A stretch of DNA of 64,000 bases, taken from contig CABYPW010000009.1 of assembly GCA_902520885.1 (NCBI GenBank), positions 5,001 through 69,000 of the forward strand, in the 5' to 3' direction. Shown here piece after piece: positions 1 to 64,000 of this stretch. The notes beneath the pieces are model-generated. The model saw only the letters and a program-made list of their open reading frames with translations. It did not search any database and had not been told where the DNA came from. This DNA is from an uncultured SAR116 cluster alpha proteobacterium. Its GTDB lineage: Bacteria > Pseudomonadota > Alphaproteobacteria > Puniceispirillales > Puniceispirillaceae. The number at the start of each line of letters is the position of its first letter. The stretch's first letter is position 1. A program made the translations under genes and the position numbers.

Positions 1-616
1 TACCCCGCGTACGTTCAGTAACTTCCTCGCCATCGCGGTACTGCAGGCCCGCGCGGCGGATCGCGTCCAGCCCCGCTGGGTGAATCTTGTCGATGCCGAT
101 CTGTCGATAGCCCGGCGCGTGACTGGAAAGCAGATTCGCGACCTCTGCAGCAAAGGCATCAGCCGCGGGGCCGATCCGATCACCACGGGCAAAATAGAAC
201 ATATCCGCACCAGAACGGCTTTCGCGCACCAGTGGATTGAATTCCGCAAGGAAAGGTGCGTTCTTGTAATCCCAAAGCACCATATAGCCATTGGCACAAA
301 GCAGGCAGGCCCGGAACGGGTTGTGGGTGTTCCACAACTGCATATTCGTGGTGTCGGTCGCGTAGCGGATGTTCAGGGGATCGAACATCAAAAGGCCTCC
401 ATAGCCGCGCGCCACGATAGCATCGGTCAGGCGTTTGTGCCGGGCCTTGCGCATTTCGGCAAGGTCGGGCAACGCCAGCCCTGCCTCGAGCCATTCGGCA
501 TGGGCAAGTGCGGTTGGCCCGATCTCGATACGGTTGCCGTCATTCTCGGTCCCATCGCCAAGGCGTGCGCCTTGCCTTGGGTCAATCTTGCGATTGTTGC
601 TATAATGAACATTCAT
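1..616 (-). CDS. dddP: DMSP lyase DddP, N-terminal part (cut by window edge)
   Basis: This is the first 205 codons of an M24 (creatinase/Xaa-Pro peptidase-like) protein that closely resembles Roseobacter DddP, as I remember that family. DddP cleaves dimethylsulfoniopropionate to acrylate and dimethyl sulfide in the cytoplasm. Translation from the ATG at 616 gives MNVHYSNNRKIDP, then the runs MFDPLNIRYATD, NMQLWNTHNPFRA, WDYKNAPFLAEFNPLVRE and SGADMFYF. The full protein is about 445 residues, so the metal ligands and catalytic Asp lie beyond base 1 and cannot be checked. It sits 76 bases downstream of the dehydrogenase gene on the same strand, so it is probably the third gene of that operon. 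Codon use is G+C-rich, unlike most of the window. A close M24 relative with another substrate remains possible. Confidence 0.75.
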   Translation of the reverse strand, partial: MNVHYSNNRKIDPRQGARLGDGTENDGNRIEIGPTALAHAEWLEAGLALPDLAEMRKARHKRLTDAIVARGYGGLLMFDPLNIRYATDTTNMQLWNTHNPFRACLLCANGYMVLWDYKNAPFLAEFNPLVRESRSGADMFYFARGDRIGPAADAFAAEVANLLSSHAPGYRQIGIDKIHPAGLDAIRRAGLQYRDGEEVTERTRG

Positions 617-692
617 TTGTTTTTCATCATTGTGTGCACAATCTGGGATTTCCTTCATTTTTCTGTCGACCTCCCATGTCCTTTACTCCAAA

Positions 693-3143
693 TTAGACAC
701 GCATATTGAAGCCGTTGGCGTCATAAATTGGTCCAGACAAGACTTCTGCATCATAGAAGCTGCCCAGAATTTCCACTTGGAGTGTTGTTCCAGGTGATGC
801 AAATTCGGCGGCAACATAGCCCATCGCCATTGACTTGCCGACACGGTGCGCATAGCCACCCGAACTGACGTAGCCGACAGGCGTGCCGTCTTTAAGGATG
901 GCTTCGTCATGGGCGACATCAATCCCGTCAGTGTCGATGACCATTGTCAGCAGTTTCTGCGAAACGCTCTTATCACGTGCTTTTAATGCAGCTTCCTTAC
1001 CGACAAAATCCTTCTCCCAGTTAATGAAGACATCCATCCCGGATTCGACCGCATTGAAATCCGGACGGTATTCCATTGTCCATACACCCCAACCTTTTTC
1101 GAGCCGCATTGACAGCAGCGCACGCGCGCCATACCAGCGAAAGCGCAGATCAGCACCAGCCTCTTCTATAGAGTCGGCAAGGCGCATCAAGTATTGCGGC
1201 TTGCAGTAGATCTCATAACCCAACTCGCCGGAGAAACTGATCCGGTTGATAATTACCGGAACACCACCAACGAACGTCTGCCGCTGGTCACGGAACTTGA
1301 AGGATTCTGAGGAAACATCGTCCCGGGTGATCCGGGACAGCAGTTCCCGCGATTTTGGGCCGGACAGGGCGACTCCGTGCCAGTCGTCGGAAACATTGGC
1401 GTAGGCAATGTCTGTGGGAAGGTCTTTTTCGAACCAGCGGCGGTGCGCCTCTTGCATGGCTCCCGACCCGAACAGCATGAAATGATCCTCGGCAAGGCAA
1501 GCCACTGTCAGATCGCCGTAAAGCTTGCCCTTGGGCGTCAGCATTGGTGTCAGCGTCAGGCGGCCAGGCTTGGGCACGTGTCCTGCAAGAATGTGGTTTA
1601 GGAAATCGCGCGCACCTGCCCCTTTGAATTCGTGTTTGCCGAAGTTGGCGATCTCGATACCACCAACTGCTTCACGCACGGCTTTGATTTCACGCGCGAC
1701 ATAGTCATGCGACCGGTTGCGCTCAAAGGTTGGAACTTCATGCGCGTCGTCGGGGCCATCTGCAAACCAGAGTACGTGTTCGAGGCCAAAGCTCTGATCC
1801 ATGACCGCACCTTTGGCGATCATGCGATCATAGAGCGCGGTCGTCGTTTGCTTGCGGCCTTTGGGCAGGGTTTCATTCGGGAAGGTCATCACAAACCGGC
1901 GTTCATAGTTTTCCGACGATTTGATCGAGCCCCAGTCAGGTGTCGCAAACTCACCAAAACGTGCTACATCCATCGCCCAAACGTCAATGGATGGTTCACC
2001 GTCGATCATCCATTCTGCTAAAGTCAGACCCACACCTCCACCTTGACAAAACCCCGCCATAACCCCAACAGCTACCCAGTAGTTTTTCATGCCTGGAACA
2101 GGACCTATCAGGGGATTACCATCTGGACCAAATGTGAAAGGACCATTGATCACGTCCTTAATTCCTGCATTGGCCATAGCTGGGAGACGCTTAAATGCAG
2201 TTTCTAGACGCTCTGCTATGCGGTCTAGGTCTGATGGCAGTAATTCATGACCGAAGTCCCACGGTGTCCCGTTTATTTTCCATGGGGTTGCTCGAGACTC
2301 ATATGTACCTAGCAACATTCCTTGCCCTTCTTGACGACAATATATATTAGCCTCGAAATCTATACCATGCGGTATTTGTTGGCCGAAATTTTCGACTTCA
2401 CTTATTCGCTCCGTAATTAGATAATGGTGCTCCATCGGTTGAACGGGCAGGTGAATACCAGCCATGAGACCGACCTCGCGCGCCCACAGACCACCACAAT
2501 TCACAACGTGCTCCGCATTGATCGTACCTTTAGGGGTAACAACATCCCAGGTCCCATCGGGACACTGAGTCATATTGGTCGCACCACAATGGGTGAAATA
2601 TTGTGCCCCATGCACCTTAGCCGCCTTGGCAAAAGCATAGGTAGTTCCGGACGGGTCAAGATGGCCGTCCTGCGCATCCCAAAGCACTGCGTGGTAATGG
2701 TTAGGATCAATCAATGGATGACGTTCGGCCAGCTCTTTTGGTGAGATGAATTCCTGATCTAGGCCCATGTACCGTGCCTTTGAGCGCTCAACTTTGAGAT
2801 AATCATACCATTCCTTGGTAGAGGCAGCATAGAAACCACCAGTCTGATGCAGGCCAACTGATTGACCGGACAGTGCTTCGATCTCCTTATAAAGATTAAT
2901 AGTGTATGATTGAAGTCGTGAGATGTTGGGGTCTGAACTGATGGTATGGATACCCCCAGCCGCATGCCAGGATGAACCAGAAGTCAGCTCGTCGCGTTCG
3001 AGTAGGATTGCATCTTTCCAACCAAATTTAGCTAAGTGGAATAGGATAGAACAACCAACAACTCCGCCACCAATAATAACTACTTTCGCGTGTGACGGCA
3101 GTTTCTTTCCATTTATGTTAGGGTCAATTTGAATATTAGGCAT
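693..3143 (-). CDS. FAD-dependent dimethylglycine/sarcosine dehydrogenase-like protein with GcvT domain
   Basis: The 816-residue product has the layout of dimethylglycine and sarcosine dehydrogenases. An N-terminal FAD/DAO domain carries the dinucleotide motif GGGVVG at residues 25-30 and the SSWHAAGG motif, whose His60 matches the covalent flavin His of the family. It is followed by an FAO linker region and GcvT N and C domains (about residues 430-816) that would pass the one-carbon unit to tetrahydrofolate. It probably oxidises an N-methyl group in the cytoplasm; the substrate is not visible from sequence. The start ATG at 3143 has GGAG about 11 bases upstream. It lies 23 bases after the MttB-like gene. 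Base composition changes within the gene: the 3' part (low coordinates) is G+C-rich, the 5' part close to the rest of the window. Confidence 0.85.
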   Translation of the reverse strand: MPNIQIDPNINGKKLPSHAKVVIIGGGVVGCSILFHLAKFGWKDAILLERDELTSGSSWHAAGGIHTISSDPNISRLQSYTINLYKEIEALSGQSVGLHQTGGFYAASTKEWYDYLKVERSKARYMGLDQEFISPKELAERHPLIDPNHYHAVLWDAQDGHLDPSGTTYAFAKAAKVHGAQYFTHCGATNMTQCPDGTWDVVTPKGTINAEHVVNCGGLWAREVGLMAGIHLPVQPMEHHYLITERISEVENFGQQIPHGIDFEANIYCRQEGQGMLLGTYESRATPWKINGTPWDFGHELLPSDLDRIAERLETAFKRLPAMANAGIKDVINGPFTFGPDGNPLIGPVPGMKNYWVAVGVMAGFCQGGGVGLTLAEWMIDGEPSIDVWAMDVARFGEFATPDWGSIKSSENYERRFVMTFPNETLPKGRKQTTTALYDRMIAKGAVMDQSFGLEHVLWFADGPDDAHEVPTFERNRSHDYVAREIKAVREAVGGIEIANFGKHEFKGAGARDFLNHILAGHVPKPGRLTLTPMLTPKGKLYGDLTVACLAEDHFMLFGSGAMQEAHRRWFEKDLPTDIAYANVSDDWHGVALSGPKSRELLSRITRDDVSSESFKFRDQRQTFVGGVPVIINRISFSGELGYEIYCKPQYLMRLADSIEEAGADLRFRWYGARALLSMRLEKGWGVWTMEYRPDFNAVESGMDVFINWEKDFVGKEAALKARDKSVSQKLLTMVIDTDGIDVAHDEAILKDGTPVGYVSSGGYAHRVGKSMAMGYVAAEFASPGTTLQVEILGSFYDAEVLSGPIYDANGFNMRV

Positions 3144-3166
3144 TCTTCTTTTTTCTCCAAAAACCG

Positions 3167-4726
3167 TCAGAAATCTGTGGCCACACCACCTTCAGTTTTG
3201 CGTTTGTAAACAAATGCGTCAAGCTCATCTCTGATTGCAGGCTCCAAATCGGGGAGTTCATAAACGGAAAGGCGTTTTTTCCATTCAGCGTTAGCGCGTT
3301 CGATGGTGACTGGCGACCCTGCCTCTCGCCAGGTCTCAAAGTTACGCCAGTCACTCAAGATTGGAGAATAAAACGCATTTCGATAACGCGCTTGTGTATG
3401 TTCTGTTCCAAAAAAATGCCCTGCTGGTCCAACCTCGTTGATGGCATCTAGCGCTATTTCTTCTGAGTTGCTCAAAACTGGTTGAAGAAACTCTGTAATC
3501 ATTTGTAGTAGGTCAATATCAAGGATTATTTTTTCATAAGAACAACAAAGGCCGCCCTCAAGCCATCCCGCCCCATGCATGAGCATATTGGCGCCCCCGT
3601 TGATTGCGCCCCAAAGAGAAAAAACTGACTCATATGCTGCTTGAGCATCCACCGTATTAGCGGCACAAACATTTGAAGAGCGATAGGGGATCTTATATTT
3701 TCGTGCTAATTGCCCCCCAATGTGCTGTGCTTTCATATACTCTGGCGTGCCAAATGCTGGCGAACCAGTTTTCATATCTACATTTGATGTAAAACCACCA
3801 TACATTACTGGCGCTTTTGGGCGTACCATCTGTGTGAAGGCTATACCCGCAAGAGCTTCTGCATTCTGCAAAGTTATGGCCCCCGCAATTGTTACAGGCG
3901 CCATTGCCCCAGCAAGTGTAAAGGGCGTAATTACTACCGGCTGTCCCATAGCAGACAACTCCATGATGCCTTGCAACATTGGAATATCGAGTTGCAGGGG
4001 AGAATTCGTATTGATAATCGAGAACATACAGGGTTGTTTACGCATTTGATCTCGTGATAATCCATGTGCAATCCGTGTCATTTCTATTGTGTCTAAAACA
4101 CGCTCCTTCCCAAGCGAATAGATACAATAAGCTTTATCTGTCAATGTGATATAGTCATGGATGCAATCCAGATGGCGGACAGAAGGATGAATGTCGACGG
4201 GTTCTACAGGATAGCCACCTGTTATATGCAAAACGTTATGCATCTGCGCTAATTTTAAAAAGTTACGAAAGTCTTCCTGGTTGCCTGTGCGTCGACCTGT
4301 GTCTGTATCTGAACAATTTGGGGCACTTGCCATCATTGCAAAAGCAATGTTGTTTTCACCCATAATTACATTGTGCTCCTTATTGCGCGCATGAAGAGTG
4401 AATTTTGATGGCACATGTTCTATTACTTCTAAGATAAGGTCAGGGTCAAATCGTACGCGCATATCACCATTTTTGACGTCAGCTCCCGCCAATTTCATGA
4501 TAGCACGAGCATCAACATCCAGAACATCTATACCAGTTTCAGATAGCAACTTAAGGGATGCTTGGTGAATATTTTCTAGTTGATCATCAGAAACGATTTC
4601 TACAGGTGGATAGGAGAGTATAAGTTTTTCGAATGGACGCTGAATAATTTTGGGTGCAGTTAAGTTATTATCACGCTGCCGCCCACGTCGGCCGCGCACC
4701 TTTCCTTCTAATTTATCTGAAGTCAT
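3167..4726 (-). CDS. Trimethylamine methyltransferase (MttB) family protein, non-pyrrolysine type
   Basis: The 519-residue protein belongs to the MttB/COG5598 corrinoid methyltransferase superfamily. Typical runs are PNCSDTDTG, MYGGFTSNVDMKTGSPAFGTPEY, GGANMLMHGAGWLEGGL and AINEVGPAGHFFGTEHT near the C-terminus. The frame is open throughout with no internal TAG, so it is a non-pyrrolysine member. Characterised members of that kind demethylate quaternary amines such as glycine betaine (MtgB), proline betaine or carnitine. It is the first gene of a leftward operon with the GcvT-type dehydrogenase and dddP, which suggests stepwise demethylation of a methylated osmolyte. No partner corrinoid protein gene is seen in the window. 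Divergent from a GcvA-like LysR gene. Confidence 0.85.
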   Translation of the reverse strand: MTSDKLEGKVRGRRGRQRDNNLTAPKIIQRPFEKLILSYPPVEIVSDDQLENIHQASLKLLSETGIDVLDVDARAIMKLAGADVKNGDMRVRFDPDLILEVIEHVPSKFTLHARNKEHNVIMGENNIAFAMMASAPNCSDTDTGRRTGNQEDFRNFLKLAQMHNVLHITGGYPVEPVDIHPSVRHLDCIHDYITLTDKAYCIYSLGKERVLDTIEMTRIAHGLSRDQMRKQPCMFSIINTNSPLQLDIPMLQGIMELSAMGQPVVITPFTLAGAMAPVTIAGAITLQNAEALAGIAFTQMVRPKAPVMYGGFTSNVDMKTGSPAFGTPEYMKAQHIGGQLARKYKIPYRSSNVCAANTVDAQAAYESVFSLWGAINGGANMLMHGAGWLEGGLCCSYEKIILDIDLLQMITEFLQPVLSNSEEIALDAINEVGPAGHFFGTEHTQARYRNAFYSPILSDWRNFETWREAGSPVTIERANAEWKKRLSVYELPDLEPAIRDELDAFVYKRKTEGGVATDF

Positions 4727-4798
4727 TAGTTACTGCACTCTCTCTTAAAAACGTGATCTAGCGCTATTTTTTTAAATGACGCGGTTCTTTAAAGTCGG

Positions 4799-4847
4799 CT
4801 AATTAAGGATTATAGATTATTAAACTTGAGAAATTCAGTCTAATTAA
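4799..4847. promoter_or_regulatory. Candidate GcvA-type operator pair between mttB-like and lysR genes
   Basis: The 219-base divergent spacer (4727-4945) contains the octamer CTAATTAA twice, at 4799-4806 and 4840-4847. The copies are 41 bases apart, close to four helical turns. The core CTAAT is the half-site known for E. coli GcvA, and the adjacent regulator is GcvA-like, so these are plausible binding sites controlling both directions. The region is AT-rich, so chance occurrence cannot be excluded. Confidence 0.4.
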
Positions 4848-4945
4848 AAATTGTAGAGGCCATTCTTTTTTGTAATGACTTATACATTTCTTAAGGTATA
4901 GATTTAATTTGAAATAGAAAGCTATTGGCACAGGGCCTGCGTATT

Positions 4946-5830
4946 ATGAAAAACCTAGCTAGTCTTACTTCTCTCCGCGTTTTTTCGGTTGTTGGAAAGC
5001 GTTTAAGCTTCACAGATGCAGCAAAAGAGTTGGGTGTCACACAGAGTGCTGTCAGTAGGCAAATAAAATCTCTTGAAAACTCTCTTAATATAGATCTTTT
5101 CAATAGAGTGGGTAATAGCGTTTCTTTAACGAAAGACGGTGAGTCCTTGCATCGTAGAATCTTCGAAATTTTTGGCCTGATGGAAGATGCAATAAGTGAC
5201 ATCACAAACTCAGTACAACAACGTAAATTAAATATACTTGCGCCACCTACTCTGGCAGCCCGTTGGCTGACGCGGCGCCTATTATCTTATCCCCACCATT
5301 TTCCAGGAATTGAACTAGCTGTACATACAAAAGCCCGTTCCGATATTAGGATGGATTGTGTTATTCACTATGGAAACCAACCTACAGTAGGTTCGGAAAG
5401 CCAGCAATTACTTTTGGAACACCATATAGCAGTTTGCTCCCCTAAACTTTTGCAAGATAGAGATGCCATGCGCGTAAGCTGTCTTTTGCATGTGTTTGAC
5501 GATGGACAGCGTTTTCCACTCTGGGAAGATTGGCTTGCGATAGAAGCAAACCATCCGGATTTACCTATTAATGCGTCAATGGAATTTGCATCGCTCGAGC
5601 TTGCTATCCAAGCTGCCAAAAATTCAGTTGGCATCGCGGTAGTGGACCGTAACATGATTGAATATGAGTTAAGTGCTGGCAGTCTTGTGCCAATTTCTGC
5701 GGCAACGGTAGTTGGTCCGAGAGGTTATTGGCTTGAGATCTCAAGTGAGCACCAATCAAAAGGACGTTCAGTGGAGTTATTTCGCTGGTTAAGACGTGTT
5801 AGAGATGCCGACACGGAAACGTTTGAGTAA
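4946..5830 (+). CDS. LysR-family regulator, GcvA-like
   Basis: A LysR-type transcriptional regulator of 294 residues. The N-terminal winged helix-turn-helix has the run SFTDAAKELGVTQSAVSRQIK (written here in part: residues about 23-43), followed by a type-2 periplasmic-binding-like effector domain with WLTRRL, VCSPKLL and GIAVVDRNMI, all typical of the GcvA subgroup. I chose the ATG at 4946, which gives the usual MKNLASLTSLRVF start; an in-frame TTG at 4925 would add seven unlikely residues. It is transcribed away from the methyl-compound operon and probably regulates it, plus itself. It ends 15 bases before the convergent end of iolJ. Confidence 0.85.
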   Translation: MKNLASLTSLRVFSVVGKRLSFTDAAKELGVTQSAVSRQIKSLENSLNIDLFNRVGNSVSLTKDGESLHRRIFEIFGLMEDAISDITNSVQQRKLNILAPPTLAARWLTRRLLSYPHHFPGIELAVHTKARSDIRMDCVIHYGNQPTVGSESQQLLLEHHIAVCSPKLLQDRDAMRVSCLLHVFDDGQRFPLWEDWLAIEANHPDLPINASMEFASLELAIQAAKNSVGIAVVDRNMIEYELSAGSLVPISAATVVGPRGYWLEISSEHQSKGRSVELFRWLRRVRDADTETFE

Positions 5831-5845
5831 CTAGATTGTGTATTA

Positions 5846-6673
5846 TTATCGTTTTAAAGTTGATAAAACTTTTCTAGTTGCTTGAACTAAAGGGTCATGT
5901 GTGTCTTTTAAAATTTGGATACGATCAAATCTCTTAGTATCTTGATTTACAGATAATCTAAGCGCATTGCCGAAAGCCATTCTTAACTCTGTTCCAATAT
6001 TAAATTTACAAATTTTTGAATTTCTCGCTAGTTTAATTCTTTGATTTAGAGGCACACCTGAGCCCCCATGAATAACTAATGGGACATCAGAAACCATCTC
6101 AATTGATTTAATTCGATCTTCGTCTAAACCACCTTCTTTATTTTGCTGAAGATGAATGTTACCTACCGAAATTGCCATAGCATCAATGCTGGTTTCTGTC
6201 GCAAATCTTGCAGCCTCTTCCGGCTTAGTGCCATCAGAAGTCTCTCCTCCAGAATAGCCTACGAATCCAATTTCTCCTTCACAAGATACACCCACCGAGT
6301 GGGCTAAATCGGCAATTTTTGCAGTCTCATCTATATTTTTTTGTAATGGTTTTCTAGAGCCATCAAACATAATTGATGTAAAGCCACAATCTAACGCAAT
6401 TTTGCATTCTTCAAATGTATAGCCATGGTCAAGATGAGCAACCACGGGCATGCTGGAATTCTCGCCTAAGTATCGAAACATTTTACCCAGAATAGGTAAA
6501 GGGGTATGTTCCCTACATGATGGCCCTGCCTGAAGAATGATGGGAACATTTTCGGCTTCAGCTGCCGCCACGTAAGCGCACATGTCTTCCCATCCAAGCG
6601 TCACAAGTCCTGCGACAGCGTAACCATCTTTTAATGCAGGTTGAAGAACTTCTGCGAGTGTTGCCATGCTCAT
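5846..6673 (-). CDS. iolJ: Class II aldolase, probable IolJ (2-deoxy-5-keto-gluconate-6-phosphate aldolase)
   Basis: The 275-residue protein is a class II, zinc-dependent ketose-bisphosphate-type aldolase. Visible motifs are AHLDHGYTFEECK with the zinc/catalytic His-Asp-His set, MFDGSRKPL, CEGEIGFVG, the phosphate loop HGGSGVP and CKFNIGTELR. In inositol degradation IolJ splits 2-deoxy-5-keto-gluconate 6-phosphate into dihydroxyacetone phosphate and malonate semialdehyde. The role is assigned from position, since it is the last gene of the iolD-iolC-iolB-iolJ run and its start overlaps the iolB stop by 4 bases. By sequence alone it could also be a tagatose- or fructose-bisphosphate aldolase. 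Confidence 0.75.
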   Translation of the reverse strand: MSMATLAEVLQPALKDGYAVAGLVTLGWEDMCAYVAAAEAENVPIILQAGPSCREHTPLPILGKMFRYLGENSSMPVVAHLDHGYTFEECKIALDCGFTSIMFDGSRKPLQKNIDETAKIADLAHSVGVSCEGEIGFVGYSGGETSDGTKPEEAARFATETSIDAMAISVGNIHLQQNKEGGLDEDRIKSIEMVSDVPLVIHGGSGVPLNQRIKLARNSKICKFNIGTELRMAFGNALRLSVNQDTKRFDRIQILKDTHDPLVQATRKVLSTLKR

Positions 6674-7506
6674 TTGAATTTCGCAATCATATCTTTAATT
6701 CCTGGGATTGTTTCTACTTGATAAGCATGCGTTGGTTGAAAATATTGAATCAAACTTCGTTGGCTGAGACCCCCTAGAATGGTGAAATAATACATTTCAT
6801 ATCCAGGCAAAACGCAACAAGGATGATAGCCGTGATCGATACAAATTGTTGAGCCGTCAACAATGTGATATGCGTCTCCTGGTTCATTGTCACTCCGCTG
6901 AAGCATCTGTAGACCAGAGCCCCAATTTGGTTTGAAACGGAAATTATAGGTTTCATCGTGACGTGTTTCTTTTGGGATTCGGTTTGTATCATGTTTGTGA
7001 CTTGGAAATCCTGACCAGCCTCCGGCACCAACTGTATATAATTCACTAACTAATAATCTACCAACTTTGTCATGTTGTTTTTGACCTAAAATGTGTTTGA
7101 TTTTTCGATGTGTTTTTGTTTCGTCAGAACCATATTGTACTAAATCAGATTCTCGTACATCAAAAGGAACAAGAACTTTATCATATTTTGCCCCTGCAAT
7201 AAAAACTTCTGCATTTTCTGACATGCAAGCCATTTCTGCTTTTGCTCCAACTGGAACATAAACACCTTCCGGTTCTCCATCCCAAACATCCTCAACTCTA
7301 TTTCCAAGCCTCTGAAACTCTATGCCCTCAACATTTATGTTGATTGTACCAGTAGCAGGTACTATGCACGTTTCATATCCAGGCACTTGATATTCAAAGG
7401 CCTCTCCCTTTTTTAGCTTTACAATGTTAAAGTAATTCAGAGGCACAGTTTTGTTGTTAGCATCCACAATGGGGTTATTTTCATTATCATAAGGAGGTAT
7501 GTGCAT
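6670..7506 (-). CDS. iolB: 5-deoxy-glucuronate isomerase IolB
   Basis: IolB converts 5-deoxy-D-glucuronate to 2-deoxy-5-keto-D-gluconate in myo-inositol breakdown. The 278-residue protein has the double cupin-like IolB fold. Metal-site elements are SGFPSHKHDT, the nearby ETYNFRF segment, and GYHPCCVLPGYEMYY in the second half. Length and motifs are normal for the family. The ATG at 7506 lies only 2 bases from the end of iolC and the 3' end overlaps iolJ by 4 bases, so translation is probably coupled. A second, diverged IolB is encoded at 13729-14556. Confidence 0.92.
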   Translation of the reverse strand: MHIPPYDNENNPIVDANNKTVPLNYFNIVKLKKGEAFEYQVPGYETCIVPATGTININVEGIEFQRLGNRVEDVWDGEPEGVYVPVGAKAEMACMSENAEVFIAGAKYDKVLVPFDVRESDLVQYGSDETKTHRKIKHILGQKQHDKVGRLLVSELYTVGAGGWSGFPSHKHDTNRIPKETRHDETYNFRFKPNWGSGLQMLQRSDNEPGDAYHIVDGSTICIDHGYHPCCVLPGYEMYYFTILGGLSQRSLIQYFQPTHAYQVETIPGIKDMIAKFK

Positions 7507-7507
7507 A

Positions 7508-8494
7508 TTAAACTCTCTTTGGATGAGGATGCTTCTTCATAAATGCATCCAATTGATCATGAGTCGGCATAGCTGGTGCACAGCCTGGTTTTGATACCAC
7601 GATAGCCGCACAAGCTGACCCTCTACAGATAGCTTCCTTTAAATCTCTTCCTTCTGATATTGACGAAAGTAACCCTGCCATAAAGCTGTCTCCTGCCCCA
7701 TTTGGTTTTATAGGTGCGGCTGGAAAAATACCTGTGTGAATTTCTTTACCGCTAGCAAATGTTATTGCCCCTTTGCTACCCATTTTATAAATTACTATAC
7801 GTTCACTGTTTTTTGCCAGTCGCTCTGCTACGTTAAGGCCTTCTTTAATTCCGCCAGCCATAAAGTCAAATTCTTCATCATTACCAATAAGCAAATCACT
7901 CTGTTTACCAGCTTGTGTTAACACATCAGACGCAATTTCAGGTGAGGACCAAGAGTAAGGTCGATAATCAATATCGAATATTATAGGTAATCCTGCTTCT
8001 TTTGCCTTTTCAAAGGCCAAAAATGTAGCACTCCTAGACGGTTCACAAGCTAAAACTGTGCCGGTAGCAAGTAATGCTCCAAAATCGCTATAGTTAATTC
8101 TACTTATATCTTCATTAGTTACTTGAAAATCTGCTGCGTTATTGCGGTAAATTACATTTTGAAAATTGTTTATACAACTCTCATATATAGCGAGTGATGT
8201 GCGATATTCACCACTAACATATTTTACGAACTGCGTGTCTACACCGTAATATTTTAGCCGGTTTAAGCAAAACCGACCCACAGCATCATCTGAAACACTA
8301 GTAATTAGGGCCGAATAAGAGCCAAGCTTAGATAGACCCACGCATATATTCGCTGATGAACCACCTAAATCTGCTTTAAAGGTGCTCGCATTTTCGCTTT
8401 TTACGCCTATGGGGTCAGCAAACATATCCATCCCGGCTCGCCCTAGTACTGCAAATTTGTTTTTCTGAATTCCTTCTATTAGAGCGTTCATCAT
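7508..8494 (-). CDS. iolC: 5-dehydro-2-deoxygluconokinase IolC (PfkB family)
   Basis: A 328-residue PfkB/ribokinase-family sugar kinase. The N-terminal substrate loop is GGSSANICVGLSKLG and the C-terminal ATP/anion-hole motif is PNGAGDSFMAGLL, with its catalytic Asp. In this setting it phosphorylates 2-deoxy-5-keto-D-gluconate before IolJ cleavage. It overlaps iolD by 4 bases (8491-8494). The run GRAGMDMFADPIGV near the N-terminus is characteristic of IolC rather than of fructokinases. Confidence 0.9.
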   Translation of the reverse strand: MMNALIEGIQKNKFAVLGRAGMDMFADPIGVKSENASTFKADLGGSSANICVGLSKLGSYSALITSVSDDAVGRFCLNRLKYYGVDTQFVKYVSGEYRTSLAIYESCINNFQNVIYRNNAADFQVTNEDISRINYSDFGALLATGTVLACEPSRSATFLAFEKAKEAGLPIIFDIDYRPYSWSSPEIASDVLTQAGKQSDLLIGNDEEFDFMAGGIKEGLNVAERLAKNSERIVIYKMGSKGAITFASGKEIHTGIFPAAPIKPNGAGDSFMAGLLSSISEGRDLKEAICRGSACAAIVVSKPGCAPAMPTHDQLDAFMKKHPHPKRV

Positions 8495-10359
8495 ACTCCC
8501 CGACGCTGACGTTTACGCGTCTTTTCCCAATTTATATGTGCATCATATACTTTATCACTGTTGGCCACTTGTGGTGTTCCAACTTCCCACCATGCGTGAC
8601 CTTCGGCAGTCCAACCCTCATATGGATCAACTTTCATTACAATCACATATGTTCTATCTGATGCCTTTGCTCTATGAAATGCATCGGCGAGTTCGTGAGG
8701 GTTTGACACTGTTTCAGCCATTGCACCCATGGAAGTGGCATGTGCTTCAAAGTCGACATTAAATGGTTCGTTAATAGTTGGGCAGTCAGAAATTAAGTTA
8801 TTAAAGCTTTCGTTTCCTGTATTGTTTTGCAATTTATTAATTACTGCGAAACCGCCATTATCTAGCAATATTATAATGAGTTTTTTATTACTTAAAACGC
8901 TTGAATAAATATCAGAATTCAGCATTAAATAAGAGCCATCACCACAAAAGCTAATTGTGTCTCTTTCGGGCTCGTTCTGACTTTGGGCAATTTTTGCTCC
9001 CCATGCACCACCAATTTCATATCCCATGCATGAAAACCCAAACTCAACATCAACCGTTCCAATATCAAGGGTTCGCCAATTTGCTGTTACCTCAGCTGGC
9101 AGTCCACCAGCTGCAGCTACTATGCGATCTCTTTGTTCACAAATTGCATTAATAACACCGATTGCTTGAGCATAAGAATTTGGGCGATTATTTACGACTG
9201 ATATATTATCAGAAACATAAGCATCCCATTTTTTTCGCTCTTCTTGTGCAAAAGACATCCATTTAGAAGATGCTTTAAAACCTGAACAAGCTTTGCTGAG
9301 TGTTGTTAATGCTAGCTTTGCATCACCTACAACAGGAAGTGATAAATGTTTTGTGGCATCATGCCTGGCAGCATTTATTGAAATAAATTTTGAATCCATT
9401 GAAAAAACTGTCCAAGAACCTGTAGTGAAGTCTTGTAAACGTGTTCCAACAGCAATAATGAGGTCTGCTTTATTTGCAATTGTATTGGCGCTATTGGAAC
9501 CGGTTACTCCAATCGGCCCGATGTTTAATGGGTCGCTGTCTAAAAGATTTGCGCGACCTGCAATTGTCTCCACTATCGGTATGTTATGTATTTTGGCAAA
9601 ATTAGTGAGTTCTGATACGGCACCTGAATATTGCACGCCGCCACCAGCGATAATTATTGGTCTTTTGGCAGACATCAAAAGTTCTGCAGCGGAAGAAATT
9701 TCTTCTTTATCGGGGCTTTGACGGCGCACTTGGTGCATTCTTCGGTCAAAAAATGATTTAGGATAATCAAAAGTCCACCCTTGTACATCTTGTGGTAATG
9801 CTATAAATGCTGGCCCACAATCTGCAGGATCAAGCATGGTTGCGATAGCAGCGGGCAGCGTTTGTAATACCTGTGCAGGGTGGGTAATTCTATCCCAATA
9901 GCGAGTAACAGGTCTAAATGCATCGTTTACACCGTAGGTAGGATCTGAAAAATTTTCAATTTGCTGCAATACCGGATCTGGTAGTCGTGTGATAAAAGTA
10001 TCACCACATAGCATTAGCATGGGTAATCTGTTTGTGTGGGCAAGTCCTGCTGCTGTCAGCAGATTAGCTGTTCCAGGACCAGCACTTGCAGTACAAAACA
10101 TAAAACGCTTTCTTAACCAATATTTTGAATATCCCGCTGCTGCAAATCCCATACTTTGTTCATTTTGACCACGATAAAGTGGCAATTCTTCTTTATGGTT
10201 ATAGAGTGCCTCACCGAGGCATGTAACATTTCCGTGGCCAAAAATTCCAAAACCACCGCCGCATAGGCGTTCTTCTTTCCCATCAATTTTTATAAATTGG
10301 GAGGATAGCCAACCCACAATGGCTTGTGCTGTTGTAAGTTTGATCGTGTCGTCGGTCAC
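8491..10359 (-). CDS. iolD: 3D-(3,5/4)-trihydroxycyclohexane-1,2-dione hydrolase IolD
   Basis: IolD is the thiamine-diphosphate enzyme that opens the ring of the trione intermediate of inositol degradation. The 622-residue product has the acetolactate-synthase-like three-domain layout. The N-terminal Pyr domain contains GIFGHGNVTCLGEAL and GQNEQSMGFAAAGY (with its conserved Glu). A central domain follows, and the C-terminal ThDP/Mg site is GDGSYLMLNSDIYS. The start is GTG at 10359, preceded at 7 bases by AGGAG. It is the first gene of the leftward iolD-C-B-J operon and is divergent from the oxidoreductase at 10489. Confidence 0.93.
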   Translation of the reverse strand: MTDDTIKLTTAQAIVGWLSSQFIKIDGKEERLCGGGFGIFGHGNVTCLGEALYNHKEELPLYRGQNEQSMGFAAAGYSKYWLRKRFMFCTASAGPGTANLLTAAGLAHTNRLPMLMLCGDTFITRLPDPVLQQIENFSDPTYGVNDAFRPVTRYWDRITHPAQVLQTLPAAIATMLDPADCGPAFIALPQDVQGWTFDYPKSFFDRRMHQVRRQSPDKEEISSAAELLMSAKRPIIIAGGGVQYSGAVSELTNFAKIHNIPIVETIAGRANLLDSDPLNIGPIGVTGSNSANTIANKADLIIAVGTRLQDFTTGSWTVFSMDSKFISINAARHDATKHLSLPVVGDAKLALTTLSKACSGFKASSKWMSFAQEERKKWDAYVSDNISVVNNRPNSYAQAIGVINAICEQRDRIVAAAGGLPAEVTANWRTLDIGTVDVEFGFSCMGYEIGGAWGAKIAQSQNEPERDTISFCGDGSYLMLNSDIYSSVLSNKKLIIILLDNGGFAVINKLQNNTGNESFNNLISDCPTINEPFNVDFEAHATSMGAMAETVSNPHELADAFHRAKASDRTYVIVMKVDPYEGWTAEGHAWWEVGTPQVANSDKVYDAHINWEKTRKRQRRGV

Positions 10360-10488
10360 CTTATCACTCCTATTGTTGAAACATCAATTTTTCCTGTTTT
10401 AAATGAATCTTGCACCCTACCCTGTGTTAAGATACAAGCAATTCGTAGCAGGTTACAAACCCATTTATCAAGATTAAAGGAATGATAT
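10360..10488. promoter_or_regulatory. Divergent iol promoter region with near-palindrome
   Basis: This 129-base spacer must hold the promoters for iolD (leftward) and the 10489 oxidoreductase (rightward). A 17-base near-palindrome, ATTGTTGAAACATCAAT, is at 10372-10388; six of seven arm positions pair around an AAA centre. It lies just upstream of the iolD ribosome-binding site, so a repressor there would block the leftward transcript. No inositol repressor gene is seen in the window. Confidence 0.35.
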
Positions 10489-11592
10489 ATGGCTGATATA
10501 GGGATTGGGATTATTGGCGGTGGATATATGGGTAAAGCTCATTCTGTTGCCATGGCTTCCGTAGGGGCTGTTTTCAACACAAAGCTAAGACCTAAATTAG
10601 AAATGATTGCAGCAAGCACCCTTGAAAATGCTAAAAAGTATGGAAACGAATTTGGTTTTAAAAAAGCGACTGGGAATTGGTTGGAACTTGTAAATGATTC
10701 TTCCGTGGAGGCAGTAATTATTGCGTCACCTCAAAACACGCATTATGAAATTGCAAAAGCAGCTTTGTCTTTGGGCAAACCCGTCTTCTGCGAAAAACCA
10801 CTTGCTGATACAATTGAAAATGCTCGAAGGATGGTTGCTGATGCTGAAAATGCAAACATAGTAAATATGATCGGCTTTAACTATATTCGCACTCCTGCAA
10901 CTCAGTTTGTTCGAAAATTAGTCTCTAATGGAGAACTTGGTGATATCACATGGTTCAGAGGAACCCATGAAGAAGATTTTCTAGCTGATCCTCAACACCC
11001 ATTTAACTGGAGATGCAACGGTATTTCTAATGGGAATTTAGGTGACCTTGCCCCACACCCAATTAATGCAGCACTTGCGTTGTTAGGCCCCATCGAAAAG
11101 GTTATGGCAGATATAGAAACTGTTCACGTTTCTCGCCCTGGTGGAAGTGTGAATAACGATGACCATGCGCAAATTATGTGTCGTTTTGAAAATGGGGTGA
11201 TGGGTCATATTTACTCAAGTCGAACTGCGACTGGAAGAAAAATGGGTTATGGCTATGAGATCCATGGTACAAAAGGCTCAATTCGTTTTGACCAAGAAGA
11301 TCAAAATGCAATTTGGCTTTATCTCGCTGAAGGACCAGAATCACAGCGTGGTTTCCGTAAAATTCTAACAGGACCTGAACACCCTGATTTTAAGGCTTTT
11401 TGCCTTGGGCCGGGACATGGAACCGGATATCAAGACTCTATTATCATTGAGGCAAAAGACTTCCTTGAAGCAATAGAAAAAGGTACAACAATGTGGCCTA
11501 CATTTAAGGATGGACTCGCAGTTGCTGAAGTGGTGGAGGCTGTTTTAAAGAGTGCCCAAGCCGGGAGCTGGGTTGAAGTAAATAAGGTTTAA
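10489..11592 (+). CDS. Gfo/Idh/MocA oxidoreductase, inositol-type dehydrogenase
   Basis: A 367-residue NAD(P)-dependent dehydrogenase. The N-terminal Rossmann domain has GIIGGGYMGKAH and the family signature CEKPLADT, with the active-site Lys. The C-terminal domain has DLAPHPINAAL with the conserved His. A clear AAAGGA ribosome-binding site precedes the ATG. It leads the rightward set of this oxidoreductase, iolE and the 12508 oxidoreductase, with 11- and 10-base gaps, which implies oxidation of an inositol isomer or a related polyol. Substrate preference (myo-, scyllo-, chiro-inositol or an anhydrosugar) cannot be read from sequence. Confidence 0.85.
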   Translation: MADIGIGIIGGGYMGKAHSVAMASVGAVFNTKLRPKLEMIAASTLENAKKYGNEFGFKKATGNWLELVNDSSVEAVIIASPQNTHYEIAKAALSLGKPVFCEKPLADTIENARRMVADAENANIVNMIGFNYIRTPATQFVRKLVSNGELGDITWFRGTHEEDFLADPQHPFNWRCNGISNGNLGDLAPHPINAALALLGPIEKVMADIETVHVSRPGGSVNNDDHAQIMCRFENGVMGHIYSSRTATGRKMGYGYEIHGTKGSIRFDQEDQNAIWLYLAEGPESQRGFRKILTGPEHPDFKAFCLGPGHGTGYQDSIIIEAKDFLEAIEKGTTMWPTFKDGLAVAEVVEAVLKSAQAGSWVEVNKV

Positions 11593-11603
11593 GGAGTTCG
11601 TAA

Positions 11604-12497
11604 ATGTCTATTCAAATTGGAAATGCGCCATGCTCTTGGGGTGTTGAATTTGCGAATGATCCTCGAAACCCGTCTTGGAGAGACGTATTAAAGGATTGTT
11701 CAGAGGCAGGCTATAAGGGGATTGAATTAGGCCCTGTAGGATTTATGCCGGAGGATAAAGTTGAATTAGCAGAGGCTTTAAATCAATTTGGTCTCGAGCT
11801 AATTGGAGGTGTTGTATTTAGACCTTTTCACGACCTAAATAGCTGGGATGATGTTATGGATGGAGCGGTCCGAACTTGCAAGGCACTGATGGCGCACGGA
11901 GCAAAACATCTAGTTTTAATTGACTCCATTTCTCCACGCCGAGAACGAACAGCAGGCAGAGCAGATGAAGCTGAAATTATGGAACATGACGAATGGGTTT
12001 TATTTCGTGATCGAATTGTAACAATTGCAAAACTGGCAGCTGAAGAATTCGGATTAATCCCTGAACTTCATCCTCATGCAGGCGGTTTTATAGATTTCAA
12101 AAAAGAAGTTGAAAAAATTCTTGCAGAAGTTGACACAAAAATACTTAAGTTATGTATTGATACGGGCCACTGTACCTATGCTGGGTTTGACCCGATTAAA
12201 TTTATGAAAAAACATATGGATAGAATTACATACGTTCATTTTAAATCAACTAATTCAGAGATCAAGAATGAGGCTATTGCAAATCGCACTGGATTTTATG
12301 ATGCCTGTGGAAAAGGCATATTTTGTAATTTATCAGAAGGAGAAGTCGATTTTATTGAGATTCGTAAACTTCTTTTGGACTCAAAATATGAAGGCTGGTG
12401 CACTATAGAACAAGATTGTGACCCGATGCTTAACCCAGACCCACTTGGTGATGCTCGAAAAAATCGAGAATATTTGGAAAGCATTGGTTTTAAATAG
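11604..12497 (+). CDS. iolE: myo-inosose-2 dehydratase IolE
   Basis: IolE dehydrates 2-keto-myo-inositol to the trione substrate of IolD. The 297-residue protein is a xylose-isomerase-like TIM barrel. The opening IGNAPCSWGVEFANDP is a strong IolE hallmark. Metal-site elements are ELHPHAGGFID, CIDTGHCTYAG, YVHFKS and WCTIEQDCDP. Length is typical. The start is preceded by AAGGAG and lies 11 bases after the upstream oxidoreductase, so the two are cotranscribed. Confidence 0.92.
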   Translation: MSIQIGNAPCSWGVEFANDPRNPSWRDVLKDCSEAGYKGIELGPVGFMPEDKVELAEALNQFGLELIGGVVFRPFHDLNSWDDVMDGAVRTCKALMAHGAKHLVLIDSISPRRERTAGRADEAEIMEHDEWVLFRDRIVTIAKLAAEEFGLIPELHPHAGGFIDFKKEVEKILAEVDTKILKLCIDTGHCTYAGFDPIKFMKKHMDRITYVHFKSTNSEIKNEAIANRTGFYDACGKGIFCNLSEGEVDFIEIRKLLLDSKYEGWCTIEQDCDPMLNPDPLGDARKNREYLESIGFK

Positions 12498-12507
12498 GGA
12501 TAAGGAT

Positions 12508-13641
12508 ATGACAAAATTAAACTGGGCAATGGTTGGTGGTGGTGAGGGAAGCCAGATTGGACCGGCACACCGGTTGGGTGCACAGGCAGATGGATTATTC
12601 AAATTTACAGCGGGTGCTTTAGACCATCGACCAGAGGAAGGGCGGAAATACGCTCAAAGTTTAGGTGTGGACATTGAGCGAGCATATGGTAATTGGCAAG
12701 AGATGCTTGAAAACGAAATTAAACGTGAAGACCGCATTGATCTCGTAACTGTTGCAACTCCTAATGACACTCATTTTCAGATTACAAAAGAGTTTTTGAG
12801 TGCGGGATTTAATGTACTTTGTGAGAAACCGATGACTATGAGTGTGGAAGAAGGAGAAGAAATAGTAAATATTGCCCAAAAATCTGGTAAGATTTGCGCT
12901 GTAAATTATGCATACTCAGCTTATCCAATGGTCCGTCAAGCTCGTGCCATGGTTCGTTCTGGTGAAATAGGAAAAGTGCGTTTGGTAGTAACTAATTTTA
13001 GCCATGGGCATCATAGTAATCAGAGTGATGCAGATAACCCGCGTGTTCGGTGGAGGTATGATCCCACAATAGCTGGGGTTTCCGGGCAATTCGCTGATTG
13101 TGGTATTCATGCTTTACACATGGCAAGTTTTATTTGTGATGATGAAGTTCAATCCTTATCAGCTGATTTTGCTTCAGTTATTGCCAGTAGAGAATTAGAA
13201 GATGATGCAATGGTCAATTTTAGAATGAGCAAGGGTACTGTCGGGCGATTATGGACATCCTCGATTGCAATTGGAAGGCAACACGGCTTCGATTTTCAGA
13301 TCTTTGGTGAAATAGGCGGTTTGCGTTGGCATTCAGAACAACCTAACCAATTAATTTATACCCCGTTAGAAGGACGAACTCAAGTTTTGGAGAAAGGCGA
13401 AAAGGGACTTCATGAAGATGCAAATCGACTATCCCGTGCAGCAATAGCGCACCCAGAAGGTTTTCCTCTAGCAGTAGCCAATATTTATTGTGATTTAGCT
13501 GATACAATTAAAGGTCAAGAGCGAGACGGTCTTCCAAGGGCTGCTGATGGTTTAAGGTCAATAGCAGCAGTTCATGCTGCGGTAGCTTCGGCTAAAAATA
13601 AAGGTGAATGGGTAGATGCACGACCACCAATGTTTCGTTAA
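12508..13641 (+). CDS. Gfo/Idh/MocA oxidoreductase of inositol clusters
   Basis: A 377-residue dehydrogenase with the Rossmann motif MVGGGEGSQIGPAHR, a LCEKPMTMS signature and a GQFADCGIHALHM segment in the substrate domain. The opening LNWAMVGGGEGSQIGPAHR is also what I recall for the oxidoreductase beside the iol genes of Sinorhizobium (sometimes called IolY). The ATG at 12508 follows GGGATAAGGAT; longer upstream readings would run back into iolE. It is the third gene of the rightward iol set. The substrate is probably an inositol or an oxidised inositol. Confidence 0.85.
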   Translation: MTKLNWAMVGGGEGSQIGPAHRLGAQADGLFKFTAGALDHRPEEGRKYAQSLGVDIERAYGNWQEMLENEIKREDRIDLVTVATPNDTHFQITKEFLSAGFNVLCEKPMTMSVEEGEEIVNIAQKSGKICAVNYAYSAYPMVRQARAMVRSGEIGKVRLVVTNFSHGHHSNQSDADNPRVRWRYDPTIAGVSGQFADCGIHALHMASFICDDEVQSLSADFASVIASRELEDDAMVNFRMSKGTVGRLWTSSIAIGRQHGFDFQIFGEIGGLRWHSEQPNQLIYTPLEGRTQVLEKGEKGLHEDANRLSRAAIAHPEGFPLAVANIYCDLADTIKGQERDGLPRAADGLRSIAAVHAAVASAKNKGEWVDARPPMFR

Positions 13642-13728
13642 TTTAGATAATTAATATAAATAAATTGAGTCATGCTATGCAATTAAGAGTTCTCTTTTCC
13701 CTATAAATTAATGCAGCCAGCAAATTTT

Positions 13729-14556
13729 TTATTTTGAATCTCTATCAACAATCCATTGAACGTTAGGTTCGGTTTTAAATCTCCATTTACGTAATGGGCC
13801 CGCCATTACATTCAAGTAATACATCTCAAATCCATAAGGCACTCCGCATGGATGGTGCCCTTTCGGAACGAGTACTAGATCTCCATCTGAAACGGCGAGC
13901 ATCTCATTAATAGATCCATCCTCATGGTATATACGCTGCATACCAAAGCCGTTTTTTGGATTAATGCGATGATAATATGTTTCTTCTAAATAGGTTATAT
14001 TCGGGAAATCATCCTCATCGTGCCTATGGCTAGGATAGGACGACCAGTTTCCATCAGGTGTAAAAACTTCGGTAACTAAAAGACTGTCGCAATAATCCTC
14101 TTCTTCCATTGCGATATTGTGAATATAACGTGTGTTACTTCCACTCCCTCTTTTAATTAGCTTTATCCCATTTGGTTCTATTTTTCTGGCTGGATGCCCG
14201 CTTTTACCTGGGGCAGAACATACGGCTATGACACAATCGGTTTTGGCGTTGAGGGACCATTTTCGTCCATTTGGAATGTAAAGAGAATGAGGGGGCTTTT
14301 TTTCAAATACATCCATTCTATCACCCAAAATACCCCAATTCTGGCCTGCAGCGTTTATTTCAGCTTTGCCTTCTATCATCACTAAAATACATTCATATTC
14401 ATTGGTTTCATCGCTCGCAGTTTCACCCGATTTTAGCTTGTAAAGTGTAAATCCAACATAATTCCAGTTTTCTAAATGAGGGCCATTGGCAGTACTCGCA
14501 TTTAAATCATGAATTTTTCCAAATGCGCCTGTAGGTTTCCGTAAAAGATTAGACAT
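13729..14556 (-). CDS. IolB-family protein, second copy
   Basis: A second, diverged 5-deoxy-glucuronate isomerase family protein of 275 residues. It keeps SSYPSHRHDEDDF, EETYYHRI and KGHHPCGVPYGFEMYYLNVMAG, so the metal-binding His and Glu residues seen in IolB are present. It is 11 bases downstream of the PhyH-type gene and is convergent with the oxidoreductase at 12508. It may serve a parallel substrate or a different epimer. An equal possibility is simple redundancy with the copy at 6670-7506. Confidence 0.85.
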   Translation of the reverse strand: MSNLLRKPTGAFGKIHDLNASTANGPHLENWNYVGFTLYKLKSGETASDETNEYECILVMIEGKAEINAAGQNWGILGDRMDVFEKKPPHSLYIPNGRKWSLNAKTDCVIAVCSAPGKSGHPARKIEPNGIKLIKRGSGSNTRYIHNIAMEEEDYCDSLLVTEVFTPDGNWSSYPSHRHDEDDFPNITYLEETYYHRINPKNGFGMQRIYHEDGSINEMLAVSDGDLVLVPKGHHPCGVPYGFEMYYLNVMAGPLRKWRFKTEPNVQWIVDRDSK

Positions 14557-14567
14557 TTTTCACCTGA

Positions 14568-15716
14568 TTATGGAAGACGCTTACTGTTATTATTTTGAAG
14601 TGCTATTTGGAAGTCGTCTTCGCTCATATTTTCGTTTAGAGCTCTATTTAGTAATTCTGCCTGGCTCTCAGAAGCTAACCCCCCGACTGGTGGGTCAGTA
14701 TCAAGATTGGTGGGGAAGGGGTATCCTTCTGCTGCTGCTGCTATAACGGCTGCTCTTTCACCGCCAGTTAAATTAAGTTCCTTAATTGCTGGGTATAAAG
14801 CCTCAACCATTGATGTTCGGTCAATTCTTTCGAGTGACCTGCCCATTGGAGAGGAAATTTGAAGAAGATTTGCCATCCTTTGAATATTTTCTGACTTGTT
14901 TTCACCTGCAGCATGAAAAAGAGCAGGATTAAAAAAAAGCATATCCCCTTTTTCTAAAGGTATTTGAATATAATTTTCCTCAAAAATTTTGCGAAAGGTA
15001 GGAAGAAGTGTTGCTATATAGCCAGCATTGTATCTCTGTGAATTAGGTAACAGCTTTGTTGGTCCGCTCTCTATTGGCATATCGCAATGGGCAATTGCTC
15101 CTTGAAGAGTAAGGGACATTGAAAGTAAATGTGCATGCTTTGGAAAATTTTCGGCTTGTTTGGGTGTCATAAAACCTAAATGATAATCACGGTGGCAGGT
15201 TTGAGCCTTGCCCCCTGGTCTAACTAAGTTTACCTGGGAGGTCATCTGATACCATGGACCCAACCAAGCTTCGCATACAGCAGCAAGAGCTATACTGGAG
15301 AAATAACGAGAGAATAGGTTTGGGTTGTGTATGCAAAGTTTTTGAAGTGAATTCCACACACGGTCATTTGCACCTTTTTCCCCAAAATGATCTCCACCGC
15401 TATTTTCAGCTTTTTCCTTTATAATTATTTCATTAAAGAGCTCAGTCACTTGCTCTAACATTTGCAAATCAGAAATTGCACCTTTAACGACTAAAGCGCC
15501 AGATAATTCACTTATCACTGAGGCCCACTCTGTCATTAATTGGCGTCGGGTGGTTGGATTAGCTAGAGTGGAGACAACAGTATGGTTGCTATATATAGGA
15601 ATATTATATTCTAAATTTTCTGCAAATTTTAATGAAGAAGGATCAATTTTTTCAGAAATAAGCGTTAAAAATTGATCAATATTGCAGTCGTTTTCTGTAA
15701 AATACCCGTCCATCAC
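14568..15716 (-). CDS. Phytanoyl-CoA dioxygenase (PhyH) family protein
   Basis: A 382-residue Fe(II)/2-oxoglutarate oxygenase-like protein. The proximal metal motif is seen in TCHRDYHLGF (HxD), and the distal His with a following region in FFNPALFHAAGENKSENIQR, where an Arg may hold 2-oxoglutarate. A region SGPTKLLPNSQRYNAG is typical of PhyH proteins. The gene lies between iolG (3-base gap) and the second iolB (11-base gap), so it is part of an inositol-linked transcript. That placement suggests hydroxylation or demethylation of an inositol derivative, for example an O-methyl inositol; this is inference. Confidence 0.8.
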   Translation of the reverse strand: MMDGYFTENDCNIDQFLTLISEKIDPSSLKFAENLEYNIPIYSNHTVVSTLANPTTRRQLMTEWASVISELSGALVVKGAISDLQMLEQVTELFNEIIIKEKAENSGGDHFGEKGANDRVWNSLQKLCIHNPNLFSRYFSSIALAAVCEAWLGPWYQMTSQVNLVRPGGKAQTCHRDYHLGFMTPKQAENFPKHAHLLSMSLTLQGAIAHCDMPIESGPTKLLPNSQRYNAGYIATLLPTFRKIFEENYIQIPLEKGDMLFFNPALFHAAGENKSENIQRMANLLQISSPMGRSLERIDRTSMVEALYPAIKELNLTGGERAAVIAAAAEGYPFPTNLDTDPPVGGLASESQAELLNRALNENMSEDDFQIALQNNNSKRLP

Positions 15717-15719
15717 ATT

Positions 15720-16721
15720 TTACTCCAAACCATTTAATTGAATTTTTTTGCCGCTTTCAACGGACTTTAATGCTGCCTCCGCTATAATCAGTGCCTTTAA
15801 ACCATCATCACCAGTGGTTGGTGGGTCATTTTTATTTTGAATTGCTTCAACAAATGCTGCCATTTCGATGGCGTAAGCTTTTTCATATCTTGTCATAAAA
15901 AAGTTTAGCAAAGGTGGTTTTTTAAATCCTTTCATAGTAGATATTTCGATATTTTTTTCATGTGTGTTTCCAGCACTGACCATGCCTTTAGACCCAAGAA
16001 CCTCAATACGTTGATCATATCCATAAGTTGCTCGTCTTGAATTAGATATTAAACACTGCTTTCCAGAATGGGTACGCAATATTACATTTACACTATCAAA
16101 ATCACGAACTTCATGTATCTTAGGGTCTGTCATTACGGAACCAGATGCAAAAACGGATTCTACTTCTTCCCCTAAAATCCAACGCGCCATATCAAAATCA
16201 TGAATGGTCATATCTCTGAATATACCTCCAGATTGAGTTATATAATCTAAAGGAGGTGCACCGGGATCACGTGATATGATAGTTACCATCTCAATATTTC
16301 CAATTTCACCTGAGACAATCGTTGCTTTTAGTGATTGAAAGTCAGGATCAAAACGTCTGTTAAAACCAACCATCAAAGTGGTCTCGGTCTCACTAACAGT
16401 TTTTAAACATTGTCTCACACGGTTAAGATTTAAATCAATTGGCTTTTCACAAAAAATAGCTTTTCTGGTTTGAGAAAACCTTTCAATAAGATCTGCATGA
16501 GTGTTTGTCGGTGTGCAAATTACCACTGCGTCCACATCATCAGACAATGCAACTTCATCAATCGTTCTCAATATGTTTCCAAAGCGCTGCTTGACAACTA
16601 AAGCAGCAGACTCATTCGGTTCAGCAACCGCAATTAAAGAAGCTTCATTTATGGAGGTAATTGCTTGTGCATGAACCATTCCTATGCGCCCTGCTCCTAA
16701 AATTGCAAACCGAACACTCAT
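15720..16721 (-). CDS. iolG: myo-inositol 2-dehydrogenase IolG
   Basis: A 333-residue Gfo/Idh/MocA dehydrogenase that matches the classical inositol 2-dehydrogenase. Features are AILGAGRIGMVHAQAI at the N-terminus, FCEKPIDLN with the catalytic Lys, GFNRRFDPDF, and GGIFRDMTIHDFDMARW with the conserved Asp and His. It would convert myo-inositol to 2-keto-myo-inositol, the first step of the pathway. It is the first gene of a leftward transcript with the PhyH-type gene and the second iolB, divergent from the inositol importer. Confidence 0.85.
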   Translation of the reverse strand: MSVRFAILGAGRIGMVHAQAITSINEASLIAVAEPNESAALVVKQRFGNILRTIDEVALSDDVDAVVICTPTNTHADLIERFSQTRKAIFCEKPIDLNLNRVRQCLKTVSETETTLMVGFNRRFDPDFQSLKATIVSGEIGNIEMVTIISRDPGAPPLDYITQSGGIFRDMTIHDFDMARWILGEEVESVFASGSVMTDPKIHEVRDFDSVNVILRTHSGKQCLISNSRRATYGYDQRIEVLGSKGMVSAGNTHEKNIEISTMKGFKKPPLLNFFMTRYEKAYAIEMAAFVEAIQNKNDPPTTGDDGLKALIIAEAALKSVESGKKIQLNGLE

Positions 16722-17202
16722 TATATTTTGATCCCTAACAACTTTTCGTTACTTCCTAATTTTCATGGGTGGAACCATTAACTTGGGTAAACACCCTCTT
16801 ATCAACATTAATTAAAAATTTATAAATAATCATCAGACAAAATCAATAATGAGCTGAGAATCATATAAACTTCTTTGTAAAAAGAGAAATACAATAGATG
16901 AAAACCATCTCAATAATGCTTTTCTACCTTTTTCATTAACAAATAATCGATAATTACTAGTTTTTTTAACAATAAGAATATTTTTTATTCTCTGGTGTAA
17001 CTCATTAAAATAAAACAATAAAAGCATTTAAAATAAATCCATAAAATTTCGAAGAACGAACATATTTTCGAAAATTAAAAAATTATGTTTTTTGTTCAAA
17101 ATTTTTGTTGATTTTAAATAAATGTTTCTTTTACATCAAATAAAATATCTTTATGTGATATTTTAGATAATTTAAGACATTTTTTTTTGGGAGGAAATAG
17201 TT
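16722..17202. promoter_or_regulatory. Long AT-rich divergent spacer between iolG and importer genes
   Basis: No gene is supported in these 481 bases. They must carry the promoters of the leftward iolG transcript and the rightward ABC importer. A 12-base perfect palindrome, ATTTTCGAAAAT, lies at 17064-17075. The core TTCGAA occurs there (17067-17072) and again at 17048-17053, 19 bases apart, so a dimeric repressor could bind both. The ribosome-binding site of the binding-protein gene, GGGAGGA, is just before 17203. A 64-codon open frame at 16833-17027 has no ribosome-binding site or family resemblance. Confidence 0.4.
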
Positions 17203-18129
17203 ATGAAGAAGATTTTACTGGCTATAGCTGCACTTGCCATGTCTTTTGGCGTTGCTAATGCTGGGGACCATAAGGCTAACATTATTGTTGTGACCCACGG
17301 CTCAGATACAGACGCATTTTGGGGTGTGGTTCGAAATGCCGTTGAGGCAGCTAAAGAAGATACGGGTGCGAATGTTCAGTATAGGAATCCACCAACAGGA
17401 GACCTTAACGAGATGGCTTCGTTAATTGAGGCTGCCATAGCTCAAAATCCAGATGGGATTGTTGTATCAATTCCAGATGCAAATATTTTAGGTGGGCCTA
17501 TCAAAGCAGCAGTTGATGCTGGTATCCCAGTCATTTCGATGAATTCAGGCGCAGGTGTTTCTAAAGAATTAGGGGCAATTATGCACGTTGGACAGCCTGA
17601 ATATGAAGCTGGCCTTGGTGGCGGTGAGCGCACAAAAAGCTTGGGTGGCTCAAAAGGAGTTTGTTTCAATCATGAGCCATTCAATTCAGCGTTATTAGAC
17701 AGATGCCAGGGTTTTGCAGATGGATTAGGGGAAGATCTAAATATGGTTGAGGTTTCAACAGATTTTGACGATATTAAAAACACAGTTATCGCTTACTTAA
17801 CCTCTAATTCAGATACAGGTGCTGTAATGGCTGTTGGCCCAACCGGTTGTGATCCAACAATTGCTGCACTTGAGGAAATTGGTAAGGCTGGTGATATTGT
17901 GTTGGGATGTTTTGACCTCGGCCCTGCAATTGTTGACGGTATCGTTGGCGGTACAGTGCACTACGCGATTGATCAGCAGCAATTTTTACAAGGTTATATT
18001 CCTGTTGTGGTCCTTCACTTAAATCATAGAAATGGAACATTACCTGGTAACTCAATCAACTCAGGTCCAGGATTTGTAACAACTGCTAATATTGAGCAAG
18101 TGAAAGCACTTGCTGGTGTAGAGCGCTAA
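17203..18129 (+). CDS. Sugar-type ABC transporter substrate-binding protein (probable inositol)
   Basis: A 308-residue periplasmic binding protein of the ribose/inositol type (Peripla_BP_4). The signal peptide is MKKILLAIAALAMSFGVANA, with cleavage after ANA. The mature protein shows VVTHGSDTDAFWGVVRNAV, then GIPVISMNSG and a C-terminal GTVHYAIDQQQFLQGY. Binding of inositol is inferred from its place beside iolG and the other iol genes. A good ribosome-binding site precedes the start. A hairpin terminator follows the stop, before the permease gene. Confidence 0.87.
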   Translation: MKKILLAIAALAMSFGVANAGDHKANIIVVTHGSDTDAFWGVVRNAVEAAKEDTGANVQYRNPPTGDLNEMASLIEAAIAQNPDGIVVSIPDANILGGPIKAAVDAGIPVISMNSGAGVSKELGAIMHVGQPEYEAGLGGGERTKSLGGSKGVCFNHEPFNSALLDRCQGFADGLGEDLNMVEVSTDFDDIKNTVIAYLTSNSDTGAVMAVGPTGCDPTIAALEEIGKAGDIVLGCFDLGPAIVDGIVGGTVHYAIDQQQFLQGYIPVVVLHLNHRNGTLPGNSINSGPGFVTTANIEQVKALAGVER

Positions 18130-18146
18130 AATAATCTCTTTTAAAG

Positions 18147-18180
18147 AAGGGTGGACGCTTTCATTGTGTCCACCTTTTTT
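18147..18180 (+). terminator. Hairpin with T-run after the binding-protein gene
   Basis: The arm GGTGGAC at 18150-18156 pairs with GTCCACC at 18168-18174 around an 11-base loop, and a run of T follows directly. A few A-T pairs extend the stem outward. It lies between the binding-protein gene and the permease gene on the same strand, so it probably acts as a partial terminator that keeps binding protein in excess over the membrane subunits. Confidence 0.8.
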
Positions 18181-18206
18181 ATTTCTTTTTTAAGGTTTTT
18201 TTATTT

Positions 18207-19262
18207 ATGGAAGATGAACGTTTAAGGAAGGTAAGCTCACTACAGAGTTTTGTTTCTCGTCCAGAACTTGGTTCTGTTTTTGGATTGGCCATTATTGTCG
18301 TAACTTTTATGTCTCTTACCACTGTGAGCGGAACGTTTTCAGCTATGTGGACCAATCCTATTGGCATACAAGCTTGGGTTGAGCTGGCGGCATTTGTCGG
18401 TATTTTAGCTATTGGCGCTTCCTTGCTAATGATAGCAGGTGAATTTGACCTAAGTATGGGAGCAAATATAGCCTTGGCGGGCCATTCGTTTGCCTTATTA
18501 TTAACCTTTGGTGTTCCCGTTTTACCCGCTATACTTATTACATTTATTGAATTAGCATTTTTAGGTTTTATAATGGGGACCATAGTTGTTAGAACCGGTC
18601 TTCCTAGTTTTATAGTAACGCTCGGTTTTTGGTTTGCGAGTAGGGGGTTTGCCGTTTTTCTATCGCAAACACTCGTAAATCAATCTCGTCTATCTGTTAA
18701 GCCATATCTCAAACCCCCCGCTGGCGGTGGTGAAGACCCTACATTGATCGACAATATATTTGCTTTTGATAAGGCCTTCGGACTTCCCTTTGATGCTGAA
18801 GTATATTATTTTGCCATTCTTGTGATAATAACCGCTTTCATGTTACATCGAACTAGATTCGGCAACTGGATATATGCGTCAGGTGGCGATGCACAAGCTG
18901 CTAGAGCGGTTGGTGTACCAGTAAATCGAGTTAAAATAAGTTTATTTATGATTTCAACTTGCTTGGCGTGTTTATTAGGCGTCTTAACTGTTATGACTTC
19001 GGGGGCATCAGATCCAAAGGCAGGAGACTTTCGTGAATTACATGCTATAGCGGCGGCAGTTATAGGTGGTTGCGCACTCATGGGAGGATATGGCTCTGTT
19101 ATAGGCGCCGTTCTCGGGGCATTTATATTTGCAATTGCTAGTAGAGGAATAAACTTCGTTCCATTCATCGATAATAATTTGTTTAGGGTTATGCTAGGCA
19201 TGATGGTTCTTGGTGCTGCTCTTCTAAATCAGTTTTTGAGAAACAGGGTTTTGAGAGGGTGA
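18207..19262 (+). CDS. ABC transporter permease, RbsC type (probable inositol)
   Basis: A 351-residue inner-membrane permease of the BPD_transp_2 (ribose/xylose/inositol) family. It has about ten hydrophobic segments and the typical runs GASLLMIAGEFDLSMGANIAL, FIVTLGFWFASRGF (quoted in part) and AVIGGCALMGGYGSVIGAVLGA. It is separated from the ATPase gene by one base, and from the binding-protein gene by a terminator-like hairpin. The start ATG at 18207 lies downstream of a T-rich stretch with only a weak Shine-Dalgarno sequence. Confidence 0.87.
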   Translation: MEDERLRKVSSLQSFVSRPELGSVFGLAIIVVTFMSLTTVSGTFSAMWTNPIGIQAWVELAAFVGILAIGASLLMIAGEFDLSMGANIALAGHSFALLLTFGVPVLPAILITFIELAFLGFIMGTIVVRTGLPSFIVTLGFWFASRGFAVFLSQTLVNQSRLSVKPYLKPPAGGGEDPTLIDNIFAFDKAFGLPFDAEVYYFAILVIITAFMLHRTRFGNWIYASGGDAQAARAVGVPVNRVKISLFMISTCLACLLGVLTVMTSGASDPKAGDFRELHAIAAAVIGGCALMGGYGSVIGAVLGAFIFAIASRGINFVPFIDNNLFRVMLGMMVLGAALLNQFLRNRVLRG

Positions 19263-19263
19263 C

Positions 19264-20025
19264 ATGACGCCAACCATACAATTAAACGGAGTATCAAAAT
19301 TTTTTGGAAATATAATAGCCTTGAAGGATATTTCTTTTGAAGCCCATAAGGGTGAGGTAACAGCTTTATTGGGAGATAATGGTGCTGGAAAATCTACATT
19401 AATCAAGTGTCTTTCTGGAGTTCATGCTCCAGATGAGGGTGAAATTATTATTGAAGGAAAGCCAGTTAAATTTAGCTCTCCTCGCCAAGCTGCTGCTGCT
19501 GGCATAGGGACAGTCTATCAAGATCTAGCGTTACAGCCACTAATGAGTGTATCTCGAAATTTTTTTTTAGGTCGTGAAATAAACAAAGGGTTATTTTTAG
19601 ATCTGGATAAAATGAGCGAAATTACCAGGCGAGAGATGGCTAAACTTGGAATTGATGTTGCAGATCCAAATCAACCTATTGGAACGTTATCAGGGGGTCA
19701 GAGACAAACACTTGCAATATCTCGAGCCATTTATTTTGGAGCAAAAGTCTTGATACTTGATGAGCCAACTTCCGCACTCGGACAGAAACAACAATTAGAG
19801 GTATTGAGGACAATCAATGAAGTCCGAAATAGGAAAGACATTGCAATAATTTTTATTACTCATAACGACCTTCATGCACGATTAATTGGAGATAGATTTA
19901 CATTCCTTAATAGAGGGCGAATTTTAGCAAACGGAAATCGTGAAGCTATTGATACTGATAATTTAAGAAGTTTGATGGCAGGTGGCGCAGAATTAGCCGA
20001 ACTAGAAGCAGAATTAAAAAATTAA
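19264..20025 (+). CDS. ABC transporter ATP-binding protein, single domain (probable inositol)
   Basis: A 253-residue ABC ATPase with Walker A GDNGAGKST at residues 37-45, signature LSGGQRQ, Walker B LILDEPTSALG and H-loop FITHND. Ribose-type importers usually use a double-length ATPase of about 500 residues. This one has a single nucleotide-binding domain, so it must act as a homodimer. It begins one base after the permease gene, which suggests translational coupling. Confidence 0.88.
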   Translation: MTPTIQLNGVSKFFGNIIALKDISFEAHKGEVTALLGDNGAGKSTLIKCLSGVHAPDEGEIIIEGKPVKFSSPRQAAAAGIGTVYQDLALQPLMSVSRNFFLGREINKGLFLDLDKMSEITRREMAKLGIDVADPNQPIGTLSGGQRQTLAISRAIYFGAKVLILDEPTSALGQKQQLEVLRTINEVRNRKDIAIIFITHNDLHARLIGDRFTFLNRGRILANGNREAIDTDNLRSLMAGGAELAELEAELKN

Positions 20026-20187
20026 ACTATTTGGAGCTCGGAGAAATTTTTCTCTATCGTTCGTTGGAAAAACTGGATATTTTGATTGTTATTTAACCGT
20101 AAAAATCCCACCTGTATTTTAAAAATTGGTAGGGTGGAGATTCTGCACATTATCTTAGCTCAGGTAATAAATATTATAAGGAAAACA

Positions 20188-20544
20188 ATGATGCAAAAAT
20201 ATGTACTTCTGGCAAGAGTGAGTAATGAGTTTGCTTCTGCAATGCTAAACAAACCACAAGATCGGCTCGAAATTGTTAGGCCAATTTTAAACGCATTAAA
20301 TATAGAGGTATGCGAATTTCTCTTTACATCCGATAGTAATTTTAATTTTGTTGGAATTTTAAAAGCTAATTCAGATGATGATGTGGAGGCCTTGAAAAAT
20401 ATTGTTTTTGCGAGTGGAAACTTTTCTGAATGCAATTGGATACGTGCTTATGAATCATCAGAATATAAAAATGTATTTGAAAAAGGTTCCCAAGTTATGG
20501 ATAGCTATGTTTCTTCCATGGTGGTGGCAGGAAACCCGAAGTGA
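20188..20544 (+). CDS. Small GYD-domain-like protein
   Basis: A 118-residue protein that begins MMQKYVLLARVSNEFASAM and contains EVCEFLFTSDSNFNFVGILKANSDDD. This resembles the GYD-domain fold (small ferredoxin-like alpha/beta proteins), but a family call is tentative. ATAAGGAAA precedes the tandem ATG at 20188/20191. An upstream in-frame reading from 20086 lacks a ribosome-binding site. Its stop overlaps the GTG start of the next gene by 4 bases, so the pair is coupled. Function is unknown. Confidence 0.6.
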   Translation: MMQKYVLLARVSNEFASAMLNKPQDRLEIVRPILNALNIEVCEFLFTSDSNFNFVGILKANSDDDVEALKNIVFASGNFSECNWIRAYESSEYKNVFEKGSQVMDSYVSSMVVAGNPK

Positions 20545-20798
20545 GATATTCTAGATGTATTAATTTTACTCTCCTCGCTCCATCTATATGGCCGTTAATA
20601 GAGGCTTTTTCAAATACAGAAAAAAAAGAGGGATATGAACGTTATTTATGCAAAACGAGTCAAAATACGGGAATAATTTATGAGGTTTTCTTGAATAAAA
20701 AAATTGCCTCAGAGAAGTTAGATGTTTTATTAGGCGCACAAGCTCTCAAAGAGCAGCTTCTGGCAAAAATTGCTGTCTCGGAAGGTGAAATTATTTAG
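20541..20798 (+). CDS. Small protein of unknown function, coupled to the GYD-like gene
   Basis: An 85-residue product from a GTG that overlaps the stop of the preceding gene in a GTGA arrangement. I do not recognise a family. It has a short N-terminal hydrophobic stretch (INFTLLAPSIWPLIEAF), too weak for a signal peptide, and a central KTSQNTGIIYEVFLNKK that could be a beta hairpin. An antibiotic-biosynthesis-monooxygenase-like or other dimeric alpha/beta fold is possible but not shown. Belief in it as a gene rests mostly on the coupling. Confidence 0.5.
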   Translation: MRYSRCINFTLLAPSIWPLIEAFSNTEKKEGYERYLCKTSQNTGIIYEVFLNKKIASEKLDVLLGAQALKEQLLAKIAVSEGEII

Positions 20799-20847
20799 AG
20801 ATAAATTTACACGTCTAAATTAATTTCCAACATTATTAGTTGATATT

Positions 20848-21045
20848 TTATACATGTAGTTTGTTTGTTTTTATACATCTGCTGCCACCAAACTTTATGT
20901 ATGGGAGTCTTGCGTGAATATCGTAAAACATTTCTTCTTGACGAGACTTGCATTGTTCTAAGGAAGGTTTCGGACCTTTCACGTCTTCGAGCAATACACA
21001 TTGACCTCCGATGAAACCGCACACCACTAACTGAGCAAGGAACAT
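20848..21045 (-). CDS. Small cysteine-containing protein of unknown function
   Basis: A 65-residue product from an ATG with a strong AAGGAGA site 6-7 bases upstream. It begins with a hydrophobic segment (MFLAQLVVCGFIGGQC) and has four Cys at residues 9, 16, 32 and 57. The motif ASL/PSLEQCKSRQEEM followed by a late GGSRCIK resembles short pelagic-bacterial and phage proteins with spaced Cys, as I recall. It may be an exported or membrane-anchored small protein with a disulfide. It stands alone on the minus strand. Confidence 0.6.
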   Translation of the reverse strand: MFLAQLVVCGFIGGQCVLLEDVKGPKPSLEQCKSRQEEMFYDIHARLPYIKFGGSRCIKTNKLHV

Positions 21046-21367
21046 ATTATTCTCCTTTAAAATTAATATATACGTTTACTTTTTGAGAAAGATGAGTGCT
21101 TAATTTGCCCAATCATGGTGCAAAAATTGCACATTAGCAATTTGGAAAATAAACATTTAACATGTTTTCGTTTGAAATGAGAGATTGGAAGTATTTAGTT
21201 GATACCTGCTTCTTGGGATACAATGGTGCTAGTTGAGTATAAAGCAATTTGTCAGGCTCAATATTGAGAATGAAAAACCTGACTGAGTTTATTCTCTCAG
21301 CAAAGTTTACAACCGGTTCTAACTTCTTAGTAAACGGCGAATAGTTAATGCAATAGAAAACACGTTT
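21046..21367. other. Intergenic stretch, no gene seen
   Basis: These 322 bases lie between the esterase stop and the start of the small Cys-containing gene, both on the minus strand. They should carry the small gene's promoter and the end of the esterase transcript. A short CTGAG/CTCAG inverted repeat is near 21280-21300. I see no other structure. Confidence 0.5.
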
Positions 21368-22534
21368 CTACAATTGATGAATACAGGTGTTGACGGCATT
21401 GATAAAGTTTTCTGTTCGAACCCCCTCGCTGCGTCTTTCACTCTGAAAATTTGAAATAAAAGTTCCAGCGATATTTTTTGATGGAACTGCGAAAGCTCTG
21501 GCACCACCAGAACCTAGGTGTCCGAATGCATCTGCAAATTCTGTAAACAGAGGTGTGCCGTCTGGAGGGTTTTTCATGAATCCCATAGCCATTGAAGTGG
21601 GTCTCTTCAGCAATCCGTCTTCTAAGTCTGACCATTGCAGTTTTAGAGCGTTTTTAACTGAAGAAGTGCTTAAAAGACGAATACCATCTATTTCACCTCC
21701 ATTTGCAATTAATGCATATATTTTAGCCATAGAGCGAGCATCACCGAAACCACCAAATGAAGGAACACCCGCCTTCTTGAAACGTAAAGAGTTTTGTTCT
21801 GTCGGCCCAAAATTTTTTGGGAAAGCTCTCCAGGCTCTCCTAACTGGGGAGTCAGGATCTTTTCCTGCGCTATGGATAGAGTCTGCAGGATTTGGAATAA
21901 TTTCAGCGCAAAGAGCTAATTTCTCTTCTGGAACACCCAAATAATAGTTTACGTTTAATGGTTTAACAATCTCCTCATAAATGAATTTTTGAATAGTTTT
22001 ACCTGTTACATTCTTAACAATCGCTCCACAAATAAACCCAATGTTGATAGTGTTATATGCACCCTTTTGTTCCACTTCCCATTCAGGACGCTGCTCCTCG
22101 ATAGCCCTTTGCATCGCCTTTGGATCATACATGTCACCCGGTTTAGCATTTTCATTAGACCAAACCCCGCACCAATGAGATATACAATGTCTTACTTTGA
22201 TATTCTGTTTATTGAAAGAAGCAAATTCAGGCCAATAGTCACATACTGGTTTTTCAAGATTTAATTTTTGCCTATCTGCTAATATATGTATGGAAAGGGC
22301 ACAAATAGACTTTGCTAAAGAATACATCAGGCAAAGTGTATTTTTATTCCAGGGTTTTGTTCTGTTTGCATCCAAGAACCCGCCCCATAAATCCACAACA
22401 GGTTTTCCATCATGGTACACACAAATAGCGCTACCTAGTTCACCATGCTTTAAGAAGTTTTCTTCAAACGATAATTTTAAATCATTAAAGTTTTGATGGC
22501 AAAAACCGGCAACATTCAATTTTTTGGATTTCAT
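21368..22534 (-). CDS. Serine hydrolase, beta-lactamase family (EstB-like esterase)
   Basis: A 388-residue penicillin-binding-protein/class C beta-lactamase-fold enzyme. The nucleophile motif SxxK is SLAK in LCLMYSLAKSICAL, and a Tyr motif is in KGAYNTINIGFICG. The late FGHLGSGGARAFAVPS corresponds to the third active-site element, as in EstB-type carboxylesterases. There is no signal peptide, so it is probably cytoplasmic and an esterase or amidase rather than a resistance enzyme. The ATG at 22534 follows AAGGAG at ideal distance; an in-frame TTG six codons earlier is not needed. Natural substrate unknown. Confidence 0.82.
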   Translation of the reverse strand: MKSKKLNVAGFCHQNFNDLKLSFEENFLKHGELGSAICVYHDGKPVVDLWGGFLDANRTKPWNKNTLCLMYSLAKSICALSIHILADRQKLNLEKPVCDYWPEFASFNKQNIKVRHCISHWCGVWSNENAKPGDMYDPKAMQRAIEEQRPEWEVEQKGAYNTINIGFICGAIVKNVTGKTIQKFIYEEIVKPLNVNYYLGVPEEKLALCAEIIPNPADSIHSAGKDPDSPVRRAWRAFPKNFGPTEQNSLRFKKAGVPSFGGFGDARSMAKIYALIANGGEIDGIRLLSTSSVKNALKLQWSDLEDGLLKRPTSMAMGFMKNPPDGTPLFTEFADAFGHLGSGGARAFAVPSKNIAGTFISNFQSERRSEGVRTENFINAVNTCIHQL

Positions 22535-22556
22535 TGGGAACTCCTTAAACAAATTT

Positions 22557-22988
22557 TTACAGTATGAAATTGCTTAATCCACTTTCGGCAAAAACGATCA
22601 AAAAAGCTAAAACAAAGTTAATAGAAAAAAGTAGAACCGATATCCCATGATATATAATAAAACTTCGTTTACGAGTGTTCTCACTAAGTTTTTCATCATC
22701 CATGACCCCATTTATTTTAGGTGTGACAATGAGTAAGTTTATTATGAAGCTAGCACTAATAATAACTGATGATATTGATATCCAAAGTTGATTACTGTAT
22801 GTTAGCAAATTACCGCTTATTCCAAAAATCAAACCTAGAATAAACAACTTTGGAAAGATAGTTCGTAAGAATGATGATAGATTATTGCCATCTAGTGTTG
22901 AAATAGCACTCGGGGAAACCCCTGCGACGAAAAAAATCATGATACCAAGTAGTAGGGAATAATTTATTAAGATTAATATAGATATCAA
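22557..22988 (-). CDS. DUF4149-like four-helix membrane protein
   Basis: A 143-residue integral membrane protein with four predicted hydrophobic helices: residues about 5-25, 45-63, 70-90 and 112-135. Its pattern (an early LGIMIFFVAGVSPSAIS, a central helix pair, a charged loop before the last helix) resembles DUF4149/TMEM205-like proteins. It starts with ATG at 22988 and ends 22 bases before the esterase start on the same strand, so the two may be cotranscribed. Function unknown. Confidence 0.6.
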   Translation of the reverse strand: MISILILINYSLLLGIMIFFVAGVSPSAISTLDGNNLSSFLRTIFPKLFILGLIFGISGNLLTYSNQLWISISSVIISASFIINLLIVTPKINGVMDDEKLSENTRKRSFIIYHGISVLLFSINFVLAFLIVFAESGLSNFIL

Positions 22989-23094
22989 TGACCACTCCTA
23001 TTATAAAGCCTTTGCGTGATAAACAATAGGTGGTTAGTTTAATAAGTAAATACTATGAAATTATTATATTTTAATTTTTGGAAAAAATAAAAAA

Positions 23095-23781
23095 ATGAGT
23101 GTGGAAAAAGCTATTATAGTTGGCGCAGGCCATGGCCTTAGTGCTTCATTAGCAAGATTATTATCTAAAAGCGGTTTTGATTTAGTTCTAGCTTCTAGGA
23201 ACGTAGAAAAAAATTATAAATTAGCAAAAGAAACGAACGCGATTCTTGAGGAATGTGATGTGACCTCTATTCAGCAAGTGGAAAATTTTTTTAAGAAATC
23301 GGATGATATTCTTGGGACACCAGACCTTGTAATTTTTAACCCCTCTGCTCGGCTACGAGGAGCAGTTGAGGAACTCGATATGCACGCAGCAAAAAAAGCA
23401 ATAGAAGTCTCCACAATAGGTGCTCTTTCAGTTGCTAAAGAAGCTGCAACAAGAATGTTACCGAGAGGTTCGGGAAGTATTTTTTTTACTGGAGCCTCCG
23501 CAAGTGTAAAGGGTTTTGCAAATTCCTCAGTATTCGCAGTTGGAAAGTTTGGTTTACGAGGTTTGGCTCAGTCGCTTGCTCGTGAGTTGCACCCGAAAAA
23601 CATACATATTGGACATTTCATTGTTGATGGTCAGATCTCCTCCCCATTTGACACAAATAATGAATTAGATTCAAAATTAATTTCAGACGAAATCGCAAAT
23701 GCCTATCTTCAAATGCATAGACAGCATAGAAGTGCTTGGTCATGGGAAATAGAATTAAGACCCTGGATAGAGCGTTTTTGA
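23095..23781 (+). CDS. Atypical short-chain dehydrogenase (catalytic Tyr replaced)
   Basis: A 228-residue SDR-fold protein with the nucleotide motif GAGHGLS near the N-terminus and the central Ser in FFTGASAS. Where classical SDRs have YxxxK, this protein reads FAVGK within SSVFAVGKFGLRGLAQSLARE, so the catalytic Tyr is Phe while the Lys is kept. A related atypical SDR subgroup with AAKFALRA-type sequences is known. Catalysis by the usual mechanism is doubtful; a binding or altered redox role is possible. The following 288 bases to the next gene show nothing clear. Confidence 0.8.
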   Translation: MSVEKAIIVGAGHGLSASLARLLSKSGFDLVLASRNVEKNYKLAKETNAILEECDVTSIQQVENFFKKSDDILGTPDLVIFNPSARLRGAVEELDMHAAKKAIEVSTIGALSVAKEAATRMLPRGSGSIFFTGASASVKGFANSSVFAVGKFGLRGLAQSLARELHPKNIHIGHFIVDGQISSPFDTNNELDSKLISDEIANAYLQMHRQHRSAWSWEIELRPWIERF

Positions 23782-24069
23782 ATCCTGTCTGTTTCTATAA
23801 AGTCAGGGAAAAAGATTTATCTATTTTTGTAAAGAGATGATGTTACCCAGCAACTTGAATTTTGCGAGTAATGAAAAAATATCCTGTTAGGACTACTGCG
23901 TAAAAATTTTTTTCTTATTATATATGTTTGAAAGTCACTTATCGTCTAGGTTAGTAACGTTAAAAAAGTATAGTAAAAATAAAAAACAGATTCTGAATCA
24001 TTGCCTATAAGTTGATACCCCTTAAGAATTTTCATTATCTTGTGTGATAAAAACTGGAGAGAGAATGAT

Positions 24070-25311
24070 ATGACAAAAATAAACTGGGATGAAAGTGCTG
24101 AGTTGGACAAATTAGCAGAGCTTTCTATAAAAACAGGCGTTGCATTGCAGCCAGGCCAAGACATTTTAATAACTGCTCCATTAGAGGCCGCCCCCCTAGT
24201 CCGTAGATTAGCATATCATGCTTACCGAGAAGGAGCTAAAATCATTACCCCTTTATATACTGATCCAGAGGTCGTCCTAGCACGCTACCGTTACGCCCGT
24301 AAAGATTCATTTGAAAAAGCCCCAAACTGGTTGTTCGATGGGATGGCAGTTGCTTTTGATAACAACACGGCGCGTCTCGCGGTAGTAGGAGAAGACCCCA
24401 TGCTTTTGTCAGAGCAAGATTCAGAAAATGTATCCAAAGCGAATAAAGCTGTATCGATAGCATCCTCTCCAATTCGAGAGAGAATTACTCGTTTTGATGT
24501 AAATTGGAATATTATTGCCTGGCCCGGGACACATTGGGCGAAACGCGTCTTTCCGAAAATGAGTGAAGATGAGGCGCAATTAGCATTGGCTGACGCTATT
24601 TTCGATGCGTCAAGAGTTAAGGGTGCTGATCCAATTCAAGCATGGAAAATACATAATAAAAACCTTCGAGAACGAACCGAGTGGCTCAACACCAAAAATT
24701 TTGAAGCCCTTCATTTTTATTCGGATGGAACGGATTTAACGGTTGGATTAGCTGATGACCATGAATGGATGGGTGGTGCATCTATCGCTAGAAACGGGGT
24801 AACCTGTAATCCGAATATCCCTTCAGAAGAAGTTTTCACTACGCCATATGCGTCAAAGGTAAATGGATATGTTAAGTCTACAAAACCGTTGTCACATCAA
24901 GGTACATTAATTGAAGATATTTCGGTTGTGTTTAAAGATGGTGTTATCATTGAAGCCAAAGCTTCTAAAGGAGAAGAGGTGTTCTTAAAACTTCTGGATA
25001 CGGATGAAGGCGCCCGCCGTCTTGGCGAGGTAGCGCTTGTTCCTCATGGCTCACCGATATCACAGAGTAACCTTCTATTTTACAATACTTTATTCGATGA
25101 AAATGCTGCATGTCATATTGCACTTGGGCAATGTTATTCAAAATGCTTTAAAAATGGGGGTGAATTGTCCAGTGATGAAGTTATAAAACGTGGTGGAAAC
25201 AGTAGTATGATTCACGTTGATTGGATGATAGGTTCTGAAACAATGAATATTGACGGACTTCATAAAGATGGAAATATTACACCGGTCTTTAGAAATGGCG
25301 AGTGGTCATAG
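24070..25311 (+). CDS. Aminopeptidase, M29 family
   Basis: A 413-residue metallo-aminopeptidase of the AmpS/AmpII (thermophilic) M29 family. Family hallmarks are the N-terminal GVALQPGQDILITAP, the segment NIPSEEVFTTP with the metal-binding Glu residues, LGEVALVPHGSPI, and near the end HIALGQCY and IHVDWMIGS. It removes N-terminal residues from peptides in the cytoplasm. The ATG at 24070 follows GGAGAGAATGAT; a GTG at 24040 would add ten residues without a ribosome-binding site. It lies next to a hydantoinase/carbamoylase-type gene and a peptide importer, which supports a peptide-use role. Confidence 0.88.
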   Translation: MTKINWDESAELDKLAELSIKTGVALQPGQDILITAPLEAAPLVRRLAYHAYREGAKIITPLYTDPEVVLARYRYARKDSFEKAPNWLFDGMAVAFDNNTARLAVVGEDPMLLSEQDSENVSKANKAVSIASSPIRERITRFDVNWNIIAWPGTHWAKRVFPKMSEDEAQLALADAIFDASRVKGADPIQAWKIHNKNLRERTEWLNTKNFEALHFYSDGTDLTVGLADDHEWMGGASIARNGVTCNPNIPSEEVFTTPYASKVNGYVKSTKPLSHQGTLIEDISVVFKDGVIIEAKASKGEEVFLKLLDTDEGARRLGEVALVPHGSPISQSNLLFYNTLFDENAACHIALGQCYSKCFKNGGELSSDEVIKRGGNSSMIHVDWMIGSETMNIDGLHKDGNITPVFRNGEWS

Positions 25312-25389
25312 TGTTTGGAACGTTTGAAAGCATAAAATAAATTATTTTGTTTTGTATTATTAAAAAGAAATCATGTATTTAAAAAATTC

Positions 25390-26598
25390 TTATTTTAACA
25401 GGGTCAAAAAATGTGCCAGACTATCAACTGCAGCCTGCATATCAAGTTCTTCGGTCAATTCCTCAGGCGTATGACTGATCCCTTTGTGGGACCTAACAAA
25501 AAGCATAGCCATAGGACAAAGGTCAGCTATAGCAGATGCATCGTGAGTTGCTCCTGAAGGGAGTTCAAAGACGGGGTGACCCGTTTTTGAGATTGCATTT
25601 TGTAAAACCAATTTAAGGTGCTCATCACAAGGAGACGCCTGTTGTGAGTAGGTTTTGGATGAAAAAAAATTAATTTTCCGTTCAGCAGCGATCAATTTGA
25701 GTTTTTTTATGATAGATTTTCCACCCATTTCCCGTATTTTATCTGATGCAGACCTAACTTCAAGTACCATTGAAACCTGACTAGGAATCACATTGACGAC
25801 ATTTGGTGCAACGGTAAATTTTCCGATTGTTGCTATCAAATCTGCAGTATCTTTTGCAATTTTTTCTGCGTTTAAAACAAGCTCCGCAGCGCAAGCAAGG
25901 GTATCTTGACGATTATCCATCGGGGTAGTTCCTGCATGACCAGAAACTCCTTTTAGAATAATCTGATGTCTCTCAATTCCGGATATTGCTGTGACAATAC
26001 CTAACGGTAAATTTTTTTTATATAAAACTGGACCTTGCTCAATATGAGTTTCAATATATCCAAGCAAAGGGGTATTTCTAAGATCAAGTTTGTGAAGTTC
26101 CTCCGGATTAAGTTGGAATTTTATCATGGCATCACGAATCGAAATTCCATTATCATCCTTCAAATCTAGACTATCGATATCTAAGGTTCCAGCCAATGCC
26201 CGAGGGCCAATCAGAGCCGTTGGAAATCGAACACCCTCTTCATCTGCAAAAGCTATCACTTGAACAGAATAAGGCAATGTAATGTTTCTGATTTTCCTCA
26301 ATGCGAGTATAGGCAACAAAACACCCATAATTCCGTCAAATCTACCCCCGTTATGCACTGAGTCTTGATGTGAACCAAGCAGAAGAGTTGGGCTATTTGG
26401 CGAGCCTTCAAGTCTGCCTATCACAGTACCTGCATCATCGACATGAACTTTAAGTCCACTATCAATCATCCAGGTTTTTATTTTTTCAATTGCGGCTCGG
26501 TGTTCGGGCGTGAAAGGCAGTCTGGTAACCCCGTCATTAGAAGCAGAGCATGAGGCAATATCATTTAACATCTGCGAAATAGGTGATGTTTTTTCCAT
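25390..26598 (-). CDS. Zn-dependent N-carbamoyl-amino acid hydrolase/allantoate amidohydrolase family (M20)
   Basis: A 402-residue M20/M28-like amidohydrolase. The bimetal site is in LLGSHQDSVHNGGRFDGIMGVL (quoted in part; His and Asp), AFADEEGVRFP (Glu pair) and IETHIEQGPVL (His). The dimerisation-domain motif GVSGHAGTTPMDNRQD and the late PSGATHDASAIA are typical. The family includes N-carbamoyl-L-amino acid hydrolase, beta-ureidopropionase and allantoate amidohydrolase; which one this is cannot be told. It is 20 bases downstream of a DUF1028 gene on the same strand and points toward the M29 gene end. Confidence 0.87.
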   Translation of the reverse strand: MEKTSPISQMLNDIASCSASNDGVTRLPFTPEHRAAIEKIKTWMIDSGLKVHVDDAGTVIGRLEGSPNSPTLLLGSHQDSVHNGGRFDGIMGVLLPILALRKIRNITLPYSVQVIAFADEEGVRFPTALIGPRALAGTLDIDSLDLKDDNGISIRDAMIKFQLNPEELHKLDLRNTPLLGYIETHIEQGPVLYKKNLPLGIVTAISGIERHQIILKGVSGHAGTTPMDNRQDTLACAAELVLNAEKIAKDTADLIATIGKFTVAPNVVNVIPSQVSMVLEVRSASDKIREMGGKSIIKKLKLIAAERKINFFSSKTYSQQASPCDEHLKLVLQNAISKTGHPVFELPSGATHDASAIADLCPMAMLFVRSHKGISHTPEELTEELDMQAAVDSLAHFLTLLK

Positions 26599-26618
26599 TT
26601 TTTTATTAACTTTATTTC

Positions 26619-27281
26619 TTACTTAGGAATCTTTTCTTCCTTCTTATAGGAAGGAAGCGTTTTAAACCAGGCGTCATAGGCTGGTTCTTGGATTTTTTTT
26701 AGAATATTCTCTAATTGGTCTATTGGTGTTTCATGGTAATCTACGCGAAGTGTGATAGGAGGTTGTTGGGGTTTGAACACAAGAAGCGCTGCAGACATTA
26801 ATCCTCTACTGTCACCGCCAGCTTCGGTGCCAGCTCTAAGACTTGCAATGAGTTTTTCTTCGACAGAATCATGAGGGTTTTTAAAGGTATCATACATTTC
26901 TTTTAGTACATTTCTGTTGCTAAGAATATTTCCAGCCAGCACTAATCCATCTTCAACAATCTCATCTATGATAACATCATTTTTCCTTCCGCTATAAACA
27001 TTAGCTTTACCGTCAATGTCGATAGCAGCTATTTGACGGTATTCGCGTCGGGGGTCGTTATTTGTTGTTCCTTCAATAGCGTTAGACGCAGATACCCCAT
27101 TTTCCATTTGTTTAAGAGTTTCATCACCCCAAACAATACTAGGCTCTGCTCCTTGTGATGCGGTAAGACCTCCAAATGGATGCCCTCTTAATACCCATCC
27201 TCCTACGCAAAGGTTACCTGTTGCTGAGGCGCCTGCAAGTATCCCGGTAGTTTTGTCCAAACTAAGAAGCGAAAATGTCAT
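26619..27281 (-). CDS. DUF1028 family protein
   Basis: A 220-residue DUF1028 protein (Ntn-hydrolase-like fold as described for the family). It begins TFSLLSLDKTTGILAGASATGN and continues with GGLTASQGAEPSIVWG, AIDIDGKANVYSG, GLVLAGNIL and GTEAGGDSRGLMSAALLV, all hallmarks. These genes commonly sit with amidohydrolases and peptide importers, as here. The biochemical role is not established. The start is divergent from the importer gene, so the two probably share the operator region at 27345-27376. Confidence 0.85.
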   Translation of the reverse strand: MTFSLLSLDKTTGILAGASATGNLCVGGWVLRGHPFGGLTASQGAEPSIVWGDETLKQMENGVSASNAIEGTTNNDPRREYRQIAAIDIDGKANVYSGRKNDVIIDEIVEDGLVLAGNILSNRNVLKEMYDTFKNPHDSVEEKLIASLRAGTEAGGDSRGLMSAALLVFKPQQPPITLRVDYHETPIDQLENILKKIQEPAYDAWFKTLPSYKKEEKIPK

Positions 27282-27344
27282 GATAGCTCTTATATAAAGA
27301 ATTTATTAATTTGCCCATAAAACCATTTTTCTCTTGATTTGTCT

Positions 27345-27376
27345 ATTTATCATGATCAATATTTATCATGATAAAT
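27345..27376. promoter_or_regulatory. Tandem 16-base palindromic operator
   Basis: Two abutting 16-base units occur: ATTTATCATGATCAAT at 27345-27360 and ATTTATCATGATAAAT at 27361-27376. They differ at one base. The second unit is a perfect palindrome. They lie in the 131-base divergent spacer between the DUF1028 gene and the peptide-binding-protein gene, 37 bases before the latter's ATG, where a bound repressor would block both directions. The GntR/FCD regulator at the end of the importer operon (32792-33568) is the natural candidate ligand. Confidence 0.65.
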
Positions 27377-27412
27377 TAATTTTTTCAATATAACTTATGG
27401 AAGGTAACTAAC

Positions 27413-28990
27413 ATGAAAATATTTAAAACGGTTTATCGCACCGTTGTTGCGGTATTCATGCTAGTGGTATCGAGTTGTCTATTTGTGGTTCCTGCTACAG
27501 CTAGCACTCCAAGCAATGTTCTAGTTGTAGGGCAAATTGCAGAGCCAAAATCGCTGGATCCAGCAACAGTTACAGCAGTAAACGATTTTCGTATTTTAAT
27601 GAACGTCTATGATGGTCTAGTACGTTATAAAGATGGAGCATTGGAAGTAGAGCCGGCACTTGCAGAAAGTTGGGATATTAGTGCTGATGGGAAAACATAT
27701 ACTTTCAAATTACGTTCGGGTGTAAAGTTCCATGATGGAACTTCCGTGACTGCCGAAGCAGTGAAATTTAATTTTGATCGAATGCTTGATGACTCTCATC
27801 CTTTTCACGATACTGGCCCTTTTCCTCTCAGTTTCTTTTTTTCAGCAATAGAAAAAGTTGAGGTTGTTAATGCTGGTACAGTTAGATTTTCGCTAAATGC
27901 GCCCTATGCGCCGTTTTTATCTAATTTAGCCTATCCAACCGGATTAATTGCGTCACCAGATGCTATCAAAAAGCATGGAAAAGATTTTGGGCGTAATCCA
28001 GTTGGTACAGGTGCGTTTAAATTTGATTCATGGAAATCAAACGAAGCTGTAATCGTATCACGTTATGATGGATATTGGGACGGTAAAGCTGGAACAGAGG
28101 CTGTAATATTTCGGCCAATAACTGATGGCAACACCAGGGTAGCTGAGATGCTCTCAGGTGGAATTGATATGATGGTTGAGGTTCCTCCCACATCATTGGG
28201 TCAGTTCTCAGGTGCTGACTTCTCCGTTGTAGAGCAAGCAGGCCCTCATGTTTGGTTTCTAATATTAAATGCTAAAGAAGGACCTTTTGCAAATAAGCTG
28301 GTTCGGCAAGCAGCTAACTATGCAATTAATAAAAAAGCGATAGTTGATGACGTGCTTGAAGGTACAGCTGCTATTGCAGCAGGCCCAACCCCTCCGGCGT
28401 TTGCTTGGGCTTATAATGACTCTTTAGAGCCATATCCTTATGATCCAGACAAAGCTAAATCTCTTCTAAAAGAAGCCGGTATTTCAAATGCAAAGCTTAC
28501 TTTCTATGTCACGCAAGGTGGTTCAGGAATGTTAGACCCTGTTGCTATGGGTACTGCTATACAGGCAGACCTCGCAGCTGTCGGTTTTGATGTTGAGATT
28601 AAAACTTTTGAATGGAATGCTTTTCTTGGTGAAGTAAACCCTGGACTTGAAGGTAAAGCAGATATGGCAGAAATGGCTTGGATGACAAACGACCCAGATA
28701 CTCTCCCTTATCTGGCGCTTCGTACATCAGCTTGGCCAGACCAAGGAGGCTTTAATTCTGGCTATTATTCTAACCCAAAAGTTGATGAGTTGCTTGAGGC
28801 AGCTAGGTCATCTACCGACCAGAATGAACGTGCAAGTCTTTACAAAGAAATGCAGGAGATTGTTCAAGAAGATGCACCTTGGGTGTTTGTTGCAAACTGG
28901 AAACAGAATGCAGTTAAGAGTAGTAAAGTAGAAAATTTCTCCTTACAACCATCTTTCCTTCTTCTTTTAAAAGATGTAAAGAAAAATTAA
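27413..28990 (+). CDS. Peptide-type ABC transporter substrate-binding protein (SBP_bac_5)
   Basis: A 525-residue DppA/OppA-family binding protein. An N-terminal signal peptide ends near PATAS (residues about 29-31). The mature part starts with VVGQIAEPKSLDPATVTAVNDFRI (quoted in part), then the family motifs GLVRYKDGALEVEPALAESW and YTFKLRSGVKFHDGT. The ligand could be a peptide, an opine or another amino-acid derivative. GGAAGG precedes the ATG. The stop is followed by a perfect hairpin before the permease gene. Confidence 0.9.
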   Translation: MKIFKTVYRTVVAVFMLVVSSCLFVVPATASTPSNVLVVGQIAEPKSLDPATVTAVNDFRILMNVYDGLVRYKDGALEVEPALAESWDISADGKTYTFKLRSGVKFHDGTSVTAEAVKFNFDRMLDDSHPFHDTGPFPLSFFFSAIEKVEVVNAGTVRFSLNAPYAPFLSNLAYPTGLIASPDAIKKHGKDFGRNPVGTGAFKFDSWKSNEAVIVSRYDGYWDGKAGTEAVIFRPITDGNTRVAEMLSGGIDMMVEVPPTSLGQFSGADFSVVEQAGPHVWFLILNAKEGPFANKLVRQAANYAINKKAIVDDVLEGTAAIAAGPTPPAFAWAYNDSLEPYPYDPDKAKSLLKEAGISNAKLTFYVTQGGSGMLDPVAMGTAIQADLAAVGFDVEIKTFEWNAFLGEVNPGLEGKADMAEMAWMTNDPDTLPYLALRTSAWPDQGGFNSGYYSNPKVDELLEAARSSTDQNERASLYKEMQEIVQEDAPWVFVANWKQNAVKSSKVENFSLQPSFLLLLKDVKKN

Positions 28991-29000
28991 ATATTAAACA

Positions 29001-29028
29001 GTGTTGGCCATGATTAAATGGCCAACAC
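29001..29028 (+). other. Intercistronic hairpin after peptide-binding-protein gene
   Basis: A perfect 11-base stem: GTGTTGGCCAT at 29001-29011 pairs with ATGGCCAACAC at 29018-29028 around the loop GATTAA. No T-run follows, so it is more likely an RNA-stabilising or processing stem protecting the binding-protein message than a strong terminator. Confidence 0.75.
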
Positions 29029-29052
29029 AACTGTCAGAAGCTGGCCCAAAAA

Positions 29053-30000
29053 ATGCCTCGCTACATTTTTTTTAGAATTCTCTCCATTATTCCAGTTTTA
29101 CTTGGTTTGACGTTGATCGTTTTTATTATTATGTCACTTATCCCAGGTGACCCAGCTACTGCAATATTAGGCTCCTATGCAACTCCTGAGAATGTAGCCC
29201 GACTTAATCAGCAGCTTGGCCTGGATAAACCTTTATTTCAAAGGTATTTCATATGGCTCTCTAATTTAATTCAAGGCGATTTTGGTCGTTCTATGTCCCT
29301 AAACCGCCCGGTTATAGATGAAATTCTAGAGAGGTTTAGTGCAACACTAATTTTGTCAGGAACTGCATTTGTTTTGTGCTCTTTTATTGGTATTTTAGCG
29401 GGAGTAATTTCAGCCACACGTCAATATGGGTTAGCAGATAAATTAATTACCTTAACTGTTTTGATAGGGATTTCAATTCCATCTTTTTTTCTGGGAATGA
29501 TGATGATTCTATATTTTGCAGTAAGACTTAGATGGTTTCCTGCTTCAGGAATGTATGCTCTCTATGGTGGTGGTGATTTTATTGATTTGCTCAATCATTT
29601 AATTATGCCTGCAGTTGCTTTGGCAATAGTAGCAGCCGGTGTTATAGCCCGTCTTTCTAGGGCTGCTATGCTAGAGGTGTTACGACTAGATTTCATTCGC
29701 ACAGCGCGGGCAAAAGGAGTTCCAGAAAAGCGTGTTATAATTAGACATGCACTTCGTTATTCAATGGTATCTATTCTCCCTATTCTCGGGCTTCAAGCAG
29801 GTTTTGTTTTATCTGGAGCCGTATACATAGAAATTGTTTTCCAGTGGCCAGGGGTAGGTCGGATGATGGTAGATGCTATTCTTGCTCGAGATATTATGTT
29901 GGTTCAAGGAGGCGTTTTATTTGTTGCTGCATGTTATGTGATTTTTAACATTATCGTGGATGTTGTTCAGTTGTGGCTTGATCCAAGGATAAGAAGTTAA
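29053..30000 (+). CDS. Peptide-type ABC transporter permease, DppB class
   Basis: A 315-residue inner-membrane permease. It starts MPRYIFFRILSIIPVLLGLTL, followed by the periplasmic GDPATAILG and LGLDKPLFQRY motifs of DppB-type permeases. The cytoplasmic coupling segment is SRAAMLEVLRLDFIRTARAKG (quoted in part), the EAA loop that docks the ATPase, and EIVFQWPGVGRMMVDAI is near the C-terminus. Its TAA stop shares its last base (30000) with the ATG of the next gene. It partners the fused permease-ATPase that follows. Confidence 0.9.
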   Translation: MPRYIFFRILSIIPVLLGLTLIVFIIMSLIPGDPATAILGSYATPENVARLNQQLGLDKPLFQRYFIWLSNLIQGDFGRSMSLNRPVIDEILERFSATLILSGTAFVLCSFIGILAGVISATRQYGLADKLITLTVLIGISIPSFFLGMMMILYFAVRLRWFPASGMYALYGGGDFIDLLNHLIMPAVALAIVAAGVIARLSRAAMLEVLRLDFIRTARAKGVPEKRVIIRHALRYSMVSILPILGLQAGFVLSGAVYIEIVFQWPGVGRMMVDAILARDIMLVQGGVLFVAACYVIFNIIVDVVQLWLDPRIRS

Positions 30001-31874
30001 TGAGGGTATTATACAAAAAAATAATTAGAAATAGATTAGCTGGGTTCGGAGCGGCTTTGGTATCAATAATCTGCTTTTTATCTTTAATAACACCTTTTTT
30101 AGGGCTCCCAGACCCAAATGTGATTGATACATCAAAAAGGTTCATGATGCCATTGGTTGATGGTTACATTTTTGGTGCTGACCACCTTGGTAGAGATATT
30201 TTGTCAAGATTACTTTGGGGAACGCGTCTGAGCATTTTCGTTGGACTAGTTGCTGCGTTGATTGCCGCCAGCATTGGTTCAGTTATAGGTATTCTCGCTG
30301 GTTTATATGGCGGAAAAGCGGATACACTTCTGATGCGTTCAATTGATGTGTTAATGGCATTTCCGTATATTTTACTCGCACTTGCAATAGTAGCTGTCTT
30401 GGGTCCAGGGTTGATGAATGCCTTAATAGCAGTGGCAATCGTTAATATACCGTTCTTTGCAAGAAACGTGAGGGGAGTAACGCTAAGTCTAGTGCAATCA
30501 GATTTTATAGCGGCAGCTCGACTATCTGGTAGAAACACATTTTCGATTTTATTGTTTGAGCTACTGCCAAACTTAGTTTCCGTAATCATTGTGGCTTTTT
30601 CAACTACAATTGGCTGGATGATTTTAGAAACAGCAGGTTTATCTTTTCTTGGTCTTGGTTCTCAACCACCTCAATCCGACCTCGGGTCTATGCTTGGAGA
30701 AGCAAGGGCAGCATTGATCACACATCCTCACACTTCATTTATTCCAGGACTGATGATTTTCGCAATTGTGATGGGAATAAATCTACTTGGTGATGGTATC
30801 AGGGATGCTTTAGACCCAAGACTTGCTAAAGGTATGCTCCGCCGTTCCCAACCAATTACATATATAGACAGACAAAAAAATATATCGCTACCAAATACAA
30901 TAAATTTAATAAGTGTAAACGATTTACAGACCGAGTTTCAGATTGACAATAAAAAAATAAAAGCCATTCGTAATGTCAGTTTCTCGATTGAAAAAGGTCA
31001 ATGCTTGGCTATAGTGGGTGAGAGTGGTTCAGGTAAATCAGTGACTGCTTTATCTCTTACAGGATTAGTCGCTTCACCTCCTGCTGTTATAAGTGGGGGT
31101 GTGGTTAATTTCCAGAATATAGACATTCTCTCATTAAATTATGAAGAGATTAGAAAAATTAGAGGAAAAAAAATTAGTTATATTTTTCAGGATCCTAACT
31201 CAAGTCTGCATCCATTACATTCTATTGGTGACCAGTTAATTGAAGTGATGTTGGTGCATGAAAGTAAGTTTAAAAGGCATATTTTAGAAGAAAGAGCGAT
31301 TCAATTACTTAAGGATGTGATGATTGCGAATCCTGAGCGCGTTATGAATTCTTATCCACATGAATTATCAGGTGGGATGCGTCAGCGTATCGGAATAGCT
31401 ATAGCATTAGCCAATGATCCTGAACTAATCATTGCTGATGAACCAACAACAGCTCTTGATGTAACAGTTCAAGCGCAGATTCTTGATATTTTAAATCGAT
31501 TGCGAATACAGAGGGGCTTATCATTATTATTTATCTCACATGATATGAATGTCATTGCGAGTATAAGCGATAAAATTGCCATAATGTATGCCGGGCAAAT
31601 TATTGAAACAGGTCCTACTCAAGAGGTTCTAGACCAACCTTTTCATCCATATACAAAGGCTCTTTTGGCCTGTTCCCCTCAAATTGGCTCTAGCCTTGGT
31701 CTGCCAAAACCAATTAAAGGAATGCCGCCTTTGATGGAGGAGTTATCAGAGGGATGTTCGTTTGCTCCAAGGTGTTCATATTTTACCAAGGATTGCAATA
31801 AAGAACCAATTGTTCTAAGTACGATTGAAAATCGGTCATTTAGATGTATTAAAAAGGGTTCTCTAGATGCCTAA
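30000..31874 (+). CDS. Fused ABC transporter permease (DppC class) and ATP-binding protein (DppD class)
   Basis: One 624-codon frame joins two subunits that are often separate. Residues about 1-285 form a DppC-like permease (FGADHLGRDILSRLLWGTRLS; EAA-type loop DFIAAARLSGRN; LGDGIRDALDPRL). After a linker of about 25 residues comes an ABC ATPase. It has Walker A GESGSGKSV near residue 340, signature LSGGMRQRIGIA near 455, and Walker B IADEPTTALDVT. The Cys-containing oligopeptide-type C-terminus is CSFAPRCSYFTKDC. The fusion fixes subunit ratio. Its 3' end overlaps the second ATPase gene by 8 bases. Confidence 0.92.
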   Translation: MRVLYKKIIRNRLAGFGAALVSIICFLSLITPFLGLPDPNVIDTSKRFMMPLVDGYIFGADHLGRDILSRLLWGTRLSIFVGLVAALIAASIGSVIGILAGLYGGKADTLLMRSIDVLMAFPYILLALAIVAVLGPGLMNALIAVAIVNIPFFARNVRGVTLSLVQSDFIAAARLSGRNTFSILLFELLPNLVSVIIVAFSTTIGWMILETAGLSFLGLGSQPPQSDLGSMLGEARAALITHPHTSFIPGLMIFAIVMGINLLGDGIRDALDPRLAKGMLRRSQPITYIDRQKNISLPNTINLISVNDLQTEFQIDNKKIKAIRNVSFSIEKGQCLAIVGESGSGKSVTALSLTGLVASPPAVISGGVVNFQNIDILSLNYEEIRKIRGKKISYIFQDPNSSLHPLHSIGDQLIEVMLVHESKFKRHILEERAIQLLKDVMIANPERVMNSYPHELSGGMRQRIGIAIALANDPELIIADEPTTALDVTVQAQILDILNRLRIQRGLSLLFISHDMNVIASISDKIAIMYAGQIIETGPTQEVLDQPFHPYTKALLACSPQIGSSLGLPKPIKGMPPLMEELSEGCSFAPRCSYFTKDCNKEPIVLSTIENRSFRCIKKGSLDA

Positions 31875-32823
31875 ACCAATCATTCAAATAAAAAATTTAT
31901 GCAAAAATTTTAGTATAAAACAAGCTAGTCTTCTTGGTCCAAAACAAGTTTTAAAAGCTGTAAAGAATGTATCGCTTGATGTTAAAAAAGGTGAAATTTT
32001 CGGAATCATAGGGGAATCAGGCTGCGGAAAATCAACTCTTGCTAGAACGATAGTTGGTATTTATAAAGCAGATTCTGGAACTGTAAAACTTAACGAAAAT
32101 TCAATTGAAAACATCATATCTAAAGAGCTAAACAGAACAATTCAATACGTTTTTCAAGATCCTTTAGGAAGTTTAAACCCCCGTAAAACGATTCGTCAAA
32201 ACCTACAAACGCCATTGCATTTATTATTAGGTCTCAATTCTCATCAGATTAACCAGAAGTTAACTGAAATGATGGAAGCAGTTGGTCTTCCCTTAAGAAC
32301 AATGTATCAATATCCTCATGAAATTTCTGGCGGTCAAGCACAGAGAATTGGAATAGCAAGAGCTTTACTTGCCGGCTCTCAAATTCTTGTTCTGGATGAG
32401 CCAGTGTCGGCCCTCGATGTTTCAGTCCAGGCTCAAATACTTGAATTATTGATAAATCTAAAAGATAAATTTAGCCTCACATATATTTTTATTTCTCATG
32501 ATCTTGCTGTTATCGAAGCGTTTTGTAATCGTGTGGCGGTAATGTATTATGGTGAGATTGCTGAGGTGTTGCCTGCAACCAAGCTTTATAGTCAATCGCT
32601 TCATCCCTACACTAATTTGCTTGCGCGTACAGCGCCGCGTCTTGATAATGAGATTCATACGGAATTTCAGATAGAATTGCCTGACCCTTTAAAACCTCCA
32701 TTGGGATGTGCATTTGCTCCGAGGTGCTCCAATGTTGGAGAACGCTGTAAAGAATTTTCACCTGAACTAAGATTACTGAAAGAAAACTCCTATGTCGCAT
32801 GTCATTATCCGACCAAACAATAA
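31867..32823 (+). CDS. Peptide-type ABC transporter ATP-binding protein, DppF class
   Basis: A 318-residue ABC ATPase with Walker A GESGCGKST, signature ISGGQAQRIGIARAL, Walker B LVLDEPVSALDVSVQ and H-loop FISHDLAV. The C-terminal CAFAPRCSNVGERC is the oligopeptide-importer type, whose Cys may bind an iron-sulfur cluster in some members. It overlaps the fused gene by 8 bases and the GntR gene by 32 bases, so all are one transcript. It forms a heterodimer with the ATPase half of the fused protein. Confidence 0.92.
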   Translation: MPKPIIQIKNLCKNFSIKQASLLGPKQVLKAVKNVSLDVKKGEIFGIIGESGCGKSTLARTIVGIYKADSGTVKLNENSIENIISKELNRTIQYVFQDPLGSLNPRKTIRQNLQTPLHLLLGLNSHQINQKLTEMMEAVGLPLRTMYQYPHEISGGQAQRIGIARALLAGSQILVLDEPVSALDVSVQAQILELLINLKDKFSLTYIFISHDLAVIEAFCNRVAVMYYGEIAEVLPATKLYSQSLHPYTNLLARTAPRLDNEIHTEFQIELPDPLKPPLGCAFAPRCSNVGERCKEFSPELRLLKENSYVACHYPTKQ

Positions 32824-33568
32824 TACACGAAATCAGAATAGAGCAAGTAGACCTCTACAAGTAGCAGAGGCTATAAAAAACTTTGTAGTTACAGAAGCGC
32901 TTCAACCCGGAGATAAACTTCCCAATGAGGCTGAACTTATAAAGAGGTTCAGTATGGCAAAAGGAACAATCAGGGAAGCAATGCGAATTCTTGAGGCACA
33001 GGGTCTTGTAAAGACTAGAACAGGGCCTGGAGGAGGATGTTTTGTGCATGAAGTATCAGAGAATAGAACACGAGCTTTACTCTCAAACTATTTTTATTTC
33101 AAACATCTCAGTATTACTGATATCTATCAAATTAGAAAAAAATTAGAGCCCGAGTTGGTTTCAAACTTAGCCGGTAAACTAACGAAAGAGGATATTGTAG
33201 AACTTGAAACAATTATGGAAGAATATAAAACGCCGCCTCAAAACAAAGAAGAGGATAGAATTCATCATGAAGCATCTCTTCGTTTTCACTCCAAACTTGC
33301 TGAATATGCAAAGAATCATCTTCTTGGATTTATCATTGGCTTTATAGCAGAAACCTTATCAGAAATGACCACAAATCGTCGTCTTTTTGATTATCCAAAC
33401 TTACAATTATGGCGAGAAGGTAGGGAGTTTCAACTTAATTTATTAAAAGCTATTAAGTCCGGTGATTCCAAAAAGGCTAGTGAAATAATGACTGACCATA
33501 TGATTTTTGCTGAGAAATTAATGCAACAACAAGAGTTCAAGGTTGAGCGAAGGTTTAGTGATTTTTAA
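32792..33568 (+). CDS. GntR-family regulator, FCD (FadR) subfamily
   Basis: A 258-residue regulator. A winged helix-turn-helix covers residues about 20-85 (LQPGDKLPNEAELIKRFSM, then KGTIREAMRILEAQGLVKTR). An all-helical FCD ligand domain follows (DIYQIRKKLEPELVSNLA, EEDRIHHEASLRFHSKLAEYA with metal-type His, MTDHMIFAE). The ATG at 32792 overlaps the DppF-class gene by 32 bases; no later start would keep the DNA-binding domain whole. As last gene of the importer operon it probably senses the imported compound and binds the tandem palindrome at 27345-27376. Confidence 0.87.
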   Translation: MSHVIIRPNNNTRNQNRASRPLQVAEAIKNFVVTEALQPGDKLPNEAELIKRFSMAKGTIREAMRILEAQGLVKTRTGPGGGCFVHEVSENRTRALLSNYFYFKHLSITDIYQIRKKLEPELVSNLAGKLTKEDIVELETIMEEYKTPPQNKEEDRIHHEASLRFHSKLAEYAKNHLLGFIIGFIAETLSEMTTNRRLFDYPNLQLWREGREFQLNLLKAIKSGDSKKASEIMTDHMIFAEKLMQQQEFKVERRFSDF

Positions 33569-33616
33569 AACTTACTATTTGTAACAGCGATAATTAAGTT
33601 ACTCATTCATAGCGTG

Positions 33617-34036
33617 CTAATTAAGACGCTTTCCAGTGTCAGCGTCAAAATAAGAAACTTTATCCATATTGAAAGTAAATTTCATTTCTATACCTGTTTT
33701 AGCTTCTGTTTCTGCCTGAAGACGCGCTGTTACTTCCTTTCCACCCAAGTTTATAAGAACGTAAGTATCAGCTCCGGCTGGTTCAACAACATCTACATTA
33801 CAGGAAGCGAGTTGAAGATCGCGTCCCTTCCTCAACTTTGAATCTCCTATATCCTCAGGTCGCAAACCAAGTACAATATTTTCTGGGAGTTTACTTATGT
33901 TCTCGTCATATAAAGTAAGTGGTTTCCCAGTGTTTCTTTCTATAACGAATTAGTTCCAACCCCATTTTTTTTAGCCTTTGCTGGTATAAGATTCATGGCG
34001 GGTTAACCCATAAAATCAGCAAATACGTATATAAAT
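33617..34036 (-). pseudogene. Remnant of a UgpC/MalK-type ABC ATPase (C-terminal part)
   Basis: Reading leftward from about 34036, the frame gives FADFMG, a TAA stop, then PAMNLIPAKAKKNGVG, where intact UgpC/MalK proteins have GSPAMNLIP. A frame change near 33950 is followed by ERNTGKPLTLYDENISKLPENIVLGLRPEDIG (given in part) and, to 33617, the TOBE-type end VDVVEPAGADTYVLINLGGKEVTARL. The Walker and signature motifs, about the first 230 residues, are missing. The SDR gene abuts the break. It is a decayed tail left by a deletion; an intact homologue lies at 60383-61456. The last 82 codons could still be read as an open frame but have no sensible start. Confidence 0.8.
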
Positions 34037-34753
34037 CTAGGTTTCCTTTTTAACTGGTTTAAAATTTAAAGATTTTGTTGTTGGAGATAAATTTACTTCG
34101 TCAATATTTGTTCCAATTCTGGTATGCAATAAATCAAGAATTATTTTCGCGATATCTTCTGGTTCTATTGCGTTAGTTTCTGTTTCTTTTGGTTCAAAAT
34201 TCAAGCTCTCAAAAAATGGTGTTCTAACAAAACCTGGGTTTAACAAACAAACCCTTATTCCAGATGTTGCCACCTCATCTCTTAAGGCCTGACAAAATCC
34301 TCTCAAACCAAATTTAGCTGCAGAATAGAGTGTCCCTTTCTTTTTACCAACCAAACCTGATTCAGAACCAATAAAAAAAATGGTTCCATTTTTTTCATAT
34401 TTCATATGGCTTACTATAAAACGGCATAAAGTAATATGCGAAATAAGGTTTAAATTTAGAAAGTTTCGAATTTGATTGGCTGAGAAGTTTTCAATTGATT
34501 GAAAATCACCATAACCCGCATTACCAATAAATACATCAATGTCAGGGTGTTCCTGTAAAATAGTAGTTATTAATTTTGGCAAGCTTTCTATTAGAGATAA
34601 ATCAGCCTCTATTGGCTCATATAGTTTGCTTTTATGAATGAATTTTTTATGTTGACGGGCTATGCCAACAACAGGAACGTCATTTTTTAAGAATAATTCA
34701 GCAGTTGCTTTACCAATGCCGCTAGAGCTTCCTGTAATTAAAACCTTCTTCAT
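34037..34753 (-). CDS. Short-chain dehydrogenase/reductase
   Basis: A 238-residue classical SDR: cofactor motif TGSSSGIGKA near the N-terminus, NAGYGD in the NNAG position, Ser in FFIGSESG, and YSAAK as the catalytic Tyr-Lys pair, followed by LNPGFVRTPF. It is thus catalytically complete, unlike the SDR at 23095. It follows the radical SAM gene by 17 bases and is the last gene of a four-gene leftward operon. Substrate unknown. It ends right at the ABC ATPase remnant, which may mark a recombination joint. Confidence 0.87.
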   Translation of the reverse strand: MKKVLITGSSSGIGKATAELFLKNDVPVVGIARQHKKFIHKSKLYEPIEADLSLIESLPKLITTILQEHPDIDVFIGNAGYGDFQSIENFSANQIRNFLNLNLISHITLCRFIVSHMKYEKNGTIFFIGSESGLVGKKKGTLYSAAKFGLRGFCQALRDEVATSGIRVCLLNPGFVRTPFFESLNFEPKETETNAIEPEDIAKIILDLLHTRIGTNIDEVNLSPTTKSLNFKPVKKET

Positions 34754-34770
34754 AATATGATACTTTCAAA

Positions 34771-35766
34771 TTAACCAGTGCAGTGAAAGATTTTTTTTAC
34801 AGGTAAATAACGTTGAAGCTCTTTTTGGATAAAGTGATACATTTCACTTTCAATCTCTTTTCCGTATGAAGTTACTCCATTATTATTAATATCTAAAGGG
34901 AATGCAAAAAGCCCGGTGGTATTATGAAGGTTAGAAATTTTTTTATACATTTTTTTTGGAAACCTTAATAAACCATAACTAACAGAGTGAATGCTTGAGA
35001 CGTTAATCTGTCCCATTATTTCACATATTAGCTCTGAATATTGCACTTTCCAATCATTCGTATAGATTAAAGGGTCAAACCTAAGACCAATTAGCCAACC
35101 ATAATCAGCCAAGTCTTTCATAGCTTTGATTCGTCGTCTGATCGAAGGCGCCTTATTATCTAATTTTTCTGCAATTTTATTGGGGGATAAGCTGAAAGCT
35201 ATTATGCAATTTTTAATAGCTGGTCTTTTTACCAACGATTTCGTAACAACGCTTTTGGTTCGTAATTCGACCTCCACGTTTTGATATTTTTCAAAGAATT
35301 GTATTAGCTGGTCTGAGAATCCACTTATTTTGTCAAACGCAAGTGAGTCACAATCATAACCAGAAAAAAACATCTGGCTGTCATTTTTATTTTTTTCAAT
35401 AGTATGAGAAATGTGTTCAAAAAAATCCTCGTAATTTACGAATAACACATAATTGGCGGAAGAATAAAGTCCTTGAAGGAAGCAGTAATCACAATCATAA
35501 AGACAATTATACATATGAGAAAAATAAAAATTTTTAGTGGAATTCATTCCAAAACCAGATGGGACAGGCAAAACAAAATTCTCAAATTTCTTGGCTAAAA
35601 TTAGAGCAGGGTTTTTTTTCTGGATTCTAAAATTTTGGTTTCTAATATTGAATAATTCCTGAAAGCGATTTATTGGAACCCAGTTTGCTTTGGGAAGCGC
35701 CTTCCTTACTCGCGTGGCAGTTGGATGTTGTAGAACCTCCTCTTCAAAATAAACTGTGTCTATCAT
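34771..35766 (-). CDS. Spore photoproduct lyase (SPL) family radical SAM protein
   Basis: A 331-residue radical S-adenosylmethionine enzyme. Its cluster motif CxxxCxxC is C88-C92-C95 in NCLYDCDYCFLQG. The SPL-family context is strong: FSGYDCDSLAFDKISGF, VELRTKSV, IAFSLSPNKIAEKLDNKAPS and GWLIGLRFDPLIY. Bacillus SplB repairs the spore thymine dimer, but this organism type does not sporulate, so the substrate is probably different. It overlaps the phosphorylase-like gene by 4 bases (35763-35766). The pairing suggests action on a nucleic-acid- or nucleoside-derived substrate; that is inference. Confidence 0.85.
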   Translation of the reverse strand: MIDTVYFEEEVLQHPTATRVRKALPKANWVPINRFQELFNIRNQNFRIQKKNPALILAKKFENFVLPVPSGFGMNSTKNFYFSHMYNCLYDCDYCFLQGLYSSANYVLFVNYEDFFEHISHTIEKNKNDSQMFFSGYDCDSLAFDKISGFSDQLIQFFEKYQNVEVELRTKSVVTKSLVKRPAIKNCIIAFSLSPNKIAEKLDNKAPSIRRRIKAMKDLADYGWLIGLRFDPLIYTNDWKVQYSELICEIMGQINVSSIHSVSYGLLRFPKKMYKKISNLHNTTGLFAFPLDINNNGVTSYGKEIESEMYHFIQKELQRYLPVKKIFHCTG

Positions 35767-36647
35767 AAATAATCCCGATTTTTTTTATTAGAAGATATGT
35801 TGTTCTCTAAAACACTGATTATCTCTTTCGCTTTTTTTTTGGAGAACTGTAAATCTTTTAATGTCTTTCTTGGATTAGCGAATTTCCATTTTTTGTAAAG
35901 TTGTCTAAACTTAAAGCTATTAGTTTTTGAAAAATGTGTGGAATTCTCAATCTCAATCACTTCATCTGGAATCTTAAATCGCTCCATTTCTAGATCCGAT
36001 AATTTATTTATTTCAGACAAAAGCTCTTTTAGGTCTCGAAGATTTTTATTGATTAGGTCTTCAATTATCGAGGACTTAAGTTTTTTTATGGGGTTTTTGG
36101 GGGTATCTGATACAATTTTAAAAACAAAAATGAGCTCATTGCAGGAAAATGCAGATGCGACTTCACAAAATCCAAAAGCCTCCATGTCATAAAGAACAGG
36201 ATTATTATAGTTTGTCTCAGCCTTATTTACCGTCAACAACGATGTGCCTGGTATAATTTTAGAAAATCTAAAGCCTGGAAAAAATGTTCTCTGGTGAACT
36301 GGTGAAAATACTTTTATAGCCTGATAGAGGTTGCCTAATGGCTCTGTGTAATACCCCGCTATGCCAAGATTTATCCAAGCGGCATGATTTTTAATATTGA
36401 AGTATGCCTTTAAAAACGCAGTTGCAGCCGCGGATTTTATGGCACCCACGCCAGAGATAATTAATGCGTGGCCAAGTTCTTCATTGGCATAGATTGTAAA
36501 ATTTGATTGTGTGTTGACATTTTTTAATTTTAAAAATTTGATAATTGGGGCAGCTTCAGCACGAAGTGCTATGACCCAGCATGTTGAATAGATACATGAG
36601 TTACTCGAAACATCTTTTGATAAAAAATTTAATCCTTCTGAAGGCAT
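35763..36647 (-). CDS. Nucleoside phosphorylase-like protein with C-terminal extension
   Basis: A 294-residue protein. Residues about 20-200 resemble MTA/SAH nucleosidase and purine phosphorylase proteins: CWVIALRAEAAPI, IISGVGAIKSAAATAF, WINLGIAGYYTEPLGN, LYDMEAFGFCEVA with the ribose-binding Met-Glu, and FKIVSDTPKNP with the catalytic Asp. The last 90 residues are Lys-rich and helical and have no match I know. It overlaps the glycosyltransferase gene by 19 bases and the SPL-like gene by 4, so the products are made together. Probably cleaves an N-glycosidic bond; substrate unknown. Confidence 0.72.
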   Translation of the reverse strand: MPSEGLNFLSKDVSSNSCIYSTCWVIALRAEAAPIIKFLKLKNVNTQSNFTIYANEELGHALIISGVGAIKSAAATAFLKAYFNIKNHAAWINLGIAGYYTEPLGNLYQAIKVFSPVHQRTFFPGFRFSKIIPGTSLLTVNKAETNYNNPVLYDMEAFGFCEVASAFSCNELIFVFKIVSDTPKNPIKKLKSSIIEDLINKNLRDLKELLSEINKLSDLEMERFKIPDEVIEIENSTHFSKTNSFKFRQLYKKWKFANPRKTLKDLQFSKKKAKEIISVLENNISSNKKNRDYL

Positions 36648-37513
36648 TGGTATAAATACTTTTTCTTACTCATCTCTGCAAAAAATGAAGTGTTATCTCT
36701 TTTTCTTGCGCCATTTATTAAAATATCTAACTTAAAAATTAATTCATTATGAATAGCATTTCTCTGATACTCAGTAAGTAAATCATTTTTTAAGAGTTTT
36801 TCCATACTAAGAACTCTAAAACGGTCCATCCCCCAGTATTTTTTTGATAGCTGGTCAGAATGTCCTCCATTTTTTATTAAAAGTGGTTTTTCAACATAGT
36901 GAAACTCGTTTTGAACACTGTAACGGAGCCAGAAATCATAATCTTCACAAGCTGGTAAACCCTCATCGAAATACCCTAATTTTGAAAATAGATTTTTGTT
37001 TATCAGAGAAGAACTTGGAGATACACAACATAACTTAAGACAATTTTCAAAAATATTACCGCCCCTCTTGAGATGTTTTTTTTGAGGGTTTAACCTAACT
37101 CCATTTTTGATCCAAATCTCGTCAGTGTGACTCACCATATTTTTAAAACCAGTATCTTTTAAAGATGATAATTGAACTTTCAGTTTATTGTGTTTCCATT
37201 CATCGTCAGAATCCAATAATGCAATAAATTCGCCGCGCGATGATTTAATCCCTATATTTCTAGCTGCGCTAATTCCTTTATTTTCTGTTCGAATGTATTT
37301 CATTTCATTATCTTTATCTTCGGAATTTGAAAATCCCATATTCTTGAGTATTGAAAACGTATCGTCAGTAGACCCATCATCCACAACTATTATTTCAACG
37401 GGTTTTAAACTCTGATGTTTTACGGATAAAATACAATTTTTGATAAAATGACTTCGATTAAATGTTGGAATTATTACAGAAACTCTGGGAATGTCATTCA
37501 TAGGCAAGCTCAA
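36629..37513 (-). CDS. Family 2 glycosyltransferase
   Basis: A 294-residue GT-A fold transferase. The N-terminal VSVIIPTFNRSHFIKNCI is followed by VVDDGSTDDTF. The nucleotide-sugar/metal motif DxD appears as LLDSDDEWKHNKL, and ACEDYDFWLRYS is the ED-Y motif of GT2 proteins. No membrane helix, so it acts in the cytoplasm. It is the first gene of the tight operon with the phosphorylase-like, SPL-like and SDR genes. Acceptor unknown; the operon makes a modified nucleoside or sugar conceivable. Confidence 0.87.
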   Translation of the reverse strand: MSLPMNDIPRVSVIIPTFNRSHFIKNCILSVKHQSLKPVEIIVVDDGSTDDTFSILKNMGFSNSEDKDNEMKYIRTENKGISAARNIGIKSSRGEFIALLDSDDEWKHNKLKVQLSSLKDTGFKNMVSHTDEIWIKNGVRLNPQKKHLKRGGNIFENCLKLCCVSPSSSLINKNLFSKLGYFDEGLPACEDYDFWLRYSVQNEFHYVEKPLLIKNGGHSDQLSKKYWGMDRFRVLSMEKLLKNDLLTEYQRNAIHNELIFKLDILINGARKRDNTSFFAEMSKKKYLYQCLQKD

Positions 37514-37555
37514 AAAATCTTATTTATTTTAGTGATTCGTAACCTCTTTTTCCAA

Positions 37556-39403
37556 TTAGTTCAAACCCAACGCGGCAAGTTCACTATAAACCTGCTCAAA
37601 ATATTGACCATGTGCTCGTGCTATACTGCTTAACCTTACTTTTAAAGTTTCGGTATTGAGACTGTTTGGAAATCGGTTCTGTTGGTTAATAAGTTTTTTG
37701 GCATTTCTTTCGTTTCCAAGTTTATTTTCTGCATAGGCCGTCAAAATATAGATCTCAGGTGCTTTATCTTTAAGAGTAAGATTACCTATTTGCACTACTT
37801 CCTCGTACTTGCCAGTGAGCATATACGACATCATTAAATTTTTCGTTATATTGTAGTCGGTGTCGTTTCTTATCAAGCTGAGTGCTTTGCTCAGGTTTTT
37901 TATTCCAGAGTCATATTTACCGCAAGTTACCTGTGCCACCCCGACAATGTTTATAGAACGGGCAGAGGGATTTAGCTTTTCTACTTGTTCTGAATGATAT
38001 AATGCAGCTTCACAATTTCTAGTAATGTTTGCTTCTATTATCGCTTTAAGAGTGTGTGTGTTGTGGTCTTTCTGTAAGCTCAATGCAGTATCTGATAATT
38101 GAATAATTTTTTTTACATCTTCCTGTTTATCCTTAGATAAACCCGATAATAGTTTTACGAGATGCAAATAACCACCCATCAATGCCTTATTTGCTTCTGG
38201 GGCCTCAGAGAGTAGTAGTTTCTCATATAAAGAATTCGCTTTATACCATCCCTCCTTTGATGCCTGACGCAGATATCTTATCATTGATTGTTGCAAGATA
38301 TAATCATCGAAGTTTTGGAAATTACTTGAGGTTATAACACTGTTTTCCATTGCTGGGCCCACATCTAAAGCCTCAACAATCTCTAGACTTATTTTGTCTT
38401 GCATTTTAAAGAATTCATTTTCAAGAAAATCAAATTTTTCAGTCCAAAGAACGCGTTCAGTCTCTAACTCAAGAAGTTCAGTTGTTACTCTTATTTGGCT
38501 TCCAACTCTTTGTGCTGATCCATTGATTAAAAAATTAACACCATACTTATCAAAAATCTCCTTATTAGTGAAATTTGATTCCCTGATGAAATAGCCGGTG
38601 CTGCTAGAAAGTAAAACGGTGCTGTTGTATTTTTGCAGCATTGCGGAAATTCCCTCGGTAATCGCATCACCAAGATTAAAGTTTTCGCTGGCTGAATTAG
38701 TTAAATTTTTAAAAGGCATTATGAGGATTACAGGGAGGTTAGATTCCGTGTAAACGATATTCTGGTCTTTTTTATAGAACTGTAGATATGTGATTGCAGA
38801 AATAATTACTGTTAAAGTGAGGGTGCAAAAAACTAATACAGCCAGGGGTGATTTTTGACTTCTTATTTTTCTTCTATGCGAACTATCAATCAAGATATCG
38901 AACGCATGAAATTGATTTTGTTTGACCTTTTGAACGCCTAAGTCATTATATTTTAATTCGGTCTTCCCTTTTACATAATCGTAAATGTTTTTTGATATAG
39001 TCACACCGCCTTTTTGGGACAATGCTTCAAGTCTAGCTGCGATATTGACGCCATCTCCGAGGTAGTTTTTACCTTGCTTTACTACATCACCACTGTTAAT
39101 ACCGATCCGAAATTCCAGAGGTATAATTACGCCAGGTTTTTCATTATTAATTTTTATTTCTTTCTGAAAATTTACAGCACACTGAACTGCGCCAACCGCA
39201 CTGGGAAATTCAATTAGAAAAGAGTCACCACCTGTATTGAATAAATTTCCTTCGTATTGTTTTAAAAGATTTTTTAAAATAGTTTCACAGTGTCTAAGGC
39301 TTTTTACAGTCTCGTTTTCATTTTCTTCCATATGCTTGCTATAACCAACAACATCGGCTGCTAAAATTACAGAAACTTTGCGATTTATCTCGCTTGATAC
39401 CAT
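37556..39403 (-). CDS. Class III adenylate/guanylate cyclase with TolB/FlgO-like and TPR-like regions
   Basis: A 615-residue protein. Residues about 1-170 are a class III nucleotide cyclase: metal Asp in ILAADVVGYSKHM, NTGGDSFLIEF, FRIGINSGDVV and GDGVNIAARLEAL, the last with the transition-state Asn and Arg. One membrane helix is at about 190-212. Residues about 225-345 match the TolB-like/FlgO segment (ILIMPFKNLT, INGSAQRVGSQIRVTTELLE). The rest is helical, TPR-like repeats. The layout implies cytoplasmic cyclase and periplasmic sensor. It is a paralogue of the next gene (39595-41445). Confidence 0.85.
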   Translation of the reverse strand: MVSSEINRKVSVILAADVVGYSKHMEENENETVKSLRHCETILKNLLKQYEGNLFNTGGDSFLIEFPSAVGAVQCAVNFQKEIKINNEKPGVIIPLEFRIGINSGDVVKQGKNYLGDGVNIAARLEALSQKGGVTISKNIYDYVKGKTELKYNDLGVQKVKQNQFHAFDILIDSSHRRKIRSQKSPLAVLVFCTLTLTVIISAITYLQFYKKDQNIVYTESNLPVILIMPFKNLTNSASENFNLGDAITEGISAMLQKYNSTVLLSSSTGYFIRESNFTNKEIFDKYGVNFLINGSAQRVGSQIRVTTELLELETERVLWTEKFDFLENEFFKMQDKISLEIVEALDVGPAMENSVITSSNFQNFDDYILQQSMIRYLRQASKEGWYKANSLYEKLLLSEAPEANKALMGGYLHLVKLLSGLSKDKQEDVKKIIQLSDTALSLQKDHNTHTLKAIIEANITRNCEAALYHSEQVEKLNPSARSINIVGVAQVTCGKYDSGIKNLSKALSLIRNDTDYNITKNLMMSYMLTGKYEEVVQIGNLTLKDKAPEIYILTAYAENKLGNERNAKKLINQQNRFPNSLNTETLKVRLSSIARAHGQYFEQVYSELAALGLN

Positions 39404-39594
39404 TAATTATGCCACATCAATCATAGGATTTTTCTAAGTTTTCATCTAGGACACTAGCGTGTTTATTAATTTTTTTAAACAGTAAATATAAAATATTGTT
39501 TATTATGGCTATCTGTCTCTTACCACATAAAACGAAAACTTTTTATTGCTACATCGTTTAAGATTAATAAAACAATTTACATGGTAAACAGGTT

Positions 39595-41445
39595 CTATTT
39601 AATTTCGTATTTATCTTTATAAAACGTGGAACAAAAATAACCACATGAACTGGCAACTTCCTTAAACCCTTCTGAATTTAATTCCTTCGTTTCTTTTAAA
39701 ACCGAACTGTATACTTTCGCGTTTTGAAGATCGTCTTGTAAGAGGTAAATGAAAGCCATCAGATTTTGTGTTGATTTATCTTTCAAACCTTGTTTTATAA
39801 AATTTTCTCCAACAATCAAAGCTTTGCTAAAGTCTTTTTTAAACATGTGGGCGGCAATAATCATTTGCTTAATTTCCGCATTTTTCGCATTTGGTTCAAG
39901 ACGGAGAGCAACATTTAAATGTTTAATAGCGTTATCCTGATCGTCGCACGTTATTAAAACATAGCCTAATTGCCTATATCGATTAGAATTTTTCCCAGCC
40001 TTAACAAATTCCTCCAGATGGTAACCTGCTTTTTGGCAATCTTTTTCAAAAATTAATGCAGTTAATCCTGCTAGATTATGTGCATAACCGGGATTTAAAA
40101 GTAATGATTTTTCTATAGAACTGTAAAGGAGTTCTTTGTCTGCAACCTCGTCATCGGCAAGATTTCTTCGCAGACGCGCGAAGGCATTCCACCCTGGCAT
40201 GAGATATTTATAAACATTTTCATCAGACAGTTTTGTGGTAAGATTAGCACTTAATTTTTCAGCTTTAATTAGTGACTCAGGGGTTCTAGTAAGCCAATTT
40301 GAGCGCCAATTCATGAAATCAAGAAAATCTGATGAACTTGAGAATACTACTCTGTCTAATTCTGCATCCTCTCCCATTGTTATTTTGGTCATGGTTGATG
40401 CAAGTACTTCATCTGAAATCTCATCCTGTATAGCTAGAGCATCTGTGTCTTTAAAATCAGCAGTTTTAGACCATAGTAGCTCAGAAGAAATTTTGTCTGC
40501 AAGTTCAGCAGTTATTCTCCATGATGTTCCACTTTTCTGTACTGATCCAGAAACGGCATGAGATATCCCTAATTTTTCAGCAAATTTTTCGTCTAGTTTG
40601 CCATTTTTGAAAAGCTTATTTCTAACCTCTTCGGAGGGTACAGACACTTCTTCGTAATTACTTAGCTTAGTTCTAATGGCTTGAGTTAATCCCTGAGCAA
40701 GATTAAGGGTTTCTGCTTCATAAGACAGATTGCGAAATTCTACCACTATCATTTTTATTGCTTTAGAGTCTAGGAACAACTCTTCAGGCTGGTTTGTTTC
40801 CTGCTGACCAAGAGTTACAAACAAAAAGCCGGCTATAAGCAGACAAAAGCAAAAAGCCGCAATAGAAAATTTTACATTTTTGTCTCTTGTATTGTCTTTA
40901 TTTTTAAGATTTCTCTTTTGAGATGGTTCCAAAACGATGTCATATACATGAAAGCTGTTCTCTTTAATTTGCTGTATACCAAGGTCGTTAAATTCTAGAG
41001 ACGTTTTTTTGTATATAAGCTCATAAATGGATTTTGATATACTAATCCCGTTTGGTTGTGCCAGTGCTTCTAAGCGAGTTGCAATATTTACCCCATCGCC
41101 ATAAAGGTCTTCCCCTTCAATAACAACATCACCCATATTGATTCCAATACGGAATTCCATGGCATTATTGTTTTTTGTGAATTCATTTCTTTTTTCTAAC
41201 TGTTTTTGAAACTCAGTGGCACATTCTACAGCGGAGACGGCGCTATTAAATTCCGCTAAAACTGAGTCCCCAGCTGTATTAAATATACGGCCATTATGAG
41301 TTTTTAACAGTACATCAAGTAGTATCTTACATTCTCGGAGGTTTTTTACAGTTTGTGTCTCGTCACGCTCCATAGATTTACTGTAACCAACAACATCTGC
41401 CGCCAGTATCACAGCAATCTTGCGGTTTATATCACTAGAAACCAT
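39595..41445 (-). CDS. Class III nucleotide cyclase, paralogue of the gene at 37556
   Basis: A 616-residue protein with the same layout. The cyclase domain has ILAADVVGYSKSM, NTAGDSVLAEF, FRIGINMGDVV and GDGVNIATRLEAL, all key residues present. A membrane helix at about 197-218 (FSIAAFCFCLLIAGFLFVTLG, quoted nearly in full) is followed by a FlgO-like part (ISHAVSGSVQKSGTSWRITAEL, quoted in part) and TPR-like repeats. Both start MVSS-IN-RKVAVILAADVVGYSK-like and align end to end. They look like a tandem duplication that has since diverged, mostly outside the cyclase domain. A 191-base gap separates them, so each may have its own promoter. Confidence 0.85.
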   Translation of the reverse strand: MVSSDINRKIAVILAADVVGYSKSMERDETQTVKNLRECKILLDVLLKTHNGRIFNTAGDSVLAEFNSAVSAVECATEFQKQLEKRNEFTKNNNAMEFRIGINMGDVVIEGEDLYGDGVNIATRLEALAQPNGISISKSIYELIYKKTSLEFNDLGIQQIKENSFHVYDIVLEPSQKRNLKNKDNTRDKNVKFSIAAFCFCLLIAGFLFVTLGQQETNQPEELFLDSKAIKMIVVEFRNLSYEAETLNLAQGLTQAIRTKLSNYEEVSVPSEEVRNKLFKNGKLDEKFAEKLGISHAVSGSVQKSGTSWRITAELADKISSELLWSKTADFKDTDALAIQDEISDEVLASTMTKITMGEDAELDRVVFSSSSDFLDFMNWRSNWLTRTPESLIKAEKLSANLTTKLSDENVYKYLMPGWNAFARLRRNLADDEVADKELLYSSIEKSLLLNPGYAHNLAGLTALIFEKDCQKAGYHLEEFVKAGKNSNRYRQLGYVLITCDDQDNAIKHLNVALRLEPNAKNAEIKQMIIAAHMFKKDFSKALIVGENFIKQGLKDKSTQNLMAFIYLLQDDLQNAKVYSSVLKETKELNSEGFKEVASSCGYFCSTFYKDKYEIK

Positions 41446-41577
41446 ATGGTTCTCCGTTAAGACAGCTATCTATTTATTAATATTGCAGGGCGGGGTAAGA
41501 TTTAAAAGGGCTTCTTTTCTAACATGCACTAAAATTTCTTAATACTGGTTGGTTAGAGTCAGTGAATATTAACAATC

Positions 41578-42120
41578 CTACATTCCGTGAGAGAATGCTC
41601 TAACTTTTTCAAATGGAAAATGGTCAGCACTATCCTTTTTAGCATAAAAAACGTCTACCACTATCCCTTTTTCATTAATAAATACATCAGTTACCGCTAT
41701 GTCAAAAAAACCTTTAATCGGCATTGGAATGAAACCCTTAACTATTGCAGGAAATATTTTATGTGATTTGAATAGCATTGCCAAAAAAACTTTACCCATT
41801 GAGCGTTCTACATCATATTTCTCGAAATACTTAAAATGCTCGTCTGCTAATATTTTAAATGGTAGCTTACCATGCTTTCTCATAGTACGATTCAGATTAT
41901 CAGTTGGTGAATGAAAAATCCCGACGTGAACAAAATCTTTTCCAAACTCATCAGATCTTTTTTTAAATTCCATTAACCTCAAGTTACAAAAACTACAGCC
42001 TGCGATTCTGTAAAATGTTAATAGCACTTTTTTGCCTTTGGTGCTTGATAACTTAAACATATTACCATTTGTGTCAGGCAATTCTATTTCATCAATTTTA
42101 TCACCAACTTTTATTTTCAT
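41578..42120 (-). CDS. Peroxiredoxin-like (AhpC/TSA family) protein
   Basis: A 180-residue thioredoxin-fold redoxin. It opens KIKVGDKIDEIELPDTNGNMFKL and has TFYRIAGCSFCNLRLMEF, where the CxxC cysteines sit at the redox-active position. The later part (HVGIFHSPTDNL, ILADEHFKYFEKYDVE) follows peroxiredoxin-like family proteins. The ATG at 42120 follows AAGGAATTGGTG; longer readings to 42204 are not supported. Probably reduces peroxides or protein disulfides in the cytoplasm. It stands alone, divergent from the TRAP genes. Confidence 0.8.
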   Translation of the reverse strand: MKIKVGDKIDEIELPDTNGNMFKLSSTKGKKVLLTFYRIAGCSFCNLRLMEFKKRSDEFGKDFVHVGIFHSPTDNLNRTMRKHGKLPFKILADEHFKYFEKYDVERSMGKVFLAMLFKSHKIFPAIVKGFIPMPIKGFFDIAVTDVFINEKGIVVDVFYAKKDSADHFPFEKVRAFSHGM

Positions 42121-42478
42121 CACCAATTCCTTTTCGAGAATTTCTACAAAACAAAACATACCAGTCGATGGTCTGCGAATCATTAACCAATCCAAATTCG
42201 ACAAGGAAGCCTAAAAAAAAGGCAATTATTTCAAATTCACTGCTCTGTAATTGTTTTCATTCTTTGAGAATCAAAATTTTGAAAGGTGTAAAACATAAAT
42301 CTTAAGTAACCTAAAGGGTTTCAAAATTTTCAAAAATGTTATAAAATTACTTTTTACTGACCAATATTGGTAATAAACTAATAAATTAAGGTGGTTTTTA
42401 TAAGAAAAAGTTTAATTCAGATTGATTTGCGAAAGAATGATGTTATTTAACCTCCTAAGTTTAAAAAGGGAGAAAATT
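42121..42478. promoter_or_regulatory. Divergent spacer with 12-base palindrome before TRAP genes
   Basis: No gene is supported in these 358 bases. A perfect 12-base palindrome, ACCAATATTGGT, lies at 42360-42371, 108 bases before the TRAP binding-protein ATG. The TGGT/ACCA arms are those usual for GntR/FCD regulators, but here they point outward in the order ACCA-TATT-GGT. It is a candidate operator. The ribosome-binding site AAAGGGAG is at about 42466-42472. Confidence 0.45.
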
Positions 42479-43573
42479 ATGTCAAACACAAACAGAAGAA
42501 ATTTTTTGACTGGTGCTGCGATTGCTGGCGCGTCAGCGACGGCATTATCAACACCAGCTATTTCCGGTTCACATTCATTCACACTTAAAATGCAGGCTGC
42601 TTGGGGTGGTGGAATTTTCCTGGAAAATGCGCAATCCTATGTCGATAGAGTACATGAGATGGCGGGAGACGCTCTTAAAATTGATTTGCTAGCAGTCAAT
42701 GCTGTCGTAAAAACTAGTCAGATGCAAGATGCGGTTCATAGAGGAGTTTTAGATGCTTGTCACTATGTTCCTGCTTACTGGTACTCAAAATCAAAAGCTG
42801 CTTCGTTGTTTGGCACAGGACCTTGTTTTGGTTGGTCATCTCAAGAAGTGCTTGGTTGGTGTCATTACGGCGGTGGAATGGAGTTACTTAACGAGTTATT
42901 CGACTCGCTAGGACTGAACATCGTTTCATTTTTCAACTCAGCGATGCCAGCTCAGCCAATGGGTTGGTTTAAAGAAGAAATTAAAGATGCATCTCAGATG
43001 GACGGATTAAAATATAGAACAGTTGGATTGGCAGCTGACGTCTTAATGGAAATGGGCATGTCTGTAGTACAGCTACCTGGTGGTGAGATTCAACCCGCAA
43101 TGAAATCCGGATTGATTGATGCTGCTGAATTCAATAACCCAACATCTGACAAAGACTTTGGCATGCAAGATGTTTCCAAGCATTATCACCTTGGCTCCTT
43201 CCATCAATCACAGGAATTCTTTGAGGTATCGTTTAACAAGAAAAAGTACGAGTCTTTACCTGCAGAACTTCAAGCTATTCTGAAGTATGCATCAGAGGCT
43301 GAAAACTCAAACTTTTACTGGCATAACACAAAGCGTTATTCTGAAGATTTAGGAAAACTAAAAGATATGGGTGTTAATGTCTACAGAACTCCAGATTCTG
43401 TGATGAAAGCACAATTGGAAGCCTGGGATATAGTTGTTGATCGAATTTCAGCGGAAGACCCATTCTTTTCAAAAGTAGTGGATTCTCAGAAGGCTTATGC
43501 TAAAGAAGTGATGAACTATTTGAACCTCAATCAACCAGATTATAAAATGGCTTACAATCACCACTTTGGTTGA
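42479..43573 (+). CDS. TRAP transporter substrate-binding protein (DctP family), Tat-type signal
   Basis: A 364-residue periplasmic binding protein. A twin-arginine signal NRRNFLTGAAIAGASATALS (residues about 5-24) precedes the mature start near AISGSHSF. The mature part shows LKMQAAWGGGIFLE, DACHYVPAYWYSKSKAASLF and YRTVGLAADVLMEMGMSVVQ, then LPGGEIQPAMKSGLIDAAEF (each quoted in part). These are close to the TRAP group for 2-oxo acids and related carboxylates. The ATG at 42479 follows GGGAGAAAATT. The ligand is probably an organic acid or amide-linked acid, given the amidase downstream. Confidence 0.88.
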   Translation: MSNTNRRNFLTGAAIAGASATALSTPAISGSHSFTLKMQAAWGGGIFLENAQSYVDRVHEMAGDALKIDLLAVNAVVKTSQMQDAVHRGVLDACHYVPAYWYSKSKAASLFGTGPCFGWSSQEVLGWCHYGGGMELLNELFDSLGLNIVSFFNSAMPAQPMGWFKEEIKDASQMDGLKYRTVGLAADVLMEMGMSVVQLPGGEIQPAMKSGLIDAAEFNNPTSDKDFGMQDVSKHYHLGSFHQSQEFFEVSFNKKKYESLPAELQAILKYASEAENSNFYWHNTKRYSEDLGKLKDMGVNVYRTPDSVMKAQLEAWDIVVDRISAEDPFFSKVVDSQKAYAKEVMNYLNLNQPDYKMAYNHHFG

Positions 43574-43581
43574 TACTTTTT

Positions 43582-43620
43582 AAAAAGTTTGACCGAAATT
43601 TTTCGGTCAAACTTTTTTTT
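43582..43620 (+). terminator. Strong hairpin with T-run between DctP and DctQ genes
   Basis: A 17-base arm at 43582-43598, ending GTTTGACCGAAA, pairs perfectly with 43601-43617, starting TTTCGGTCAAAC. The innermost bases must open to form the loop. A run of eight T follows the C at 43612. It ends nine bases or so beyond the DctP stop and fits partial termination, giving more binding protein than membrane subunits. Confidence 0.85.
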
Positions 43621-43680
43621 GTTTTACGAAAGATATGTAGGTAATTTTAGGTTAACAAAATATCCGACGGGTGGGATACT

Positions 43681-44241
43681 GTGACATCATTTGTATACAT
43701 GATAGAGAGTTTGAGTGTATGGGTTGGTAGAGCATTTGGATGGTGCATCTTAATCCTTACATTTTCAGTTTCCTATGAAGTATTTGTTCGTTATGTGCTT
43801 AATTCTCCAACAGTTTGGGCTTTCGACATGATGATACAAATGTATGGGGCTTTGTTTTTGATGGCCGGTCCATACGCACTGGCCCAAGACACGCATGTTA
43901 GGGGAGATGTTTTGTACCGCTTATTTCCAGTAAAATGGCAGGCAACAATAGATTTCGTTCTCTATTTAATTTTCTTTTTTCCCGGAATGTTAGCTTTGTT
44001 TTGGTATGGTTGGGAGATTGCTTCTGATAGTTGGAGATACAAAGAAGTAAGTTGGAATTCACCAGCTCGCATTCAAATATATTTCTTTAAAACTCTCATA
44101 CCGTTGGCTGGCTTTTTGCTCATTCTTCAGGGTTTTGCAGAGTTAGTGCGTTGTTGGAGGGCAATGCGTTCAGGTAAATGGATGCCTCGCCTTAGTGATT
44201 CAAAAGAGACTGAGGACATTCTGACCAGTCAAAACAATTAA
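43681..44241 (+). CDS. TRAP transporter small permease (DctQ family)
   Basis: A 186-residue four-helix membrane protein. It has the DctQ hallmarks SVSYEVFVRYVLNSPTVWAFD (quoted in part), GALFLMAGPYALAQDTHVRGDVLY and a C-terminal helix LIPLAGFLLILQGFAELVR. The start is GTG at 43681 after GGTGGGATACT. It forms the membrane unit with the large DctM subunit encoded 29 bases later. Confidence 0.88.
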   Translation: MTSFVYMIESLSVWVGRAFGWCILILTFSVSYEVFVRYVLNSPTVWAFDMMIQMYGALFLMAGPYALAQDTHVRGDVLYRLFPVKWQATIDFVLYLIFFFPGMLALFWYGWEIASDSWRYKEVSWNSPARIQIYFFKTLIPLAGFLLILQGFAELVRCWRAMRSGKWMPRLSDSKETEDILTSQNN

Positions 44242-44270
44242 TTAAATACAAATCCCGATTAGGACACAAT

Positions 44271-45635
44271 ATGACCGATCCACAAATTGCCATTTTTATG
44301 CTTTGCTTATTCATCGTGTTAGTTTTGCTTGGATTCCCTATAGCCTTTACATTAATCGCAATGGGAGTTGGCTTTGGTTACTATGCTTACTATCAAGGCG
44401 GTATAGAGACTTTTTCTGATGTTTTTAATAATAATATTTTTTATTTACTTAACCAAAATACCTATTCGGTTATGGAAAATGATACCTTGGTAGCAATACC
44501 ATTGTTCTTATTTATGGGGTACGTTGTAGAAAGAGCAAATATTGTAAACCGTCTTTTCTATTCCTTACAGATGGCCGCAAGAAATTTACCTGGATCTATG
44601 GCAATTGCCGCCCTATTGACTTGTGCCGTTTTTTCTACCGCCTCAGGAATAGTTGGTGCTGTTGTAACATTAATGGGACTTTTGGCATTTCCAGCTATGG
44701 CGAGTGCTGGTTATAATAAGCAATTTGCGTCTGGAGTTATTTGTGCAGGCGGAACTTTGGGCATATTAATACCGCCTTCAATTATGTTAATTGTATACTC
44801 TGCAATTGCTGAGTTGTCTCCATTAAGATTGTATGCCGCTGCCATGTTTCCAGGCCTTTTGTTAGCTGGTTTATATATCGTTTATGTTATTTTGAGAGTG
44901 TCTGTTCAACCAAAATTGGCTCCAAAACCTCGCGATGAGGACGTTCCATCAGTATCAAAAATATATTTTGACCTTTTAGTTTCATTCGTTCCTTTAACGG
45001 CACTGATAGCAGCTGTCCTAGGCTCAATTCTAGGGGGCTTGGCAACGCCAGCAGAAGCTGCAGCTATGGGCGCTCTAGGCGGGTTGGTTTTGGCGATTTT
45101 ATATAGATCTTTAACGTGGGAAAAGGTAAAGGATTCTGTCTTTCTCACAGCAAAGGCTACAGCAATGGTATGTTGGTTGTTTGTAGGCTCATGGACTTTT
45201 GCATCAGTATTTTCCTACCTAGGTGGTCATGATGTAATCGAACACTGGGTGCTTGGAATGAACCTTCAGCCATGGCAATTTCTGGTTATGGTACAAATGA
45301 TTATATTCGTCCTCGGCTGGCCATTAGAGTGGTCTGAGATATTAATTATTTTTGTTCCAATTTTTCTCCCAATGTTAGATGCATTCGGGGTAAACCCCTA
45401 TTTTTTCGCGATGCTTGTCGCACTCAACCTTCAAACATCCTTTCTTACTCCTCCTATGGCTATGTCGGCATATTATTTGAAGGGTGTGCTTAAAGATCAA
45501 ATTGAATTGGTGGAAATTTTTAAGGGCATATTCCCATATCTCGTGATAGTAATTTCTAGTATGGTACTTTTATATCAATTTCCAGGTATTGCACTTTGGT
45601 TGCCTGACTATCTTTTTGGACCTTACATAGACTAA
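44271..45635 (+). CDS. TRAP transporter large permease (DctM family)
   Basis: A 454-residue membrane protein with about twelve hydrophobic helices. Typical DctM runs are IPLFLFMGYVVERANI, FSTASGIVGAVVTLMG, GTLGILIPPSIMLIVYSAIAE (quoted in part), LATPAEAAAMGALGGL and LNLQTSFLTPPMAMSAYYLKG. It carries out sodium-coupled import with DctP and DctQ. The amidase gene begins 18 bases downstream, in the same direction. Confidence 0.9.
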   Translation: MTDPQIAIFMLCLFIVLVLLGFPIAFTLIAMGVGFGYYAYYQGGIETFSDVFNNNIFYLLNQNTYSVMENDTLVAIPLFLFMGYVVERANIVNRLFYSLQMAARNLPGSMAIAALLTCAVFSTASGIVGAVVTLMGLLAFPAMASAGYNKQFASGVICAGGTLGILIPPSIMLIVYSAIAELSPLRLYAAAMFPGLLLAGLYIVYVILRVSVQPKLAPKPRDEDVPSVSKIYFDLLVSFVPLTALIAAVLGSILGGLATPAEAAAMGALGGLVLAILYRSLTWEKVKDSVFLTAKATAMVCWLFVGSWTFASVFSYLGGHDVIEHWVLGMNLQPWQFLVMVQMIIFVLGWPLEWSEILIIFVPIFLPMLDAFGVNPYFFAMLVALNLQTSFLTPPMAMSAYYLKGVLKDQIELVEIFKGIFPYLVIVISSMVLLYQFPGIALWLPDYLFGPYID

Positions 45636-45653
45636 GCATTTTTGAGTGGTGTG

Positions 45654-46997
45654 ATGTTTTTTAAAGCTCATGAAATTGTTAAGGGCATAAGTGAAGGGTC
45701 TCTCACAGCAATTTCCGTGTTGGAAAAATGTTTTGAAAATATTGACATGGACGATAATGAGCTCCGAGCATGGGTATGTTTGGATAGAGATGGAGCTTCA
45801 GACAGAGCAAACATGCTGGATAAGATGAGAAAATCTGGGAAAGCTATTGGCCCCCTCCACGGTGTTCCTGTTGGTATTAAGGACATAGTTGATACAGTAA
45901 ATCTTCCCACAAGTTTTGGAAGTAGTATATTTACCGATAGAAAACCAGAATCGCCAGCACGTATTATTGAACTATTGGAGATGGCAGGGGCTATAGTGGT
46001 TGGTAAAACGGTTACAACAGAGTTTGCTTTTATGAACCCTTCAGTTACAAAAAACCCAATAAATAAAGCCTATAGTCCGGGAGGTTCGTCTTCTGGTTCT
46101 GCATCGGCAGTCGCTGCGGGTCATGTTCCAATTGCCATTGGTAGTCAAACAAATGGGTCGGTAATAAGGCCGGCTTCCTATTGTGGCTTATATGCTATAA
46201 AGCCAAGTAGTGGTATAATTCCTCGGACAGGTGTTTTAGAGACATCAAAAACATTAGACCAAATGGGAATATTTGCTAATTGTCTAGAAGACCTGGCTAT
46301 TGTAAATGATGTTTTATCAGACTATGACAGTAGGGACCCTAGTAGTAGACCTGTCCCGAGACCTAGTTTAACTAAAATAATTACCGAACCGCCCCCTATA
46401 GAACCAAAGTTTGTTTGGTTGGGTCTCGAATATTTAGATAACTCAGATAATGCTGTTAAAGATGGTTTTCTTCAAATCAGGGAACTTTTGGGAGATAAAA
46501 TAGAAACTGTTGACGCCAAAGAAGCTACCAAAAAATTGATTGCAGCCCATAAAACAATTCACGAATATCAATTGTTAGAAAATTTAGCTCCAATTAACCA
46601 AGAAAATCCAGGCAAAATGAATAGACTGATTTTAGAAGCGTTGGAAAGAGCAAAATCAATTAGCGCTTCTGATTTTAATTTGGCATTAGAAATTAGAAAA
46701 GAAGCCCAAAATTTCTTTGAATCTTTATTTTTAGATTATGATGCTATTATAACGCCATCTGCTTTATCAGAGCCACCATTATTAAAAGAAAATAGCACCG
46801 GAAACCCGATCTGTTGCACTATATGGACACTTTGCGGATTACCATGTTTTAATATCCCCCTTCTAAGCGGTGAGAACAGATTACCAATTGGGGTACAGTT
46901 GGTAGGTAAATTTGAAGAAGATGACCGTTTAATAAGGACTGCTAACTATTTGCAAAAATATTTAACTGGCGAAGTATCTGGACAAAAAACATCTTAA
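45654..46997 (+). CDS. Amidase signature family hydrolase
   Basis: A 447-residue amidase signature enzyme. The Ser-cisSer-Lys triad is visible: Lys in GVPVGIKDIVDT, cis-Ser in PGGSSSGSASAVAAG and the nucleophile Ser in AIGSQTNGSVIRPASYCG. ATG at 45654 is preferred; TTG at 45642 and GTG at 45651 are in frame and possible, and no strong ribosome-binding site decides. It follows the TRAP large subunit by 18 bases, so it probably hydrolyses an amide brought in by that importer. The substrate is unknown. Confidence 0.88.
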   Translation: MFFKAHEIVKGISEGSLTAISVLEKCFENIDMDDNELRAWVCLDRDGASDRANMLDKMRKSGKAIGPLHGVPVGIKDIVDTVNLPTSFGSSIFTDRKPESPARIIELLEMAGAIVVGKTVTTEFAFMNPSVTKNPINKAYSPGGSSSGSASAVAAGHVPIAIGSQTNGSVIRPASYCGLYAIKPSSGIIPRTGVLETSKTLDQMGIFANCLEDLAIVNDVLSDYDSRDPSSRPVPRPSLTKIITEPPPIEPKFVWLGLEYLDNSDNAVKDGFLQIRELLGDKIETVDAKEATKKLIAAHKTIHEYQLLENLAPINQENPGKMNRLILEALERAKSISASDFNLALEIRKEAQNFFESLFLDYDAIITPSALSEPPLLKENSTGNPICCTIWTLCGLPCFNIPLLSGENRLPIGVQLVGKFEEDDRLIRTANYLQKYLTGEVSGQKTS

Positions 46998-47032
46998 GTG
47001 AATTAAATTTTAGTGAAGAGGATTATTGAAAA

Positions 47033-47224
47033 ATGTCGAAAACTAGCCGAATAGTTATAGCGTTAATTGCCAATGGATTGTTTTTACTATTTATATTCGG
47101 TCTCGCTCACAGTATATCAACTGGTTTTGCCGGTTTTTGGGGAGGGTTGCCGTTTTGGATTATAAGTCTGTTCGTCACAATTTTTGCCTTGTATGATGTT
47201 TTCGACGAAACAAGAAAAAAATAA
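47033..47224 (+). CDS. Small two-helix membrane protein
   Basis: A 63-residue product with two hydrophobic segments: residues about 6-27 (VIALIANGLFLLFIFGLA, quoted in part) and 36-55 (GGLPFWIISLFVTIFALYDV, in part), and a basic C-terminus ETRKK. GAAGAGGATTATTG precedes the ATG. It lies between the amidase and the 2-hydroxyacid dehydrogenase in the same direction with short gaps. Function unknown. Confidence 0.6.
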   Translation: MSKTSRIVIALIANGLFLLFIFGLAHSISTGFAGFWGGLPFWIISLFVTIFALYDVFDETRKK

Positions 47225-47231
47225 AGGCAAA

Positions 47232-48197
47232 ATGTTAAAAAAACCGCGGCTATGGATAAGTAGGTTTCTCTCACAATTAACTCTCGACAGAGCAAGAGAA
47301 AACTTTGAAGTTTATTTGCCTAAAATAGATAGGCCAGCTTCTAAAAATGAGATGGTTGAATTAAGTTCTAAAGTTGATGCTTTTTTAATTTGTCACTCTG
47401 AAATCATAAGCTCTGATGTAGCTGAGAATTTTAATAAAAGACTTAAAATAATCGCTAACCATTCGGTTGGAACAGATCATTGCGATTTAGATGCACTTAA
47501 GTCTATTGGTATAGTAGTTACCAACACTCCGGATGTTTTATCCGATGCGACAGCCGAAATATCAATGTTGCTCCTTTTGGGAGCTGCAAGAAGAGCAGTT
47601 GAAGCTCAAAATATCATTAAAGAAGGTAAATGGAATTCTTGGTCTCCTAGCTTTATGGTAGGAAAACAAGTTACCGGTCAGCGGCTAGGCATCATTGGAA
47701 TGGGAAGAGTCGGACAGGCCATGGCTAGAAATGCTCGTGGGCTTAACATGCAAATACACTATCATAATCGAAAAAGATTACCAAAAGAGCAGGAAAAAGG
47801 GGCAGTCTATCATAACTCGAAGGAAGAACTTTTAAGAATATCTGATTTTTTATCTTTGCATTGCCCTGCCACTTTAGAGACACAAGAGATTATCAATAAA
47901 AAAACAATTCAATTAATGCCCAATAATGCCATAATTGTTAATGCAGCAAGAGGTAAATTAATAGATGAGCAGGCGTTAATTGACGCCCTAATTTCAGGTA
48001 AAATCAGTGGTGCTGGGTTAGATTGTTTTGTAAAAGAGCCGGGAGGAAACCCTAAACTTTCAGCGCTGAAAAATGTTTTTATGTTGCCGCACATAGGAAG
48101 TGCAACTGAAAAAACCAGAGATGCGATGGGGTTGCGGGCGCTTGAAAATTTGAACGCATATTTCTCAGGTAAAAGACCTTTAGACCAAGTAACTTGA
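47232..48197 (+). CDS. D-isomer-specific 2-hydroxyacid dehydrogenase
   Basis: A 321-residue NAD(P)-dependent dehydrogenase of the glyoxylate/hydroxypyruvate reductase type. The cofactor motif is LGIIGMGRVGQAMARNARG. The catalytic residues are Arg in VNAARGKLID, Glu in CFVKEPGGNPKL and His in MLPHIGSATEKTR. The ATG at 47232 follows AAAGGCAAA and is 8 bases after the small membrane gene; longer readings overlap that gene. It could reduce or oxidise an acid released by the amidase. It is convergent with the EamA gene. Confidence 0.87.
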   Translation: MLKKPRLWISRFLSQLTLDRARENFEVYLPKIDRPASKNEMVELSSKVDAFLICHSEIISSDVAENFNKRLKIIANHSVGTDHCDLDALKSIGIVVTNTPDVLSDATAEISMLLLLGAARRAVEAQNIIKEGKWNSWSPSFMVGKQVTGQRLGIIGMGRVGQAMARNARGLNMQIHYHNRKRLPKEQEKGAVYHNSKEELLRISDFLSLHCPATLETQEIINKKTIQLMPNNAIIVNAARGKLIDEQALIDALISGKISGAGLDCFVKEPGGNPKLSALKNVFMLPHIGSATEKTRDAMGLRALENLNAYFSGKRPLDQVT

Positions 48198-48222
48198 TAC
48201 AAGTTTTGGCGATTAAATATAA

Positions 48223-49281
48223 TTAACGTTTTGAATATGATTTTAAAGATGTAAGCCACACTCCTGGTATAATTAATAAACAACCAATTATGTGAAACCA
48301 AGCAAGGTTTTCTCCAAGCAAAAATATAGCAAATATAGCAACATAGATTGGAGAAAGATAAAGCACCATTCCAGCTTTAGCCGCCCCAAGGATTGCAATA
48401 ATTTTTGAATAACTTACATAAGCTGCAAAGCTTGATATAAAAATCAGAATAAAGAGACCTTGAAACATTTGCACGCTAAGTACAAACTCTCTTTTCCATA
48501 AAATAAATTCCATTATTGTGAAGGGTAAATGCCAAAGCACTCCCGCCGCCGACATTAAGCCAATACGGACTATACTAGGAATTCTAGTCTTAAAATATTT
48601 AAGTCCGAGAGAATATAGCGCAAAAGACAAAGTTGCGGAACAAATCCACAAATCGCCTTTATTAAACTCTATGAAAAAAATGGTGGTTAAATTTCCCCTT
48701 ACTAAAATCAATAGAACTCCGAGAACTCCCATTAAAAAACCAACTATTTGAACAAACGATATTTTCTCCTTTAGGAAAAATACTGAAATTAATAAAATTA
48801 GTAATGGGGAGGACGCATAAATTAGGCCAATATTTGTTGCAGAGGTGTATTCTCCAGCAAGATATACTGGTCCTCCACAAAGTCCCATCCCAAACCCACC
48901 AAGAACAATTAGATGTTTCCATTCGGAAAAAATAATCTGCGTATTTGTCTTAATCCAAGGCCAGCAAAAAGCAAATATTATCATCGAGACGAAAAGCCAT
49001 CTTGTTAAAGCCATCGTCATTGGTGGCATAACGTCAGCCATTGCTCGAGCCATGACCATATTTGAAGCAAAAAAACCAGGACAAATAATAAATAGAGACC
49101 AAGCCAGTTTTTTTTGATCTAGCTTATCTAGATTATAAAAAAATTTATGAAGATTGTTCAAAATAAAGAGTTCATTTTTTGCTATAAGATTATCGTATAT
49201 AAAAAAGGTTAGAAATTTTTGCAAGCTCAATAGCTTGGTAAAGTAATCAAAAAATATGTTTAAATTAAACGAAAATGGCAC
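48223..49281 (-). CDS. EamA/DMT family transporter
   Basis: A drug/metabolite transporter with about ten helices in two EamA halves: FFASNMVMARAMADVMPPMTMALTRW (quoted in part), GEYTSATNIGLIYASSPLLILLISVF (in part), and in the second half GAAKAGMVLYLSPIYVAIFAI with FLLGENLAWFHIIGCLLIIPGV. It probably exports a small metabolite. The longest reading begins with GTG at 49281 and carries about 50 non-family residues; the true start may be an in-frame TTG near 49160. No clear ribosome-binding site resolves it. Confidence 0.8.
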   Translation of the reverse strand: MPFSFNLNIFFDYFTKLLSLQKFLTFFIYDNLIAKNELFILNNLHKFFYNLDKLDQKKLAWSLFIICPGFFASNMVMARAMADVMPPMTMALTRWLFVSMIIFAFCWPWIKTNTQIIFSEWKHLIVLGGFGMGLCGGPVYLAGEYTSATNIGLIYASSPLLILLISVFFLKEKISFVQIVGFLMGVLGVLLILVRGNLTTIFFIEFNKGDLWICSATLSFALYSLGLKYFKTRIPSIVRIGLMSAAGVLWHLPFTIMEFILWKREFVLSVQMFQGLFILIFISSFAAYVSYSKIIAILGAAKAGMVLYLSPIYVAIFAIFLLGENLAWFHIIGCLLIIPGVWLTSLKSYSKR

Positions 49282-49544
49282 ATAACGAAAATCAAAATAT
49301 TGTTGTTTGTTTTTTGATTTTATAAACAGTCGTAAAAATGTTTAAAAAATATACATTTCAAGAAATATTTAAATAAATATGAATTAATATACATTTTTTG
49401 AAAAAGAATTTTATATTGTATATTAGTACAAACTATTAGAATTGAGCGTTCTAAAGATTTAAACAAAATGTTTTGATAAAAATAGTAGATAATACTTTGT
49501 TTTTTTTATAAAGCTACTATTTGATAAAAATGGAGTCCAATTAA

Positions 49545-52500
49545 GTGTATGAAAAAAATAAGTTTTTTGATAAATTTGCGGATTTTGTTGTTGGTAAACG
49601 TAATTGGTTAGTACCTTTAACGTTTGTTATTGCTTTTATTGTTTATGCTGGGATCCCAAATCTGAGACTTGATACTGACGGTAGGGTTTTTATGGGGCCT
49701 GACAATCCTGATAAGCAAACGTTAGATTTGTTTGAACAGGAGTTTGCAAAAGATGATAACTTAAATATTCTTTTTATTCCTAATGACGGAGTGATTTTTA
49801 CCCCAGAGAATCTTCAAATAATTGATGCTTTAACTGAAGATGCTTGGAATTTGCCATATGTAAGACTAGTAAATTCAATAACCCGTTTTCAAAATACTTA
49901 CTCCGAAGGTGATATGCTGGTTGTCGAGGACCTGATACCTGACCCGTACTCAGTAACTGAAGAAGAGGCTTTAAAGGCAAAAAAGATTGCTCAGTCCCGT
50001 ATTGAAATACAACGTTCACTAATAAATGACGATGCTTCTATCTCTGCAATAAGTATAATATTCAGACTGCCTGGCTTGGATTTAGCCAGCGAAATTCCAG
50101 CTATTATGGCTGAAGCAAATCCGTTGATAAAAAAATATCGTGAAAATTACCCTAACGTTAATTTTCAATTGACGGGGTCTGTTCCAATTGGAGAGGCATT
50201 TGCGGAAGCCAGTCAAAAAGATGGACAAAGCCTCACACCAGCAATGTTAGTAGCGATGTTGGTTATCGTGGGGCTCTTATTGAAAACAGCTTTGGGTGTA
50301 TTCTCTATACTTCTTATATCCGTTTTATCCGCTTTAGTATCTTTAGGAGCTCTTGGCTGGAGCTTTATACCGTTGAATTCTGCCACTGCTGTCGCTCCAT
50401 TGATGATAATTACATTAGCAGTCGCCAGCACAGTTCATATTCTTTCTTCAGTGAGACAAACAATGGTTGAAACAACAGACAGGAAAATATGGGCTAAAAA
50501 GGCAATTTCCGATCATGGCTTAGCGATTTCTGTAGCTGTATTTACCACAGCAATTGGCTTTTTGTCGCTTAACTTTTCTATTTCACCCCCTTTTAGACAG
50601 CTAGGAAACATGGTTGCTGCTGGCATGGTTGGCATCTGGGTTTTCACTATGTTTTTGCTTCCAGCATTGATATGTTGGATGCCTATTAGGCAAGCGAAGG
50701 CGTCAGCATTCACAGATAGTTTAATTATGGCATTATGTGAATGGGTAATACGGTATCAAAAAAATCTTCTTATTTTTATACCCATTGTTATTATCTGCTT
50801 TATGGCGGGCATTACACAGATAAAACTCGAAGATGATTTTATAAGATATTTTGATGAGCGTTTCGAAATAAGGCAGGCTAACGATTTTTACGAAGACAAC
50901 ATTGGCGGATTGAACGTAATGGAGTATCCCGTTGAGACGGGCATCGAAAGTGGAATAAACTCCATCGAATATTTGGAAAAAGTTGAGTCATTCACTTCTT
51001 TTTTAAGAAACCAACCTGAAATTAGCAATGTCCGTTCAATAACCGATATTATAAAACAGCTTAACCAAAACATGAACGGTGATGATAGCAGCTTTTATAA
51101 ACTCCCAGATACTGATGAGGAGGCGTCTCAATATCTATTCCTTTATGAATTATCGCTTGGTTATGGAATGGATTTAACAGACCAGATAAACGTGGATAGA
51201 TCCGCGGTTAGAATTACCGCTTACGTTCCAAGGACAACAACAGCCGAGCTTCAAGAGTTGGATTCAAGGGTCCAAAATTGGTTTAAAAAGAATGCGCCTG
51301 AGCTTCAGAGTCCTGTTACAGGACAAACACATGTTTATACTATGATATCTGCTAAAGATGTTCCTGCGATGCTTCAGGGAACCACTTTAGCTTTGATTTT
51401 TATATCAGGGGTTATTTTACTCGTGTTGAGAAATATAAAACTAGGACTTATCTCTTTAATACCCAATTTAGTGCCTGCAGCGATGGCCTTTGGTTTGTGG
51501 GGCTATAGTGTGGGTTCCGTAACTCTCGCAGTGTCAATAGTTGTGGCAATGACATTAGGAATAGTCGTAGATGATACTGTCCATTTCATTTTAAAATATG
51601 CAGACGCAAGGAGAAGAGGAGCTTCTGCAGAAAATGCAGTTCGTCATGCTTTTCAGAAAGTAGGTATGGCGCTCACAATAACTTCATTCGCGCTGGTGGT
51701 TGGTTTTATAATTCTTGGTCAGTCTGGTTTTGCTGTGAACCGAGATTTGGCAAGACTAACCGCAGTAACGCTTACAGCAGCACTATTTATAGATTTTCTG
51801 TTCCTACCACCATTATTAATTTGGGTCGAAAAAATGAGAAAAGATTCTTTGTTTAAAAATGTTAAGTTACTATCGGCCGTTGGATGCCTTTTATTGCTTC
51901 CGATTATGTTATCGATCAAGCCAGTTTTTGCTTCGAATGAGAAAGGTTTGGAAATAGCGGAAGAGACCTCGAAAAGGGACGATGGCTTTATAAATTTTAC
52001 TGTAGAAGGCCAGATGATTTTAAAGAACAAGGCAGGAAAAGAGAGTTTACGAAAATTTAAGACAACTACCTTAGAAAATCCTGACCCAAGAGAAGGAGAT
52101 AAAGGTATTATTGTTTTCCTAGAGCCAAGGGACGTTAAGGGCACCTCTTTATTAACGCACTCAAAAATAGAACCTGAAGACGATTCTCAATGGATTTTTC
52201 TTCCTGCAATAAAGCGTGTTAAACGAATTTCTTCATCAAATAGAACTGGTAAGTTTGTGTCATCTGAATTTTCCTATGAAGATCTGGGTTCGGAGGAGGT
52301 CATGGATAACGAACACATATGGCTATTAGACTTACCCTGCCCAACAGACGCTGAACTCACTTGTGCCAAAGTTGAAAGCAGACCAAAAAACCCTCGTTCT
52401 GGCTATTCGAAGAGAGTGTCTTACACGGATTTAGATCAATATCGAGTCCATAGAATTGAATTTTATAATCGCAGAGGTGATTTAGAAAAAATACTTACAT

Positions 52501-52670
52501 TTACCGATTTCAAACTTTACTTGGAACAATATTGGAGAGCACATGAGATGGAAATGGAAAATATTCAGACTGGAAAGTCTACAACTCTCTCATGGAACGA
52601 ATATAAATTCCGCGTCGATATATCAGAACGTGATTTTACACCTCAGGCACTTGAGCGTTCTTCGAGATAA
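49545..52670 (+). CDS. RND/MMPL transporter fused to a LolA-like lipoprotein-sorting domain
   Basis: A 1041-residue protein. Residues about 1-765 form an RND/MMPL transporter: an early helix, large periplasmic loops (LDTDGRVFMGPDNPDK), helices 2-6 with MIITLAVASTVHILSS, and the second repeat with VVDDTVHFILKYADARRRGAS. Residues about 773-795 (LLSAVGCLLLLPIMLSIKPVFAS, a 23-residue stretch given only as LLSAVGCLLLLPIML here for the core) read like a signal peptide kept inside the protein. The last 250 residues match the LolA-like outer-membrane lipoprotein-sorting family (MILKNKAGKESLRKF, WIFLPAIKRVKRI, YKFRVDISERDF). GTG start with GGAG nine bases upstream. The two parts are usually separate genes. 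Confidence 0.85.
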   Translation: MYEKNKFFDKFADFVVGKRNWLVPLTFVIAFIVYAGIPNLRLDTDGRVFMGPDNPDKQTLDLFEQEFAKDDNLNILFIPNDGVIFTPENLQIIDALTEDAWNLPYVRLVNSITRFQNTYSEGDMLVVEDLIPDPYSVTEEEALKAKKIAQSRIEIQRSLINDDASISAISIIFRLPGLDLASEIPAIMAEANPLIKKYRENYPNVNFQLTGSVPIGEAFAEASQKDGQSLTPAMLVAMLVIVGLLLKTALGVFSILLISVLSALVSLGALGWSFIPLNSATAVAPLMIITLAVASTVHILSSVRQTMVETTDRKIWAKKAISDHGLAISVAVFTTAIGFLSLNFSISPPFRQLGNMVAAGMVGIWVFTMFLLPALICWMPIRQAKASAFTDSLIMALCEWVIRYQKNLLIFIPIVIICFMAGITQIKLEDDFIRYFDERFEIRQANDFYEDNIGGLNVMEYPVETGIESGINSIEYLEKVESFTSFLRNQPEISNVRSITDIIKQLNQNMNGDDSSFYKLPDTDEEASQYLFLYELSLGYGMDLTDQINVDRSAVRITAYVPRTTTAELQELDSRVQNWFKKNAPELQSPVTGQTHVYTMISAKDVPAMLQGTTLALIFISGVILLVLRNIKLGLISLIPNLVPAAMAFGLWGYSVGSVTLAVSIVVAMTLGIVVDDTVHFILKYADARRRGASAENAVRHAFQKVGMALTITSFALVVGFIILGQSGFAVNRDLARLTAVTLTAALFIDFLFLPPLLIWVEKMRKDSLFKNVKLLSAVGCLLLLPIMLSIKPVFASNEKGLEIAEETSKRDDGFINFTVEGQMILKNKAGKESLRKFKTTTLENPDPREGDKGIIVFLEPRDVKGTSLLTHSKIEPEDDSQWIFLPAIKRVKRISSSNRTGKFVSSEFSYEDLGSEEVMDNEHIWLLDLPCPTDAELTCAKVESRPKNPRSGYSKRVSYTDLDQYRVHRIEFYNRRGDLEKILTFTDFKLYLEQYWRAHEMEMENIQTGKSTTLSWNEYKFRVDISERDFTPQALERSSR

Positions 52671-52699
52671 TACGAATTTATAAGTCGGCGAAATAACTA

Positions 52700-53896
52700 A
52701 TGCATAATTATTCGTTCTATATTTTTATTGTGTTGCATATTTCTGCTCCAAATATGGCTCATGCGTTCGATTACTTTGAGCAATATGGAAATTCTGAGTT
52801 AAAGGTAACTGGATTCATTGAGGACCCTTCTTATTCAGGTCAAAATAACATCTTCATGACACAACAGATTGAACCTTCTTTTTTTATTGAGCAAGGGTCC
52901 ATGGAAACACTCGTTAAGCCTCGCTTAAGAGTTGGAAATAATGGTGCGGGTAGAGTAGATTTAAGTGAAGCTCATATATCTTTTAGACATCAAAATTACG
53001 ACGTTCGAATCGGTTCAATTACAGAGTTTTGGGGAAAAACAGAGAGTTATAATCCAAGTGACATTGTGAATAGTTACGATTATACTTCTGGATTAGCTAG
53101 TTCTGAAAAACTGGGGGCACCAGCTTTTAAGCTGTCGTCTGAAATTTATGGCGGTTATGCCTCTTTTTACTTGTTTCCCCTGTTTGTAGAAAATGCCTAC
53201 CCAGGGGTATCGTCAAGACAAAGACTTCAAACATTGGTAAGTAATGATGTAGCAAGTTTTGCCAATAACGCATCTAGAAATGACAATAGCTTTGCTTTCA
53301 GATACGAAGGTTATTATGAAGACTTAGATTATGGTGTTAGTTATTTTGATGGTATATCGCGTGAACCATTTTTTATACCTGACGCCGATACACGCCTCTT
53401 GCCAGAATATGCTCCCATCCGTCAGATAGCAGTTGACCTGCAATATTTGTTAGGTGATTTAGCATTTAAAACTGAAATAGTTAATCGCTCTGGTCAGCGT
53501 AACGTGAATGGAGTTCTAGAGAATTATAATGCTGGAGTGTTAGGTATAGAAAAAAATAGATATGGGGTTTTGGGCAGCCAATATGATCTCGTTCTTTTTG
53601 GCGAAATATCTGCTGATAGTAGAGGAAATAATAGTCACACGATTTTCCAACGAGACCTAACTGTAGGAGGATCGCTTCTTCTTAATGATATTGATGATAG
53701 TGAATTTAGTCTATTTTTGACACAAGATTTGTCATATTCATCTGGAACAACTCGTTTTTCTTATTCTACAAGATTGAATGATTCATTTACGATTGAAGCT
53801 ATTTTAAATTTGTACTCAAATCTAGCTCAAGACCCTAGCCAATTACCCTTAGCAAAAGACAGCAGTGCTAATGTTACTTTTAACTATAATTGGTAA
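52700..53896 (+). CDS. Outer-membrane beta-barrel protein (DUF1302-like)
   Basis: A 398-residue exported protein with an N-terminal signal peptide ending near AHAF. Alternating polar and hydrophobic strands run throughout. It contains VRIGSITEFWGKTESYNPSDIVN, as in DUF1302-type barrels (quoted in part), and ends in NYNW, a terminal aromatic residue typical of BAM-assembled barrels. It is 29 bases downstream of the RND-LolA fusion, so the pair probably forms an inner-to-outer membrane export route for a lipid or hydrophobic compound. No partner lipoprotein gene is seen. Confidence 0.75.
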   Translation: MHNYSFYIFIVLHISAPNMAHAFDYFEQYGNSELKVTGFIEDPSYSGQNNIFMTQQIEPSFFIEQGSMETLVKPRLRVGNNGAGRVDLSEAHISFRHQNYDVRIGSITEFWGKTESYNPSDIVNSYDYTSGLASSEKLGAPAFKLSSEIYGGYASFYLFPLFVENAYPGVSSRQRLQTLVSNDVASFANNASRNDNSFAFRYEGYYEDLDYGVSYFDGISREPFFIPDADTRLLPEYAPIRQIAVDLQYLLGDLAFKTEIVNRSGQRNVNGVLENYNAGVLGIEKNRYGVLGSQYDLVLFGEISADSRGNNSHTIFQRDLTVGGSLLLNDIDDSEFSLFLTQDLSYSSGTTRFSYSTRLNDSFTIEAILNLYSNLAQDPSQLPLAKDSSANVTFNYNW

Positions 53897-53914
53897 TTAA
53901 GTTTTCTACTTTTC

Positions 53915-54610
53915 CTAGGTCCTTGCAGCCTCGAAGGCTTCCCAAGCTTCCTTAAATTTTTCAAAATCAAAATCATTTTGTTTGGCCGGTTTCAAAATTA
54001 ACTGTTCAGTATCTAATAATTTATTGATTGAGCTTTCAAGGATACTTATTATATCCTTTGGAATAACCACGGCACCATGTCTATCGGCATGTATTAAATC
54101 ACCATCATTTATTTTTAATGAGAATATTGTAACAGAACAGGCAATCTCCTTCACATGCACGTATGCATGACTTGGCCCAACAGAACCTGCAAGAACGGGA
54201 AATCCATCAGGCAAGTCACCTAAATCACGCATTACACCATTTGTAAATGCTCCATACATTCCAAATCCTTTATGTATATTAGTGTTTACCTCTCCCCAAA
54301 AAGCACCAACACAGTTTGGAAAATCAATATCTTCTATAACTGCAACAGAAGGGCTGTTTGCTGTAGCCATATGCTCATAATAAGAAAGTCGGCGTTTTTT
54401 AATTACCTCAAAAGACTCTGTTGGAGGGCTAAGTGCAGTAATCTTTGCTGTTCTAGCATACCCACATATTGGTTTTTCATTTGGACTAGATGAAATCATT
54501 GTGCCTTTAGTAAAATCATTAAAGCCACGTTTTCCTTGTGCAACTTCGATTGCATTACATACAGTTGGTGTATCTATAGTTTCAAGGAGTTTAAAAAGTG
54601 ATTCTGTCAT
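53915..54610 (-). CDS. RraA/HMG-aldolase family protein
   Basis: A 231-residue RraA-fold protein. The family motif G-x20-RD is present around GAFTNGVMRDLGDLPDGFPV, where Arg-Asp bind substrate and metal, and GDLIHADRHGAVVIPKDI is typical. Aldolase members cleave 4-hydroxy-4-methyl-2-oxoglutarate or oxaloacetate-like substrates; RraA proper inhibits RNase E and lacks the HMG motif. This copy looks enzymatic. It is the last gene of the leftward SnoaL/MetE-like operon, 54 bases after the MetE-like gene, and would supply a final C-C cleavage. Confidence 0.78.
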   Translation of the reverse strand: MTESLFKLLETIDTPTVCNAIEVAQGKRGFNDFTKGTMISSSPNEKPICGYARTAKITALSPPTESFEVIKKRRLSYYEHMATANSPSVAVIEDIDFPNCVGAFWGEVNTNIHKGFGMYGAFTNGVMRDLGDLPDGFPVLAGSVGPSHAYVHVKEIACSVTIFSLKINDGDLIHADRHGAVVIPKDIISILESSINKLLDTEQLILKPAKQNDFDFEKFKEAWEAFEAART

Positions 54611-54664
54611 TTATATTACTCTATTTTTTAGTCTGCTTTTTAAAATAAAAAAGAATAGTATTTA

Positions 54665-55798
54665 TTAATTTTGTTCAGACGCGATTGCAGCACCTTTCAC
54701 AAGAGTTTCTAATTTTGCAAAAGCAATTTCCGGGTCTACGGCTCCAAATCCGGCAAAAGTTCCAAATCCACAGTCTGAGCCAGCAATTACACGTTCAACT
54801 CCAACAATATTGGTAAAACGCTTTAATCGCTGAGCGACAAGTTCGGGGTGTTCCACAAAATTTGTTGTGGAATCAATCACGCCAGGTATAAGAATTTTAT
54901 CCTCTGGTATTTCATTTTTTCTATTTTCAAAAATTGTCCATTCATGAGCATGACGTGGATTTGATGTCTCGAATAGTAAATAATTTGCATTTACAGACAT
55001 AAAAGTTGAAAACATACTATCCATGGATATGTCGCAGATATGCGGCCCTTCATAATTACCCCAACAAATGTGAACTCTAACATTTTTGGGATTAATTCCT
55101 TCAAGTGCATAATTAAGCGCTTCGACATGACTATTTGCAATTTTGATGAACTCTTTATCTGACAAATCGTTGAAAAGCATATGTCGTGATAGTGCAAGGT
55201 CTGGACAGTCGATTTGCAAATCAAGTCCGGATTCAACAATTAACTGATATTCAGCCTTCAAAGCATCTGCAAGTGCATGAAGATAAGTCTCCCTGTTTGG
55301 GTAGAAATTATTTTGTAAAAATAGGGATATTACACCAGGAGAAGCAGCATTCATAAAACCATGAATGTTGCCATATTTTTTAATCGCTGATTTCAAGTTT
55401 GAAATATCTTTTTTTAGTTCTGAGTTGCTTAACGGTTTAACTTCTCCTGTACACATTGGACGCGTATATTCTGGCGTGCCACCGCTATCAGCTAATCTTT
55501 GTAAGAAGGTGGGGAACATTATTAAATCTGCAGGCGCATTTCTAGGACTATCACCAGAAAATCCAGTATAACGATCTTTAACATATGTGGCATACGAAAT
55601 TTTTGATGTCTCTCCATCACTAACAATGTCAATACCACAATCTTTTTGACGAGAGACAATCAAATCAACATGTTTCTTCATCACCTCATCAAAGTGCGTA
55701 GCGTTATAAGCTTGGTTTTTCTCTTTACTAAATAGAAAGTCTGTTACCTCCTGAGATCTAGGAAGTGAACCAACATGTGTTGTGCGAATATGTGTCAA
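54665..55798 (-). CDS. Cobalamin-independent methionine synthase II-like zinc protein (EaCoMT-like)
   Basis: A 377-residue protein with only the MetE C-terminal barrel. It starts IRTTHVGSLPRS and keeps a zinc thiol-activation site: His243 and Cys245 in VRVHICWGNYEG, Glu277 in LLFETSNPRH and Cys343 in AGSDCGFGTFAGFG. The MetE N-terminal half is absent. The length equals that of epoxyalkane:coenzyme M transferase, a member of the same superfamily, so a thiol alkyl-transfer reaction is plausible. True methionine synthesis is unlikely from the context: adjacent cupin, SnoaL and RraA genes. It abuts the cupin gene with no gap. Confidence 0.82.
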   Translation of the reverse strand: MTHIRTTHVGSLPRSQEVTDFLFSKEKNQAYNATHFDEVMKKHVDLIVSRQKDCGIDIVSDGETSKISYATYVKDRYTGFSGDSPRNAPADLIMFPTFLQRLADSGGTPEYTRPMCTGEVKPLSNSELKKDISNLKSAIKKYGNIHGFMNAASPGVISLFLQNNFYPNRETYLHALADALKAEYQLIVESGLDLQIDCPDLALSRHMLFNDLSDKEFIKIANSHVEALNYALEGINPKNVRVHICWGNYEGPHICDISMDSMFSTFMSVNANYLLFETSNPRHAHEWTIFENRKNEIPEDKILIPGVIDSTTNFVEHPELVAQRLKRFTNIVGVERVIAGSDCGFGTFAGFGAVDPEIAFAKLETLVKGAAIASEQN

Positions 55799-56761
55799 CT
55801 ATTGATTCCTCTCAAACCAAGTAGGACCAGCTGCATCGTCTGTATTACTTACACGATATAAACTTGCTTCTCCTGACATTGATGGTTCTAACGTATAGTC
55901 ACATTTTGGTTCGATTAATGCTGTATCACCTGAGTTAAGTATTTCTTCGTGGCTACCGTAGGATAGTTTCCAATGCCCTTTAACAGGCATTAATACATCG
56001 TACCTATTTGATCCCATCTCTTTTATTGGGGTATAAGAAGAAAGGAAACTCACCTCAAATCCTGGTTTGTCAAATATAAGTCCATTTTCTCCAATTACAG
56101 GCACTTCGCCTTCTCTGGAAAGGGCAAGCATATCTTGGTATCTTGATACCCATCTGGGAACAATGTTTGTTATGCTTGGCTCTCCCATTAAATTTAAAGA
56201 GGCCTCATCCATTACCTCTTTCGGATTAATACCATCTGGGAGGGACTCTGATTTTTTTGTATCATATAACACACCATTTTCTCCAAGAATTAGACCGTGT
56301 TCCTTCGCTTCTTCAATAACTTGTGGAGCCCAAACTACGCCACCTCCCGCATCGTCACCTCCAAGTATTGCCATTATCATAGAGTAGTCTGTACCAATAT
56401 TTTCAAATCCTCTAAACATTCCGGTTGGAATATTAAAAATATCACCTGGTTCGAGTATTACTTCTCCTGTTTTTCCCCATCTTCCCCAAAAAAATCTCCA
56501 CTTTCCTGATAAAACAAAGAAAACCTCTGCTGTTCTATGAGTATGTAATGAGTTACGGCATTTAGGAGGTTGGCCTGCTGCTCCAATATTAAACCCTGGT
56601 GTTTTTTTTATATGAACATGTTGGTCAGCTGCTTCCGAAACTCCTCCTCCGATAATAGTAAAGTTTTCTTTTTTATCCGAACCAGGTGTATGAGCATCTA
56701 TAAACGCTGTTTTGCATGGTACGAGTTCACCATATCGAACAATGTGAATTGGTTTCGTCAT
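55799..56761 (-). CDS. Bicupin protein
   Basis: A 320-residue cupin protein with two barrel halves. The first holds a metal motif in CRNSLHTHRTAEVFFVLSG with HxH and a Glu, then GDIFNIPTGMFRGFEN. The second is degenerate: YDVLMPVKGHWKLSYG and GDTALIEPKCDYTLEP, without obvious His pair. It resembles gentisate-dioxygenase-like or other bicupin enzymes only in fold. It overlaps the SnoaL-like gene by one base and abuts the MetE-like gene. Role: possible ring or C-C bond oxygenase or isomerase; not settled. Confidence 0.75.
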   Translation of the reverse strand: MTKPIHIVRYGELVPCKTAFIDAHTPGSDKKENFTIIGGGVSEAADQHVHIKKTPGFNIGAAGQPPKCRNSLHTHRTAEVFFVLSGKWRFFWGRWGKTGEVILEPGDIFNIPTGMFRGFENIGTDYSMIMAILGGDDAGGGVVWAPQVIEEAKEHGLILGENGVLYDTKKSESLPDGINPKEVMDEASLNLMGEPSITNIVPRWVSRYQDMLALSREGEVPVIGENGLIFDKPGFEVSFLSSYTPIKEMGSNRYDVLMPVKGHWKLSYGSHEEILNSGDTALIEPKCDYTLEPSMSGEASLYRVSNTDDAAGPTWFERNQ

Positions 56762-57735
56762 TAATCTCTCCCCAAATGAAGATGAATTTGTTTCCAGATA
56801 GAAACATCATCAAATAAAGTATATTCGTTTCGAAGTCCCCAAGGACCAAATTCTGCATGGCTTATTCCCATAATATAAATATTTGCATTTGATGGGTGGC
56901 CAAACCGCCCCTTACCTTCATGCTTTCCAACTAAGGACCATCGTAAAGCAGCTCTTGGGGGCAAAAACGGATCTTCTCTTCCAATCTTATGATGAATTGT
57001 AAATGTTGCAGATGGCAGGGCATTGCGAAGAGATTTCCAAAAAGTTTCGATTTCAGTAAAACCAACAGCCATCATACCTTCAGGGTAATATCCTTTTCCA
57101 GCCCTATCATAATGATGCTGAATTATGTCGGTTTTACCGTTCATAATCGATCTTAGAATCTCAGAAAATAAATCGCCCCACTCATTATTATTTCCTGTTC
57201 CTGCGTACGGTCCTTTTAAATCCATAGAGGCAGAAAAAGGTTTAATACAATTTTCTATACCTCCTTCTTGTTGAATTTGTTTATATGCAAAATCAGCACT
57301 ATTATTTCCGAGTTGTTTAACAATACCTCCAACATCACGCACTAACCATTCGTCATCAATTTGATTGTTTTTTGCATGACAGTCTGCAATCACCCGATAG
57401 TGAATTTTTTTACCAGTAGGTTCTCCAAAGCTACCTTTGCCAAGATGAGTTGCTGTCGAAAATATTCGATGAGAAGATAACATGCCTCTTTCTGGAGAGC
57501 CTGACCAAATGACGTCTTCTCCTAGAAGTTGTCTGTCAGGAAATTCTGATAAAGTATCAAGAGTGGCCTTTATAACTGCCTTATTGCCTATAACAAGAGA
57601 GCTAGGAGAGCGCACAGGAATATCATCTGAATAATAATGATTTAATGTATCCACCTTTTTTTCTTCCCAGATCTCGTGTGTGATTCCCAGAATATAATTT
57701 GGAAAATTATCAAATCTACTATCAAACCCTTTCAT
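56761..57735 (-). CDS. SnoaL-like (NTF2 fold) protein with two domains
   Basis: A 324-residue protein made of two SnoaL/NTF2-like units. The first has NHYYSDDIPVRSPSSLVIGNKAVIKATLD and EWLVRDVGGIVKQLG (each in part). The second has HYDRAGKGYYPEGMMAVGFTEIETFW and EYTLFDDVSIWKQIHLH. The shared end pattern, an aromatic residue, two or three residues and Asp, recurs in the two sister genes. SnoaL-fold proteins cyclise, isomerise or dehydrate small molecules. It overlaps the LacI gene by 4 bases. No substrate can be named. Confidence 0.75.
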   Translation of the reverse strand: MKGFDSRFDNFPNYILGITHEIWEEKKVDTLNHYYSDDIPVRSPSSLVIGNKAVIKATLDTLSEFPDRQLLGEDVIWSGSPERGMLSSHRIFSTATHLGKGSFGEPTGKKIHYRVIADCHAKNNQIDDEWLVRDVGGIVKQLGNNSADFAYKQIQQEGGIENCIKPFSASMDLKGPYAGTGNNNEWGDLFSEILRSIMNGKTDIIQHHYDRAGKGYYPEGMMAVGFTEIETFWKSLRNALPSATFTIHHKIGREDPFLPPRAALRWSLVGKHEGKGRFGHPSNANIYIMGISHAEFGPWGLRNEYTLFDDVSIWKQIHLHLGRD

Positions 57736-58799
57736 TTATCACCCCCACAATTTTTCTTGGTAGAGGAGCGAATTATGAGTTCACCAGCTAGTTTAATATC
57801 GCCTCTTTTTAGAGGTTTATTTTCCATATAGCACATGAGAAGGAAAACTGTTTGTTGAACCATTTGCTCTATAGGTTGAGAAACTGTAGTCAGATCGTAG
57901 CTTGCTAACCGGGAGGGTGGAACATTATCATAACCGACAATTCCAATATCATCAGGTATTTTTAATCCGTACTCGAATCTTAAAACATCCATTACAATTA
58001 GAGCCATTGCGTCATTTGCAACGAAAATAGCCTCTGGTTTTTTTGAACTATTTATAATATTTAAAGCTGCATCTCGTGCCTGCTCACTCCTGAAATTTCC
58101 AACAGCTCTAGCACTAATGTTAAAACCATATTCCTCAAGTTTTTTTGAAAAGCCTGCTTCTCTATCGCGTTGAGTGGAGGCACCTTCCCATCCCGCAATA
58201 TAACCGAAGGAACGATACCCCTGTTTAATTAAATGTTCAGCTATCAGACCTCCACCAAGATAATTGTCTGTTGTAACTGAAGCAAATGAGGGATTATGTT
58301 GAATACGATTGAATTGCACTACCGGGATACCAGCGTTTTCACATTTTTCAGTCAATGCAGAAGATAGCGCGACAGACGCTGTTACAATTGCATCTATTTG
58401 ATACTCCAATATTTCCTCAACTACATTGTCTACATTACTTGCAGTTTGCGCTGCCATAAAAATAAGAACATGATAGCCCTCTTTTTGTAATGCGTTTGAC
58501 AGACGCTCAAGCACTTCTGGGTAAAAATAATTATCTAAATAGGCAACAACCAAACCAATCATATGGGAACGACCAGTAAGAAGAGACCGCGCTATTCTGT
58601 TTGGTCTATAACCTAATTCTTTTGCGGCATTTTGGACTTTTTCAACCGTTTTTGCTGATGCAGAAGCCCCTTTTGTGAACACTCTACTAACAGCTGATTG
58701 GCTCACTCCAGCGAGTTTTGCTACATCTTGGGATGTAATTTTTTGCTGGGCATGGTCATTTGCAAATACGATTGTTTTTATGGTCGAATCTTTTGACAT
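57732..58799 (-). CDS. LacI-family transcriptional repressor
   Basis: A 355-residue LacI/GalR repressor. The helix-turn-helix is at residues about 20-45 (ITSQDVAKLAGVSQSAVSRV), with the hinge SRVFTKGASASAKT and RPNRIARSLLTGRSHMIGLVV. The effector domain is type-1 periplasmic-binding-like, with FVANDAMALIVMDVLR and IGIVGYDNVPPSR. It is unusual in sitting in the middle of the operon it presumably controls, overlapping the gene before by one base and after by 4. The inducer is expected to be the imported substrate or its product. Confidence 0.9.
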   Translation of the reverse strand: MSKDSTIKTIVFANDHAQQKITSQDVAKLAGVSQSAVSRVFTKGASASAKTVEKVQNAAKELGYRPNRIARSLLTGRSHMIGLVVAYLDNYFYPEVLERLSNALQKEGYHVLIFMAAQTASNVDNVVEEILEYQIDAIVTASVALSSALTEKCENAGIPVVQFNRIQHNPSFASVTTDNYLGGGLIAEHLIKQGYRSFGYIAGWEGASTQRDREAGFSKKLEEYGFNISARAVGNFRSEQARDAALNIINSSKKPEAIFVANDAMALIVMDVLRFEYGLKIPDDIGIVGYDNVPPSRLASYDLTTVSQPIEQMVQQTVFLLMCYMENKPLKRGDIKLAGELIIRSSTKKNCGGDK

Positions 58800-59848
58800 T
58801 ACTGAACCTCACTTAACTTTACTTGACCAAGGTTGGTTCTGGGAAAAGCGAGCTCTTGCATTCTTGATATAACGTTCACATCAATTTGTGCCCATATATC
58901 AAGTAAATCAATCATAACCCAATTTTCCCGAATTTTATTTTTTTCTAATCTCCAGAAATCAAGTGAACGAAGAGTAATTTTATGGTTTGTGGGCGCTATA
59001 CCTAACCAGCCATCTCCAGTAAGTGTTTGTGACATATTCGGCCAACCTGTTACTGCCACATAGTTTTCCTCCGAAAAAAAGTGATGTGTTGTCTCTTCTG
59101 GATATTGGCCTCTATCTGGCATTGCCCTTAAAAACGGGATTTGGTGAAACTTTCGAAAACTTAAAACACCCCTACTACTTCCAATGCCAGAGGGCCCATA
59201 CCAATTAAATTTTGGGTTCCAGAATTTTTCAAGTTCCATAATCTTTTCATCCCCATATTTGGGATGCTTGCTCATAGCTGAGAGCATTTCCAATACAATT
59301 AATTTATTTTTCTCTCCTTCCTGCTCATTTGATTCATTACACTTTATGCCATCCTGAGTGGCAGGTGAGGGCACAAGCCATTCACGCCCTAGGGAAGGCC
59401 CCATTGGCCAGACATTAGCCTGCATCATCAAACTAGGGATATCCCAAATCGCTTGAATTTCAGAAACTTTTCCATCAGTGCATTTATAAAATTCGTGAAA
59501 TCTAATGTAGGCCAGGTGGCCAGTTGGTGGTATAGTCAAAAATGGGTTTACAAACGTACCTAAAAAATATCCTGCATTTCCTATCCAATATTCTCCATGA
59601 GCATCTTTGCCAGAAATACGAATTGTTTCTCGTCTCTCAAAATCTGGAAAGGAATAAAAAAGGGGTGCGTAGATTCTTTCATAAATAAGAGACGCTTCCA
59701 CATCTCCTATGGGATGAAAATAATGGCAAAAAGCTGAAGGATGAATTATTTCAGATAATAATTTTTGTGTTTCTCTTGGCTCAAAATTATAAAGTGCGGA
59801 AAAGAGAGGTGCCGTTATTTTTTCTGAAGAAGAATTATTTAGTGACAT
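58799..59848 (-). CDS. SnoaL-like protein with two domains
   Basis: A 349-residue protein of two NTF2/SnoaL-like units. The first contains ERIYAPLFYSFPDFERRETI, GNAGYFLGTFVNPF and a IQAIWDIPSLMMQANVWPMGPS segment (in part). The second contains EKFWNPKFNWYGPSGIGSSRG, VAVTGWPNMSQT and SLDFWRLEKNKIRENWVMID. That last run matches the run in the 59835 gene (DFWKVVDGKIIDNWVMVD), so the three SnoaL genes have a common origin. It shares its last base with the LacI start and overlaps the 59835 gene by 14 bases. Confidence 0.75.
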   Translation of the reverse strand: MSLNNSSSEKITAPLFSALYNFEPRETQKLLSEIIHPSAFCHYFHPIGDVEASLIYERIYAPLFYSFPDFERRETIRISGKDAHGEYWIGNAGYFLGTFVNPFLTIPPTGHLAYIRFHEFYKCTDGKVSEIQAIWDIPSLMMQANVWPMGPSLGREWLVPSPATQDGIKCNESNEQEGEKNKLIVLEMLSAMSKHPKYGDEKIMELEKFWNPKFNWYGPSGIGSSRGVLSFRKFHQIPFLRAMPDRGQYPEETTHHFFSEENYVAVTGWPNMSQTLTGDGWLGIAPTNHKITLRSLDFWRLEKNKIRENWVMIDLLDIWAQIDVNVISRMQELAFPRTNLGQVKLSEVQ

Positions 59849-60383
59849 TTGGACTACTTTCTTTCGACGGTGGACTTTTCATACCCTTATCAAATGCTTC
59901 CCATCCATGCCCTGAAAAACAATCGACGCCAAGCTGTGATAATACCGACGGATAATCAACCATCACCCAATTATCTATAATCTTTCCATCTACAACTTTC
60001 CAGAAATCCATATAACGAATTTCTACTTTCTTACCCGTTGGCTTGATGCCCATAAATTCACCACTATGGACTGCTTCTTGCCTGCCAAAAGCTGCTGCCC
60101 ATTCGCCCATATATAAGCGCGCTTCGTCGATACATACCTTATCTGAGAAGGCTGCCTGAAAAGGCCTTTGCCAATTATTTTGGAATTCCTCTAACCCTTT
60201 TTTTGTTCCACACCCATAATTACCCATCCATCTAAAATTGTGCGCAAAAAATTGGCCTATATCGTTAATTCGGTGGTCATTTAGTCCATCAACCATATCT
60301 TCTATAATTGATCGTGTTGCATCTGTTTTTGATAAATCGGTATCACGACTTAAAAGAGCTTGTTCTGGTCTTTTCCCTGCCAT
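59835..60383 (-). CDS. SnoaL-like protein, single domain
   Basis: A 182-residue protein with one NTF2/SnoaL-like unit: IGQFFAHNFRWMGNYGCG, FQAAFSDKVCIDEARLYMGEW (in part), FMGIKPTGKKVEIRYMDFW, then NWVMVDYPSVLSQLGVD. The GIKPTGKKVE and DFWKV..GKI..NW patterns are those of SnoaL-like polyketide-cyclase family proteins. It directly follows the ABC ATPase gene with a one-base overlap. Hence the operon continues from transport into catabolism without a gap. Confidence 0.75.
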   Translation of the reverse strand: MAGKRPEQALLSRDTDLSKTDATRSIIEDMVDGLNDHRINDIGQFFAHNFRWMGNYGCGTKKGLEEFQNNWQRPFQAAFSDKVCIDEARLYMGEWAAAFGRQEAVHSGEFMGIKPTGKKVEIRYMDFWKVVDGKIIDNWVMVDYPSVLSQLGVDCFSGHGWEAFDKGMKSPPSKESSPNVTK

Positions 60384-61456
60384 TAAGTTATCTCCTTAAT
60401 AAGTGTTCCAGTATCAGTATTAAAAAGATGGCAGGCACTATTAGCTATATTAATAGTAACAATGTCACCAATTTTTGCTGAGTAATCTTTGGCGGCCTTT
60501 ACAGATATTAAAGTGCCCGATATTTGAAATGATATCATGGTAGAGTCGCCGAGCAATTCAATTGAATAGATAGCAGAAGAAATTTCATTGCTATTTTTAG
60601 GCTTCGTTTTCGTTGTCTGAATAATAGCATCTTCTGCTCTAAATCCCACTGTAATATCGCCATCACCTATCTTAAATCCGTCCAGACGTATTGACCCTGA
60701 TTCAAATGTATTATTTTTAATTTTTCCTGGGATTAAATTCATAGCCGGGTTTCCAATAAATCCAGCAACAAATAAATTTTGGGGTTTATTGTAAATTTCG
60801 AAAGGAGTTCCAATTTGCTGGATGATGCCTTTATTTAAGACAACAACACGGTCTGCTAATGTCATCGCCTCTATTTGATCATGTGTTACATATAATGTGG
60901 TTACCTGCATCTCATGATGAAGGTGTTTAATCTGTGCTCTTGTTGATACCCTGAGTTTTGCGTCGAGATTTGAAAGAGGTTCATCCATTAAGAATACATT
61001 TGGTTCTCTGACAATTGCCCTCGCTAAAGCAACTCGTTGTCTCTGACCTCCAGAAAGTTCTGAAGGTTTACGATGTAAATACTCGGATAATTCCACCATT
61101 TCAGCTGCACGTTCTACACGTTTGGAGTGTGTATTAGGGTCGATCTTTCTAATTTTTAGGGGAAATCTAATATTTTCAAAGACATTCATATTGGGATATA
61201 AGCCATAAGATTGAAAGACCATCGCAACGTCTCTGTCTTTCGGTTCCATTTCATTCACTTTAATATCATTAATATAAATTTCGCCGGTAGTTTCTTGTTC
61301 AAGCCCTGCAATCATGCGCATTGTAGTGGTTTTACCACACCCAGATGGTCCTAATAATACCAAGAATTCTTTATCGAAAATTTCGAGGTTAATGTTATCT
61401 ACCGCAATAAATGGACCCCATTTTTTACTTAAGTTTTTAAGTGTGATACTCGCCAT
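60383..61456 (-). CDS. ABC transporter ATP-binding protein, MalK/UgpC type
   Basis: A 357-residue sugar-type ATPase. It has Walker A GPSGCGKTT, signature LSGGQRQRVALARAIV, Walker B FLMDEPLSNLD and H-loop YVTHDQIEAMT, then a TOBE/MalK-type C-terminus from FVAGFIGNPAMNLIPGK onward (KNNTFESGSIRLDG, VGFRAEDAI). It powers the MalF/MalG-type permeases encoded next to it. It is intact, unlike the remnant at 33617-34036, with which it shares the FxGxPAMNLIP run. Confidence 0.92.
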   Translation of the reverse strand: MASITLKNLSKKWGPFIAVDNINLEIFDKEFLVLLGPSGCGKTTTMRMIAGLEQETTGEIYINDIKVNEMEPKDRDVAMVFQSYGLYPNMNVFENIRFPLKIRKIDPNTHSKRVERAAEMVELSEYLHRKPSELSGGQRQRVALARAIVREPNVFLMDEPLSNLDAKLRVSTRAQIKHLHHEMQVTTLYVTHDQIEAMTLADRVVVLNKGIIQQIGTPFEIYNKPQNLFVAGFIGNPAMNLIPGKIKNNTFESGSIRLDGFKIGDGDITVGFRAEDAIIQTTKTKPKNSNEISSAIYSIELLGDSTMISFQISGTLISVKAAKDYSAKIGDIVTINIANSACHLFNTDTGTLIKEIT

Positions 61457-61464
61457 GAATTAAT

Positions 61465-62334
61465 TTATCCCTTTACTGCACCAGCTGTTAAACCACTTAC
61501 AATCTGACGCTGAAAAAACAAAACTAGCATAAATAACGGAACTGTTGCGGAAACCACTGCTGCAACAGCAAACATAACGTTTCCTTGTTCTTGGGCAGAT
61601 CCTAAAAATCCAGCTATTTTTGGGACCATCGTTTGGTTTGTTTCTGTTAGCAATAGAGCTGTTATTGCAAAATCGTTATAAGCTAAAAGAAAGCTAAATA
61701 GTCCAGTTGTTATAACCCCTGGCCACATTACTGGAATAATTACATGTCTAAAAGCTTGAAATCTCGTGCAACCGTCAACCATCGCACTCTCGTCAAGATC
61801 TTTTGGGATTGTTGAAAAAAATGAGTGAAGCATCCAGAGCGTGAAGGGTTGATTTATAGCAACTAGAACGACAATAGTTGTTGATAGATGACCCCATAAA
61901 CCAAGTTCGAAAAATGGCAGAAGATAACCTGAAACTAGCGTAATATGAGGCATCGCTCTAAATATAAGAGCTGCTATAAGTATCCAGAAAGCATATCTAA
62001 AACCAGACCTGGCTAAAGCATAGCCCCCTAGAGTGCCAAGCGTAAGAGAGATTGTTACTACGCAAAAAGTCACAATACCAGTATTTAAGGCAGCTCTCCA
62101 GAATTCTTCCTGAATCCAAGCTCCTTTGTATCCATTTAAAGTAAATATTCCCCCAGTCTCGACTAGCGTTCGAACACCAAAAATAGCGTTACGCCAGTCT
62201 TGCTTTGAGAAAAAATCAGCCTCTACTTTGAAACTACCCCAAAGTGTCCACAAAAAAGGAACAGAAGCGAGAATTAACCATATAATTATGAAAGATAAGC
62301 TCAATACATTTAGCCAGTTATTTTTTTTAGTCAC
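61465..62334 (-). CDS. ABC transporter permease, MalG type
   Basis: A 289-residue inner-membrane permease of the carbohydrate (CUT1) family. It has six helices: an N-terminal LSLSFIIIWLILASVPFLWTLW (in part), LGTLGGYALARSGFRY, RAMPHITLVSGYLLPFFELGLW (in part), and the EAA loop DLDESAMVDGCTRFQAFRHVIIP (in part). The C-terminus is FFQRQIVSGLTAGAVKG, the canonical CUT1 ending. It lies 8 bases upstream of the ATPase gene and 3 bases after the MalF-type gene. Confidence 0.9.
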   Translation of the reverse strand: MTKKNNWLNVLSLSFIIIWLILASVPFLWTLWGSFKVEADFFSKQDWRNAIFGVRTLVETGGIFTLNGYKGAWIQEEFWRAALNTGIVTFCVVTISLTLGTLGGYALARSGFRYAFWILIAALIFRAMPHITLVSGYLLPFFELGLWGHLSTTIVVLVAINQPFTLWMLHSFFSTIPKDLDESAMVDGCTRFQAFRHVIIPVMWPGVITTGLFSFLLAYNDFAITALLLTETNQTMVPKIAGFLGSAQEQGNVMFAVAAVVSATVPLFMLVLFFQRQIVSGLTAGAVKG

Positions 62335-62337
62335 TAA

Positions 62338-63375
62338 TCATACTCCAATTACCGGCTTATTTGCTTTCCAGGTCCTAACAATTACTGGTGTCATAAGTAT
62401 ACTGATGCCGATAATAGTAAGGATAGAAGTAGCAGCTGCGGAGCCAAACAGCATATTACCATCTCCACTTCTAAAATCATTATAAATTAGCCAAGACAAA
62501 GAAGTTGCGCTTGCTTGGGCGTTAAATCCCACAATTGGCTCAAATACTCGAAAATTATCCATCAGTTGAATAAGCGAAATAAAAACAGCCAGAGGCATCA
62601 AGTGCGGTATAATGACATAAAGTGTTTGTTCCCATCTATTTGCACCATCGATCATCGCACTTTCCAATGTATCTCTTGGAATTGTCTGTAAACCAGCGTA
62701 AAACACAACAAATGCAAAAGGAGCATGATGCCAAACTCCATAAACAAAAAGCATGACCCAAGTAAGCGTAGGCGATGCTTTTAGGGATAAGTTTGGGTCA
62801 TTAAAAATAATTTGTAATAAACTTCCAATTATTCCCTCTGCGTCTATCATCCAAAACAGCACAAGAGAGCCTATAAGAGGCGTAATGATCATAGGTAATA
62901 AGCAGATAAAAATTGTCGGCCCTTTAAAAAAAGAGGGTAGTCTGTTAACTGCTAACGCAATGAAAAAGCCAATAATTATTACTAGTGGTGTTACAATAAA
63001 GGTATACGCAAGTGTGAAACTTAGGGCTTTATAAAATGGTAGGTTAAATACTTCACTAAGGAAATCATTATAATTTTGAGACTCTTTCCAAGCTTGGTTT
63101 AGTTCACTAAAAGCAAGGTGGTTTCGATTTGTGTAAGTACCAAACCAGTTAAATCTACCGAGTGGTTTTTCCTCCTCTAGAACCTTTGTAGCCTCAAGAT
63201 CAACTCTAGTTTCCTTTTTGCAACCAAACGGAGTGCAATTTTCAACTACTACAAGAACTTTTTCATGTTCAATGAAAAAAGATTGAATGCTTATTGAGAC
63301 TATGGGTAGTGCGATGAAAATTAGCATCGCAAGTGCTGAAGGCCAAATAAACTTAAGAAAGGTATGGTGAGGCAT
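62338..63375 (-). CDS. ABC transporter permease, MalF type
   Basis: A 345-residue inner-membrane permease. It has a first helix at residues about 12-32, a long periplasmic loop (about 33-120) containing several Cys and charged residues, and then the permease core. The coupling loop is TIPRDTLESAMIDGANRWEQTL (in part). The extended loop recalls MalF. The large N-terminal segment could help dock a specific binding protein. It is separated from the binding-protein gene by a hairpin-containing gap of 98 bases. Confidence 0.88.
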   Translation of the reverse strand: MPHHTFLKFIWPSALAMLIFIALPIVSISIQSFFIEHEKVLVVVENCTPFGCKKETRVDLEATKVLEEEKPLGRFNWFGTYTNRNHLAFSELNQAWKESQNYNDFLSEVFNLPFYKALSFTLAYTFIVTPLVIIIGFFIALAVNRLPSFFKGPTIFICLLPMIITPLIGSLVLFWMIDAEGIIGSLLQIIFNDPNLSLKASPTLTWVMLFVYGVWHHAPFAFVVFYAGLQTIPRDTLESAMIDGANRWEQTLYVIIPHLMPLAVFISLIQLMDNFRVFEPIVGFNAQASATSLSWLIYNDFRSGDGNMLFGSAAATSILTIIGISILMTPVIVRTWKANKPVIGV

Positions 63376-63431
63376 TTTTTATTGCCCAAAGTTTGCTGAT
63401 AAGTTTTCGAAAATAAATGCTTTTTTAACGG

Positions 63432-63459
63432 GCACAGAGGGATTAAAATCCCTCTGTGC
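63432..63459 (-). other. Intercistronic hairpin between binding-protein and permease genes
   Basis: A perfect 11-base stem: GCACAGAGGGA at 63432-63442 pairs with TCCCTCTGTGC at 63449-63459 around a six-base loop, equally readable on the minus strand in which the genes run. On that strand CCCGTTAAAAAAG follows, without a T-run. It fits an RNA-stabilising stem rather than a full terminator. Confidence 0.75.
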
Positions 63460-63473
63460 GTTTTAATTATTGA

Positions 63474-64000
63474 TCAAAGAAAGCCTTTTTCAGTTGCTGC
63501 GGCAATGTAGGCTGCCTCAACATCCTCTAGAGCTTTTTCTGCAGTCTCATTACCCTGCAAGAAATCAACAATTTCAGCTCCAATTGCAGAATGCATTGCT
63601 CCAAAATAGGGTAGCATTGGATATGGAAGTGCGCCGCCACCAGCTGAAGCTAAAACACCAACACCAGCTGGATTAGGTTGAGCTCCTTTTATTAACCAGT
63701 TGGCTTTTTCGGCATTAGCGAGAGCCATTTGTGTTGATATACCATTCATCATCGCTTTGAAGGTGGCCTCTGCATCTTCATCTGATATATTTGTAGCAAC
63801 AGTGAAGCCATCCCACCATAAAGTTGTTGCTGGTCTGGAACCACCTGCTACGGTAGGTGCACTAGTAAATTTTGTGTTACTTTCTATTTCTGGTGTCGAA
63901 CCCTCTCCATCTGTGACTGGTCCTGCTCGTGATCCCCATAAATTGGTAAGAGCTACTTTTCCGGCTTCCCAGTCTGCCTGAACAGCGTTTGAGTCATAAG
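63474..64000 (-). CDS. Sugar-type ABC transporter substrate-binding protein, C-terminal part (cut by window edge)
   Basis: The frame is open from base 64000 down to the TGA at 63474, giving the last 175 residues or so of a family 1 extracellular solute-binding protein. Visible runs are YDSNAVQADWEAGKVALTNLWGSRAG, quoted in part, then TTLWWDGFTVATN and GGGALPYPMLPYFGAMHS, the sugar-site strands of CUT1 binding proteins. The signal peptide and N-terminal lobe lie outside. It is the first visible gene of the leftward operon with the MalFGK-type subunits and SnoaL genes. Confidence 0.88.
   Translation of the reverse strand, partial: YDSNAVQADWEAGKVALTNLWGSRAGPVTDGEGSTPEIESNTKFTSAPTVAGGSRPATTLWWDGFTVATNISDEDAEATFKAMMNGISTQMALANAEKANWLIKGAQPNPAGVGVLASAGGGALPYPMLPYFGAMHSAIGAEIVDFLQGNETAEKALEDVEAAYIAAATEKGFL

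Follow-up and report, generated by a model that had tools for sequence, protein, structure and literature searches.

The region analyzed here is a 64,000-nucleotide stretch (hereafter the window) from an uncultured alphaproteobacterium of the SAR116 cluster. Positions 34037–37513 hold four open reading frames, all on the minus strand. The first gene of the unit (36629–37513) encodes a GT2 glycosyltransferase of 294 amino acids when read from a TTG codon, or 290 from an ATG four codons downstream. It is followed by a predicted nucleosidase of the MTAN/futalosine-hydrolase type with a C-terminal helical domain (35763–36647; 294 amino acids), a radical-SAM enzyme with the fold of spore photoproduct lyase (SPL) that belongs to a YDxD subfamily (34771–35766; 331 amino acids), and a classical short-chain dehydrogenase/reductase (SDR; 34037–34753; 238 amino acids). 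The GT2 and nucleosidase genes overlap by 19 bases, the nucleosidase and SPL-like genes by 4 (ATGA), and a 17-base gap precedes the SDR gene, confirming the spacing given in the initial annotation and its view of the four genes as one unit. A promoter scan gave a score not above that of shuffled sequences.

The outer two genes were readily classified. The glycosyltransferase matches Glycos_transf_2 (PF00535; 7e-33, 114 bits against a cut-off of 23.3), and its DGS, DSDD and ED motifs are invariant in 26 alphaproteobacterial homologues. We rejected an arsenosugar or teichuronic-type assignment, as those matches reflected generic GT2 similarity and fell far below the cut-offs. The SDR matches adh_short (PF00106; 4.6e-41) and, in an alignment of 20 cassette SDRs, shows the classical TGxxxGIG motif together with Ser130, Tyr143 and Lys147.

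A divergent nucleosidase beside an SPL-fold enzyme

The nucleosidase has no Pfam match above cut-off, including PF01048, and its NCBIfam matches are weak and all below cut-off, the best being futalosine hydrolase (9.5e-6). However, the closest PDB fold matches of its AF2 model (pLDDT 88) are MTAN and futalosine hydrolase (E about 1e-11), and the family profile matches MTAN chains. Residues Glu12, Glu174 and Asp197 of E. coli MTAN correspond to E31, E156 and D181 of the window protein, which are conserved in 107/107, 106/110 and 105/111 aligned members, respectively. On the basis of fold and profile, we assign the protein to the MTAN/futalosine-hydrolase type, which predicts activity on 5'-substituted adenosines. 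The initial annotation, which called it phosphorylase-like, was right about an enzyme of the N-glycosidic bond, but the protein looks like a hydrolase and not a phosphorylase; the 90-residue Lys-rich end described there as a peculiarity is a helical domain (about residues 225–290) conserved across the family.

Canonical MTAN is also present in 13/13 cassette-bearing Clostridia and Fusobacteria tested, and so we rejected a general MTAN duty for the cassette enzyme in these groups. The rejection does not extend to the alphaproteobacteria, and canonical MTAN was not detected in four cassette-bearing members (G083, G063, G128 and G143). At several loci (L022, L040–L042, L054, L059 and L100) the catalytic residues of the nucleosidase are lost and the SPL-like enzyme is kept; these inactivated nucleosidases still carry the C-terminal domain.

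The radical-SAM protein matches the SPL family PF20903 (8e-20). The SPL fold spans the whole length of its AF2 model (pLDDT 90.6; TM 0.84 and E 3e-21 to 4rh0/4fhc), and its family profile matches SPL chains only (2.9e-24). Alignments for the structure models were built from genome loci only, leaving out plasmid and phage records. The cluster motif CxxxCxxC is invariant in 111/111 members (C88-xxx-C92-xx-C95 in the window protein), and two SplB residues, Tyr97 beside the cluster and Lys175 in the SAM site, are conserved. However, Cys141 (B. subtilis numbering), the hydrogen donor of SplB (PMC9850924), is replaced by Tyr in 110 of the 111 proteins and by Phe in one. The window protein has Tyr137 here, and at the position of SplB Ala235 it has Asp231, an Asp shared by 111/111 members. 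Arg305 and Tyr306 of SplB, which we take from the SPL structure papers to be the pair contacting the photoproduct, align with gaps or unconserved residues and have no conserved counterpart. Because of these three changes, we conclude from the alignment that the protein is not a spore photoproduct lyase. A new set of invariant residues (D140, E167, R169, D231, G265 and R268) points to a changed pocket. The protein scores 93.6 bits against TIGR04070, which has a curated cut-off of 400, and seven cassette-bearing clostridia also encode a genuine SplB elsewhere in the genome. Annotation of cassette-family members as relatives of spore photoproduct lyase is probably common, despite the missing catalytic cysteine.

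The pairing is conserved across phyla

Related alphaproteobacteria have the four genes in the same order, GT2–nucleosidase–SPL-like–SDR. Among 121 related genomes, 38 encode the SPL-like protein and 37 of those the nucleosidase; in the one exception (G085) the contig ends inside the SPL gene. A strong nucleosidase match was absent from all 83 genomes that lack the SPL-like protein, a co-occurrence beyond what chance would give. One scan of reference genomes returned at least 496 relatives; members are common among gut Clostridia, Fusobacteria and thermophilic anaerobes. We fetched 80 loci from outside the alphaproteobacteria, comprising Clostridia, Fusobacteria and one deltaproteobacterial MAG, and at every one the nucleosidase gene lies beside the SPL-like gene. 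The two genes form a single open reading frame in one Fusobacterium record (L021) and at least one clostridial locus (L071), and their pairwise distances correlate within groups (r=0.92 and 0.86). An SDR gene lies directly downstream of the SPL-like gene at 62 of the 80 loci; at the other 18 it is not next to the pair, and it was found elsewhere in 3 of 12 SDR-less genomes checked. GT2 adjoins the core only in alphaproteobacterial versions and was not found at clostridial or fusobacterial loci.

The four-gene cassette is thus real and widely conserved, and its linkage extends well beyond this genome, so the objection of missing linkage that the initial annotation set against its own reading does not apply. 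By this comparison, the SPL-fold enzyme and the MTAN-type nucleosidase are an ancient two-enzyme core, with the SDR as usual companion and GT2 as an alphaproteobacterial addition, both accessories. Clustering 543 flanking genes from the 80 loci revealed no consistently conserved neighbor outside the nucleosidase, SPL-like and SDR trio, only common transporters and enzymes, and we gave up inferring a substrate from neighboring genes. A Brachyspira plasmid block that combines a radical-SAM and a glycosyltransferase gene was rejected as a version of the cassette, its other two genes being epimerases. We found nothing on the SPL-like/nucleosidase/SDR cassette, including that of Fusobacterium, in open-licence papers.

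A candidate pathway to an adenosine-derived metabolite

The cassette probably makes or processes an adenosine-derived metabolite. Judging by its resemblance to MTAN, the nucleosidase would act on a 5'-substituted adenosine, possibly made by the radical-SAM enzyme itself, rather than on a photolesion. In the mechanism we favor, to which we give a probability of about 40%, the radical-SAM enzyme would cleave SAM and the 5'-deoxyadenosyl radical would end up on an acceptor, because Tyr replaces the cysteine that quenches the product radical in SplB. The nucleosidase would then hydrolyze adenine from the resulting 5'-substituted adenosine, so that the acceptor keeps a 5-deoxyribosyl group; the SDR may reduce the opened sugar or another carbonyl; and, in the alphaproteobacteria only, GT2 would glycosylate the product. 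This mechanism is consistent with the strict, sometimes fused and co-varying pairing of the two core enzymes, with an MTAN-type site kept in most members, with an SPL fold that retains its cluster motif in a changed pocket, and with the separate canonical MTAN of Clostridia and Fusobacteria. We know of no precedent for adenosyl transfer by an SPL-fold enzyme. The flanking genes suggest no acceptor, the SDR is missing beside the pair at more than a few loci (the 18 above), and the loss of nucleosidase residues where the SPL-like enzyme is kept would break the second step. A nucleosidase whose sole task is to remove 5'-deoxyadenosine would account for that loss more readily.

Such removal is the basis of an alternative that we hold to be possible though doubtful. 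The SPL-like enzyme would perform ordinary hydrogen abstraction and consume SAM, the nucleosidase would be a dedicated, sometimes fused hydrolase that relieves product inhibition, and the SDR, with GT2 where present, would process what the radical enzyme makes. Radical-SAM enzymes are indeed inhibited by 5'-deoxyadenosine, which has to be cleared (PMC8102628), the MTAN-type fold suits this role, and loss of nucleosidase catalysis would be expected if another MTAN takes over. The four alphaproteobacteria in which canonical MTAN was not detected fit as well. However, in Clostridia and Fusobacteria canonical MTAN would make a dedicated enzyme redundant, yet the pairing holds at all 80 loci, and the C-terminal domain kept by inactivated nucleosidases suggests a role beyond waste removal.

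We consider it unlikely that the cassette salvages or hypermodifies a modified nucleoside, whether of the 7-deazaguanine type or another. Here the nucleosidase would free a base, the SPL-like enzyme would cleave or rearrange it, and GT2 would glycosylate the nucleoside. In gut bacteria, a queuosine hydrolase and a radical-SAM queuine lyase (QueK/QueL) are reported to free and then cleave a base in this way, and the cassette is common in gut lineages. One streamlined alphaproteobacterial genus has, in two of its genomes, GT2–nucleosidase–SPL just downstream of queC-queE-queD, but an opposite-strand gene intervenes, no que-type neighbors stand out at other loci, and a queuosine link resting on a single genus seems improbable. 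Moreover, MTAN-type sites recognize adenine nucleosides, and queuine lyase is absent from the PDB sequence matches and the listed fold matches.

Reversal of UV damage to DNA or to nucleosides is very improbable and was rejected: the SPL fold and the conserved Tyr97 and Lys175 are consistent with it, but the hydrogen-donor cysteine and substrate residues are lost, the score is far below the SPL family cut-off, a true SplB is encoded separately in the seven clostridia, and the gut and thermophilic-anaerobe habitats of many holders probably make UV an unlikely driver. The initial annotation's suggestion of UV-damaged nucleoside handling is unsupported on the same grounds, whereas its other suggestion, that a modified nucleoside is built, may apply; its remarks that the cassette is unlike a DNA-repair operon and joins N-glycosidic-bond chemistry to a radical-SAM enzyme hold.

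The fixed, sometimes fused pairing predicts either 5'-deoxyadenosyl transfer or obligate 5'-deoxyadenosine removal. We speculate, with considerable reservation, that the cassette represents a phylum-spanning, undescribed pathway in which the SPL-fold enzyme joins 5'-deoxyadenosyl to a common cell component (a lipid, cofactor or RNA), the nucleosidase strips adenine, and the SDR and glycosyltransferase finish the product. If this is true, gut Clostridia, Fusobacteria and marine alphaproteobacteria would contain adenosine-derived metabolites of a new class. Convenient proteins for biochemistry are the fused one of Fusobacterium and those of the thermophilic Clostridia Thermobrachium and Caloramator.

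Comparison with known systems

The favored mechanism has the same order of chemistry as the published scheme for the hopanoid side chain, in which HpnH, HpnG, a reductase and HpnI provide radical-SAM chemistry, adenine removal, reduction and glycosyl transfer in sequence (PMC12583986). By this analogy the cassette may run a similar series, but its radical-SAM enzyme is SPL-type and its acceptor would differ. The nucleosidase had no match at E<=1 to the NCBIfam hopanoid phosphorylase (HpnG type). Squalene-hopene cyclase (PF13243) is absent from the window genome (G000; 95% complete), so membership in the hopanoid pathway was rejected; it is also absent from six relatives, and one other alphaproteobacterium, G128, has a match.

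TIGR03886 (spore photoproduct lyase family protein) is a related SPL-fold radical-SAM family of unproven function, but the window protein scores 69 bits against its cut-off of 437, its members branch outside the cassette family, and no nucleosidase lies beside TIGR03886-type genes in the annotated neighborhoods examined. SplB itself (PF20903/TIGR04070) shares the whole-length fold, the CxxxCxxC motif and the Tyr97 and Lys175 equivalents. Unlike SplB, with its Cys141, Ala235 and Arg305/Tyr306, the cassette proteins are paired with a nucleosidase, occur in holders that include non-spore-formers, and form a separate monophyletic family (tree support 0.95). MTA/SAH nucleosidase and futalosine hydrolase likewise share the fold and the catalytic Glu/Glu/Asp set with the cassette nucleosidase, which differs in being so divergent that it falls below PF01048 detection, in its extra conserved C-terminal helical domain, and in its coupling to one radical-SAM enzyme.

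A four-gene cassette in SAR116 relatives

Four minus-strand genes lie together in the window, encoding a GT2 glycosyltransferase (36629–37513), a nucleosidase (35763–36647), a radical-SAM enzyme resembling spore photoproduct lyase (SPL-like; 34771–35766) and an SDR (34037–34753). The genes and their spacing agree exactly with the initial annotation: the first three overlap successively by 19 and 4 bases, and 17 bases separate the last two. Each component falls in a known superfamily, and we found no paper on this cassette among open-licence full texts. Directly upstream are tandem genes for cyclase-TPR-type proteins with one common domain plan (37556–39403 and 39595–41445, minus strand); among the relatives examined, the second is missing from loci L024 and L025 and the first from L027. 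On the other side, immediately past the SDR gene in the downstream direction, a frame-shifted remnant (33617–33990, minus strand) derives from the C-terminal portion of a sugar ABC-transporter ATPase, which by eye resembles UgpC/MalK.

The linkage holds beyond the window's genome. The SPL-like protein was present in 38 of 121 related genomes, 37 of which also matched the nucleosidase profile; no strong match occurred in any of the 83 genomes lacking the SPL-like protein. In the single exception (G085), the contig stops within the SPL gene. All 20 neighborhoods inspected (L024–L043) had the order GT2-nucleosidase-SPL-SDR, with outer flanks varying from family to family; the L040–L042 nucleosidases, beyond BLAST reach, were recognized by position and profile. 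The cassette is patchy within the window's genus, being missing from genomes G002, G005, G006 and G009; G005 and G006 have the flanking peroxiredoxin without it, and G001 is uninformative because its contig stops just short of that position. Elsewhere it is rare (8/337 sampled genomes of the class and 1/399 of the phylum, both including the window's own).

Several loci differ in composition. A GFA-family gene (PF04828; 133 residues) directly precedes GT2 in one of the order's families (L031, L033, L034), and L035–L038 have ORFs of the same length there. In a streamlined alphaproteobacterial genus, queC-queE-queD lies immediately upstream of a GT2-nucleosidase-SPL cluster, with one opposite-strand gene between (L134:4250–5995, L136:4688–6469), and one genome has carbamoyltransferase and TPR protein genes inserted between nucleosidase and SPL (L135:9509–12551). 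In another alphaproteobacterial family (L137–L139), a methyltransferase-like gene replaces GT2 upstream of the nucleosidase, and there is no SDR.

Distribution beyond alphaproteobacteria

By tblastn we located a protein of 32% identity in a Fusobacterium record, where nucleosidase and SPL-like enzyme form a single 623-residue ORF followed by an SDR; the trio also occurs on two human-gut contigs deposited as 'phage'. Among these sources (L021–L023), the Fusobacterium record NZ_CP084075.1 has the look of a chromosome despite its listing as a 2.1-Mb plasmid, and MT835514 and MT835770 look like bacterial contigs. Scanning 84,980 reference genomes yielded at least 496 SPL-like relatives, and those listed include Fusobacterium, many Clostridia (Thermobrachium, Caloramator, Tepidibacter and Clostridium species) and one deltaproteobacterial MAG. 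Among the 80 of these relatives whose loci were counted, the nucleosidase was directly upstream of, or fused to, the SPL-like gene in all 80 (fused in L071 and apparently L100), and an SDR directly downstream in 62; three of 12 genomes without a nearby SDR encode a family SDR elsewhere. Only the alphaproteobacterial branch, which is monophyletic (support 0.96), has GT2, and the whole family stands apart from SplB and TIGR03886 proteins (0.95). Nucleosidase and SPL-like proteins are co-inherited, their distances correlating within groups (r = 0.92 and 0.86).

An SPL-fold enzyme and its nucleosidase partner

The SPL-like AlphaFold model (pLDDT 90.6) superposes whole-length on spore photoproduct lyase (TM 0.84), the sole PDB match of the family profile. 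Like that enzyme, all 111 aligned members keep the cluster cysteines (C88, C92, C95) and the equivalents of SplB Tyr97 and Lys175. Unlike it, they carry Tyr (110/111) or Phe (1/111) at Cys141, the hydrogen donor of SplB (PMC9850924), and Asp at Ala235 (111/111), and the alignment has no conserved counterpart of the Arg305/Tyr306 pair. Seven cassette-bearing clostridia additionally encode a true SplB above the family cut-off. Because of these differences and this coexistence, we consider the protein an SPL-fold subfamily that, judged by sequence, catalyzes a different reaction.

Family scans agreed with the initial GT2, SPL and SDR calls. The fourth protein, called nucleoside-phosphorylase-like, escaped detection by Pfam; a profile built from 30 members matched almost exclusively MTA/SAH nucleosidases (MTANs) in the PDB, and its AlphaFold2 model (mean pLDDT 88) matched MTAN and futalosine hydrolase (E ~1e-11), so 'nucleosidase' is the better name. 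MTAN Glu12, Glu174 and Asp197 correspond to E31 (107/107 aligned), E156 (106/110) and D181 (105/111); catalytic residues are lost in L022, L040–L042, L054, L059 and L100. In the last three, Asp181 has become Gly and the locus lacks an SDR, a hint that both activities are lost together, though L100 is a short contig whose SDR may lie off its end.

The Lys-rich tail, previously regarded as an extra, is a helical domain of about 65–90 residues conserved from Clostridia to alphaproteobacteria (helices modelled at 228–287). In the Fusobacterium fusion it lies between the nucleosidase and SPL-like parts. It is missing in the streamlined alphaproteobacterial genus (L134–L136) and likewise short or absent in L071 and L083. 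The degenerate nucleosidases of L022 and L040–L042 retain it beside an intact SPL-like enzyme, so it may help the nucleosidase pair with that protein.

Possible reactions of the cassette

MTAN-type enzymes act on 5'-substituted adenosines, and radical-SAM enzymes make such compounds from SAM, which leads to two main readings. In the first, to which we assign a probability of about 40%, the SPL-like enzyme would transfer the 5'-deoxyadenosyl group of SAM to an acceptor, the nucleosidase would remove adenine, the SDR would reduce the exposed sugar and GT2 would glycosylate the product. In the second, somewhat less probable, the nucleosidase would serve only to break down free 5'-deoxyadenosine, which is known to inhibit radical-SAM enzymes (PMC8102628). 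While gene linkage, fold, residue conservation and co-inheritance are established here, we infer every reaction step in these readings. That several lineages have lost nucleosidase catalysis speaks for such disposal, but the pairing is strict although all 13 cassette-bearing Clostridia and Fusobacteria tested have a separate canonical MTAN, which favors adenosyl transfer. Salvage of modified nucleosides is unlikely, some other function still less likely, and photoproduct repair very improbable.

A squalene-hopene cyclase is present on a contig of another alphaproteobacterium, G128; the window's genome (a 2.17-Mb draft, 95% complete) has none. The adenosyl-transfer sequence proposed for the cassette would nonetheless follow the same logic as the hopanoid side-chain pathway, in which HpnH, HpnG, an unidentified reductase and HpnI carry out transfer, adenine removal, reduction and glycosylation (PMC12583986).

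What the first reader, a model, noticed from the sequence alone, without database searches (positions are those of the whole stretch)
53915..64000. Unassigned catabolic operon: MalEFGK-type importer, five SnoaL-like domains, bicupin, MetE/EaCoMT-like and RraA-like proteins
Eleven visible genes, mostly overlapping by 1-14 bases, form a single leftward unit with its own LacI repressor in the middle. A thiol-alkyl-transfer type zinc protein (His243, Cys245, Cys343), a cupin, three related SnoaL proteins and an RraA-like aldolase do not add up to any pathway I know. The MetE-like protein lacks the MetE N-terminal half and has the size of epoxyalkane:CoM transferase. A route for an alkylated or cyclic plant/algal compound, with thiol activation and final aldol cleavage, is one reading.
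Basis: partly seen in the sequence, partly recalled or inferred. Interest (0 to 1): 0.72.

Follow-up and report, generated by a model that had tools for sequence, protein, structure and literature searches.

The report
Conserved marine ring-degradation operon, possibly sunscreen-eating
Many ocean bacteria carry the same unstudied set of import and breakdown genes; its parts fit, but do not prove, a pathway that eats the UV-sunscreen compounds made by algae (mycosporines), for which we found no bacterial breakdown genes in print.

Summary
Eleven leftward genes form one unit that continues past the window: the binding-protein gene runs to 64700, and a further SnoaL gene and an amidohydrolase lie divergently. 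The set is conserved: MetE-like, SnoaL, cupin, LacI and importer genes stay together in roseobacters, SAR116 and others. The fuller version adds a HisD-type (HpsN-like) dehydrogenase and an SDR; close relatives of both sit on another contig of this genome. The MetE-like protein keeps the methionine-synthase zinc site (His, Cys, Glu, Cys) and homocysteine-type pocket motifs, not the EaCoMT ones. Its Phaeobacter inhibens counterpart has already been knocked out (PMC12366255), with no role found. My best reading, inferred and unproven: uptake and breakdown of mycosporine/4-deoxygadusol-type rings. SnoaL enzymes strip the amino acids, the MetE-like protein takes the O-methyl, the bicupin opens the ring, the HisD-like enzyme oxidises CH2OH, and an aldolase (RraA, or HpcH/HpaI in distant clusters) releases pyruvate. 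The carbon count fits exactly; the substrate and the SDR and hydrolase steps remain open.

The parts
53915..54610 (-). RraA-like aldolase/decarboxylase (231 aa), last gene of the operon; Arg128-Asp129 pair kept in at least 97% of 50 relatives
   Evidence: Pfam PF03737 56.9 bits; conservation
54665..55798 (-). MetE-like zinc protein, catalytic half only (377 aa, TTG start as listed); zinc site H243, C245, E277, C343; homocysteine-type motifs VGS11 and DGE63
55799..56761 (-). Bicupin (320 aa); H73, H75, E79 invariant in domain 1, usual motif-2 His replaced by invariant Arg117
56761..57735 (-). Tandem SnoaL-domain protein Sno2a (324 aa)
57732..58799 (-). LacI-family regulator (355 aa)
58799..59848 (-). 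Tandem SnoaL-domain protein Sno2b (349 aa)
59835..60383 (-). Single SnoaL-domain protein Sno1 (182 aa)
60383..61456 (-). ABC importer ATPase, UgpC/MalK type (357 aa)
   Evidence: NCBIfam PRK11650 442.8 bits over cut-off 432
61465..62334 (-). ABC permease, MalG type (289 aa)
62338..63375 (-). ABC permease, MalF/UgpA type (345 aa)
63474..64000 (-). Solute-binding protein, C-terminal part; the gene runs to window-equivalent 64700 (L003:11474-12700). Beyond it, at 64782-64799, a LacI-type operator TTTGCATACGTTTGCAAA, then divergent Sno2c (64881-65891) and Amidohydro_2 (65888-66754)

Best explanation
This is a LacI-linked, widely conserved catabolic operon that imports a sugar-like ring compound and degrades it to pyruvate and a C4 acid. 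[quoted passage not shown] Proposed steps: (1) the MalEFGK/Ugp-type importer brings the compound in [importer shown by family, ligand inferred]; (2) the SnoaL proteins, whose fold relatives handle cyclic 1,3-dicarbonyl-type polyketides, hydrolyse the amino acids off the cyclohexenone ring to give 4-deoxygadusol [inferred]; (3) the MetE-like zinc protein moves the enol O-methyl to homocysteine, giving methionine [inferred]; (4) the resulting cyclic reductone is opened by the bicupin [inferred]; (5) a HisD/HpsN-type dehydrogenase, encoded in the cluster in roseobacters and elsewhere in this genome, oxidises the CH2OH next to the tertiary alcohol to COOH [family shown, substrate inferred]; (6) the C7 product, 4-carboxy-4-hydroxy-2-oxoadipate, is cleaved by the RraA-type aldolase to pyruvate and oxaloacetate [family shown, substrate inferred]. 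Lactonase-like hydrolases (PcaD-like in roseobacters, Amidohydro_2 here) and the SDR act at steps I cannot place. No step has been tested biochemically.
For: Gene linkage: of 80 loci, Sno2a 74, Sno2b 71, cupin 69, LacI 68, HisD 64, SDR 64, hydrolase 58, RraA 50 (loci are cut at 10 kb or contig ends). This genome has a HisD-like protein 83% and an SDR 60% identical to those of the Ruegeria cluster, side by side on contig C15; in 17 of 32 same-order genomes with both, the HisD-like gene is within 8 kb of the MetE-like gene. The HisD-like protein is nearest to solved HpsN (376 bits) rather than histidinol dehydrogenase (259 bits); HpsN oxidises a CHOH-CH2OH end to a hydroxy acid (recalled). Aldolase end: HpcH/HpaI and no RraA in 7 of 7 distant clusters, as expected if a 4-hydroxy-2-oxo acid is cleaved. 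The C7 core of 4-deoxygadusol minus methyl, opened and oxidised, is exactly the C7 LigK-type substrate (chemistry worked out by me). MetE-like: methionine-synthase zinc and homocysteine motifs; of six loci whose MetE-like protein is 72-100% identical to the Croceicoccus one, four have a LigM-like O-demethylase homologue and folate C1 genes (L117, L121, L164, L165; not L163, L172). SnoaL: folds like polyketide cyclases; PhzA/B, which joins an amine to a cyclohexenone (recalled), is in the list. Minimal clusters of SnoaL genes and a transporter, with or without LacI, exist in Vibrio and Phaeobacter, and a review reports that Vibrio harveyi hydrolyses shinorine and porphyra-334 to mycosporine-glycine and 4-deoxygadusol (PMC3083659, passages).
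Against: No ligand or activity data. The MetE gene is absent from otherwise full clusters (L126, L127, L132, L160) and from five of the seven distant ones (present in L157 and L158 only), so demethylation is not always part of it. The C15 HisD-SDR pair of this genome is as similar to a SnoaL-free TAXI-transporter cluster (81% and 61%, L128) as to the Ruegeria cluster (83% and 60%), lies beside a TRAP-type binding protein and does not share the operator, so its membership here is not proven. The SDR and the PcaD-like hydrolase have no assigned step; this genome has only a 32% match to that hydrolase. RraA misses the LigK equivalog cut-off (19.3 of 304.5 bits). The bicupin lacks the motif-2 histidine of 3-His-1-Glu dioxygenases, and by Z its model ties with oxalate decarboxylase and seed vicilins. 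L-serine ammonia-lyase, expected beside a serine-releasing enzyme, is near the Vibrio SnoaL genes in 2 of 4 records only (L131, L180; not L181, L183). Several distant clusters use SSS, MFS, TRAP or TonB transporters instead of ABC. Two further Sno2a loci (L161, L162) show no aldolase and no HisD-like gene in the 20 kb fetched.
Confidence: 0.36

Rival explanations
1. Non-phosphorylative breakdown of a polyol, cyclitol or deoxy-sugar acid: SDR and HisD oxidise hydroxyls, SnoaL proteins act as dehydratases or isomerases, the cupin as an epimerase or isomerase, the lactonases open a lactone, and RraA/HpcH cleaves a 2-oxo-3-deoxy acid; the MetE-like protein is an accessory that removes a methyl ether.
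For: Binding protein nearest to sugar/polyol and sulfoquinovosyl-glycerol binders; LacI regulator; SDR nearest to KduD, under its cut-off; Amidohydro_2 related to fuconolactonase, under its cut-off; HpcH/HpaI and RraA both cleave 4-hydroxy-2-oxo acids (recalled); MetE optional.
Against: Three or more SnoaL proteins and a bicupin have no role in any sugar pathway I know (recalled); the MetE-like gene is hard to place; no kinase or IlvD-type dehydratase among the genes of the annotated Ruegeria cluster.
Confidence: 0.28
2. Breakdown of another O-methylated ring (methoxylated aromatic or pyranone) ending in the gallate/protocatechuate-4,5-type CHA aldolase, as in the sphingomonad clusters that carry a sister MetE-like gene.
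For: Croceicoccus and Novosphingobium loci join the sister MetE-like gene to a LigM-like protein, MTHFR, FolD, PurU and LigAB, in Croceicoccus also to LigK and the tautomerase.
Against: The annotated Ruegeria cluster has no aromatic-ring dioxygenase of the LigAB or Rieske kind; a MalE-type sugar importer and LacI are unusual for aromatics (recalled); the HisD-like enzyme implies a CHOH-CH2OH-type end.
Confidence: 0.13
3. One reading: EaCoMT-like thiol addition activates an epoxide or alkyl compound, followed by ring handling and aldol cleavage.
For: Same length and zinc-site frame as EaCoMT Xaut_4865.
Against: 25% identity; the Ser/Glu pocket motif is of the MetE/homocysteine kind, and EaCoMT has Asn/Arg there; no monooxygenase among the genes of the annotated Ruegeria cluster; MetE absent from several otherwise complete clusters. 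CoM biosynthesis genes were not searched for.
Confidence: 0.05
4. The MetE-like protein is a housekeeping or B12-sparing methionine synthase that has merely been captured by a sugar operon.
For: It is the only PF01717 protein in this genome, and PF02574 and PF02965 have no match here. A P. inhibens bmt mutant kept low growth without methionine, and its authors name the mes-like gene as one possible second methionine synthase (PMC12366255, passages).
Against: 57 of the 61 genomes searched have PF02574 and this one is 95% complete, so its absence looks like an assembly gap; the gene is fixed in one catabolic operon across classes; a P. inhibens strain with mutated MetH-like genes (mtgCDE) is reported as a methionine auxotroph although the genome holds a core-MetE homologue (PMC12478193, passages); the mes-like mutant still showed DMSP-dependent lag shortening.
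Confidence: 0.09

Closest known systems
Canonical MetE (E. coli b3829) and core-MetE (Vibrio MesD-type)
   Same: Catalytic half with His-Cys-Glu-Cys zinc site and the S/E pocket motifs
   Different: 21-23% identity; no folate half; the MetE His in the DIHSP motif is Thr here; sits in a catabolic operon
Epoxyalkane:CoM transferase XecA (Xaut_4865)
   Same: Length, fold family, zinc frame
   Different: 25% identity; pocket residues differ (Ser/Glu here, Asn/Arg in XecA)
DHPS degradation (HpsN-SDR-TRAP-sulfopyruvate genes, Leisingera caerulea L138)
   Same: LacI + HisD-like + SDR arrangement
   Different: HisD-like proteins 45-46% and SDRs 34% identical to those; no sulfopyruvate genes in the Ruegeria cluster; SnoaL, cupin, RraA added
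Protocatechuate 4,5-cleavage end (LigK/LigI)
   Same: RraA-type aldolase; Amidohydro_2 lactonase-like protein
   Different: RraA far under the LigK cut-off; no LigAB in the annotated Ruegeria cluster
SnoaL/AknH/IdmH polyketide cyclases
   Same: Fold and Pfam family
   Different: Mostly fused tandem domains, in a catabolic operon with an importer

Membership tests
MalEFGK/Ugp-type importer | UgpC/MalK ATPase, two BPD permeases, SBP_bac_1 binding protein | tested here: met
Canonical MetE | N-terminal folate-binding half | tested here: not met
   377 aa, catalytic Pfam domain only
Canonical MetE | Zinc ligands His, Cys, Glu, Cys | tested here: met
   H243, C245, E277, C343 align with E. coli MetE; kept in at least 97% of 80 relatives; metal content not measured
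Core methionine synthase (Mes) | Match above a curated methionine-synthase model | tested here: not met
   Best NCBIfam PRK04326 94.3 of 406 bits
Epoxyalkane:CoM transferase | CoM-type pocket residues (Asn/Arg as in XecA; their role is inferred) | tested here: not met
   Ser11/Glu63 instead
Epoxyalkane:CoM transferase | Coenzyme M biosynthesis in the genome | not tested
   no search was made
SnoaL-like cyclase superfamily | SnoaL Pfam match and fold | tested here: met
   AF2 model of Sno2a pLDDT 95.9, Z 15-17, rmsd 1.8-2.9, 119-139 residues aligned to SnoaL-like cyclases, mostly its first domain
SnoaL-like cyclase superfamily | Cyclase activity | not testable with these tools
   needs enzyme assay
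Bicupin ring-cleaving dioxygenase | Two cupin barrels | tested here: met
   AF2 pLDDT 81.5; Z 19.0, 3.4 A, 227 residues to YxaG, tied with oxalate decarboxylase Z 19.6 and vicilin Z 19.0
Bicupin ring-cleaving dioxygenase | 3-His-1-Glu metal site | tested here: not met
   HxHx3E present, motif-2 His is invariant Arg117; His48/His50 might replace it but lie in or beside a low-confidence stretch
CHA/HMG aldolase (LigK type) | RraA family with Arg-Asp pair | tested here: met
   PF03737; R128-D129 kept in at least 97% of 50 relatives
CHA/HMG aldolase (LigK type) | LigK equivalog score | tested here: not met
   19.3 of 304.5 bits
HpsN (sulfopropanediol dehydrogenase) | Closer to HpsN than to histidinol dehydrogenase | tested here: met
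   376 against 259 bits, C15 protein
HpsN (sulfopropanediol dehydrogenase) | Sulfolactate/sulfopyruvate genes in the cluster | tested here: not met
   none among the annotated genes of the Ruegeria cluster
Mycosporine catabolism (no family defined) | Growth on or conversion of an MAA | not testable with these tools
   bench test proposed

The most novel reading that the evidence does not exclude
This is the first gene set for bacterial catabolism of mycosporines/MAAs. SnoaL-fold hydrolases free the amino acids, a zinc MetE-like enzyme takes the O-methyl straight from an enol ether to homocysteine, and a bicupin and an aldolase carry the carbon ring to pyruvate and oxaloacetate. It would make SAR116 bacteria and roseobacters, and perhaps a saltern haloarchaeon, consumers of the ocean's main UV sunscreens.
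Probability: 0.32. Interest if true: 0.85.

Novelty: new variant of a known kind. Interest (0 to 1): 0.62.

Why it matters
A MetE-like protein at least 60% identical to this one is in 14 of 17 genera of the same-order sample (two more genera have only weak matches, one none), and the operon is in many roseobacters, so its substrate should be a common plankton product, yet I found no paper that names it. If the MAA reading holds, it gives genes, enzymes and a mutant strain with which to measure who consumes algal sunscreens in the sea. It would also add a folate- and B12-free O-demethylation to the MetE superfamily. Even if the substrate is another, a conserved, testable pathway with an existing P. 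inhibens mutant is waiting.

Tried and rejected
EaCoMT-like thiol activation: rejected as first choice on pocket residues and identity. Housekeeping methionine synthase: considered because this genome has no PF02574 or PF02965 match, thought unlikely since 57 of the 61 genomes searched have PF02574. Shared LacI regulon with the C15 HisD-SDR genes: the exact operator occurs once in the genome, in this operon's promoter; with up to two mismatches there are seven places in all, against four for the reversed control, and none lies on C15; not shared. In the 80 loci the core of the site is in 12, but many loci end before the promoter. Serine lyase next to Vibrio SnoaL genes: 2 of 4 records, so weak. 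Co-occurrence of MetE-like and HisD-like genes in 61 same-order genomes: 32 both, 6 MetE only, 12 HisD only, 11 neither, Fisher P 0.009, not corrected for relatedness; presence was set at about 60% and 65% identity by reading by hand. Homarine and DHPS as substrates: the homarine search gave no matching gene set; DHPS lacks the sulfo genes. Fold comparison cannot separate dioxygenase from decarboxylase or vicilin for the bicupin. A first, crude ORF call was replaced.

Literature searches behind 'not in print in this library': gene set; mycosporine degradation; MetE relatives. Only open-licence PMC papers are held. Papers seen: PMC3083659 passages; PMC12478193 passages; PMC12366255 outline, abstract and passages; PMC7857596 passages; the rest search listings only. 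Dunlap and Shick's own paper was not seen.

Full report
WHAT IS THERE. The window lies in contig C9 (5001-69000) of a 2.17 Mb genome; the nearest named relatives are SAR116-cluster and unclassified alphaproteobacterial genomes. Junctions from promoter to end: gap 98, 3, 8; overlap 1, 14, 1, 4, 1; gap 0, 54. Families: ten proteins; binding protein. The binding-protein gene continues to window-equivalent 64700. A divergent pair follows: a tandem SnoaL protein (64881-65891) and an Amidohydro_2 protein (65888-66754). Between them is a near-perfect palindrome TTTTGCATACGTTTGCAAAA, of LacI-operator type (type recalled), also found in the four other SAR116 loci whose promoter I examined (L005, L007, L008, L009). 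Its 18-base form is the only exact copy in the genome.

CONSERVATION. They are mostly roseobacters, Roseibium and SAR116, with a few others, 69-100% identical in the MetE-like protein. In those 80 loci: Sno2a 74, Sno2b 71, cupin 69, LacI 68, HisD-like 64, SDR 64, alpha/beta hydrolase 58, MalG 57, MalF 54, Sno1 54, RraA 50, SBP 39, MalK 20, SAM-methyltransferase 12, Sno2c 6. Loci are cut at 10 kb or contig ends, so these are lower bounds. The annotated Ruegeria AD91A cluster shows the full order: amidohydrolase and ester cyclase divergent; UgpC, SBP, two permeases, ester cyclase, HisD, ester cyclase, SDR, LacI, ester cyclase, cupin, SAM-methyltransferase, MetE-II, alpha/beta hydrolase, RraA. 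The window is a reduced form. A HisD-like protein 83% and an SDR 60% identical to those of Ruegeria sit together on contig C15, beside a YtoQ-like gene (name recalled) and a TRAP-type binding protein (name from sequence, not from a search). Against a simple reading, they are equally similar (81% and 61%) to the pair of a SnoaL-free TAXI cluster, L128. In 17 of 32 same-order genomes that have both genes, the HisD-like gene is within 8 kb of the MetE-like gene.

VARIANTS. Seven (L153-L159) are distant clusters with HisD-like, LacI, Sno2a and hydrolase genes in all seven, SDR in six (weak in L159) and the cupin in five (not in L155, L158). All seven have an HpcH/HpaI aldolase by tblastn, four of them checked by Pfam, and none a RraA; the MetE gene is in L157 and L158 only. 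Transporters there include MFS, SSS, TRAP and TonB types. Of the other three, L160 is a full cluster with RraA and without MetE, L161 has SnoaL, cupin, LacI and importer but no HisD or aldolase, and L162 only Sno2a and a methyltransferase. Further full clusters without MetE: L127, L132, and L126 with the cluster in two blocks. Minimal sets: Vibrio pelagius has four SnoaL proteins around an ABC importer, Phaeobacter piscinae has SnoaL proteins, SBP, permeases and LacI, and V. europaeus has one tandem SnoaL protein with an MFS transporter, porin and LacI. A haloarchaeon from a saltern (Halobellus limi) has an importer, five SnoaL proteins and the MetE-like gene. So SnoaL plus a transporter is the recurring theme.

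THE MetE-LIKE PROTEIN. It shares 21% identity with E. coli MetE, 23% with a Vibrio core-MetE and 25% with EaCoMT Xaut_4865. The zinc residues of MetE align with H243, C245, E277, C343. The positions of E. coli Ser433 and Glu484 (homocysteine contacts, recalled) are Ser11 and Glu63; EaCoMT has Asn and Arg there. The MetE His of the DIHSP motif (recalled as the folate-side acid) is Thr in this protein. This favours homocysteine as acceptor and a donor other than methyl-folate. Marine core-MetE homologues with the four conserved residues are noted in PMC12478193 as of questionable function (passages). PMC12366255 made a P. inhibens mes-like mutant (PGA1_c27430); it kept DMSP-dependent lag shortening, and the gene remains a candidate second methionine synthase for its authors (passages). 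I mapped the published primers on four roseobacter loci (L059, L075, L078, L017). The upstream forward primer falls in the cupin gene in all four (1-4 mismatches over 21 bases), the downstream reverse primer in RraA in all four (3-4 mismatches over 21), and the downstream forward primer just past the MetE stop in three of four (2-4 mismatches over 19); the other three primers match only at 5-9 mismatches, which serves as a rough chance level. So PGA1_c27430 is almost certainly the MetE-like gene of this operon. Six loci have a MetE-like protein 72-100% identical to the Croceicoccus one; four of them (L117, L121, L164, L165) also have a LigM-like aminomethyltransferase and folate C1 genes, and two (L163, L172) only an NTF2-like neighbour. 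More distant L166 (47%) has PurU only, and L171 (44%) none of these.

CUPIN, SnoaL, HisD, RraA. The bicupin model (pLDDT 81.5) lists quercetin 2,3-dioxygenase, 3-hydroxyanthranilate dioxygenase, oxalate decarboxylase and salicylate dioxygenase among its first ten by Foldseek. By VIA-align the Z scores are tied: oxalate decarboxylase 19.6 (7.2 A, 259 residues), YxaG 19.0 (3.4 A, 227), salicylate dioxygenase 19.0 (3.4 A, 235), vicilin 19.0 (4.5 A, 244). Its one sequence hit in the PDB is acireductone dioxygenase at E 0.009, which is weak. The metal motif is incomplete (Arg117 for the motif-2 His). Sno2a is a fused pair of SnoaL domains (pLDDT 95.9) nearest to polyketide cyclases; PhzA/B, ketosteroid isomerase and limonene epoxide hydrolase also appear. 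The C15 HisD-like protein is nearest to HpsN. RraA keeps its Arg-Asp pair.

MECHANISM PROPOSED. Mycosporines carry amino acids on a 2-methoxycyclohexenone with C5 bearing OH and CH2OH (structure recalled). Removal of the amino acids gives 4-deoxygadusol, and removal of the methyl gives a cyclic reductone. Dioxygenolytic opening gives HOOC-CH2-C(OH)(CH2OH)-CH2-CO-COOH, and oxidation of CH2OH gives 4-carboxy-4-hydroxy-2-oxoadipate, the C7 substrate of LigK-type aldolases (recalled), which yields pyruvate and oxaloacetate. Thus MetE-like, cupin, HisD-like and RraA each receive one step, with SnoaL at the front. That Vibrio harveyi converts MAAs to mycosporine-glycine and 4-deoxygadusol is reported in the review PMC3083659 (passages); the passages name no genes. 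In the four Vibrio records an L-serine ammonia-lyase is near the SnoaL genes in two and not in the other two.

WHAT IS SHOWN AND WHAT IS NOT. Shown: the operon, its conservation, families, zinc and pocket motifs, the palindrome, the outlying HisD-SDR pair, the aldolase swap, and (by primers) the identity of the published mutant's gene. Inferred: substrate, order of steps, demethylation, ring opening, and that the C15 pair works with this operon. Open: the roles of the SDR, hydrolase and amidohydrolase, why MetE is optional, and what the extra SAM-methyltransferase does.

VERDICT. I rank the MAA reading first (0.36) over a polyol/sugar-acid route (0.28).

Noticed in passing
window 49545-53896: A large RND-type membrane protein with an extra C-terminal part, followed by an outer-membrane-like protein (both named from sequence, not from a search); both families neighbour the operon in the other SAR116 loci (families f13, f15).
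   Followed up: no
whole genome G000: No PF02574 and no PF02965 match although 57 of the 61 genomes searched have PF02574: an assembly gap, or an unusual methionine supply.
   Followed up: partly
L118, L122 (Rhodococcus, Dietzia plasmids): MetE-like sister next to a 2OG-Fe oxygenase, a phytanoyl-CoA-dioxygenase-family protein, an HD-domain protein and a YaaH transporter: another unexplained pathway; the last pair recalls PhnY/PhnZ.
   Followed up: no
L123 (Marinovum algicola plasmid pMaD9): The operon is followed by SBP56 and DMSP demethylation genes; SBP56 also lies near the minimal cluster of Phaeobacter piscinae (L134).
   Followed up: no
L125, L128: HisD-SDR pairs with TAXI/TRAP transporters, LacI and HpcH or RraA aldolases, without SnoaL in the stretch: a related short pathway for some hydroxy acid or diol.
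   Followed up: partly
L117, L121: In sphingomonads the MetE-like sister, an NTF2-like protein and folate C1 genes (one annotated dihydroneopterin aldolase) join protocatechuate/methoxy-aromatic degradation genes.
   Followed up: partly
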